Source of the DNA: a virus
DNA: 31,419 bases
IMG/VR virus record: IMGVR_UViG_3300014962_000037
Coordinates: 1-31,419 of that record
Strand: one strand, 5' to 3'
The notes under the pieces are model-generated. The model was not told where the DNA came from. It made no database searches and saw nothing but the letters and a program-made list of their open reading frames with translations. Made by a program: the position numbers and the translations under genes. Below, piece after piece: positions 1 to 31,419 of this stretch (the stretch's first letter is position 1; every line of letters starts with the position of its first letter).

Positions 1-1
1 G

Positions 2-37
2 TCCCCCATTGGTCAAACTATCAAGTTAGAGGTGTGA
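2..37 (+). CDS. C-terminal tail of an upstream gene (partial)
   Basis: A reading frame open from the window edge ends with TGA at 35-37, two bases before the next ATG. Only eleven codons are visible, ending ...IKLEV. The tight spacing to the next gene fits the gene-dense layout of this phage, but so short an open frame could occur by chance. No function can be assigned. Confidence 0.25.
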   Translation, partial: SPIGQTIKLEV

Positions 38-38
38 T

Positions 39-209
39 ATGGGTGATGCAGATTGGTGGATTAACGAACAGATTGAGGAACGAATACACAGTTTGAAACA
101 AGATTGGAATGATTCACCCCCAATCCATTTATATGCTTGGTTAGAACAAGCATACCCCGAAGTGTTTAAACAATGGCAAGCAATTTACGATATTGAAAAG
201 GAAAGTTAA
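39..209 (+). CDS. Small hypothetical protein, 56 aa
   Basis: Starts at ATG 39 with AGAGG at 28-32 as a well-placed ribosome binding site, and ends in TAA two bases before the next ATG. The product is small, acidic and rich in Trp and Gln (MGDADWWINEQ...), predicted soluble and helical. The tail segment EVFKQW resembles EMFKQW in the protein at 3986-4261, in both cases where a GTTTAAAC palindrome overlaps the codons. No family is recognised. Confidence 0.7.
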   Translation: MGDADWWINEQIEERIHSLKQDWNDSPPIHLYAWLEQAYPEVFKQWQAIYDIEKES

Positions 210-210
210 A

Positions 211-1155
211 ATGGGATATTGGAGAAACACAAACAGTCCATACGATGTGCAACAACGAAATGGTGGCAGATTTACTTTTGAAACCATTGCCAAAAAGTAT
301 GAGGAAACCAAGCCAATCAGGGGCAAACGCAAAGACCAAAACATTAGACCGATTGGACAAAGGGACAGGTCTTGGGAACGCATGATTAAAGTATCTGATA
401 CTGAATACTATGTGTCATTCGACTACTACCAATATCGAAACCATCACAACAGGGGCATTACTTGGAAGATGGAAAATGGCATGGAATACATGACAATCCA
501 CACCCCAAAGAAAATGTGGACAGGCACAAACAATGAGTTATATCCACGCTACTTGTCATCGTCATCTACATATTGGTTTTATGATTTCAATATGCCAAAC
601 GAATTTAGCATGGCAAATTACCGAGCCAATAAGTATGTTCGCTATCAAAACAAGTATTACACCATTGAAAAGGGCGATATTACTTTCCAACGCAAACAAG
701 GTGGCAGTCCAACCGATTGGCAACCATTGGTGGTGCACAGAGAGTTTAAACACACGCTTGACCGCAAACAAACCAAAGAGTTGCGTAAACTAATCGACCC
801 ATTCCTACCATACTTTGACATCATGTGCGACATTGTGGGACACAACCAAGTATATGGGAATCATATTGCAAGGGCTATCAACAAAGGTGAGCATGGTAGT
901 GCAACACCCGAACAGGCATTGGCTTTGTTTAAACACGATGGCGAAGTGCCCGAAGAATGGTTAAGCATGGTGGAATATTACAAGTGTGATGTTAGCACCT
1001 ACCATTGGAAAACCGAAACCTATACCTACGAGAATAGAGTTGATTTAAGAGAAAAGATTGCACAACATTTATTTGAGATTGTGAAGCCATTTAAGTCCGA
1101 GCCAATAGAATTAGGTAAATTAGTGAACAACAGATATAAAGGGTGGTTTGAATAA
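211..1155 (+). CDS. Hypothetical early protein, 314 aa
   Basis: ATG 211 is preferred because AAGGA at 198-202 lies eight bases upstream; a TTG at 193 in frame would extend the protein by six residues but overlaps the previous gene. The N-terminal half is rich in Tyr, His, Trp and Arg (for example YYQYRNHHNRG), and no signal peptide or membrane segment is seen. The C-terminal part has an acidic, helical look (residues about 240-310). The stop overlaps the next start as TAATG, so the two genes are probably translationally coupled. No family is recognised. Its place at the head of the early cluster, next to a run of tiny genes, suggests a host-takeover role, but that is inference from position only. 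Confidence 0.8.
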   Translation: MGYWRNTNSPYDVQQRNGGRFTFETIAKKYEETKPIRGKRKDQNIRPIGQRDRSWERMIKVSDTEYYVSFDYYQYRNHHNRGITWKMENGMEYMTIHTPKKMWTGTNNELYPRYLSSSSTYWFYDFNMPNEFSMANYRANKYVRYQNKYYTIEKGDITFQRKQGGSPTDWQPLVVHREFKHTLDRKQTKELRKLIDPFLPYFDIMCDIVGHNQVYGNHIARAINKGEHGSATPEQALALFKHDGEVPEEWLSMVEYYKCDVSTYHWKTETYTYENRVDLREKIAQHLFEIVKPFKSEPIELGKLVNNRYKGWFE

Positions 1156-1982
1156 TGAACGACAATATTAAAGTAGCAAAATACAATGGTGTTGATACAT
1201 TCGAGGGTCTTGTGGATTTAATAAACGCAATCCACAAGGTAGTGCCTGACATTACATTTAAGCCCGAAGATATGCAAACTTATCACATCGATAGATGCTT
1301 TTATCCCGATGGCATAGCGTATTCATATCGTGTATTCCACAACGAAGATTTGAACAACCACATTGGTAGAGTGTCCCTCGAACATTGGGCTAGTAGCACC
1401 CCTAAGTATGGTATTCAAAGCATTAACATCGATGATGGTAGGCAATCGTATGGTCTTGATGGTCAATACAAAACATCAATCCATGCTAAGAATATTGTTC
1501 GAGTAGCCAAGAAGGTGTTTAAACCATTTACATTCGAGCAGATTGCTAATAGATGCAACCGACAATTCAAAGGCAGAATTGACAGTTTAGCCCAAAGTAT
1601 GCGATGGGAGTTGCGACAAAAAACTTGTGATGGCTATGAAGATTTATTAGCCGATTGGGAAAACCTATATCACATGGGCTATAAGCCAAAAAATGATAAC
1701 TTTAAAAAGATGATGGAATATGTCATGCAGAATAAAGAACGCATTGACAAATACAACAACTACAATCCCAATCATTACTTTGTTTTAATCAAAGATGACT
1801 GTGTGCAGTATCGTTTAAACATCGCACCAAAAGGTGAACCGCACATTACTGTGCCAAGTAAAGACCACCTACCCGATGAGATTAAGGGTAAGTTGTTCGT
1901 GCTAGACATCACCGACAAGCAAGACTTTGTGGAAGATGTTGGTTTAAAAGAAAACGATGGTGCGTATTGGATAATTGCATAG
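1155..1982 (+). CDS. Hypothetical early protein, 275 aa
   Basis: ATG 1155 overlaps the stop of the preceding gene (TAATG), a strong sign of coupling. The protein is soluble, with mixed charge and many Asp, Asn and Tyr residues; around residues 110-150 it has a basic helical stretch (NIVRVAKKVFKPF...). No signal peptide, membrane helix or known catalytic motif is visible. The C-terminus overlaps the TTG-started next gene by 16 bases. Two GTTTAAAC palindromes lie inside it, at 1517 and 1813, read in different frames (Phe-Lys and Leu-Asn), so they are not there for the protein's sake. Not recognised. Confidence 0.8.
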   Translation: MNDNIKVAKYNGVDTFEGLVDLINAIHKVVPDITFKPEDMQTYHIDRCFYPDGIAYSYRVFHNEDLNNHIGRVSLEHWASSTPKYGIQSINIDDGRQSYGLDGQYKTSIHAKNIVRVAKKVFKPFTFEQIANRCNRQFKGRIDSLAQSMRWELRQKTCDGYEDLLADWENLYHMGYKPKNDNFKKMMEYVMQNKERIDKYNNYNPNHYFVLIKDDCVQYRLNIAPKGEPHITVPSKDHLPDEIKGKLFVLDITDKQDFVEDVGLKENDGAYWIIA

Positions 1983-2170
1983 AAGTAGGCGATTGGGTCA
2001 TCATTGATGATGGTATCGTTGGTGAGGTGTGGAGTATGCACACTACCAACGATATTGTCGATGTATGGATTGAACGGGACAAGGGCTACATTGTAGAAAC
2101 CTTGCGGGTTCAGCATCACCGATTAACCAAGATAACTAAAGAAGTAGCTGATATAATAAAAGGTGTTTAA
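1967..2170 (+). CDS. Small beta-rich protein of the tandem 'DI(M/I)(R/K)GV' family, 67 aa, copy 1
   Basis: Starts at TTG 1967, inside the end of the previous gene; no in-frame ATG lies near the N-terminus and the segment VGDWVIIDDGIVGEVW matches the start of copy 4 (DDWVLIGNAKVGHLW). The alternating hydrophobic/charged pattern and Gly turns suggest a small SH3- or KOW-like beta barrel; that fold is inference. It ends TKEVADIIKGV, the family's shared tail, which is also encoded by the repeated junction cassette. TAA is embedded in GTTTAAAC at 2165. Function unknown; possibly binds nucleic acid or host protein. Confidence 0.65.
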   Translation: MDNCIEVGDWVIIDDGIVGEVWSMHTTNDIVDVWIERDKGYIVETLRVQHHRLTKITKEVADIIKGV

Positions 2171-2173
2171 ACG

Positions 2174-2371
2174 ATGCCAACAACATACCTAATGCACAAA
2201 ACTAGGAATATGGTGGGAGTTGCTGACCTACCTGAGTTTACTGACCTTGACGAACAACCACCACGCAGTTTTCAAATATGGTGGGAGGGTAATGCGGGAT
2301 ATACTCTATGCTCTACTTCGGTAGTTGTCCCGATTACCAAAGAGATATTTGACATAATGAGAGGTGTTTAA
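2174..2371 (+). CDS. Small tandem-family protein, 65 aa, copy 2
   Basis: ATG 2174 lies three bases after the previous stop; the ribosome site AAAAGG sits in the last codons of the preceding gene. The body (residues 1-50) shows little likeness to copy 1, but the last 13 residues, PITKEIFDIMRGV, match the family tail closely. A likely beta segment (SFQIWWEGNAGYTLCS) fits the same small-barrel idea. Stop TAA lies within GTTTAAAC at 2366. Function unknown. Confidence 0.65.
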   Translation: MPTTYLMHKTRNMVGVADLPEFTDLDEQPPRSFQIWWEGNAGYTLCSTSVVVPITKEIFDIMRGV

Positions 2372-2374
2372 ACG

Positions 2375-2596
2375 ATGTTTAAACTAAACCATTGGTATAT
2401 ACAAGATACTGTTTTAGTTTTGGTAAAAAGAAAAATACCACAAGTAGAAAAACCACTTCGCTATGACTATGAGGTGCAAGTTTGGGGTAAAGATTTTAGT
2501 CCAAGCACTACGGGGTTTGTTGCTAACGAAAAGTGTCATTTATTTACCGAAGTGCCTAAAGAAGTGGCAGATATAATGAGAGGTAATTATGAGTAA
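2375..2596 (+). CDS. Small tandem-family protein, 73 aa, copy 3
   Basis: ATG 2375 directly follows the cassette, and its first codons MFKL come from a second GTTTAAAC at 2377. The protein is rich in aromatic and basic residues and ends VPKEVADIMRGNYE, the family tail with a short extension where the cassette has changed to GAGAGGTAATTATG. It overlaps the next gene by eight bases. Probably a beta-rich small protein; function unknown. Confidence 0.65.
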   Translation: MFKLNHWYIQDTVLVLVKRKIPQVEKPLRYDYEVQVWGKDFSPSTTGFVANEKCHLFTEVPKEVADIMRGNYE

Positions 2597-2777
2597 ACCA
2601 AAAATAGATGATTGGGTGCTGATTGGCAACGCTAAAGTTGGTCATTTGTGGGACATTCGGGGCACGCATGGCATTGTGCAAGTTGAACAAGATGGATTTG
2701 CCCTTTCCCTCTCTTTCCCAATGGCAATACTAACCAAAATACCGAAATCGGTAGCTGACATAATGAGGGGTGTTTAA
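2589..2777 (+). CDS. Small tandem-family protein, 62 aa, copy 4
   Basis: ATG 2589 overlaps the previous gene; AGAGG at 2579-2583 serves as ribosome site. The N-terminal segment DDWVLIGNAKVGHLWDI resembles copy 1, followed by a VQVEQDGFALSL strand pattern, and the tail IPKSVADIMRGV matches the family. Copies 1 and 4 are the most alike end to end, so the cluster probably grew by duplication with later divergence of copies 2 and 3. Stop TAA lies in GTTTAAAC at 2772. Function unknown. Confidence 0.7.
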   Translation: MSKPKIDDWVLIGNAKVGHLWDIRGTHGIVQVEQDGFALSLSFPMAILTKIPKSVADIMRGV

Positions 2778-2780
2778 ACG

Positions 2781-3128
2781 ATGTTTAAATCAACAATACT
2801 AATAGAACGAATAGACAACCTGTTTATGGAACAGGGCGGGGGCAATGAAGTATTCCCTCGCTCTGAATTTATGCGAATGATTAGCACCAATTTAGATAAG
2901 CCCATAGAACAGGTGTGGCGGGTTAGTTTCCAAAACAATGGAGTGGATTTTTATAGTTTTGCCATGCCACAAAAAAATTTATCCATAGCGCAGCGTTTAA
3001 ACGATGTGTCGCAGCTTCCCATCTGGGCACAAGAGAGAATTGCAGTCTTGCAGATATGCGAGGTGGGCGAAACTGTTGATGGTGTGGGTCAAAAAGTATC
3101 TGAAAAGGTGTTCTATGTCATTGAGTAG
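2781..3128 (+). CDS. Hypothetical protein, 115 aa
   Basis: ATG 2781 follows the fourth junction cassette and begins MFK like copy 3. The protein has an N-terminal helical segment with a Gly-rich turn (EQGGGNEV), then a beta-like half (QVWRVSFQNNGVDFYSF) and a C-terminal acidic part. No family is recognised. It lacks the family tail, so it seems to be the first unrelated gene after the tandem array. A GTTTAAAC site at 2995 encodes Leu-Asn here. Confidence 0.65.
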   Translation: MFKSTILIERIDNLFMEQGGGNEVFPRSEFMRMISTNLDKPIEQVWRVSFQNNGVDFYSFAMPQKNLSIAQRLNDVSQLPIWAQERIAVLQICEVGETVDGVGQKVSEKVFYVIE

Positions 3129-3243
3129 CAAATACGATGATTTTGGCGAATTGGTGTGGCAAGAGCCAAAACGCAAGAGAAAACCATCAAAAAAATTTAC
3201 CTTTAACGCGGTGTTTAAACAGCTTGGCGAGGCACTAATTTGA
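3115..3243 (+). CDS. Small basic protein, 42 aa
   Basis: ATG 3115 is chosen over an in-frame ATG at 3004 because it has AAAAGG about ten bases upstream and avoids a long overlap with the previous gene. The centre is strongly basic (PKRKRKPSKKF), suggesting nucleic-acid binding or a disordered linker. It overlaps the previous gene by 14 bases and ends in TGA that overlaps a TTG start. Function unknown. Confidence 0.5.
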   Translation: MSLSSKYDDFGELVWQEPKRKRKPSKKFTFNAVFKQLGEALI

Positions 3244-3374
3244 ACATAATTGGTGCGGTGGTATTCATACCCCTTTATATTGTGATATGGGTAGTCCAAA
3301 CCCTAACTGATATGCCTTATTACTTTTGGTTATGCTTTTTGGGCTGGTGGGCATATAGGTATTACAAAAAGTAA
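3240..3374 (+). CDS. Small membrane protein with two predicted helices, 44 aa
   Basis: A TTG start at 3240 overlaps the previous TGA (TTGA), with GCGAGG about nine bases upstream. Residues 3-21 (IIGAVVFIPLYIVIWVVQT) form a clear membrane segment, and residues 25-38 (MPYYFWLCFLGWWA) a second hydrophobic aromatic one; the tail is basic (YRYYKK), so both ends may face the cytoplasm. Too small and out of place for a normal holin; possibly a host-membrane-directed early protein. The non-ATG start is the main doubt. Confidence 0.55.
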   Translation: MNIIGAVVFIPLYIVIWVVQTLTDMPYYFWLCFLGWWAYRYYKK

Positions 3375-3389
3375 TAAGTATGGTATAAT
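3362..3389 (+). promoter_or_regulatory. Extended -10 promoter before the sigma-like gene
   Basis: TATAAT at 3384-3389 is a perfect -10 box with TG one base upstream (TGGTATAAT, 3381-3389), the classic extended -10. Only a poor -35 is present (TTACAA, 3362-3367, 16-base spacer). Transcription would begin near 3396, giving a leader of about 25 bases before ATG 3421. Compare TGGTATAGA at 4842-4850. Confidence 0.6.
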
Positions 3390-3420
3390 CGGTGTTTTAC
3401 ATTCCACATTGTGAAACCCG

Positions 3421-3993
3421 ATGACCCAAAATGATATTCTAAGTGATTACTTACAGTCCCTCTATGGCATAGAACCCCTATCTGTCGAGGAAGAACACGA
3501 ATTAGCCAAAAGAATACAAAAGGGCGACCAAAAAGCCCTTGAGAAGCTAATTAGGCACAATTTGAGGTTTGTTGTGTATGTTGTGCGGGGATTGACCGCA
3601 TGGCAACATGGCAAGACCCCTGTTGAGGATATTCTGAGCATGGGCAACGAAGCCCTGTTTATGTCAGCAAGGGTGTGGAAACCCACAAATAACTCAGGAT
3701 TTGCCACCTTTGCCAAGCCATTCATTCTTAGAGGTGTTAAGCGGGAGTTGAACAACACCGAGAACCTAATCCGCTTGCCTGTCAATATTATGCTTGATAT
3801 TAAGCGTTTAAAAGTGGCAGAGAAAACCCTATCCCAAACCCTGTGTAGGCAACCTTCTAAGAGGGAAATTGCCAAAATTACTGGTATGTCGGAAAACAGG
3901 ATAGACGAGTTGCAAAACCACATAATTCGTGAACCAAGCGGATTACATGAACTTAATAACGATGACCACTTTGAGGAGAAACAAGATGACTGA
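3421..3993 (+). CDS. Phage sigma70-family factor lacking region 4, 190 aa
   Basis: The protein aligns in order with primary sigma factors: region 1.2 (residues 4-33, DILSDYLQSLYGIEPLSVEE), region 2.1 (36-60, RHNLRFVVYVVRGL), 2.2 (68-84), 2.3-2.4 (92-110, FATFAKPFILRGVKREL) and region 3 (115-172, LIRLP... to EPSGL). It then ends in an acidic tail (residues 176-190), so the region 3.2 finger and the region 4 domain that reads -35 boxes are absent. In region 2.3-2.4 the usual Trp-Trp-Ile-Arg-Gln is replaced by Pro-Phe-Ile-Leu-Arg, which predicts altered melting and -10 recognition. It should bind host RNA polymerase through region 2 and direct it to extended -10 type or activator-assisted promoters, as T4 gp55 does. 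Own promoter upstream; no strong ribosome site seen. Confidence 0.85.
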   Translation: MTQNDILSDYLQSLYGIEPLSVEEEHELAKRIQKGDQKALEKLIRHNLRFVVYVVRGLTAWQHGKTPVEDILSMGNEALFMSARVWKPTNNSGFATFAKPFILRGVKRELNNTENLIRLPVNIMLDIKRLKVAEKTLSQTLCRQPSKREIAKITGMSENRIDELQNHIIREPSGLHELNNDDHFEEKQDD

Positions 3994-4261
3994 TGAACAA
4001 AAGCAAAAATATGCCCTCTTTATACAGGCTAGGGACAAAATCCGCAATTCTAATAAGTGGATACCGCCAAAAGATGTGGTGTGCTCAGTTGATGTGACTG
4101 GGCTAAATCACCCCCTCTATCAGGCAAATTACCCCTATTTGCACTATCAGGAGATGTTTAAACAATGGCTGGAAGTTGAACCCGAATACAGGAAAAAGGA
4201 AAGAATGAGCATGATTAGAGGTGATTACAACAAACAAGATACTTGGAAGGGTGAAAAATGA
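3986..4261 (+). CDS. Hypothetical protein, 91 aa
   Basis: ATG 3986 is preferred over an in-frame upstream start at 3929 because GAGGAG lies seven bases before it; it overlaps the sigma-like gene by eight bases, so both are probably co-translated. The product is soluble, rich in Tyr, Lys and Gln, with a helical N-terminus (DEQKQKYALFIQARDKI) and the segment EMFKQWLEVEPEYRK. Function unknown; its close coupling to the sigma-like gene makes an accessory role in transcription possible but unproven. Confidence 0.7.
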   Translation: MTDEQKQKYALFIQARDKIRNSNKWIPPKDVVCSVDVTGLNHPLYQANYPYLHYQEMFKQWLEVEPEYRKKERMSMIRGDYNKQDTWKGEK

Positions 4262-4449
4262 GAGCAATACCAGTAGATATTTACGATAAAGATGGCAACC
4301 TTGTAAAAATTGAGGTCACAAATCCTGAAGGTGAGTTTATAATACAATCCTTATGGGACCCGACTGACGAGCAAACCCATGAGAATAGAGTTAATTTTAG
4401 AACTTGGACTTACAACCATTTAAGGAAAATAGGATATGAAATCGATTAA
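4258..4449 (+). CDS. Hypothetical protein, 63 aa
   Basis: ATG 4258 overlaps the previous stop as ATGA; AAGGGTGA upstream gives the ribosome site. The first half looks like a short beta domain (IPVDIYDKDGNLVKIEV), followed by a helical C-terminus with Trp and Tyr. No family recognised. It overlaps the following secreted-peptide gene by 14 bases. Confidence 0.65.
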   Translation: MRAIPVDIYDKDGNLVKIEVTNPEGEFIIQSLWDPTDEQTHENRVNFRTWTYNHLRKIGYEID

Positions 4450-4576
4450 AACCATAGTAGCAACCCTCTTCTTAGTTCAATCTTTGAGCGTTTTGGCAGA
4501 TACGGTCATCGTCAACACCCCAAGCGGTGGTCAGACGGTCTGTATCGTCCAGGGGAGCGTAATTACCTGCTTTTAA
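4436..4576 (+). CDS. Small secreted peptide with two cysteines, 46 aa
   Basis: ATG 4436 with AAGGA at 4422-4426. The N-terminus is a model signal peptide: MKSIK, a hydrophobic core (residues 6-19), then SVLA before a likely signal peptidase I cut after Ala-21. The predicted mature peptide is about 25 residues, beta-prone, with a Gly-Gly turn and two cysteines (C36 and C45) able to form a disulphide in the periplasm. It is the last gene before the strong terminator at 4602. Export of a tiny disulphide peptide by a lytic-style phage suggests envelope action such as superinfection exclusion or lysis control; this is inference. Confidence 0.75.
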   Translation: MKSIKTIVATLFLVQSLSVLADTVIVNTPSGGQTVCIVQGSVITCF

Positions 4577-4584
4577 GCAAAATT

Positions 4585-4703
4585 GTCACAGTAGTCACAG
4601 TAGTCAGGGTCTAATTCACTTTACCCTGACTTTTTTATTTTTTATTTTTTAATTTTAAAAAAATAAATAAAATAAAGGGTGACTACTATGACTACTATGA
4701 CTA
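4585..4703 (+). repeat. Inverted iterons around an AT tract
   Basis: The left arm 4585-4605 (GTCACAGTA twice, then GTC) and the right arm 4681-4701 (GACTACTAT twice, then GAC) are reverse complements at 19 of 21 positions. The two mismatches fall at the same place in each 9-bp unit. The arms enclose the terminator and a homopolymer-rich A/T tract. This could be paired binding sites for the replication protein or a large cruciform. Confidence 0.7.
4602..4636 (+). terminator. Intrinsic terminator ending the early unit
   Basis: A perfect 9-bp stem, AGTCAGGGT (4602-4610) with ACCCTGACT (4623-4631), has a 12-base loop and is followed by TTTTTTATTTTTT. It lies 25 bases after the stop of the secreted-peptide gene and should end plus-strand transcription from the sigma-factor promoter. 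Confidence 0.85.
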
Positions 4704-4823
4704 AAGTTGTTAACTGGAGTCATTTGTCGCTAAAATTGGGCTATCTTCGGTTAACGTGTGTCAGGGTATGACCAAAATTGTCTACATAACTTCTAGTTAT
4801 ATGGCTTATAACTAAATATTATA

Positions 4824-4850
4824 TTGAATTTCGTTTAAACATGGTATAGA
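4824..4850 (+). promoter_or_regulatory. Promoter of the replication operon
   Basis: TTGAAT (4824-4829), a 15-base spacer and TATAGA (4845-4850) with an extended -10 TG (TGGTATAGA, 4842-4850). The spacer contains a GTTTAAAC palindrome at 4833-4840, where a bound protein would block RNA polymerase. The predicted transcript starts at about 4857, leaving almost no leader before ATG 4860, so the message may be nearly leaderless. Confidence 0.5.
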
Positions 4851-4859
4851 ATTCGTTAT

Positions 4860-7172
4860 ATGAATACAAAACCTACCACCCTACCAGTATTATTTGAAAA
4901 CATACCGATGGAGCTAAAAAGAATCCCTCGTTGGGTTCTATGGCGATTTGTAGAAGTGGGAAGCGGAGACACCAAGCGGTGGTCAAAGCTCCCCGCACAA
5001 CCAAACGGGCAATCTGCTTCCTCAACCAACCCAGCTACTTGGGCTGACTTTCTGACAGTCCAATCTGCCTATGAGTCCAACCCAACCCGTTTTGACGGTG
5101 TTGGATTCGTATTTAGTGATGAGGACAACCTAATCGGGGTAGACTTAGACGATTGCTACGATAACTCCTCCCAAGTGTTCACCAATGCTGCACTGCAGCA
5201 ATTAGCGGATAACATCGAGGGCTATATGGAGGTTTCCCCATCTGGCACAGGAGTGAAGATATTTACTCGCTCCATCCTAGCCAATGCCCATGTTGACCAC
5301 ACTAAAGGATTGGAGGTTTACCCTCGAGGTAGATATTTTACGGTCACAGGGCATCGTTTAAACGGCGCCATACCACAAGAAGCACAAGACCTAACCGCCT
5401 TCATACCAGCTAGAACCATCCGTTCAACTGGCGATGCGTTTGAGGACTATGCCCCACCTGTTGCGGACTACGACTTGCACAGAGTGGAGACTGAGATACT
5501 AGCCCACCTTGACCCTAACTGCGGATACACAGATTGGCTCAATGTAGGGTTTGCCCTCCACCATCAGTTTGGCGGGGACTACGAAGCCCTTGAGTTATGG
5601 GAAAGATGGTCTTATGGGGATGGCTCGGTGCACAACTACGCATCCGGTCAATGCGATGATAAGTGGTCAACCTTCAAGGGGTCGGGTGCAACTCTCAGAT
5701 CGCTTATATTCAAGGTCAACCAACAAGAGCGAAAAGAAGCCCTTTCTAGAGGCGAAATTATCCTTGACTCTGGGGCGATGAACCATGCCCGCACCTTCTT
5801 AGACAACCTTTACTCTTCTGAGGAAGGCTACCGTCTTGTGCACTATGCACAGGATTTTTATCTCTACAATACAACCCACTACGAGGTCACAGAAGAGGCT
5901 ACTATCCGTTCCAAACTCTATGCCCTCTTAGATAAATGCAAGCGCACAGGTAAAAAGGGCGCACTAGAACCGTTCAATCCGTCCCCAGCAACCGTATCTG
6001 CGGCTTTGGATGCGATTAAGTCTATCACCCACTTACCCAACCACGTAAACACCAAGCCACCAATTTGGTTAGAAGCATACGCACAGGACAAACCGGATGC
6101 TTCTAAGCTCATTTCGCTACAAAACGGTATCTTCCACCTAGAAGACTCACTGCTCATGCCACACTCACTGGGCTTCTTTACACAAAACTCGCTACCGTTT
6201 GCTTACGATCAGTCCGCCACGTGCCCACAATGGCTCTCCTTCCTTAAATCCGTTTGGGGTGACGACCAAGAATCGATTGACACCCTACAAGAGATGTTTG
6301 GCTACATTCTCTCAGGGGACACTCGCCAGCAGAAGTTTTTTAACATTATCGGTCCACGTCGCTCAGGCAAAGGCACGATTAATAAAATCCTCGTTGCCCT
6401 CTTAGGTCAACATAACACCGTCGCACCACAACTGGAGGAACTCTGTGATACATTCGGTCTTCAACCTTGGCTGGGTAAGTTATTGGCTAGTTTTACTGAT
6501 GCTCGGGCTCCTGAGCGGAATCGTTCTGCTGTTGTATCTCAGCTTTTACGTATTGTTGGTGGAGATACGATTACGGTTAACAGAAAAAACAAAGAAAGCT
6601 GGAACGGATACCTCCCAACCCGAATAGTCATCTATTCCAACGAAGTGCTTCAACTTACAGAGAACTCCAACGCACTCACTGGTCGCATGATTGTGCTAAA
6701 AATGAGCAAGTCGTTCTATCAGAACGAAGATACTGAGCTTTCCTACAAACTGGAGCAAGAACTCTCAGGCATTTTTAACTGGGCGATGGAAGGGCTACGA
6801 CGCAGATTGGAGCGTGGCGGTCACTTTATCCAACCTAAGACAGGCGTAGAGTTGTTAGAACTTATGGCTGAACTGGGCAACCCAATCGGTTCGTTTGTAG
6901 AAGATGCCTTGGTTTTTGACCCAGATGCAAAAGTATCTAAAGACGAAGTGTTTGCTTGTTATAAGCACTGGGCGCTAAAGAAGAGTATAGTGCCAGGAAC
7001 AGAGTTAGCGTTTAAACGTCGTTTCTTGGCTGCCACACAAGAACACCGTATTGAGTCTGCGTTAGACAGAACTGATGGCAACCGAACCCATGTGTATCGT
7101 GGTATTCGATTAAGCGAGAGAGCACAGAAGTATGTGGACTCAATTCAAACATTTGATGAAGGAGTATTTTAA
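4860..7172 (+). CDS. Primase-polymerase / SF3 helicase, D5-P4 type, 770 aa
   Basis: A multidomain replication protein. Residues about 15-170 resemble the archaeo-eukaryotic primase (PrimPol) fold of NrS-1-type phage polymerases, with the acidic pair in GVDLDD (D95, D97), SPSGTGVKIF (126-135) and a later His (TVTGH, H165). Residues about 207-285 fit a PriCT-type domain. Residues about 300-480 match the D5 N-terminal region. Then comes an SF3 helicase with Walker A GPRRSGKGT (498-506), a Walker B-like LLASFTDA (541-548), motif C ending in N594 (IVIYSN) and an arginine-finger candidate R609 (TGRM). It should make primers and unwind DNA at the origin just upstream. No Shine-Dalgarno is seen and the promoter lies very close, so translation may begin on a leaderless message. 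Confidence 0.9.
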   Translation: MNTKPTTLPVLFENIPMELKRIPRWVLWRFVEVGSGDTKRWSKLPAQPNGQSASSTNPATWADFLTVQSAYESNPTRFDGVGFVFSDEDNLIGVDLDDCYDNSSQVFTNAALQQLADNIEGYMEVSPSGTGVKIFTRSILANAHVDHTKGLEVYPRGRYFTVTGHRLNGAIPQEAQDLTAFIPARTIRSTGDAFEDYAPPVADYDLHRVETEILAHLDPNCGYTDWLNVGFALHHQFGGDYEALELWERWSYGDGSVHNYASGQCDDKWSTFKGSGATLRSLIFKVNQQERKEALSRGEIILDSGAMNHARTFLDNLYSSEEGYRLVHYAQDFYLYNTTHYEVTEEATIRSKLYALLDKCKRTGKKGALEPFNPSPATVSAALDAIKSITHLPNHVNTKPPIWLEAYAQDKPDASKLISLQNGIFHLEDSLLMPHSLGFFTQNSLPFAYDQSATCPQWLSFLKSVWGDDQESIDTLQEMFGYILSGDTRQQKFFNIIGPRRSGKGTINKILVALLGQHNTVAPQLEELCDTFGLQPWLGKLLASFTDARAPERNRSAVVSQLLRIVGGDTITVNRKNKESWNGYLPTRIVIYSNEVLQLTENSNALTGRMIVLKMSKSFYQNEDTELSYKLEQELSGIFNWAMEGLRRRLERGGHFIQPKTGVELLELMAELGNPIGSFVEDALVFDPDAKVSKDEVFACYKHWALKKSIVPGTELAFKRRFLAATQEHRIESALDRTDGNRTHVYRGIRLSERAQKYVDSIQTFDEGVF

Positions 7173-7321
7173 TGACTGAACAAGAAGAAAAGTTTGCGTT
7201 TGCAATGGCCGCTTTGATGGGGCTCGTGGCAAGGGGCGCTTCACCGGCGGAGGTGCGTGACATGATGTGGACTTACGCTGAATTTGCTTTCTCTGGTAAG
7301 CCTAAAGATGAGAACGCTTAA
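7172..7321 (+). CDS. Small acidic helical protein, 49 aa
   Basis: ATG 7172 overlaps the primase stop (TAATG), with GAAGGAG eight bases upstream. The product begins MTEQEEKFAFAMAALMG and looks like two amphipathic helices. It may be a small replication accessory protein given its coupling to the primase-helicase; no family is recognised. Confidence 0.6.
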   Translation: MTEQEEKFAFAMAALMGLVARGASPAEVRDMMWTYAEFAFSGKPKDENA

Positions 7322-7550
7322 TCGCAACAAAACAATCAAGCGCAACAACTTCACCACTATCTTTGGTGGTGTGGGAACGCGCAAGTCAGTTGTGTTGCCA
7401 CGACCAAAAGTCAAAGCCCTACGCACTAAGATGCAGATGTATCGTCGTGCCGCACAGGGCTGGCGCAACCAAACCTTTGGCAGACTGACTGCCTTAAAGT
7501 TAGTGTTGAAATACGGCAGACGCAAACCCATTCGGAGATTTATTAAATGA
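7308..7550 (+). CDS. Small very basic protein, 80 aa
   Basis: ATG 7308 lies 14 bases inside the end of the previous gene; an in-frame TTG at 7284 is less likely. The protein holds many Arg and Lys residues spread along its length (RTLNRNKTIKRNNF, YGRRKPIRRFIK) and no acidic cluster, which points to nucleic-acid binding. It ends in an ATGA overlap with the next gene. Function unknown. Confidence 0.6.
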   Translation: MRTLNRNKTIKRNNFTTIFGGVGTRKSVVLPRPKVKALRTKMQMYRRAAQGWRNQTFGRLTALKLVLKYGRRKPIRRFIK

Positions 7551-7711
7551 CAACACGAGATGGTGGTAAGGGCGACCGTCAACGTCCACTCGGTGTACCA
7601 AAAGAACAGTTTGAAGCAAACTGGGATGCAATCTTTAAGAAGCCATCTAAGCTCACTGAGAAGATTGTCAAGCAGGTAGAGCAGTCCATTAAGGAGAATA
7701 AAAATGACTGA
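7547..7711 (+). CDS. Small charged protein, 54 aa
   Basis: ATG 7547 shares ATGA with the previous stop. The N-terminus is Gly- and Arg-rich (TTRDGGKGDRQRPLGV), followed by a Lys/Glu helix (KLTEKIVKQVEQSIKE). Not recognised. It overlaps the next start by eight bases. Confidence 0.6.
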   Translation: MTTRDGGKGDRQRPLGVPKEQFEANWDAIFKKPSKLTEKIVKQVEQSIKENKND

Positions 7712-7784
7712 AGGCGAAGCAATAATAGTTTTCTTAATTATGAACGCCATTGTGCTGACATGGTTATGGAGTAAATGCAAATGA
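7704..7784 (+). CDS. Single-helix membrane microprotein, 26 aa
   Basis: ATG 7704 has a strong AAGGAG at 7691-7696. Residues 5-22 (EAIIVFLIMNAIVLTWLW) form one membrane helix with a short basic tail (SKCK). It overlaps both neighbours. Such single-pass microproteins are common in phage gene clusters, and the function is unknown. The strong ribosome site is the main support for so short a gene. Confidence 0.5.
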   Translation: MTEGEAIIVFLIMNAIVLTWLWSKCK

Positions 7785-8044
7785 ACGCAAATGAACTAGC
7801 TGATAAATTGGAAAACGCATTAGACGAAGATAGCTGGTGCCAAGAGTGTGCTTTGGAAAATACTGATCCGGTTGCAAGACAAGCAGCCACCATGCTCCGC
7901 CAATTACAAGCAGAAAATGGGGCGTTGAAAAGCCGTGAACTAACGGATGAGGAAATATATGAAATTTGGCGAACTTGCGATTGCAGTCCTGATGACCCAG
8001 TTTGTTTTGCTAAAGCAATATTAAGAAAGGCACAAGAGAAATGA
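7781..8044 (+). CDS. Two-module small protein (MNANELAD + LTDEEI), 87 aa
   Basis: ATG 7781 is chosen over ATG 7775 because GGAG (7768-7771) is then nine bases away and because two later paralogues start with the same MNAN(E/Q)LAD. Residues 1-50 form module one, ending in a coiled-coil heptad (AATMLRQLQAENGALK). Residues 52-87 form module two (RELTDEEIYEIW...FAKAILRKA) with several cysteines. Module one recurs at 8217 and 8433, and module two at 8609 and 8785, so this gene is either their fusion or their source. Function unknown; the helical heptads suggest oligomers or binding to a partner. Confidence 0.7.
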   Translation: MNANELADKLENALDEDSWCQECALENTDPVARQAATMLRQLQAENGALKSRELTDEEIYEIWRTCDCSPDDPVCFAKAILRKAQEK

Positions 8045-8220
8045 CCTCAATACTTGTTTGGTATTTGGTATCTGTCAGCGATGGCGGTTATAACAGAGGA
8101 AATGTTCAGTATTCGCCACCATTGGCAACACTAGAAGATTGCCAAAGAATACAGAAATCTTTTAACCCTTCAATTGTTTATTCCCAATGTGTTCAAGTAA
8201 GAAAGGTGCAAGAGAAATGA
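8041..8220 (+). CDS. Hypothetical protein, 59 aa
   Basis: ATG 8041 overlaps the previous stop (ATGA). The start MTSILVWYLVSVSDGG looks like a beta strand or short hydrophobic segment, followed by a domain with two cysteines (LEDCQRI, YSQCVQVRK). The pattern resembles small phage proteins predicted to be exported or beta-folded, but no family is recognised. It ends with KVQEK, like the KAQEK end of the previous gene, because the DNA before both MNANELAD starts is also repeated. Confidence 0.6.
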   Translation: MTSILVWYLVSVSDGGYNRGNVQYSPPLATLEDCQRIQKSFNPSIVYSQCVQVRKVQEK

Positions 8221-8423
8221 ACGCAAATGAACTAGCTGATTACTTGGAAAACAGAGAATTTAGAATTCCAAATCATAACGAAATTAAAGCCGCCACCATG
8301 CTCCGCCAGCTACAAGCCGAGAACGAGGCGTTGAAAAAGGCTTACGAGGAGGAAAGAAAATACGCCCGTTACTTAAGTAACCTTTGTACTGAAAACGACA
8401 TACAAATTATTTGGTATTTTTAA
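8217..8423 (+). CDS. MNANELAD coiled-coil protein, 68 aa
   Basis: ATG 8217 overlaps the previous stop as ATGA, with AAAGGTG about ten bases upstream. Residues 1-8 and the heptad AATMLRQLQAENEALKK are nearly identical to those in the protein at 7781, but the region between is shorter and the second module is replaced by YEEERKYARYLSNLCTEND. DNA at the start is close to identical over about 27 bases in the 7781 and 8217 genes, so the duplication is recent. Confidence 0.7.
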   Translation: MNANELADYLENREFRIPNHNEIKAATMLRQLQAENEALKKAYEEERKYARYLSNLCTENDIQIIWYF

Positions 8424-8432
8424 GGATAAGAA

Positions 8433-8612
8433 ATGAACGCAAATCAACTAGCTGATGAATTACAAGCAGTACTATTTGCTTGTGGCAAAGAAAGACCATT
8501 TTTAGAGCATGCAAAAATGCTACTCCAGCAACAAGCTGAAATCGAGGCGTTGAAAGAGCAGTTACGCATGAAGCTAATTGTAAACAAAAGCATAGAGGAC
8601 ATGTTGAAATGA
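8433..8612 (+). CDS. MNANQLAD coiled-coil protein, 59 aa
   Basis: ATG 8433 with AAGGA at 8422-8426. The third copy of the module, with the same head (MNANQLADEL) and a diverged heptad (AKMLLQQQAEIEALKEQL). It ends in an amphipathic helix and shares ATGA with the next gene. Function unknown. Confidence 0.65.
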   Translation: MNANQLADELQAVLFACGKERPFLEHAKMLLQQQAEIEALKEQLRMKLIVNKSIEDMLK

Positions 8613-8788
8613 CCACCCCCACCACACAAGACCGACAAGATGTGCAACGTACTCCGTTGACTGATGAGCAGATTCAAAAATGTAGCGAAGAGGCTTATGA
8701 CCGATACATTGAAGAATGCGAACACCCTAAGAGCTGGTACTTCGCCCGCGCCATCGAGCGCGCCCACGGAATAGGAGATGTAGAATGA
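8609..8788 (+). CDS. LTDEQI-module protein, 59 aa
   Basis: ATG 8609 overlaps the previous stop. The first 15 residues are a polar linker. Then comes PLTDEQIQKCSEEAYDRYIE and WYFARAIERAHGIG, matching module two of the 7781 protein (LTDEEI ... CFAKAILRKA) and the next gene. Probably a small helical hairpin; function unknown. Confidence 0.65.
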   Translation: MTTPTTQDRQDVQRTPLTDEQIQKCSEEAYDRYIEECEHPKSWYFARAIERAHGIGDVE

Positions 8789-8931
8789 CACCACTCACCG
8801 AAGAGCAGATTAAGCAACTCTGGAAACAGGCCGAAGATGATCTCTATGCCGCATGGAAAAACGGCGAGAACATCATCTTCAAAACCATGTTTGTAAGAAT
8901 CATTGAACGCCATTACGGAATAGGAATATGA
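8785..8931 (+). CDS. LTEEQI-module protein, 48 aa
   Basis: ATG 8785 overlaps the previous stop. This is the module on its own: PLTEEQIKQLWKQA, an Asp/Asn-rich turn, then TMFVRIIERHYGIGI. It aligns with the protein at 8609 over most of its length. GGAATAGGAG(A/T)-type DNA is shared at both 3' ends, so this is a tandem duplicate. Function unknown. Confidence 0.65.
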   Translation: MTPLTEEQIKQLWKQAEDDLYAAWKNGENIIFKTMFVRIIERHYGIGI

Positions 8932-9098
8932 CAAACAATCAAATATCAGAACTCATTAAGCTCTACTCCATCGATGGCGTATTGCGTGTATGGGAATACA
9001 CTCGCGCAGTAGAAGCAGAGATACTAGAAGATTTTAAGCAAGCAGATGCCATGGGGTATCAGGCTTATCAAAACAAGAAAGGATTAGATAATGGCTAA
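8928..9098 (+). CDS. Hypothetical protein, 56 aa
   Basis: ATG 8928 shares ATGA with the previous stop; AATAGGAA upstream may act as ribosome site. The product is helical and acidic (SELIKLYSIDGVLRVWEYTRAVEAEILED) and overlaps the next start by eight bases. Not recognised. Confidence 0.6.
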   Translation: MTNNQISELIKLYSIDGVLRVWEYTRAVEAEILEDFKQADAMGYQAYQNKKGLDNG

Positions 9099-9648
9099 TA
9101 AGAAGCCGTATTACGTTATAAAAGTGCCGATTTTCCCGGCAAACATCCATGTATGCTTTGATGAGCCTGCGTTTAAACAAGCCCTCACCGATAAGAACGT
9201 GCCACAAAAAATCGAGTATCTTGAGAACGGTGCAATGGCTGAGACCCATTCCATTCCAACTGCAGACGGGCGAACGTTTATTGGTTTGATTCTGGACCTA
9301 AAAGCAATTGATGATCTGGATTCAACTTTGGTGCATGAGTCTGTGCACTTGGTATATCGAATCTTTGAATACATCAATGAAGAAACGCCGGGCGAAGAGA
9401 CACGTGCCTATTTAACTGAATACATTTACAAACAAATCAAGAAGGTGATCGATGAGCCTAACGTTAGAAAAAGATATAGAGAGATACTTGACGAAAAGAA
9501 TCAAGCAGTTATCGGGGCTTTGCTACAAATGGCAGTCGACGATAACGGGAGTGCCGGACAGGATAGTAATCCTAAACCAAAAGATTCTGTTCGTAGAACT
9601 AAAAACACCGACCGGAAGACTGTCACCAAGACAAATCCTCGTGTTTGA
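9091..9648 (+). CDS. HExxH zincin-like protein, 185 aa
   Basis: ATG 9091, with AAAGGA upstream. Residues 78-113 hold a metallopeptidase-type motif: STLVHESVHLVYRIFEYI (H82, E83, H86), then GEETRAYLTEYI, in which E102/E103 could be the third zinc ligand as in small phage and ImmA-type zincins. The first 75 residues look like a beta domain. From about residue 121 the frame runs out of register through the next gene for 197 bases and encodes a low-complexity polar tail (NPKPKDSVRRTKNTDRK) that is probably not ancestral. It may cleave a host or phage regulator, or be a structural relative without activity. Confidence 0.65.
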   Translation: MANKKPYYVIKVPIFPANIHVCFDEPAFKQALTDKNVPQKIEYLENGAMAETHSIPTADGRTFIGLILDLKAIDDLDSTLVHESVHLVYRIFEYINEETPGEETRAYLTEYIYKQIKKVIDEPNVRKRYREILDEKNQAVIGALLQMAVDDNGSAGQDSNPKPKDSVRRTKNTDRKTVTKTNPRV

Positions 9649-9730
9649 TGAATTGGGTGAGGCAGGGTTTCCTGTCCACATTATCAGATCAAAAGAAGAC
9701 GTAGAGGATTTTATTAATGGCGTTTACTGA
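9452..9730 (+). CDS. VRR-NUC domain nuclease, 92 aa
   Basis: A compact VRR-NUC (PD-(D/E)XK superfamily) protein: E6 in the first helix, GVPDRIVIL (D36), FVELK (E49, K51) and Q61. These are the expected metal-binding and catalytic residues, and the length is usual for stand-alone phage members. In many phages this gene lies next to an SNF2-type helicase and is thought to process branched DNA in recombination or replication; here an HNH-like gene lies between them. ATG 9452 has AAGG five to ten bases upstream. The overlap with the previous frame is unusually long. Confidence 0.85.
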   Translation: MSLTLEKDIERYLTKRIKQLSGLCYKWQSTITGVPDRIVILNQKILFVELKTPTGRLSPRQILVFDELGEAGFPVHIIRSKEDVEDFINGVY

Positions 9731-10379
9731 CGACTACAAAAGAACTATCAAAGGCAGAGCTAATTCTCTTCTAGGCAACGCTCGAAAACGTTGCAAAGAA
9801 AAAGGAATAGAACTGCACATAACGCAAGAATGGGTAGAAGAACATCTGACACGTGGCACTTGTGAAATAACCGGATTGCATTTTTGTTTTGAACCACCAG
9901 ATCAAAAAGCAACCCGCCGTTGGGACGCACCGTCATTAGATCGAATTGATAAAGATAAACACTATACAGAAGACAACACAAGAGTTATACTATGGGCTGT
10001 GAATTGCGCATTGTCAGAGTACGGAACAAAAATAATGTTGCCAATTTTAAAAGCAATGGTTAAGGGAATAGAAAGTGCTAACAAGAAAACAACTACACCA
10101 TTACCAACAGGACATTATTCAAAAAGCTCAGAGCATACCAAACATTGGATTGTTCCTCCCACCGGGGCTGGGGAAGACGACTACTACCCTCACCATCATT
10201 GCGGAGCAGATGCAAGGGAAGACTTTGATAATTGCCCCGAAACGAGTGGCGGAGACAGTGTGGCACACCGAAATAAAAAAGTGGAGCCACTTGAAACACC
10301 TGAGAGTGAGCAAGATAATTGGGAACTCAACTCAACGTATGGCTGGATTGAATGCCGAGGCAGACGTATATTTGATTAA
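9717..10379 (+). CDS. HNH-like endonuclease with a run-on tail, 220 aa
   Basis: ATG 9717 overlaps the VRR-NUC gene by 14 bases. Residues 1-105 fit the phage HNH family with CEITGLHF (C49) and APSLDRIDKDKHYTEDNTRV (72-91), where the DRID motif and N87 and N96 are characteristic; the second zinc-type Cys pair is not obvious. These are often free-standing homing endonucleases. From residue 120 on, the frame passes out of register through the first 305 bases of the helicase gene and encodes an odd His/Pro/Glu-rich tail. This looks like an insertion that lost its own stop codon. Confidence 0.7.
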   Translation: MAFTDDYKRTIKGRANSLLGNARKRCKEKGIELHITQEWVEEHLTRGTCEITGLHFCFEPPDQKATRRWDAPSLDRIDKDKHYTEDNTRVILWAVNCALSEYGTKIMLPILKAMVKGIESANKKTTTPLPTGHYSKSSEHTKHWIVPPTGAGEDDYYPHHHCGADAREDFDNCPETSGGDSVAHRNKKVEPLETPESEQDNWELNSTYGWIECRGRRIFD

Positions 10380-11421
10380 CCTGGAAAACGTAGCGTGGCT
10401 TTTTAGCGTTTTAGATAAGTTAGTGTTCACTAACTTAGTGATTGATGAGTCATCTAGATTTAAAGACCCATCAACCAAACGATTCAAGGCGCTTAAAAAG
10501 CATTTAAAAGGGTTTAAGAGGCGCATTATTCTTACAGGCACCCCCACCCCTCAAGGCATGGGTGATCTTTGGTCACAAGTAGGTATTCTCGATCTTGGAG
10601 AGCGTTTAGAGACTAGCCTCACACGTTTTCGGGACAAGTATATGCAACCCGATCAGATGAACAGGCATACTCGTGTTGTGTATAGCTGGAAGTTAAAACT
10701 AGGTGCAGACAAACAAATACAAGAAAAAATATCTGACATTTGTTTTTCGTTGCGAGCAGAAGATTATCTTGAGTTGCCTGAGTGTACTAAACTGTATCAT
10801 TCGATTGAGTTAGATAAACCGGTAAAAGCTAAATATGAACAACTTAGAAAAGACATGGTCGCTGAAATCAAGGGGCAACAAATCACAGCTCCGACAGCAG
10901 CAGCATTGGCGAACAAGCTCCTGCAATTTACGTCTGGAGCAATCTACAATGAAGAGGGACAAGCACAAGAAGTACACAGTACTAAACTGGAATTCCTTGA
11001 GTCGATCATGGAGGAATCTTCCTCGCCGACCTTGGTGTTCTACCATTTCAAGCACTCGCTTACGCGAATACAGGAATCTTTCCCGCAAGCTGTGGTGCTG
11101 GACGATGACAACATTGAGGCGTGGCGTCGTGGCGAGATTCGTATGCTCCTCGCCCATCCCCAGTCCGGGGGGATCGGGCTTAATTTACAGTGCAACGTCG
11201 GAGAGACAGCACAAACGGTCTGGTTCGATTTACCATGGAGCTCAGAGAACTACATCCAAGCCAATGCACGTATATACCGCCAAGGGCAAGAAAAGCCGGT
11301 TATTATACACCATTTAGTTGTGTCTAATAGCGTGGATGAGCATGTAGTAAAAGTATTAGATGGTAAAATTAACTTACAAGAGGCACTTTTAGATTCGCTG
11401 AACTATGACAACAAAACATAA
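10075..11421 (+). CDS. SNF2-family DNA helicase/translocase, 448 aa
   Basis: GTG start at 10075 with AAGGGA about eight bases upstream; the start is fixed by the helicase motif LHHYQQDII right after it. Motif I is PPGLGKTTTT (29-38), motif II VIDESS (122-127), motif III LTGTPTP (153-159). The C-terminal lobe carries SGGIGLNLQ (motif V) and ARIYRQGQ (motif VI). The length is that of the compact phage SNF2 proteins that accompany VRR-NUC. Likely moves along duplex DNA to remodel replication or recombination intermediates. It overlaps the next gene by 17 bases. Confidence 0.9.
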   Translation: MLTRKQLHHYQQDIIQKAQSIPNIGLFLPPGLGKTTTTLTIIAEQMQGKTLIIAPKRVAETVWHTEIKKWSHLKHLRVSKIIGNSTQRMAGLNAEADVYLINLENVAWLFSVLDKLVFTNLVIDESSRFKDPSTKRFKALKKHLKGFKRRIILTGTPTPQGMGDLWSQVGILDLGERLETSLTRFRDKYMQPDQMNRHTRVVYSWKLKLGADKQIQEKISDICFSLRAEDYLELPECTKLYHSIELDKPVKAKYEQLRKDMVAEIKGQQITAPTAAALANKLLQFTSGAIYNEEGQAQEVHSTKLEFLESIMEESSSPTLVFYHFKHSLTRIQESFPQAVVLDDDNIEAWRRGEIRMLLAHPQSGGIGLNLQCNVGETAQTVWFDLPWSSENYIQANARIYRQGQEKPVIIHHLVVSNSVDEHVVKVLDGKINLQEALLDSLNYDNKT

Positions 11422-11710
11422 AATAAACGCAGCTACTCCACGGCTTTCAGACGAGGACCTAGACCCCATTGAGCAAGACGATACACCTGACGGTTATCAC
11501 GTATTGCAAGAGGGTTGGCTTTTGTGGGATGATGATGATATAATGGACATCCGTAATTTAATTAAAAACAAGATGCCGCAAAAGCAAAGTTTTATTTTGA
11601 CAGCATTCTTGGATGGTCACAATTATTATGACATCGGGGTAAGCGAAAAGTATTGGCGCTATCACTTTGCTAAAGGTATTGAGTTCATTAAAAAGGAATT
11701 AAAGCTATGA
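11405..11710 (+). CDS. Sigma region-4-like helix-turn-helix protein, 101 aa
   Basis: ATG 11405 overlaps the helicase end. The first 55 residues are acidic and probably disordered (DEDLDPIEQDDTPDG, WDDDDIMD). Residues 57-100 (KMPQKQSFILTAFLDGHNYYDIGVSEKYWRYHFAKGIEFI) follow the pattern of sigma region 4 and related HTH activators: a helix, a short turn at DIGVS and a recognition helix. Phages often have such a late regulator after the VRR-NUC/SNF2 pair. Given the region-4-less sigma factor at 3421, it may supply the missing function in trans; this is inference. Confidence 0.6.
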   Translation: MTTKHKINAATPRLSDEDLDPIEQDDTPDGYHVLQEGWLLWDDDDIMDIRNLIKNKMPQKQSFILTAFLDGHNYYDIGVSEKYWRYHFAKGIEFIKKELKL

Positions 11711-11901
11711 GCCACTATATTGTTGAGCATCGTATCAAAGGCAACTACGTTATGGAAACTATCTCCGGCGTAGAAGACATTGATATGAGCATGTACAAAG
11801 ATTTAATTGGTGTGTGGGTTTGTGACTCTATTGAGGAAACCCGCATTATGGAAAAAGAATTAAAGGAAATGAGAAATGCACGATCCAGTCAACCATCCTA
11901 G
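11707..11901 (+). CDS. Hypothetical protein, 64 aa
   Basis: ATG 11707 shares ATGA with the previous stop, AAAGGA lies upstream. A short beta start (HYIVEHRIKGNYVMETI), acidic middle and helical basic tail (EETRIMEKELKEMRNARS). It overlaps the DUF3310 gene by 26 bases. Not recognised. Confidence 0.6.
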   Translation: MSHYIVEHRIKGNYVMETISGVEDIDMSMYKDLIGVWVCDSIEETRIMEKELKEMRNARSSQPS

Positions 11902-12109
11902 ACATTACACAGAACACCCCAGTGGCATCGAGTGTATTCAAGTTACTAGACATTTTAACTTTTGTCTGGGAAACGCAATTAAGTATATCTGGCGCGCTGG
12001 GTTAAAGGATGACGCAGTTGAAGACTTGCGTAAAGCCATGTGGTACATCCAAGAAGAAATCAACGAGCGTGTTCGGATACAAGGACGTGATAAGGAGTGT
12101 GGCAAATGA
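11876..12109 (+). CDS. DUF3310 family protein, 77 aa
   Basis: ATG 11876 with AAAGGAAATGAG upstream. The whole protein fits DUF3310: VNHPRHYTEHPSGIECI, FNFCLGNAIKYIWRAG, DLRKAMWYI. These small phage proteins are usually found in replication and nucleotide-metabolism clusters and are often labelled nucleotide-kinase-like without proof. The length is normal for the family. It overlaps the next gene by four bases. Confidence 0.9.
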   Translation: MHDPVNHPRHYTEHPSGIECIQVTRHFNFCLGNAIKYIWRAGLKDDAVEDLRKAMWYIQEEINERVRIQGRDKECGK

Positions 12110-12330
12110 TACTCGAAGTCGATGATGATTTTAGTGATGAGATTGTAATCAAAAGTTTAGCCAACAGTTATGTTGGTGTTGCAGAGAATTTAAAAGACCC
12201 GCAAATGTGCTGGCATGAAGATGACAAGCAAGCATGGGAAGAATTACTACCAGCAATTAAAACTGTATTGTCTTGGTATTCAATGGATGCAGACGGTGAA
12301 ATTAAAAGAGCAAAGAAGAGGAATAAATGA
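12106..12330 (+). CDS. Hypothetical protein, 74 aa
   Basis: ATG 12106 is favoured over GTG 12097 because AAGGAG (12092-12097) then has eight-base spacing, while the GTG overlaps that ribosome site. The product is acidic and helical (ILEVDDDFSDEIVIKSLANSY ... DDKQAWEELLPAIKTVLSWYS). It resembles uncharacterised small phage proteins found near DUF3310, by pattern only. ATGA overlap with the next gene. Confidence 0.65.
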   Translation: MILEVDDDFSDEIVIKSLANSYVGVAENLKDPQMCWHEDDKQAWEELLPAIKTVLSWYSMDADGEIKRAKKRNK

Positions 12331-12620
12331 AACTTTTTTGTAATTACAATCGCTTTGACTTAGAGCAGGACATCATGAAAGCGTGGGAAGTAACTAACCA
12401 CATTGAAGAACTTATCCGTCAACACCTAGACAGACCACAAGGACCGTTTGATGAAGATGAGTTAGCAAACCGCCTACAAGGCATTCAGTACGTTGCTGAA
12501 TTAAACTTCCAAAGATTATGGGATGGATTTGAAGTGATGGTAAAGAACGGCAAGTTCACCCCAATGCAATTTAAACCCGATGTAGAAATTGAAATTAAAA
12601 AGAAAGGTAAAAAGAAATGA
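12327..12620 (+). CDS. Hypothetical protein, 97 aa
   Basis: ATG 12327 shares ATGA with the previous stop; AGAGGAA lies upstream. A helical acidic protein (DLEQDIMKAWEVTNHIEELIRQ) ending in a Lys-rich tail (EIEIKKKGKKK). No motif or membrane segment. ATGA overlap with the following gene. Confidence 0.65.
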   Translation: MKLFCNYNRFDLEQDIMKAWEVTNHIEELIRQHLDRPQGPFDEDELANRLQGIQYVAELNFQRLWDGFEVMVKNGKFTPMQFKPDVEIEIKKKGKKK

Positions 12621-12862
12621 CAGAAGAACAAATGATAAAGCGTTTAGGTGAGATGGTTGCGACGGTAGAATTGGCAGTTGATGAATGGAACCTTGTAGTT
12701 AATTACTTAAACATGCCATCACAAATGCAAACCATTTTGGCTGCAAGATTAATTGATGCTTTAAGTGCACAAATTGGTCCGCAGGTAACTAAAGCCAAGA
12801 CAACCTTAGAAGCAATTAAAAACGCTGATGGAGTAGACAAAACTTTGGAGGAGAAAAATTGA
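12617..12862 (+). CDS. Hypothetical helical protein, 81 aa
   Basis: ATG 12617 shares ATGA with the previous stop. Likely three amphipathic helices (QMIKRLGEMVATVELAVDEW, TILAARLIDALSAQIG, AKTTLEAIK). Not recognised. The stop overlaps the next TTG start. Confidence 0.65.
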   Translation: MTEEQMIKRLGEMVATVELAVDEWNLVVNYLNMPSQMQTILAARLIDALSAQIGPQVTKAKTTLEAIKNADGVDKTLEEKN

Positions 12863-13101
12863 CAGATAAATTTCTAAAAAACCTGTTACGCAGTAAAGGC
12901 TTTAGCAACGACGTAATTAAAGCCATCGAAGAAAACGTAAAGCGTGACACACAGGAAAAAGAAATGCTGGATAGGGAAAAGGCAATGGGTTTGACCCTCA
13001 AAATGGTCAACGAAATGCTCCCCCATCTAAAGCAGGCTATGGAAGCGGAAGAAAAGCGTAAAGCCAATATGCGCACTATTATCGTTCCAGACGATAAATA
13101 G
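12859..13101 (+). CDS. Hypothetical helical protein, 80 aa
   Basis: TTG start at 12859 overlapping the previous TGA (TTGA), with a very strong GGAGGAG about six bases upstream, which supports the unusual start. The product is a long charged coiled-coil (ENVKRDTQEKEMLDREKAMG, QAMEAEEKRKANMR) with a short C-terminal VPDDK. It is the last gene before a probable terminator. Function unknown. Confidence 0.65.
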   Translation: MTDKFLKNLLRSKGFSNDVIKAIEENVKRDTQEKEMLDREKAMGLTLKMVNEMLPHLKQAMEAEEKRKANMRTIIVPDDK

Positions 13102-13123
13102 GGGCGGAAATCTCCTGTTTTTT
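13098..13123 (+). terminator. Weak intrinsic terminator
   Basis: AGGGG (13100-13104 region) can pair with CTCCT (13112-13116 region) over a short loop, with one wobble pair, followed by GTTTTTT to 13123. The stem is short, so it may work only partly. It marks the end of the 9091-13101 operon. Confidence 0.4.
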
Positions 13124-13147
13124 GCATTAGTAGATATAGGGTAGTAT
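13119..13147 (+). promoter_or_regulatory. Promoter-like element before the packaging genes
   Basis: TAGTAT (13142-13147) could be a -10 box. TTTTTG (13119-13124) lies 17 bases upstream, and a better TTGCAT (13122-13127) lies 14 bases upstream. It begins with the 15-base string TTTTTTGCATTAGTA, which recurs exactly at 14312. The next gene starts at 13210, so a leader of about 55 bases rich in CACA would result. Confidence 0.35.
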
Positions 13148-13209
13148 GGCACGTCGTGAGACGCCCGGAACCCCTATTTCACACAACACACATCACACAG
13201 GAGAAGTAT

Positions 13210-13470
13210 ATGTTATCCCCATTTGAAATGCGTTTCAACGTATTTAATACAGCCAAGGAAATCTTGGAAGCCCAATACAAGGCAAATTTAGACGCTTGGA
13301 AGCTCTTAGACAAGACCACCAAAGAAGTAGCTGATCTAGCCCCTAAGTACCCAACCGTATCCGAAATCTTGGATAAAGCCTTGGAAATCAACAAGTTCGT
13401 GAGCGAAAGCACACAGAACGAAATCGTTAAAATTGCTAAACGTGCAACAGGCGTTGGCGTAATATTCTAA
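13210..13470 (+). CDS. Helical protein, 86 aa
   Basis: ATG 13210 with AGGAG (13199-13203) six bases upstream; an in-frame upstream start at 13156 lacks a ribosome site. The protein is almost wholly helical (MRFNVFNTAKEILEAQYKANLDAWKLL as the first helix, then VSEILDKALEINKFV and NEIVKIAKRAT). It is phasin-like in general appearance and reminiscent of uncharacterised small proteins in marine phages, by pattern only. Well-expressed signals (strong ribosome site, own promoter) suggest an abundant protein. Function unknown. Confidence 0.7.
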   Translation: MLSPFEMRFNVFNTAKEILEAQYKANLDAWKLLDKTTKEVADLAPKYPTVSEILDKALEINKFVSESTQNEIVKIAKRATGVGVIF

Positions 13471-13478
13471 GGTAAACC

Positions 13479-13631
13479 ATGGCAACTAAACCCGGCTTAT
13501 ACGCAAACATCCACGCTAAACAGGAACGCATCAAAGCGGGCTCTGGTGAGAAGATGCGCAAGCCGGGCGCCAAGGGCGCACCTACAGCCAAAGCGTTTAA
13601 AGAATCAGCTAAAACTGCAAAGACAAAATAA
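13479..13631 (+). CDS. Small basic Gly/Ala/Lys protein, 50 aa
   Basis: ATG 13479, with AAGGTAA upstream, and a stop overlapping the next ATG (TAATG). The sequence (KPGLYANIHAKQERIKAGSG, then MRKPGAKGAPTAKAF) is of a type common in phages next to packaging genes. It is highly basic and probably disordered, so nucleic-acid or virion-interior binding is possible. No proven function. Confidence 0.7.
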   Translation: MATKPGLYANIHAKQERIKAGSGEKMRKPGAKGAPTAKAFKESAKTAKTK

Positions 13632-13897
13632 TGGCAACTAAGAAAAAAGGCCCAAACCTATCAGTCGGTCGTGGCGAAAAGCTACCGGTCTCCCAAGGCG
13701 CTGGATTGACAGCTAAGGGTCGTGCCAAGTACAACCGTGAAACCGGTTCCAATTTAAAAGCGCCCCAACCTGAGGGCGGTCCCCGTAAAAAATCATTCTG
13801 CGCACGCATGTCCGGCATGCCAGGTCCTATGAAGGACGAGAATGGCAAACCAACACGCAAAGCAGCATCCTTAAAAAGGTGGAAGTGTGGCAGCTAA
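13631..13897 (+). CDS. DUF6321-like small basic protein, 88 aa
   Basis: ATG 13631 overlaps the previous stop. The core GLTAKGRAKYNRETGSNLK, the PQPEGGPRKKSFCARM segment and the end AASLKRWKCG are typical of the DUF6321 family of small phage and bacterial proteins. It is strongly basic with two Cys (C57 and C86 approximately). Function is not known; it sits between another basic protein and a probable packaging protein, which suggests DNA binding. The last bases overlap the GTG of the next gene. Confidence 0.75.
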   Translation: MATKKKGPNLSVGRGEKLPVSQGAGLTAKGRAKYNRETGSNLKAPQPEGGPRKKSFCARMSGMPGPMKDENGKPTRKAASLKRWKCGS

Positions 13898-14273
13898 AAA
13901 ATCCCTATCCAAATACGACCCAGCTATGTGCGCTCAGATGATCGCGTTAGGTCAGGAAGGCGCGTCTCAAAAAATGATGTGGTCTAAACTAGGCATCAGC
14001 AAAGCTACTGCTGAGCACTATAAAAAGACCCACCCAGAGTTTGCAGAAGCTCTCGACCTAGCATTGGTCCACTCACAAGCCTATTGGGAGACACAGCTTC
14101 TCGCCAATCTGGACAACAAAAACTTCAACAGCCGACTGGCTGAAATCGCTCTCCGTGGTCAGTTTCAAAATGACTACCGTGAGACACGTGATACTAAAAT
14201 CGACCTAAAAGCTGAAGTTAAAGTCGATTTCAACAAGGAAATCTCCGATCTAATTTCTGCCCTAAAAGCGTAA
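13887..14273 (+). CDS. Putative terminase small subunit, 128 aa
   Basis: GTG start at 13887 with AAAGGTGG just upstream; overlaps the previous gene by 11 bases. Residues 8-45 form a helix-turn-helix of the homeodomain-like kind found in small terminases (PAMCAQMIALGQEG, then LGISKATAEHYKKTHPEFAEAL). A long central helix follows, where subunits usually assemble, and a C-terminal acidic tail (KAEVKVDFNKEISDLISAL). It would recognise phage DNA for packaging. The large subunit is not next to it, so a different HTH protein cannot be excluded. Confidence 0.65.
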   Translation: MAAKKSLSKYDPAMCAQMIALGQEGASQKMMWSKLGISKATAEHYKKTHPEFAEALDLALVHSQAYWETQLLANLDNKNFNSRLAEIALRGQFQNDYRETRDTKIDLKAEVKVDFNKEISDLISALKA

Positions 14274-14289
14274 ATTTATATTTTTCCAG

Positions 14290-14317
14290 AAAAGGGGCTT
14301 GACATAGCCCCTTTTTT
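14290..14317 (+). terminator. Strong intrinsic terminator
   Basis: A perfect 10-bp stem, AAAAGGGGCT (14290-14299) with AGCCCCTTTT (14306-14315), a 6-base loop TGACAT and a run of six T to 14317. It closes the unit that ends with the putative small terminase. Confidence 0.9.
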
Positions 14318-14330
14318 GCATTAGTATAAA
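14299..14330 (+). promoter_or_regulatory. Promoter-like element overlapping a terminator
   Basis: A perfect TTGACA -35 (14299-14304) lies in the terminator loop, and TATAAA (14325-14330) lies 20 bases on, a longer spacer than normal. The -10 sits in the TAGTA context seen at other gaps. If active it would serve the DUF2800 gene. Confidence 0.35.
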
Positions 14331-14362
14331 TAGATTCTAAAACGTTTAAAAAGGTAAAAATT

Positions 14363-15496
14363 ATGACTGCGCATGCACTCCTCAGTGCGTCTGGTTCAAA
14401 ACGTTGGTTAACGTGCACTCCCAGTGCCAGACTCGAAGCAACACTCCCAGAACAAAAAAGACAACCAGGTGCTTTTGACTTTAGTCAAGAGGGCACAATG
14501 GCCCATACTTTAGGCGAAATTAAACTGCGCTATCATTATGGTCAAATTGGTATTGAAGAATACGAAAGAGAATATGAGATCATCAAAAACACACCCTACT
14601 ACAACGACGATTTCGAGGCTAACGTCGATAATTACGTTCTATACGTCCGCTCTCAAATCGGTGAAGGCGATACCCCGCTTTTTGAACAACGTGTGGATTT
14701 CAGCGACTGGGTACCTGACGGCTTTGGTACTGCAGACGTCGTTATACTTTCAAAGCATTCAATCAGAGTCATCGACCTCAAGTTTGGAAAGGGAGTCCCA
14801 ATCCACGCACAGGACAACACCCAGTTGCGATTATATGCTCTTGGTGCTTACTCAAAATTTAAGGAAGAGTATCCAGACCTCAAAGAGGTATCCTACACGA
14901 TCCACCAGCCTCGCTTGGACAGTATCTCATCTGATGGGACGACAATCGCTAAGCTGGTCGATTGGGCGAATTACTTCGTAAAACCCAAAGCCAAGAAGGC
15001 ATGGGCTGGGGCAGGTGAATTCCTCCCTGGAGAGCATTGCCAGTTCTGCCGTGCCAAAGCAACATGTAGAGCACGTTCAGATTTCAACACAGAGTTAACA
15101 CGGTTAGAGTTCAGAGAACCAGCACTTCTAACCGATGAAGAAGTATCAAACATTTTAAGTAAAGCGCAAGATTTACGTACATGGGTTAATGATGTTGAAG
15201 AGTATGCTTTATCACAAGCAATCAACTCAGATGTCATTCCACCCGGTTTTAAATTAACCACATCAGTAACACATCGTAAAATCACAGACCAAAGTTTGGC
15301 CGCAGCTATATTGATTGAAAAGGGTTTAGACCCACAAGCTATATGGGAGCAACCAAAGCTAAAATCCGTTTCAGCCATTAAACGACTATCTCCCAAATCG
15401 CCAATAGATACTTGGCTGGGCGACCTAGTACAAAGACCAGAAGGGCAACCCAAACTGGTACGTTTGAAACCTGAAGGTAAAGAGGATTTTGCATGA
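14363..15496 (+). CDS. DUF2800 family nuclease (PD-(D/E)XK, Cas4/RecB-like), 377 aa
   Basis: The start SASGSKRWLTCTPSARL is typical of DUF2800. Catalytic core: GTADVV (D125), VIDLKFGKG (D138, K140) and DNTQLRLYALGA (Q154). Cysteines C18, C226, C229 and C235 (GEHCQFCRAKATCRAR) form the four-Cys set that holds an iron-sulphur cluster in Cas4- and AddB-type nucleases. Predicted to be an exonuclease acting in recombination or replication with the DUF2815 protein two genes on. The ATG has AAAAAGGT upstream. It ends in ATGA overlap with a small membrane protein gene. Confidence 0.9.
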   Translation: MTAHALLSASGSKRWLTCTPSARLEATLPEQKRQPGAFDFSQEGTMAHTLGEIKLRYHYGQIGIEEYEREYEIIKNTPYYNDDFEANVDNYVLYVRSQIGEGDTPLFEQRVDFSDWVPDGFGTADVVILSKHSIRVIDLKFGKGVPIHAQDNTQLRLYALGAYSKFKEEYPDLKEVSYTIHQPRLDSISSDGTTIAKLVDWANYFVKPKAKKAWAGAGEFLPGEHCQFCRAKATCRARSDFNTELTRLEFREPALLTDEEVSNILSKAQDLRTWVNDVEEYALSQAINSDVIPPGFKLTTSVTHRKITDQSLAAAILIEKGLDPQAIWEQPKLKSVSAIKRLSPKSPIDTWLGDLVQRPEGQPKLVRLKPEGKEDFA

Positions 15497-15645
15497 CAAT
15501 CTCACACTACATTGTTGCGGCAGTTGGTGTGGGATATTTAGTAGTCGGTATTCAACAGTTATGGCTCCGAAACACTGGGGCTGGAATCATGTGGATCGGA
15601 TATAGCTTTAGCCAAATAGGTCTATACATGGGTTTAGCAAAATAA
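15493..15645 (+). CDS. Two-helix membrane protein, 50 aa
   Basis: ATG 15493 shares ATGA with the nuclease stop; AAAGAGGA lies upstream. Residues 5-22 (HYIVAAVGVGYLVVGIQQ) and 29-48 (GAGIMWIGYSFSQIGLYMGL) are two hydrophobic membrane segments joined by a short loop with Arg. An inner-membrane hairpin of unknown role; holin-like size but no lysis genes nearby. Confidence 0.65.
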   Translation: MTISHYIVAAVGVGYLVVGIQQLWLRNTGAGIMWIGYSFSQIGLYMGLAK

Positions 15646-15647
15646 AA

Positions 15648-15905
15648 ATGATAATAGAATATTGTGACTCCAAGTTTGACATACCAGATGTTTTGATATT
15701 TAAATTTGAAAAAGATTTTGAATGTTTGCCCGGAAGCGGGCAGTACGATTCAATTATGCAGCTACGTGAATCAATTTATGATACACTAGACCTAATTGCA
15801 GAAGAGCCTGAATTGCTAGATGATCATGATTATCTGCTAGATTTCATTCAGGCCCTTGCAATGAGGCAAGCGTTAGCTAATAACGGAATATTGTATGATG
15901 CGTAA
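15648..15905 (+). CDS. Acidic helical protein, 85 aa
   Basis: ATG 15648 lies three bases after the previous stop; no good ribosome site, so coupling is likely. The product is strongly acidic (EEPELLDDHDYLLDF), with a beta start (MIIEYCDSKFDIP). Possibly a DNA-mimic-like or partner-binding protein by charge alone; not recognised. Confidence 0.65.
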   Translation: MIIEYCDSKFDIPDVLIFKFEKDFECLPGSGQYDSIMQLRESIYDTLDLIAEEPELLDDHDYLLDFIQALAMRQALANNGILYDA

Positions 15906-15919
15906 AAGTGTAGTACAAT
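15891..15919 (+). promoter_or_regulatory. Sigma70-type promoter before the ssDNA-binding protein
   Basis: TTGTAT (15891-15896), a 17-base spacer and TACAAT (15914-15919), within TAGTACAATGG. Transcription would start at about 15926, giving a leader of some 60 bases before ATG 15985. The best-spaced promoter in the window. Confidence 0.6.
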
Positions 15920-15984
15920 GGCAGTAAGGGCAACGATCTACTCCTTTAAGTTAGATCATTTAAAAAGGTAAAAAGGTAAAAATT

Positions 15985-16515
15985 ATGGCCGGTAAATCAA
16001 CAAAAGTAAAACACGTAACTAACAAAGTTCGTTTCTCATTTGTTCATGTGTTTGAACCAGCGGAAACTCTCAATGGTTCTATGAAGTATTCAGCTTCTAT
16101 CTTGATTCCAAAATCAGATAAGGCTGGTGTTGCAGCATTTAACAAAGCATTTGAAGAAACAAAGCAAGCCAACATTGGTTACTTTGGCGGTTCATTGCCT
16201 AAAGTTCTAAAAGGCGGTTTACGTGACGGCGATTTAGAAAAAGATGACAAGGTATATGCAGGTCACTATTTCTTTAACGCAAACTCAAATGAGAAGCCTG
16301 GCATTTTTGATGAGAACTCACAAGAGATTCTCGATAAGAATGAATTCTATAGCGGCTGCTACGGTCGTGCTTCTATCACCATGTATCCGTATGATGTTAG
16401 CGGTACAAAAGGCATCGCATTTGGTTTAAACGCAGTTAAGAAAACCGAAGACGGTGAGAAGTTAGGTGGTGCTACAGCATCCGCTAATGATTTTGCAGCA
16501 GATTTCGCAGTATAA
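15985..16515 (+). CDS. DUF2815 family ssDNA-binding protein, 176 aa
   Basis: Fits DUF2815, an OB-fold single-stranded DNA-binding family related in role to T7 gp2.5: VRFSFVHVFEP, YSASILIPKSDKAG, DGDLEKDDKVYAGHYFFNA, GCYGRASITMYPYD, GIAFGLNAVKK. The C-terminus is acidic and ends in Phe (DFAADFAV), as in proteins that use the tail to recruit polymerase and helicase. Own promoter, two ribosome sites and a terminator show it is a single-gene unit built for high output, as needed for a DNA-coating protein. Confidence 0.9.
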   Translation: MAGKSTKVKHVTNKVRFSFVHVFEPAETLNGSMKYSASILIPKSDKAGVAAFNKAFEETKQANIGYFGGSLPKVLKGGLRDGDLEKDDKVYAGHYFFNANSNEKPGIFDENSQEILDKNEFYSGCYGRASITMYPYDVSGTKGIAFGLNAVKKTEDGEKLGGATASANDFAADFAV

Positions 16516-16539
16516 GTAGTACCTTCAATCAGTAGTACT

Positions 16540-16574
16540 AGGGAGTGTCCGTAGAAACTGCGGCCTCCCTTTTT
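16540..16574 (+). terminator. Intrinsic terminator after the ssDNA-binding gene
   Basis: A two-part stem: AGGGAG (16540-16545) with CTCCCT (16565-16570), and inside it CCGTAG with CTGCGG around an AAA loop, followed by TTTTT. Just before it, AGTAGTAC occurs twice. Confidence 0.85.
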
Positions 16575-16604
16575 CATCAACCCATACAACACAGAGAACA
16601 ATAA

Positions 16605-18479
16605 ATGGATCAGTACCAAGAATATATTGCCGCCAGCCGTTACGCACGTTTTGTCGATGACAAACAACGACGTGAGACATGGGGCGAAACCGTAGACCGT
16701 TATGTAGATTACATTTTTAACCGCACACCAGCTATTGCGGACAAGACTGATTTAAAAACTGAAATTCGTAGTGCCATTTATAATCTTGAATTGATGCCGT
16801 CCATGCGTGCTATGATGACGGCAGGAAAGAGTGCCGATCGTGACAATACTTGCGTCTATAATTGCTCGTATCTCCCAGTGGATGACCCCAAGTCCTTTGA
16901 CGAAGCCATGTTCATTTTGCTCTGCGGAACTGGCGTTGGATTCTCGGTTGAATCCAAGTACATTAACCAACTGCCCGAAGTGCCAGAAAAGCTGTTTGAT
17001 TCAGAGCACGTCATCGCAGTACACGACTCCAAAGAAGGCTGGGCAAAAGCATTACGTCTACTCCTCGCCCACCTCTGGGCTGGAGAAATTCCGAAATGGG
17101 ATATGTCCAATGTCCGCCCTGCCGGAGCACGACTCAAAACATTTGGTGGAAGAGCTTCCGGGCCAGAACCACTAATTGATTTATTTAAGTTTGCAGTAAA
17201 CACTTTTAAACACGCACAAGGTCGCAAGCTGCATAGCTTAGAATGCCATGACTTGATGTGCAAAATTGGTGAAGTTGTAGTGGTTGGTGGCGTACGTCGC
17301 TCTGCTATGATTTCGTTATCTGATCTTGATGATGAAAGGATTCGTCATGCTAAAGCTGGTCCATGGTGGGAGACCGCGCCCCACAGAGCGCTCGCGAACA
17401 ATAGTGCGGTCTATAACGAAACACCTACTGTCGGAAAATTTATGGAAGAGTGGCTTTCATTATATAATTCCCATTCCGGCGAGCGAGGGATCTTTAACCG
17501 TGAAGCTGCTAAGAAGACGGTTGCGAAATACGGGCATAGAGATCCAAACTTTGAGTTCGGAACTAATCCGTGTTCGGAAATCATCCTTCGACCATATCAA
17601 TTCTGCAACCTTACTGAAGCTGTGGTGAGACATGATGACACTCGCGAAACACTCCTGCGTAAAGTGCGGATCGCAGCAATTTTGGGCACCATCCAATCCA
17701 CTTTCACAAAGTTCCCCTATCTGCGTAAAGTGTGGCAAAGAAATACCGAAGAAGAGCGTTTACTCGGTGTTTCGCTCACTGGTATTTACGACAACCCACT
17801 GCTAACAACACAAGGACAAGAATTAAATGATTTACTCGCAACACTTAGAGAAGAAGCTCGAAAAGCAAATGAAGAATTTGCAGGACTACTCGGAATACCT
17901 ACGAGCGCTGCGATTACATGTGTCAAGCCATCCGGAACAGTCAGCCAGCTCGTGGATTCAGCATCAGGAATCCACCCGAGACATTCTAAATACTATATCC
18001 GCCGAGTGCGAGGAGATAAGAAAGATCCTCTCACCCAGTTCTTAATTTCACAAGGAATACCAAATGAAGCGTGCGTTTATAAACCTGATCAGACAGTGGT
18101 GTTTAGCTTTCCTCAAAAAGCACCCGCCGGAATCACAAGAGCAGATGTTAGCCCTATATCTCACCTTTCCCTCTGGCTCACTTATCAACGGCACTGGTGC
18201 GAACACAAGCCCTCTGTCACCATCTCAGTTGAAGAAAAAGACTGGCCAACAGTCGGAGCGTGGACGTGGGAACACTTCTCTGAAATCTCTGGTGTCAGCT
18301 ACCTCCCCTACGACGGAGGAACTTACCGCCAAGCGCCGTACGAGGAATGCACGGAAGAAGCCTATGAAGAGCTCAAAGCCAAAATCCCAAGCATCAACTG
18401 GGAAGACTTCAAAGAAGTCACGGACAACGTCGAAGGCGCGCAGCAGTTAGCATGTTCAGCCGGAGTATGTGAAATATGA
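16605..18479 (+). CDS. nrdJ: Class II (B12-dependent) ribonucleoside-triphosphate reductase, 624 aa
   Basis: Makes deoxynucleotides from ribonucleotides with adenosylcobalamin as radical source. Visible: CGTGVGFS near 107-114, the radical-site loop NPCSEI (N321, C323, E325), FCNL (C334, eleven residues after C323, the spacing of C408 and C419 in the Lactobacillus enzyme), KPSGTVSQL, and the C-terminal redox pair ACSAGVC (two Cys five apart). The candidate partner for C334 is C83 or C87 (NTCVYNCSYLP). Length and a single chain fit the monomeric NrdJ/RTPR type. No NrdB-like gene is nearby, and none is needed. No clear Shine-Dalgarno lies before ATG 16605. Overlaps the methyltransferase start by four bases. 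Confidence 0.93.
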   Translation: MDQYQEYIAASRYARFVDDKQRRETWGETVDRYVDYIFNRTPAIADKTDLKTEIRSAIYNLELMPSMRAMMTAGKSADRDNTCVYNCSYLPVDDPKSFDEAMFILLCGTGVGFSVESKYINQLPEVPEKLFDSEHVIAVHDSKEGWAKALRLLLAHLWAGEIPKWDMSNVRPAGARLKTFGGRASGPEPLIDLFKFAVNTFKHAQGRKLHSLECHDLMCKIGEVVVVGGVRRSAMISLSDLDDERIRHAKAGPWWETAPHRALANNSAVYNETPTVGKFMEEWLSLYNSHSGERGIFNREAAKKTVAKYGHRDPNFEFGTNPCSEIILRPYQFCNLTEAVVRHDDTRETLLRKVRIAAILGTIQSTFTKFPYLRKVWQRNTEEERLLGVSLTGIYDNPLLTTQGQELNDLLATLREEARKANEEFAGLLGIPTSAAITCVKPSGTVSQLVDSASGIHPRHSKYYIRRVRGDKKDPLTQFLISQGIPNEACVYKPDQTVVFSFPQKAPAGITRADVSPISHLSLWLTYQRHWCEHKPSVTISVEEKDWPTVGAWTWEHFSEISGVSYLPYDGGTYRQAPYEECTEEAYEELKAKIPSINWEDFKEVTDNVEGAQQLACSAGVCEI

Positions 18480-19048
18480 AATTTAGCCAAGACTGGTTCA
18501 CTTACAACATACCACATTTAGAACATCTGATGAAGATGTTGCCAGAGCGTAAACGCTTTTTGGAAATTGGATGTTTTGAGGGACGAGCAACTTGCTGGTT
18601 CCTTGAACATGCTTTGGATGACAACGGAATCATTACTTGCGTTGATCCATTCACTGGCAGTATGGAGCATGAAGGAATGGATCTAACCAGTTTGCGCAAT
18701 ATTTTTGATGCCAACGTCGCAGAAGTTAAAAAGCCAGATCAGTTAGTCTTTGTAAACCAAGGTTTTTCATATAAAGAATTAGCTGAGTTTATTCAAGATG
18801 GTTGTGAATATGACTTCATCTACATCGACGGCAGCCACACAGCCGCAGACGTTTTAATTGATGCGTGTATGAGTTGGCCAATGTTGAAAAAAGGTGGTAT
18901 CATGTTGTTTGATGATTACCACTGGAATCCAGGTGGCTACAATGAATACCAAACTCCCAAGCGTGGTGTTGATGCGTTTAGTCATTGTTTTGCAGATCAG
19001 TTTAAAGTAGTGCATGATGGGTATCAAATAGCAGTACAAAAGTTGTAA
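18476..19048 (+). CDS. Class I SAM-dependent methyltransferase, 190 aa
   Basis: Rossmann-type methyltransferase of the Methyltransf_24/TylF-like kind: motif I FLEIGCFEGRAT (28-39), the acidic end of strand two VDPF (D57), DFIYIDGSHTAADVL (113-127) and GGIMLFDDYHW (140-150) with metal-type Asp and His residues. This subgroup acts on small molecules or sugars rather than DNA, so base methylation is not implied. ATGA coupling to the reductase suggests a shared nucleotide or cofactor context. Substrate unknown. Confidence 0.85.
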   Translation: MKFSQDWFTYNIPHLEHLMKMLPERKRFLEIGCFEGRATCWFLEHALDDNGIITCVDPFTGSMEHEGMDLTSLRNIFDANVAEVKKPDQLVFVNQGFSYKELAEFIQDGCEYDFIYIDGSHTAADVLIDACMSWPMLKKGGIMLFDDYHWNPGGYNEYQTPKRGVDAFSHCFADQFKVVHDGYQIAVQKL

Positions 19049-19182
19049 GTCAACCCGACGGGGAGAGTATCAAGAACATGGTGATTTTTCGGGTTTCTAT
19101 CCATGGTATCAACGAATCGGCAGGCGTAGCTTGTGCCTCTCCCAACTAATTTGCTTTCTTTGTTGTTTGGTGGTAGTATGTT
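19049..19182 (+). other. Gene-free gap with possible structured RNA
   Basis: No gene. GGGAGAG (19061-19067) pairs exactly with CTCTCCC (19137-19143) across 69 bases. Inside, CATGG (about 19077-19081) can pair with CCATG (19101-19105), and GGCA with TGCC near 19119-19136, giving a three-way-junction shape. CCCGACGGG just before is a small hairpin. No tRNA acceptor or T-loop features are present. Confidence 0.35.
19151..19179 (+). promoter_or_regulatory. Promoter-like element before the DNA polymerase
   Basis: TTGCTT (19151-19156), a 17-base spacer and TAGTAT (19174-19179). The -10 shares TAGTAT with the element at 13142. A terminator hairpin begins directly after, at 19183, so a transcript from here would meet it at once; this would suit attenuation or mean the promoter is not real. 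Confidence 0.35.
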
Positions 19183-19210
19183 GGGGTGGCTTGTATAGCA
19201 CCCCTTTTTT
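19183..19210 (+). terminator. Intrinsic terminator upstream of the polymerase gene
   Basis: GGGGTG (19183-19188) pairs with CACCCC (19199-19204), followed by six T. It ends the reductase/methyltransferase unit and lies 36 bases before the polymerase ATG. Confidence 0.85.
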
Positions 19211-19245
19211 AATTGCCGATACGTCGGTTTGCCATAGGAGCGTTT

Positions 19246-21183
19246 ATGATTTACAGCATTGACTTTGAAACACGTAGCACCATCGATCTAGCCGATCAAG
19301 GACTAGACATCTATGCCAATGACCCCAGCACAGAAGTCCTGTGTATTGCGTTCGGCACCCAACCTGACAATGTGCAGGTACTCACCCCTCAACTTGATAT
19401 TGCCCCATTTACTGATCTGAACAAATTGATTGTTCATGTCATGTCTGGTGGCAAAATCCAAGCATGGAACGCCATGTTCGAGTACGCCATCTGGAACTGT
19501 GTCTGTGTGCCTAAGTACGGCTGGCCACCGCTCAAACTAGAGCAGTGCATAGATACAATGGCCATAGCAGCAGCCAATAACATACCGCAAGCTTTGGGTG
19601 ATGCTGCAATCTTTATGGATTCTAACCACCAAAAAGACACCCGTGGCAGATACCTAATCCAAAAGTTATGCAAGCCCCATAAAGGTGTATTTAATAACGA
19701 CCCAGAATTGCTTAAAGAACTGTTTGATTACTGCGCCCAAGACGTGCGTACAGAAATGGCCCTGGGACGCGATTTAAGGCCCCTATCAGCGGAGGAACAA
19801 GAAGTCTGGACCCTCACCCAGCGGATCAACCTTAGGGGCGTTCCTGTGGACCCTGTAGAGCTCCAGAATGCCGTCAAGGCAGTCAATGATGCTCAGGCAG
19901 CCATCGACCAAGAATGCGTCGCCTTGACCGGTTTTAAGCCGTCTGAAAGGGCTAAATTGCTGGGGTGGATTAACAGCAAACTTCCCGAATATACAAAATT
20001 AGATGATTTAACGGAAAAAACCGTTTCTCATAAATTGACCCTAAATTTGTCGGACCCAGATGTTAAAAGGGCGCTAGAATTACGCCAAGAAGGAAGCCAA
20101 ACTAGCGTGGCTAAGTACGCTAAGATGTTGGAGATACAACGTGAAGGAAAGATTCGGAATACACTGGTATATCATGGCGCTAGTACCGGCCGCTGGGCGA
20201 GCCGTGGTGGGCTCAATCTGCAAAATATTGCTCGTCCCACGCTACAAGATGCAGACATTGAGGATGCAATACCGAGAGTATTTGGCAAGGGACAAGGAAC
20301 TATGGAAGAACTCTCCTCATTGGTCAGATCGTCAATTAAAGCTCCAGAACGCAAAACCTTCGTTGACGTGGATTTTAGCTCAATTGAAAACCGAGTTGGG
20401 GTTTGGCTCGCAGGACAAAACGACAAAGTAGAAATGTTTAGAAAGGGATTAGATGAGTATAAGACGTTTGCGGCTGAATCTCTTTATCGCGTCAATTATG
20501 AGGACGTTACGAAGGATCAGCGTCAAGTCTCAAAGTCAGCGGTTCTAGGCGCGATGTTTGGACAAGGCGCTAAAGGTCTTGTCAAATACGCTGAAGGGAT
20601 GGGTGTAAAACTAACTGAAGCTATGGCTAAGAATGCAGTAGATAACTACAGACAATCGTATGCCAAAGTAAAAGCATTATGGGCGGCATGTGAAGCTGCC
20701 TCGATTGACGCAGTACAAAACCCAGGGACTGGCTTTGCAGCTGGAAGTAAGATAAAACTAAAAGTTGCTAAGAACGCACTGTGGATGCAACTACCAAGTG
20801 GCAGACTAATTTGCTGGCAACGGCCAGAGCTCGAGTTGCTCACCACCCCATGGGGTAGCGAAAAGCTCGGCGTTACAGTGCATTCCCAAAATACCTACAG
20901 TCGTCAGTGGACCAGAAATCCACTCATAGGAAGCTCCATCTTCCAATCTGCTGTTCAAGGAACTGCTAGGGATTTCTTGGCTAATGCTATGTTGAACTTG
21001 GAGAGGAACGGCTACGAGGTTATCAACTCGATCCATGACGAGGTATTACTCCTAGTTGATGAGGATAGGGCAGAAGAGGCTTTGGAGAATGACGTCATGC
21101 ACATTATGACAAATCCTCCAAAGTGGGCACCCAACTTCCCTCTAGCTGCAGAGGGATGGGTCAGTAAACGATATAAGAAGTAA
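19246..21183 (+). CDS. Family A DNA polymerase with 3'-5' exonuclease, 645 aa
   Basis: ATG 19246 is fixed by AGGAG at 19236-19240. N-terminal proofreading domain: IDFETRS (D6, E8), AWNAMFEYAIW around N75 and DYCAQDVRTE (Y162, D166); the exo II residue after Phe is Glu where Asp is usual. Polymerase domain: TGRWASRGGLNLQNI, motif A VDVDFSSIE (D376), motif B RQVSKSAVLGAMFGQG (R426, K430) and motif C INSIHDEVL (H597, D598, E599). No 5' nuclease domain, as normal for phage polymerases. It is the replicative enzyme; the primase-polymerase at 4860 probably supplies primers. Its stop directly meets the stop of the minus-strand operon. Confidence 0.95.
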   Translation: MIYSIDFETRSTIDLADQGLDIYANDPSTEVLCIAFGTQPDNVQVLTPQLDIAPFTDLNKLIVHVMSGGKIQAWNAMFEYAIWNCVCVPKYGWPPLKLEQCIDTMAIAAANNIPQALGDAAIFMDSNHQKDTRGRYLIQKLCKPHKGVFNNDPELLKELFDYCAQDVRTEMALGRDLRPLSAEEQEVWTLTQRINLRGVPVDPVELQNAVKAVNDAQAAIDQECVALTGFKPSERAKLLGWINSKLPEYTKLDDLTEKTVSHKLTLNLSDPDVKRALELRQEGSQTSVAKYAKMLEIQREGKIRNTLVYHGASTGRWASRGGLNLQNIARPTLQDADIEDAIPRVFGKGQGTMEELSSLVRSSIKAPERKTFVDVDFSSIENRVGVWLAGQNDKVEMFRKGLDEYKTFAAESLYRVNYEDVTKDQRQVSKSAVLGAMFGQGAKGLVKYAEGMGVKLTEAMAKNAVDNYRQSYAKVKALWAACEAASIDAVQNPGTGFAAGSKIKLKVAKNALWMQLPSGRLICWQRPELELLTTPWGSEKLGVTVHSQNTYSRQWTRNPLIGSSIFQSAVQGTARDFLANAMLNLERNGYEVINSIHDEVLLLVDEDRAEEALENDVMHIMTNPPKWAPNFPLAAEGWVSKRYKK

Positions 21184-23355
21184 TTACTTAGGAACTTCTA
21201 GCGTATTTAATGGGGACAAATCTTCTTGCTGGCGAACGTTTTGGCTTTCTTGTGCCGCAGTAGTGCCAACCACAGGAGCATTTGCCCTCAATGACTCACC
21301 AAACTTAACTAGATTAGGATTACGACTGGCAATAGCTTTTTGCTTGAGCCAGTTTTGTACCATTGGGCTATAAGCTCCACGGGTTCCCAATATGCCTGCA
21401 CCAGCAATTCCTAGTGAAGTCATTGGGTCCACACCAAAACGAGAAAGTCCGTAGCCAGAACCTAATAGCGAACCGGTTCCCATTGCGTAGCCAACACGTT
21501 GCCCTGTGTAGTCACCAACTTTTTTAGTAATGTCTTCAATAGCAGCTTTTTGTTTACCAACTTGTTCTGCAGCTTGATTTTGCAGTGCCGCTTTTTGCTG
21601 TACTAAATTGTTTTGCATGCCTGTAAACTTATCTTGCAACCCATAACCTTTACGTTCATACAAATCAGCAAGACTTTGTTTTGCTTGAGCTTGTGTACCT
21701 TTTAGCGCAGCACGATTGGCTTGTATTCTATTGTTTGCTTCAACAGCCAACTGCTGCAACTCATCTTCACCGCCAGCTAAACGCTTTGTAGTCAACTCTG
21801 CACGCAATGCGTTAACCAATTCATCTGGTGAAAACTCACCGCCAGCTTTGATACTTTTAGCATAGGCAGAAGCGCGCTCTGGAATTTTAAATTTAGAAAA
21901 CGCAGTATTAGCAGATTTAAATAAGTCACTGCCAACTTGCCCTTCAATTAAATCCATCCACTTATCTTTTAAATCATAAAGCGCTTTTGAGTAACGTGGA
22001 TCTTTTTGACGCATTGCGTAAGCTTCTTTACTTAGATCGCTTAGATTGCGCTGCCAATTATCTGGAGTTAACCACTTACCCTTGGAGGTTTCTCCAATTA
22101 AACGTTCAATATCATTCTTAAACAATTCAGCATTTTCTTTACCAAGATAACCTTCGTTGTAAGTATTGGTCAATGATTTTAAATCATCTTGAACGCCCTT
22201 AGTTAAACGCAAATTAGAAAAGTTTTTTAACGATTCATTGTACGCATCGGAAATTGCTTTTTGACCAATTGCCATTGCTTTGTTTCCGGGTGTGCCCTCC
22301 GGAATAACAACGTTAAGAGGTTTTAATGCGTAGTTAACAGTTGGTAGGAATACATCCGTTTCAGCCGCTTTTAATGCTTCGGTTTGCTTAGCTTGACCTA
22401 ATTCCAATTTACGTTTTGCAGCTTTTTCAGCTTCACTTAAAGCGCGACTTTCAGCAGCCTTCATTTGGTTTACAGAAGTATCTAAAACATTCTCAGCAGC
22501 TTTTTGACGTTGGAAGATTGGCGCAATTTTAGTTGCCATTGTGTCTTTTAAAGACTTAGCTCCTTTTTCCATGGCAGATGTAACTCCAGATCCCGGAAGA
22601 AAACTAAGTAGTTTTTCAAAATTTTCAGTTTTACCACCAAGTAGCTGACCAATGGTTGTGTCTTTTAATATTTCTGGGTCTGTGTAGCCCAAGTTTTTAA
22701 GTTCTTTATAGCGTGCTAAAACTGGAGCGGCTACATGACCTAAACCAGATGCAGCAGCTTGGCCACCAAGACCAAACAAACCACCCAGTCCAGTTTCTTT
22801 TAGAACTTCGTATGGCGTACCACTAGATCCAGCGGCACCTAAACCCATACCACCCAAAATTGCTTGAGCTGTTGGGCTTTCAGAAATGCCTTTAACTACA
22901 GCAGAGCCACCTGGCAAAGCCTCAACAAACGGTGCAAGTTTAGATGCGCCTTTTAATGCTGCACCACCAAGCACCATCTCACCACCAAGGTTAGCAGCAC
23001 CAGGTAGAATGCCGGTGTAACCAGCGGATTCTGTAAGATTTCTAGCGCCTTCATCAGCAGCTTTAACAAACTCAGATGGGCCTTCTACACCAGCCATGCG
23101 CATTAGGTTGGCTGGAATACGAGCCATGCCAGTGGCAAAACGCACTGGGGCTGCGATTCTTGCAGCCGCATTTGGTGGAATGTTTTTACCTAATTCTGTA
23201 ATGCCTTCGGGGCTAAATGCTTGTGCAGCACCTTGCTTCATTGCTTCCCAAACAGACGGCTTATCCCAAGTAACGCCAGCTGGTTCTTTTGCAACAGGCT
23301 CCTCAACAGCTGGAGTTTCGTCCCAAGTAATACCTTTGAGTTTATTGTCTGCCAT
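21184..23355 (-). CDS. Internal virion / DNA-ejection protein, coiled-coil rich, 723 aa
   Basis: Start ATG at 23355 overlaps the upstream stop by one base (TAATG). The N-terminus carries two copies of a GxTWD motif (KGITWDETP and AGVTWDKPS) often seen at the front of podoviral internal virion proteins. Residues about 90-210 are Gly/Ala-rich and hydrophobic (NLGGEMVLGGAALKG, AILGGMGLGAAGSSG), with membrane-insertion potential. Residues about 260-620 are long charged coiled coils (SEAEKAAKRKLELGQAKQ). A second Gly-rich segment (MGTGSLLGSGYGLSRFG) lies near residue 655. By size, order and composition it corresponds to an ejection-conduit protein like T7 gp15/gp16; no sequence family is recognised. 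Confidence 0.7.
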   Translation of the reverse strand: MADNKLKGITWDETPAVEEPVAKEPAGVTWDKPSVWEAMKQGAAQAFSPEGITELGKNIPPNAAARIAAPVRFATGMARIPANLMRMAGVEGPSEFVKAADEGARNLTESAGYTGILPGAANLGGEMVLGGAALKGASKLAPFVEALPGGSAVVKGISESPTAQAILGGMGLGAAGSSGTPYEVLKETGLGGLFGLGGQAAASGLGHVAAPVLARYKELKNLGYTDPEILKDTTIGQLLGGKTENFEKLLSFLPGSGVTSAMEKGAKSLKDTMATKIAPIFQRQKAAENVLDTSVNQMKAAESRALSEAEKAAKRKLELGQAKQTEALKAAETDVFLPTVNYALKPLNVVIPEGTPGNKAMAIGQKAISDAYNESLKNFSNLRLTKGVQDDLKSLTNTYNEGYLGKENAELFKNDIERLIGETSKGKWLTPDNWQRNLSDLSKEAYAMRQKDPRYSKALYDLKDKWMDLIEGQVGSDLFKSANTAFSKFKIPERASAYAKSIKAGGEFSPDELVNALRAELTTKRLAGGEDELQQLAVEANNRIQANRAALKGTQAQAKQSLADLYERKGYGLQDKFTGMQNNLVQQKAALQNQAAEQVGKQKAAIEDITKKVGDYTGQRVGYAMGTGSLLGSGYGLSRFGVDPMTSLGIAGAGILGTRGAYSPMVQNWLKQKAIASRNPNLVKFGESLRANAPVVGTTAAQESQNVRQQEDLSPLNTLEVPK

Positions 23356-25166
23356 TATTTGTATTCCGTTGTTCCGTCGGTATAAAGAATTACTTTCTTA
23401 CGATATTGTGGGTGGTTTGGATCTGTAACCATTCCGGTTTTTGCAACAGTCTTTTGGTCTTTTGGAGTGCTTGCACCTGGTACGCTAACTTTACCTTGTT
23501 TGCCGTTTTTGAAAGCGTCAACGTTTTCTTGCATGATTCTATCTTTAGCGCCGCTATCTAACCATTCAATATACGCTTCTTGCTCACGGCCTTTATTGCG
23601 TAATAAATAGTTCTTAAGGTCGATGTCAACCATAGCACCGGCTTTTCTAACTTGGTAGAAGTTCTTCAAGTACTCTTTAGGGCTGTCAATTCCACCAAAT
23701 GCTTTTAACCAATCGTTAGCTTCTTGCGCTGTAAACTGTGAACCCATAGCCTGTCTTGCTTCAGCAGCAGACATGAATTTTCTAGCTGTCTCAATACCCA
23801 TATTGTCAATATACTTTTGCAATTCATTGGGTTTTAATTTAACACCAGCTAGCTGAGCGTATTCCATAAAACTTTGACCTAGTTTTGTTCCGGGACCAAA
23901 GTTATTATTTTGGATATTTGCAAGCACAGTTTCAGACATGTCTTTTACACGTTGCGCCGCTTTAGCATTTTCAGTGATTACTTTATAATCGTTAGCGTGG
24001 AAAGATTCGTTACTCTTTTCTAATGCTTTTTGTTGCAGTTCAATGTCTTCTTTAGATGTTCCTGGTTGTGCAATATTGCGAGTTGGGGCAGTCTGCGCAG
24101 TTAATACGCCAGCACTTGTTTTTGGTAATTCAAAATGCCAAGGTTCACTTGGTAAAGTATTTGTAAACCCGGCAGCCTTTAATTTAGCTAATACTTCCGG
24201 TGTTCTGGCTGAAGCTGGCACATCAATTGCTCTACCAGTTTCGTGCATACTCCTACCTGGAAGCGCCGCTTTGTTTGGGTTTTGAATGTACTGATCTAAC
24301 TGACCTTCAAATGTTCTGTTTCCACCACGTGGACTAACTGGAATATTATTAGCTTTAGCCCAAGATTCTGCGTCTACAATGTTACCACTTGTAGGTGCAG
24401 CTGGACGAGGCGCGCCTGCGCCAATAGCAGACAAACCACCTGGCATACTAACTTCAGGAGAATAACTATATGTTTTACCAGCAACAACATAAGTTCTTGG
24501 TCCAAGACCCTTTTCAAAAGTCTGGCCAGCAAAAATTTCTCTGTTAGGTCCAGTGAGTCTTTGAAGCTCTTCCAGATTTCTAGATTCAGGAGTTCTGTTC
24601 TTTTCGTTAGCTGCCAGTATTGCATTCCAAGCTGCTTCGTCTCCAGCTTCGACTGCGCGTCTAGCAGAACCGCGCAAATTAAGCGGTAATCGATTAATAA
24701 TAGCTAAGTACTCTGGTACTTGCTGTTCTGGCATTTCTGCAGATGGCGCAGCCCCTGGCATTGCAGCTGGTTGTGCTACCCCTGGTTTATATCCTACATC
24801 AGACAAAAATCTTTCACGGGCTGCTTGAGCGCCTTTAATAGCTAACATTTTGTCTTGCAGCGCTCTTGTATCCTGGTCTCGCAATAATTGCTCGCGGTCC
24901 AACGCTGTTAATGCAGCAGTTGGACCATTTACCCCACCAGAACCCCAAGCAGAAGCTCTTTGTAAGCCACTAAGTAATAAATTCATTGGGCTGCTTCGTC
25001 TGTCCAATTCAGCCTGCATATTCGCTAAAATTTGCGATGTTTCTTGCGGACCTAAATTGGTTTTACCAGAAACACCCATGGTGCCTGATTTTGGTTTGCC
25101 CATTTCAACGGTGACACCACCAGCGTCAGTATTTAAAGACCCCAACGGAGAGTTATTTTCTTCCAT
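23355..25166 (-). CDS. Virion-associated peptidoglycan hydrolase with VanY/M15 domain, 603 aa
   Basis: ATG at 25166 with AAGAGA upstream on the minus strand. Residues about 40-200 are helical and polar. Residues about 262-350 form an M15 (D-Ala-D-Ala carboxypeptidase/endopeptidase) domain: SMHETGRAID (H308, D315 as zinc ligands) and EPWHFEL (catalytic E341, ligand H344). The remainder (about 355-570) is helical (LGQSFMEYAQLAG, SAAEARQAMGSQFTAQEANDW). A peptidase embedded in a long helical protein between two ejection-type proteins points to local wall cutting during DNA entry rather than a free endolysin; no signal peptide is present. Endolysin activity cannot be excluded. Confidence 0.8.
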   Translation of the reverse strand: MEENNSPLGSLNTDAGGVTVEMGKPKSGTMGVSGKTNLGPQETSQILANMQAELDRRSSPMNLLLSGLQRASAWGSGGVNGPTAALTALDREQLLRDQDTRALQDKMLAIKGAQAARERFLSDVGYKPGVAQPAAMPGAAPSAEMPEQQVPEYLAIINRLPLNLRGSARRAVEAGDEAAWNAILAANEKNRTPESRNLEELQRLTGPNREIFAGQTFEKGLGPRTYVVAGKTYSYSPEVSMPGGLSAIGAGAPRPAAPTSGNIVDAESWAKANNIPVSPRGGNRTFEGQLDQYIQNPNKAALPGRSMHETGRAIDVPASARTPEVLAKLKAAGFTNTLPSEPWHFELPKTSAGVLTAQTAPTRNIAQPGTSKEDIELQQKALEKSNESFHANDYKVITENAKAAQRVKDMSETVLANIQNNNFGPGTKLGQSFMEYAQLAGVKLKPNELQKYIDNMGIETARKFMSAAEARQAMGSQFTAQEANDWLKAFGGIDSPKEYLKNFYQVRKAGAMVDIDLKNYLLRNKGREQEAYIEWLDSGAKDRIMQENVDAFKNGKQGKVSVPGASTPKDQKTVAKTGMVTDPNHPQYRKKVILYTDGTTEYK

Positions 25167-25193
25167 AATTTTTTCTCTTAATTTAAGTATTAA

Positions 25194-26057
25194 TTATTGT
25201 GGCAAAGGATTTCCGTCATCGTCATACTTTACGTTGTTAATGTCCCCTGCGTTATAGAAAGGGCTTCCTGTATTATTGGTGTCAAAAATACTTCCAACAA
25301 AACCACTGAGATCTTTAAATTGCGTGCCAGATAAACCTTTATTAACCATATCATAAATACCGCTTCCGGCGCTAATTAAGCTACCAATGGTATTTAATGG
25401 AGATAATTGAGTTGTATTTTGCACAGTAGTTGGAGATGTGATACCACCAACAATTTTACCATAGTTAGCAGCTGCAGTAAACGGATCAGATTGTTGTGCC
25501 TGACCCAATGTTGTCATTGCTGTTGTGCCTTGTGTACCGGTATTGCTTAATCCGGTTGCAGCGTTTACACCGGTAGCTTGGTTCTTTAATGCAGCGTCCA
25601 TTTGCTGGGCAAATAAAACGGCTTGCGCATCTGCCATAGCTTTATTGTATGCTGTTTGACCGCGCAAACTACCAAAATTACCAGACCCAATGTTAGCGCC
25701 AGTAACCGGAGCTGTATATTGAGGCATTAATTGATTTAATTGCTGGTTTTGTGCTTGGAATAAGCCACCCAATGCGGTATTAGTATTTGGTGTAACTTGA
25801 CCATTTGCACCGGTAATCCATGGATTTGCCGCCCCTGTAGCAATTTGATTTAGCGTACCTTGAGCTTGAAAGAACGGATTGTTTGCGCCGCTAAGATTAT
25901 TAATCGCTTGGCCAGCAACAGTATTTTGTAATGTCGGCATTTGACCAACAGCATTTCCGGCTTGACTAACAATATTTTGCTGAGCGGTATCATACCACTC
26001 AGGCATTGTAGTTGTCTGTTGGGCTTTATTTGTAATAAAATCTGATAGTCCGGCCAT
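25194..26057 (-). CDS. Internal virion-type protein, Ala/Gln/Asn-rich, 287 aa
   Basis: ATG at 26057 with AGAGAG upstream on the minus strand, two bases after the giant gene. The protein is low in charge and rich in Ala, Gln, Asn, Gly and Thr (AGQAINNLSGANNPFFQAQG, LGGLFQAQNQQLNQLMPQY), with GSGNFGSLRGQTAYNKAMADAQ, a segment type seen in small phage internal core or head-tail proteins. It ends in an acidic tail (NNVKYDDDGNPLPQ). Its place and size suit a T7 gp14-like ejection protein; this assignment rests on context and composition. Confidence 0.65.
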   Translation of the reverse strand: MAGLSDFITNKAQQTTTMPEWYDTAQQNIVSQAGNAVGQMPTLQNTVAGQAINNLSGANNPFFQAQGTLNQIATGAANPWITGANGQVTPNTNTALGGLFQAQNQQLNQLMPQYTAPVTGANIGSGNFGSLRGQTAYNKAMADAQAVLFAQQMDAALKNQATGVNAATGLSNTGTQGTTAMTTLGQAQQSDPFTAAANYGKIVGGITSPTTVQNTTQLSPLNTIGSLISAGSGIYDMVNKGLSGTQFKDLSGFVGSIFDTNNTGSPFYNAGDINNVKYDDDGNPLPQ

Positions 26058-26059
26058 GG

Positions 26060-29000
26060 TTATACTCTCTTTTTAGCTTCTAATAAATACGCAAGGGGTC
26101 CCTTTGAATCAGGGGGTAAGTTTTTTGGATTGTGTTTTTGATTGTGTTCACGAATAACAGCTAGGAATTGGTCCAAAACACCAGCGCCAGCTTCATTACT
26201 TCCGTTACCCAGTTTAGATACCACATCAGCTGGAATAACAAATTCACCGTTAGCTAACATAGCGGGTACTTCATCACTTGTGCCATCGCCTTCGCCTTTA
26301 ACATAGCGATTTTCTAATGTGTCCAAACCGCCTTCGCTAAAGAACTGTGGGTTGTGCTCAACTGGGCCACCAGCTGCCATGCCAAGACGTGTTTCACCTA
26401 AAGTTGGGTACGCGGCTAACTCATAATCTAAATGAGGCACTGTCTTACCAACGGTTAATTTAGGCATTTTTAGCGTCGACCCAACAAATGGCGATTTAGG
26501 ATCAAATATAGATCCAATACCAAGTATACCAGAACCTTCTGATGTGTAGTTATTTGCAAGCCCAAACGGATCGTATTGGACTGGTGCGATTGTTGATGCG
26601 GTTGCCACTGCTCCTCCTGTAGCCATCTTAAATTGGCCAGCTAGTTTATATTTAGTTTTTGCCTTTGTAAATGCAGGACCTAAATCAAAAATACCACCAG
26701 ATAATTTTTGTTTTTTAAGTGCCGCACGCATTTTTGCAACATTAATTTTACTTGTAGTTTTAGACTTATCTGAATCTAAATTCACATTAACGCTAGTGTT
26801 AACGTTAGCATTTGGGTTAACGTTAGGGTTGAGGTTAACGTTAGGGCTAACATCCGGATTAACATTAGGGTTTGGGTTAATGTTAGGGTTAGGATTAATG
26901 TTAGGATTGGGGTTAACATTAGGGTTAACATCCGGATTAACATTAGGGTTTAAATTTGGGTTAATTGCCAAATCTAAATTAAGATTTGGATTAACCTGCG
27001 GGTTAACCTGTGGGTTAACTTGAGGCTGTACTTCAGGTTGCACATCTGGCTGTACTTGCGGTTGTGTCTCAGGTTGTGCTTCCGGCTTAACTACAGGCTC
27101 AGCATTTGGTGCAGGTGTTAAAGAAGGCTTAGGAAACGCAGCCGGTGCTGCGCTAGGCAGCGGTTGTGGACTTGGTTTAAGTACAGTCGCACCGGCAATT
27201 ACAGGCTTAGTTGTATCTGGATCGATACCAACTTTTCTATAAATCTCTTCTTCAATTTGCTTATTTTTTGCATCTACTTCTGGGTCGCCAGTATTGGTAT
27301 CAATAAAGGAAGACCCTGTTGCAATTGCACCAAAAACATCAGCAAAAGTAATCTCATTACCGCTAGCGTCTTTTCCTGCAACACCCTCCGGATTAATTGG
27401 ATCATTAGCTGCACCAACTTCAGTTTGTATTGGTTCATTAGCAGCTACAGTATCTCTTCCGACGTTGCCAGTTTGATTACCAACGGCGTTAATACCTTCG
27501 ATAATTTGAGTGCCAATTTGGTTATTTGCCAGTTGTGTTGCAGTATCAATATTTTCACCAGTAATTAAACTGAGGCTATTAGCCATGTCATCACGCATAT
27601 TGATGACTGTTGCTTGGCTATTAGCGCTACCACCCGGTGGTGGGGGAGGAGGCGGGGGCGGCGGAGTAAAATTTTCACTACCCGGTGGCGGAGGCGGCGG
27701 AGGTGGTGGTGGTGGGGATTCAATAGTTACATTATCACCCGAATACAGTTTAAATCCAGCTGCAATTCCACCTGCACCTGGGGCAGATATTAACGCACTG
27801 GCAGCTGCGTCACTCATTACAGTGTTTAGATCAATACTGCCTTTAGTGGCGTATTGTTCAATCATGCTTTGGAGGCCAGAATCAATGTATTCACCAAAGT
27901 ATTCTTTAGCAGCTTGTTTTCCAGCAACGTTAACTAATCCACCAGATACAAAATCGTTTACTGATGTTTTAATTAAAGCAGCGTCAACAACACCGGCCGT
28001 AATTAAACTTGCAGCACCAGCTAATGCTGCAGGGAATACAGCTTGCGCTCTTGCAAATTCTTCAGTCGCTCCGTTAGCCTTTAACTGTTGGTATACGTTT
28101 GCGTATGTAGCACCAAATGCCTCACCGCCTTGCAAGCCAGCGTTTGTAGCAATACCGGCAGCTCCACCAGCAAATCTTGCTACTGCAGAACCTGCAGCAA
28201 TTTGTGCAGCATCCTGAATACCTTCTCTAGCTACAATATATGTAAAAGCACCTGGATTTTCCCAAGCAGCTTTTACAGATGCACCAATCTTATTAAAGAA
28301 ACCATCGGCTTCGTTAATTTTTTTTTGATATTGTTTTGCACCATCAACAACACTTTTTGGAATTAAATCTTTTTCCAAACCAATCATTGATTTGCCAACC
28401 AGTTCCATTGTGTTACCTGGTTTTAAATAACCAGTGACAATACCAATGTCTGAGTAGGCTTGAGCCAATTCTCCGTATGCGCCAAGATTAACGGCCATAC
28501 CGGTTTTTATTCCGGAAGCAACGTTTTGTTGGATGTCTGAAACAGTTCTTGCTAAGTTACTGTTTGGATCAACTTCACCAAAAGAACCGCTTACAATATT
28601 ACCAGCAGCATCATAAACCCTTGTATCTGCGCCAGTATCTGTAACACCATAGTTACTTGGTGCTATGGAAGCAAATTGTCTGTTTATCGCATCTACAGCA
28701 GGGCTTACAAAATTTGAAATCTCGTTTATTACCGGAGTTGCATATTTTGAAAGTGTATCCGCTACAGGCTTAGTAAACTTAGAAGTTGTGTCTGCCAATG
28801 TTTCTCTGCGGGTGACTGGTTCAGTCATCTTAGCAAATTCAATCGCCTCTTCCAAGCTTTTTGGCTTGGCTTCAAACCCTTCCAATAATGGCTTATTGCC
28901 AGTTTTTTCAGCTTCAGCTACAGTTTGTTTTGGTGCCATTTGAGTGGTGTATTGTTTACCGTTCCACTCAAACGATTTAGCGCCGCTACTGCGGGCATCT

Positions 29001-31419
29001 TTAAACGCCTCTCCGAAAGATTTATCGCTCTCAGAAGGCTTACCATAATCTAATGTATATGTTTTACCATCAACTGTAAATGATGTTTGCTTATTAGCAA
29101 CAGCAGTTTGGTATGCCTCACGTGCGGCAGGACTTAATGTTGCTATGCCGCTGGTTTCTGGAGCTAAAGCCATTGCTCCAAGCATATCACCACGGTTTAT
29201 TGCATCAATAACACCAGCGTTGCCAGACTTAACAGCGTTCATTAACTCAGTATCGCCGGTCTGAGCTGCGGCATAATACGCAGATTCATTTTCTGGTGCT
29301 ACATCTGGACCACGTTGTAATACACTATCTACCGCACCACTGGTAAGACCAACATTTTCTGTGCCTGACGGATTTGTTGCCAGTACAGTATCTTTTGGTG
29401 TTTCTACAGATGTTGGCGTAAATACCAAAGACTTATCTGGTAGACGCGCGGTATCATTGTAAACCATCAAAGCAGATTCTGGATCTAACTTAAAATTATT
29501 TTGTAAAGTCCCAAGAATATCTTTGTCATTGTAACCAGCGCTAATCATGGTATTAACAACTAAATCAGCGTTGTCGTATGTATTACCGGTTAGATTTTTT
29601 AACGCATTATAGGTGCCAATTGGGTCAGAAGACTTATTGGCAATTTCAGTATTTAGCGCAGTTTGTCTTCTTTCTTCTGCAAGTTCTGTCCCAACAGCGC
29701 CACTAACAATTGATGGTATATTCTTTAAAACAGCACTTGGAATGTCTCCGCCGCTTATAACTGCTGTAGTTGCAACTTTAGCAACACTTGATACCGCGTT
29801 AATTGCCGCTTTAGACAATGTTGGATCAATTGAGCTTGCAATCTCAGTTGCGTACGCACCAACGGCAGAAGATGCCAAACCGGTTGCTAAACTAGTTGCA
29901 AAGGTTTCAGCATTAATTTGACCGGTTGCAGCAGCTGCTACAGCAGTTGCTGTTGCGCTTGTAATAATACCAGAAACCTTATCAACGCTTAATCCGGTTG
30001 ACTCGGCAATAGTTTTAACTGCTTCCGTACCAACCAAATTAGCAGCTGCTGATACTTCTGAGATACCACCACCAATTGCACCGCCTATTGCGCCTTTAAC
30101 AGCGGCTTGTTCAATATTGCCGCCGGAAACTGCTGCGTTTAATGCAGCCATACCAGAACCAATAACAGCACTTCCTAATGTAACTGCACCTGCCGCTGTT
30201 GCGCTTGTGCCAAGGATGGCGCCACCAATAGCACCAGCTGTTCCAGCACTAGCAACGGTAGCAGCAGCCATGGCAATCATAGATACGCCAGGCATTACAT
30301 CTTTACCAAAGTTAAAGCCAGTACCGCCAGCTGCGGCCAAATTGGCAATACGCTGTTGGTTTTCTACGTTAGCTTGAGCGGCAGATGTGTTAACAATTTT
30401 GTTAATTTGATCTGCACTAACACCTGCTGCTTGTGCTTTAGCAGCAGTTTCTTTAAGTTGCTCTTTAACTGGATTTGCGCGTTCTGCAGTGTTTTGGCCT
30501 ATTTGCCAACCGATTTGTTTACCTTGAAGTGCAAGTTGTGCTTTGTAATAAGCGGCAGGACTTACATCTTTTAATTCTTGCAGCCTGTTGTATAGCTGAT
30601 CATAATTTTGATTGTACTTATAATTATTGTAAATCTGATCAGATATTTTTGTTGCAATTTCGTCGTAATACTTATTTGGGTCTTTTTGCTTTAACTCAGA
30701 CAAACGCTGCATAGTTTCTGGATCTGCTCCAGATGCTGCAACATACTTATCATTTGCTACGGCACCGCTTATTGCTAATTTACCGTTGCTATCATACATG
30801 TTACCAGTTTTTTGGTCTTTATAATAGCTTGCTGTGGTGTTGTACCCGGATGGATCCACCACATTGTAATTAATTTTTTCTAATCCGGTCTGCTCTCTAA
30901 TATAGTCATCCGGATTAACCCATCTTCCGTTGTATTCATTTCCAACATAAACTAACCCCTCTTCATTTTTTTGAAGACCAGATATTTGTTGCAATGTTTG
31001 TAAAGATGTTTCTGGTACTGAGCCGCCGCCACCTATCACAGCAGCACCTGGATGGGCTGTTTGGTATTCCTGGCTGCCAGTAATACCCGCTAAAATTTCA
31101 TCTCTAGTTTTTCCAGACCAAGTAGCTGCACCACCCGGATCGACATCACGGTTAAGATATTGGTTATAAAACGCATTAATTTCCGCCATGGACGGGATTG
31201 TGGAACTGCCTCCACCGCCGCCTCCACGGTTTGCGTATTCTTGGCTACCAGTAAGCCCGGCAATTACAGAATTAATATCTTTGCCAAGCCAGCTAGATGC
31301 CCCGGTGTCGCCTGCAGTAGAACGGCCCAAATACTGTTGATATAGCTGATCTAATGTGCCTTGATCAACGGCACCGCTGCCGCCACCAGCACCACCTCCA
31401 CCGCCACCTCCGCCACCTC
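26060..31419 (-). CDS. Giant virion protein, low-complexity, >1780 aa, 5' end outside the window
   Basis: The frame is open to the window edge; its first complete codon is at 31417-31415, so the true start lies beyond. At least two DUF4214-like repeats (LDQLYQQYLGRSTAGD...GSQEYANR; FYNQYLNRDVDPGG...GSQEYQ) are joined by poly-Gly linkers. Next is a Tyr-rich helical region, then Gly/Ala-rich hydrophobic stretches (nt about 30300-29900), long coiled/helical parts, two proline runs (27634-27717), Gln-Pro then Asn-Pro repeats (26770-27075), and a C-terminal GTSDEVPAMLANGEFVIPAD segment, a motif common in phage structural proteins. Together these suggest a tape-like or ejection protein like podoviral gp16, or a fibre-linked structure. 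It heads the minus operon visible here. Confidence 0.75.
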   Translation of the reverse strand, partial: GGGGGGGGGAGGGSGAVDQGTLDQLYQQYLGRSTAGDTGASSWLGKDINSVIAGLTGSQEYANRGGGGGGSSTIPSMAEINAFYNQYLNRDVDPGGAATWSGKTRDEILAGITGSQEYQTAHPGAAVIGGGGSVPETSLQTLQQISGLQKNEEGLVYVGNEYNGRWVNPDDYIREQTGLEKINYNVVDPSGYNTTASYYKDQKTGNMYDSNGKLAISGAVANDKYVAASGADPETMQRLSELKQKDPNKYYDEIATKISDQIYNNYKYNQNYDQLYNRLQELKDVSPAAYYKAQLALQGKQIGWQIGQNTAERANPVKEQLKETAAKAQAAGVSADQINKIVNTSAAQANVENQQRIANLAAAGGTGFNFGKDVMPGVSMIAMAAATVASAGTAGAIGGAILGTSATAAGAVTLGSAVIGSGMAALNAAVSGGNIEQAAVKGAIGGAIGGGISEVSAAANLVGTEAVKTIAESTGLSVDKVSGIITSATATAVAAAATGQINAETFATSLATGLASSAVGAYATEIASSIDPTLSKAAINAVSSVAKVATTAVISGGDIPSAVLKNIPSIVSGAVGTELAEERRQTALNTEIANKSSDPIGTYNALKNLTGNTYDNADLVVNTMISAGYNDKDILGTLQNNFKLDPESALMVYNDTARLPDKSLVFTPTSVETPKDTVLATNPSGTENVGLTSGAVDSVLQRGPDVAPENESAYYAAAQTGDTELMNAVKSGNAGVIDAINRGDMLGAMALAPETSGIATLSPAAREAYQTAVANKQTSFTVDGKTYTLDYGKPSESDKSFGEAFKDARSSGAKSFEWNGKQYTTQMAPKQTVAEAEKTGNKPLLEGFEAKPKSLEEAIEFAKMTEPVTRRETLADTTSKFTKPVADTLSKYATPVINEISNFVSPAVDAINRQFASIAPSNYGVTDTGADTRVYDAAGNIVSGSFGEVDPNSNLARTVSDIQQNVASGIKTGMAVNLGAYGELAQAYSDIGIVTGYLKPGNTMELVGKSMIGLEKDLIPKSVVDGAKQYQKKINEADGFFNKIGASVKAAWENPGAFTYIVAREGIQDAAQIAAGSAVARFAGGAAGIATNAGLQGGEAFGATYANVYQQLKANGATEEFARAQAVFPAALAGAASLITAGVVDAALIKTSVNDFVSGGLVNVAGKQAAKEYFGEYIDSGLQSMIEQYATKGSIDLNTVMSDAAASALISAPGAGGIAAGFKLYSGDNVTIESPPPPPPPPPPPGSENFTPPPPPPPPPPGGSANSQATVINMRDDMANSLSLITGENIDTATQLANNQIGTQIIEGINAVGNQTGNVGRDTVAANEPIQTEVGAANDPINPEGVAGKDASGNEITFADVFGAIATGSSFIDTNTGDPEVDAKNKQIEEEIYRKVGIDPDTTKPVIAGATVLKPSPQPLPSAAPAAFPKPSLTPAPNAEPVVKPEAQPETQPQVQPDVQPEVQPQVNPQVNPQVNPNLNLDLAINPNLNPNVNPDVNPNVNPNPNINPNPNINPNPNVNPDVSPNVNLNPNVNPNANVNTSVNVNLDSDKSKTTSKINVAKMRAALKKQKLSGGIFDLGPAFTKAKTKYKLAGQFKMATGGAVATASTIAPVQYDPFGLANNYTSEGSGILGIGSIFDPKSPFVGSTLKMPKLTVGKTVPHLDYELAAYPTLGETRLGMAAGGPVEHNPQFFSEGGLDTLENRYVKGEGDGTSDEVPAMLANGEFVIPADVVSKLGNGSNEAGAGVLDQFLAVIREHNQKHNPKNLPPDSKGPLAYLLEAKKRV
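26770..27075 (-). repeat. Asn-Pro / Gln-Pro repeat region in the giant gene
   Basis: About 100 codons alternate x-Asn-Pro-x-(Val/Ile/Leu)-Asn-Pro and Gln-Pro-x-Val. On the plus strand the DNA reads as irregular GTTAGGGTTAACATTAGGG units. The repeats are imperfect at the DNA level, so they are old or selected, and they should form an extended spacer. Confidence 0.85.
27634..27717 (-). repeat. Two polyproline runs
   Basis: Eleven and ten consecutive Pro codons are separated by GSENFT and followed by Gly-Gly-Ser. Such runs form a rigid rod and stall ribosomes unless EF-P is present. They sit between the folded N-terminal half and the C-terminal Asn-Pro spacer. Confidence 0.9.

Follow-up and report, generated by a model that had tools for sequence, protein, structure and literature searches.

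Sigma factor gene and its surroundings

The sequence examined here is a viral contig of 31,419 bases (the window), which belongs to an uncultivated freshwater phage lineage. Two contigs of this lineage lie in a single metagenome bin that bears the name of a betaproteobacterium, which is weak evidence on the host. At the locus under study, the gene of a truncated sigma factor is found together with the following features.

3361..3389, + strand: host-type extended -10 promoter, ATTACA-17-TATAAT with TG, directly 5' of the sigma gene
3401..3418, + strand: operator-like inverted repeat TTCCACATTGTGAAA, between the host-type promoter and the sigma start codon
3421..3993, + strand: sigma70-family protein (label A2), regions 1.2-2-3 plus the start of 3.2, region 4 absent
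3986..4261, + strand: conserved 91-aa protein, ATG at 3986 and stop at 4261, start codon inside the end of the sigma gene
4603..4630, + strand: intrinsic terminator, hairpin of -13.2 kcal/mol (z -4.4), then a T run

The ORF at 3421-3993 starts with ATG and its product has 190 aa. When the protein was compared with Pfam, Sigma70_r1_2 (E 1.4e-7, 31.8 bits) and Sigma70_r3 (E 2.5e-6, 27.9 bits) were matched above the cut-off, Sigma70_r2 was matched with 16.6 bits, which is under the 24-bit cut-off, and no match to region 4 was detected within the chain. PHROG 351 'RNA polymerase sigma factor' was matched with an E value of 4e-20, and the top solved relatives were SigA and RpoS, with a continuous alignment over residues about 5-176. 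The AF2 model showed low confidence (pLDDT 62.6) and served solely to confirm the family. In IMG/VR, 19 relatives were found with a single-sequence query and 214 with an alignment query, and in isolated phages the protein has distant homologues only, with an identity of at most about 34%.

The C-terminus is located 185-192 residues past the match start in all 79 closed relatives (79/79), and the chain ends with an acidic tail, which in most of these relatives is preceded by REP[VI]S[LI]D. By alignment, this motif (REPxxL) matches E503-P504 of RpoD, where region 3.2 starts, and thus the 190-aa protein terminates inside 3.2, not after region 3. An earlier reading of this DNA, made from the sequence alone, had described a sigma70 protein without region 4 that ends in an acidic tail at residue 190; this anatomy was borne out by the Pfam and PHROG matches and by the 79 relatives, and of the endpoint proposed there, after region 3, the truncation holds and the exact end does not, as the chain reaches the start of 3.2. 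A frameshift or sequencing error that conceals a downstream region 4 was also checked and can be ruled out because of the common endpoint in 79/79 closed relatives, so the truncation is an evolved form of the sigma gene. In the RpoD-numbered alignment, T96 corresponds to T429, P100 to W433, F101 to W434, R104 to Q437 and K107 to T440. According to this alignment, the usual -10 recognition residues are replaced, which agrees on these residues with the earlier claim that the melting and -10 residues of region 2.3-2.4 are changed. Loss of the WW pair alone is not exotic, because Group 3 sigma factors likewise do not have it, as in the FSTYAV motif of SigG (PMC3601020).

Stretches comparable to the host-type promoter (GTGGTATAAT/GTGGTATAC) are located at the 5' side in relatives L002, L015 and L017. 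Inverted repeats of the TTTCACAATGTGAAA type, which are probably operators, were found 5' of the sigma, primase and SSB genes in relatives. The 91-aa ORF overlaps the sigma gene by 8 nt in a different frame, and the overlap is kept in the relatives looked at, with translational coupling of the two genes being probable. As the 91-aa protein gave no sigma-like match and no family match, it was rejected as a carrier of the missing region 4, and it may be a third member of the sigma system. The terminator at 4603-4630 ends the early gene block and is located 5' of the primase gene.

Several other features of the window were recorded. The palindrome GTTTAAAC is present 17 times, compared with 1.0 expected and a maximum of 4 in 200 simulations; its copies span 164-9178, with one at 16424, and lie mostly in the early genes, often directly before start codons, and it is frequent in some relatives and absent from others. 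The ORF at 9717-10379 encodes an HNH/endonuclease VII-like protein with a weak match (E 5e-4) to PHROG 4592 'decoy of host sigma70', which is probably due to the nuclease domain. A B12-dependent (class II) ribonucleotide reductase is encoded at 16605-18479 within the replication gene block, and the minus strand encodes, at 26060-31330, a protein of 1,756 aa that contains a long NPNVNPN repeat as well as two runs of polyproline.

Region-4-like protein encoded downstream

By scanning the window for an HTH able to replace region 4, we found one ORF, located 7.4 kb 3' of the sigma gene.

11405..11710, + strand: region-4-like protein (label A1), 101 aa, acidic N-terminus, linker, shortened HTH

The 101-aa protein has at least 302 relatives, and no relative was found in isolated phages. 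Its N-terminus carries a conserved acidic PRLSDEDxDPIEQDD, its HTH falls about 4 residues short of the usual length, and EKYWRxHF, the putative recognition stretch, does not vary across the aligned family. No Pfam Sigma70_r4 or r4_2 match above the cut-off was obtained for 27 members, and the commonest Pfam match was Sigma70_r4_2, which was sub-threshold in 9 of the 27 (best E 0.0085). Using hhalign with the family, ECF sigma4 was matched with 43% probability (55 columns, collinear), LuxR with 13% and HTH_3 with 0.05%, and the comparison of the protein with a thin profile of four sigma C-termini gave no match; a PDB sequence search also gave no useful match. The part of the AF2 model from around residue 43 onward is confident, and the top structural match of the model was region 4 of SigR, with an rmsd of 2.0 over 57 residues and a Z of 7.9, which is under the decisive level of the tool, and nearly all leading rows of the structural search were sigma region 4. 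Judging from the model, the ORF looks like a diverged sigma-region-4-like protein with weak similarity at the sequence level, and the region 4 missing from the 190-aa protein is probably supplied in trans by it. A single contig encodes a second, diverged copy of the region-4-like protein (L019:4700-5038), about 1 kb 5' of the sigma gene.

Among 20 contigs that carry the sigma gene, 11 also have the region-4-like gene, and among 20 that carry the latter, 14 have the sigma gene. Contigs with a single gene contain just 0-6.9 kb downstream or 2.2-5.3 kb upstream on the relevant side, and this fits an explanation of the absences by contig ends. When 24 different contigs with both genes were compared, the sigma gene was upstream on the same strand at a distance of 5.8-11.4 kb in all of them (24/24). 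The two genes are co-inherited within one lineage, which says nothing of interaction. The truncated anatomy, its conservation and the linked region-4-like gene can be seen directly in these contigs.

Phage promoters and their two classes

The motif TTTGCATTA was first met as a recurring element 5' of the primase gene in relatives, and the -10 block of the lineage is TTTGCATTA[G/T/A]TAT. In the fetched phage DNA, 231 distinct TTTGCATTA[G/T/A]T sites were counted, with a density of 3-7 per 20 kb versus 0.2-0.5 expected; the window alone contains 2 sites versus 0.9 expected. In 66 cases out of the 231, a GGGCG begins exactly 19 bases 5' of the motif, compared with an expectation of about 0.15 per position, and almost none is located at other positions. 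The spacer between GGGCG and TTTGCATTA was 14 in 79/79 cases, by which GGGCG falls at -38 to -34, the -35 position where region 4 would bind. At some sites the start codon is located less than 20 bp past the start of the motif, which implies that the motif is near the transcription start. Two sites in the window, which are likely targets of the 190-aa protein, are as follows.

13102..13133, + strand: late-type (class I) promoter with GGGCG at 13102-13106, a 14-bp spacer and TTTGCAT-TAGTAG, followed by a small gene (13210-13470) and by the gene of the terminase small subunit (13887-14273)
14299..14327, + strand: phage-type -10 block TTTGCATTAGTAT with spacer 17 to a TTGACA that replaces GGGCG, 5' of the exonuclease gene (14363-15496)

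The assignment of TAGTAT as the -10 hexamer is supported by the second site, which reads TTGACA-17-TAGTAT. With this one class I site and one site with a TTGACA -35, the clade of the window deviates from the others, and no motif was found 5' of its primase gene or its region-4-like gene. The promoters named in the sequence-only reading, at 3381 and near 4842, probably do not serve this protein: the former (3361-3389) has the extended -10 form of a host-type promoter, and the phage motif is absent at the latter.

Sites were assigned to class II (-10 block without GGGCG) or class I (-10 block and GGGCG). In counts that contain many orthologous sites, for which a Fisher value does not stand for a probability, class II was found 5' of the exonuclease gene in 44/44 cases (counting 4 with a TTGACA-like -35), the primase gene in 40/40, the region-4-like gene in 30/30, the SSB gene in 27/27 and the DNA polymerase gene in 10/11. 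Class I was found 5' of the terminase small subunit (TerS) operon in 49/49 cases, the portal gene in 4/4 and the GroES operon in 2/2. Sites of the TerL operon were mixed (2 class I and 10 class II), some of them with near-GGGCG variants. In one genome (G002), GGGCG was present at 4/4 sites, which precede different genes. The -10-only promoters are located before genes for replication and for the region-4-like protein, and the two-block promoters before packaging and head genes. When IMG/VR was scanned blindly for the composite motif, at least 78 new DNA pieces were retrieved, at least 53 of which contain core genes of the lineage. Of the long motif-bearing contigs without the sigma gene, the four that were checked are fragments of the same lineage that do not contain the primase-sigma segment.

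Within a genome, one -10 variant is common to nearly all sites. Genomes with T96 in the sigma protein have TAGTAT, and genomes with A96 or G96 have TATTAT or TAATAT. A third clade, with RGVERG in the sigma protein, has CGTATTAGT in both class II and class I promoters, with the distance to GGGCG unchanged. The -10 labels, placed on a tree built from 45 sigma proteins, require two changes, which is the minimum, and changes of the -10 block track changes of the sigma protein in two independent events. The two promoter classes with fixed spacing, their gene assignment and this clade-wise co-variation are direct observations, and the co-variation is as expected if the sigma protein, or a co-inherited factor, reads the -10 block. 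Since several other sigma columns separate the same clades as well as residue 96, this residue is a candidate, not a proof.

Discussion

We consider it rather probable that the phage has a sigma factor in two parts, of which the 190-aa protein is the subunit that binds core and reads -10. In the proposed mechanism, host polymerase would make this protein early, from the host-type promoter with the operator-like repeat, and the protein would bind host RNA polymerase via regions 1.2-3, as its homology suggests, and recognise TTTGCATTA[G/T/A]TAT, the -10 block of the phage. By itself or with minor assistance, it would start the -35-less middle promoters of the primase, exonuclease, SSB and DNA polymerase genes, and in many relatives of the region-4-like gene as well. 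The 101-aa protein made in this middle phase would then complete the factor: placed on the beta flap in trans, it would recognise GGGCG at -35 and turn on the late packaging and head promoters. Binding to polymerase, the pairing of each protein with its block and the timing are what we infer here. More tentatively, the split sigma can be regarded as a timer, in which the promoter class corresponds to the presence or absence of the second subunit; this is a possibility that we hold somewhat short of an even chance.

The most serious alternative concerns the second protein, which could be an independent activator with a sigma4-like HTH that binds GGGCG and touches polymerase, while the 190-aa protein reads the -10 block. 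Late regulators of the RinA/ArpU type are independent activators with a sigma4-like HTH, and their genes in Gram-positive prophages have a place resembling that of the 101-aa gene, which follows a SNF2 helicase gene. Sigma4-like and LuxR-like HTHs are also hard to distinguish at this divergence. However, GGGCG is located exactly at -38 to -34 with a single spacer length in 79/79 cases, the phage sigma itself lacks a region 4 that could occupy the flap, and the top structural matches of the 101-aa model are sigma region 4, and we therefore regard the activator as unlikely.

The remaining two alternatives deny the 190-aa protein a role in reading phage promoters. In one, it would be a competitor or decoy on core polymerase or the beta-prime clamp that shuts off the host without promoter specificity, as the absent region 4 and the replaced -10 residues could suggest. 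This is very unlikely, because the phages have promoters of their own, in which the -10 block changes together with the protein, and no T7-type polymerase that could read these promoters was detected in 12 contigs of 31-68 kb. For the same reason, of the two roles offered in the sequence-only reading, a competitor of host sigma is disfavoured and a promoter-specificity factor is supported by the co-varying phage promoters, although the partner at 11405-11710 and the promoter set had been overlooked. In the other, the motifs would be promoters of an undetected phage RNA polymerase and the sigma-like protein would have another role. T7 promoters are compact, about 20 bp, and often have TATAGG at the end, and the motif here is likewise compact at about 20 bp, with many sites ending in TATAGG. 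However, GGGCG is located at the sigma -35 distance, the window has a TTGACA-17-TAGTAT site, the -10 register fits sigma factors, and no T7-type RNA polymerase (PF00940) was detected in 12 contigs of 31-68 kb with a search in which the T7 positive control gave E 1e-109. We thus consider this explanation highly improbable.

Bipartite sigma factors as such are already known, and a discussion of sigma factors without which SPO1 and T4 do not develop is available (PMC9429907). In SPO1, the two phage proteins gp33 and gp34 lead to late transcription from the promoter CGTTAGA(N17-19)GATATT, with -35-like and -10-like blocks (PMC3601020). The two-part factor proposed here resembles this system in having two phage proteins and late promoters with two blocks, but, judged from its description, SPO1 is of another lineage with another promoter sequence, and the present phages, unlike SPO1, have two classes of promoter, which differ in the presence of the upstream block. 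In T4, the sigma2-type protein gp55, which consists of sigma region 2 and an HLH motif, works with gp33, which replaces region 4 on the beta flap and is structurally unrelated to it (PMC7892883). The gp55-like logic with regions 1.2 and 3 kept, as proposed in the sequence-only reading, is supported here: compared with gp55 in the gp55/gp33 system with its clamp gp45, the present protein retains regions 1.2 and 3, and compared with gp33, the 101-aa protein resembles a true region 4 and has a conserved upstream DNA block. SigO-RsoA of Bacillus subtilis is a sigma factor naturally split in two proteins, both of which are required (PMC10028694); the order of the domains is printed in reverse in PMC10141391. 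In this host system, the cut is between sigma4 (SigO) and sigma2 (RsoA), whereas in the phage it is between 1.2-3.2 and linker-4. In the primary and Group 3 sigma factors SigA, RpoS and SigB/F/G, regions 1.2, 2 and 3 align with the 190-aa protein, but the latter has no region 4 in its chain and, in the alignment, replaced -10 residues. What sets the present case apart from the known bipartite sigmas is where the chain is cut, the set of promoters and an apparent link between subunit and promoter class. No published account of this split or promoter was found in a search limited to the open literature.

Sigma factors are normally a single chain that reads -10 and -35 together. In this lineage, with hundreds of uncultivated relatives, the reading of -10 and -35 is apparently separated and each is tied to a gene class. 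If true, the split sigma would be a clean test of the contribution of region 4 to promoter choice, and it would provide two orthogonal parts usable for AND-gate expression. In addition, the middle and late genes of these phages would become predictable from sequence alone, and a second piece that is added late may let the virus time its genes.
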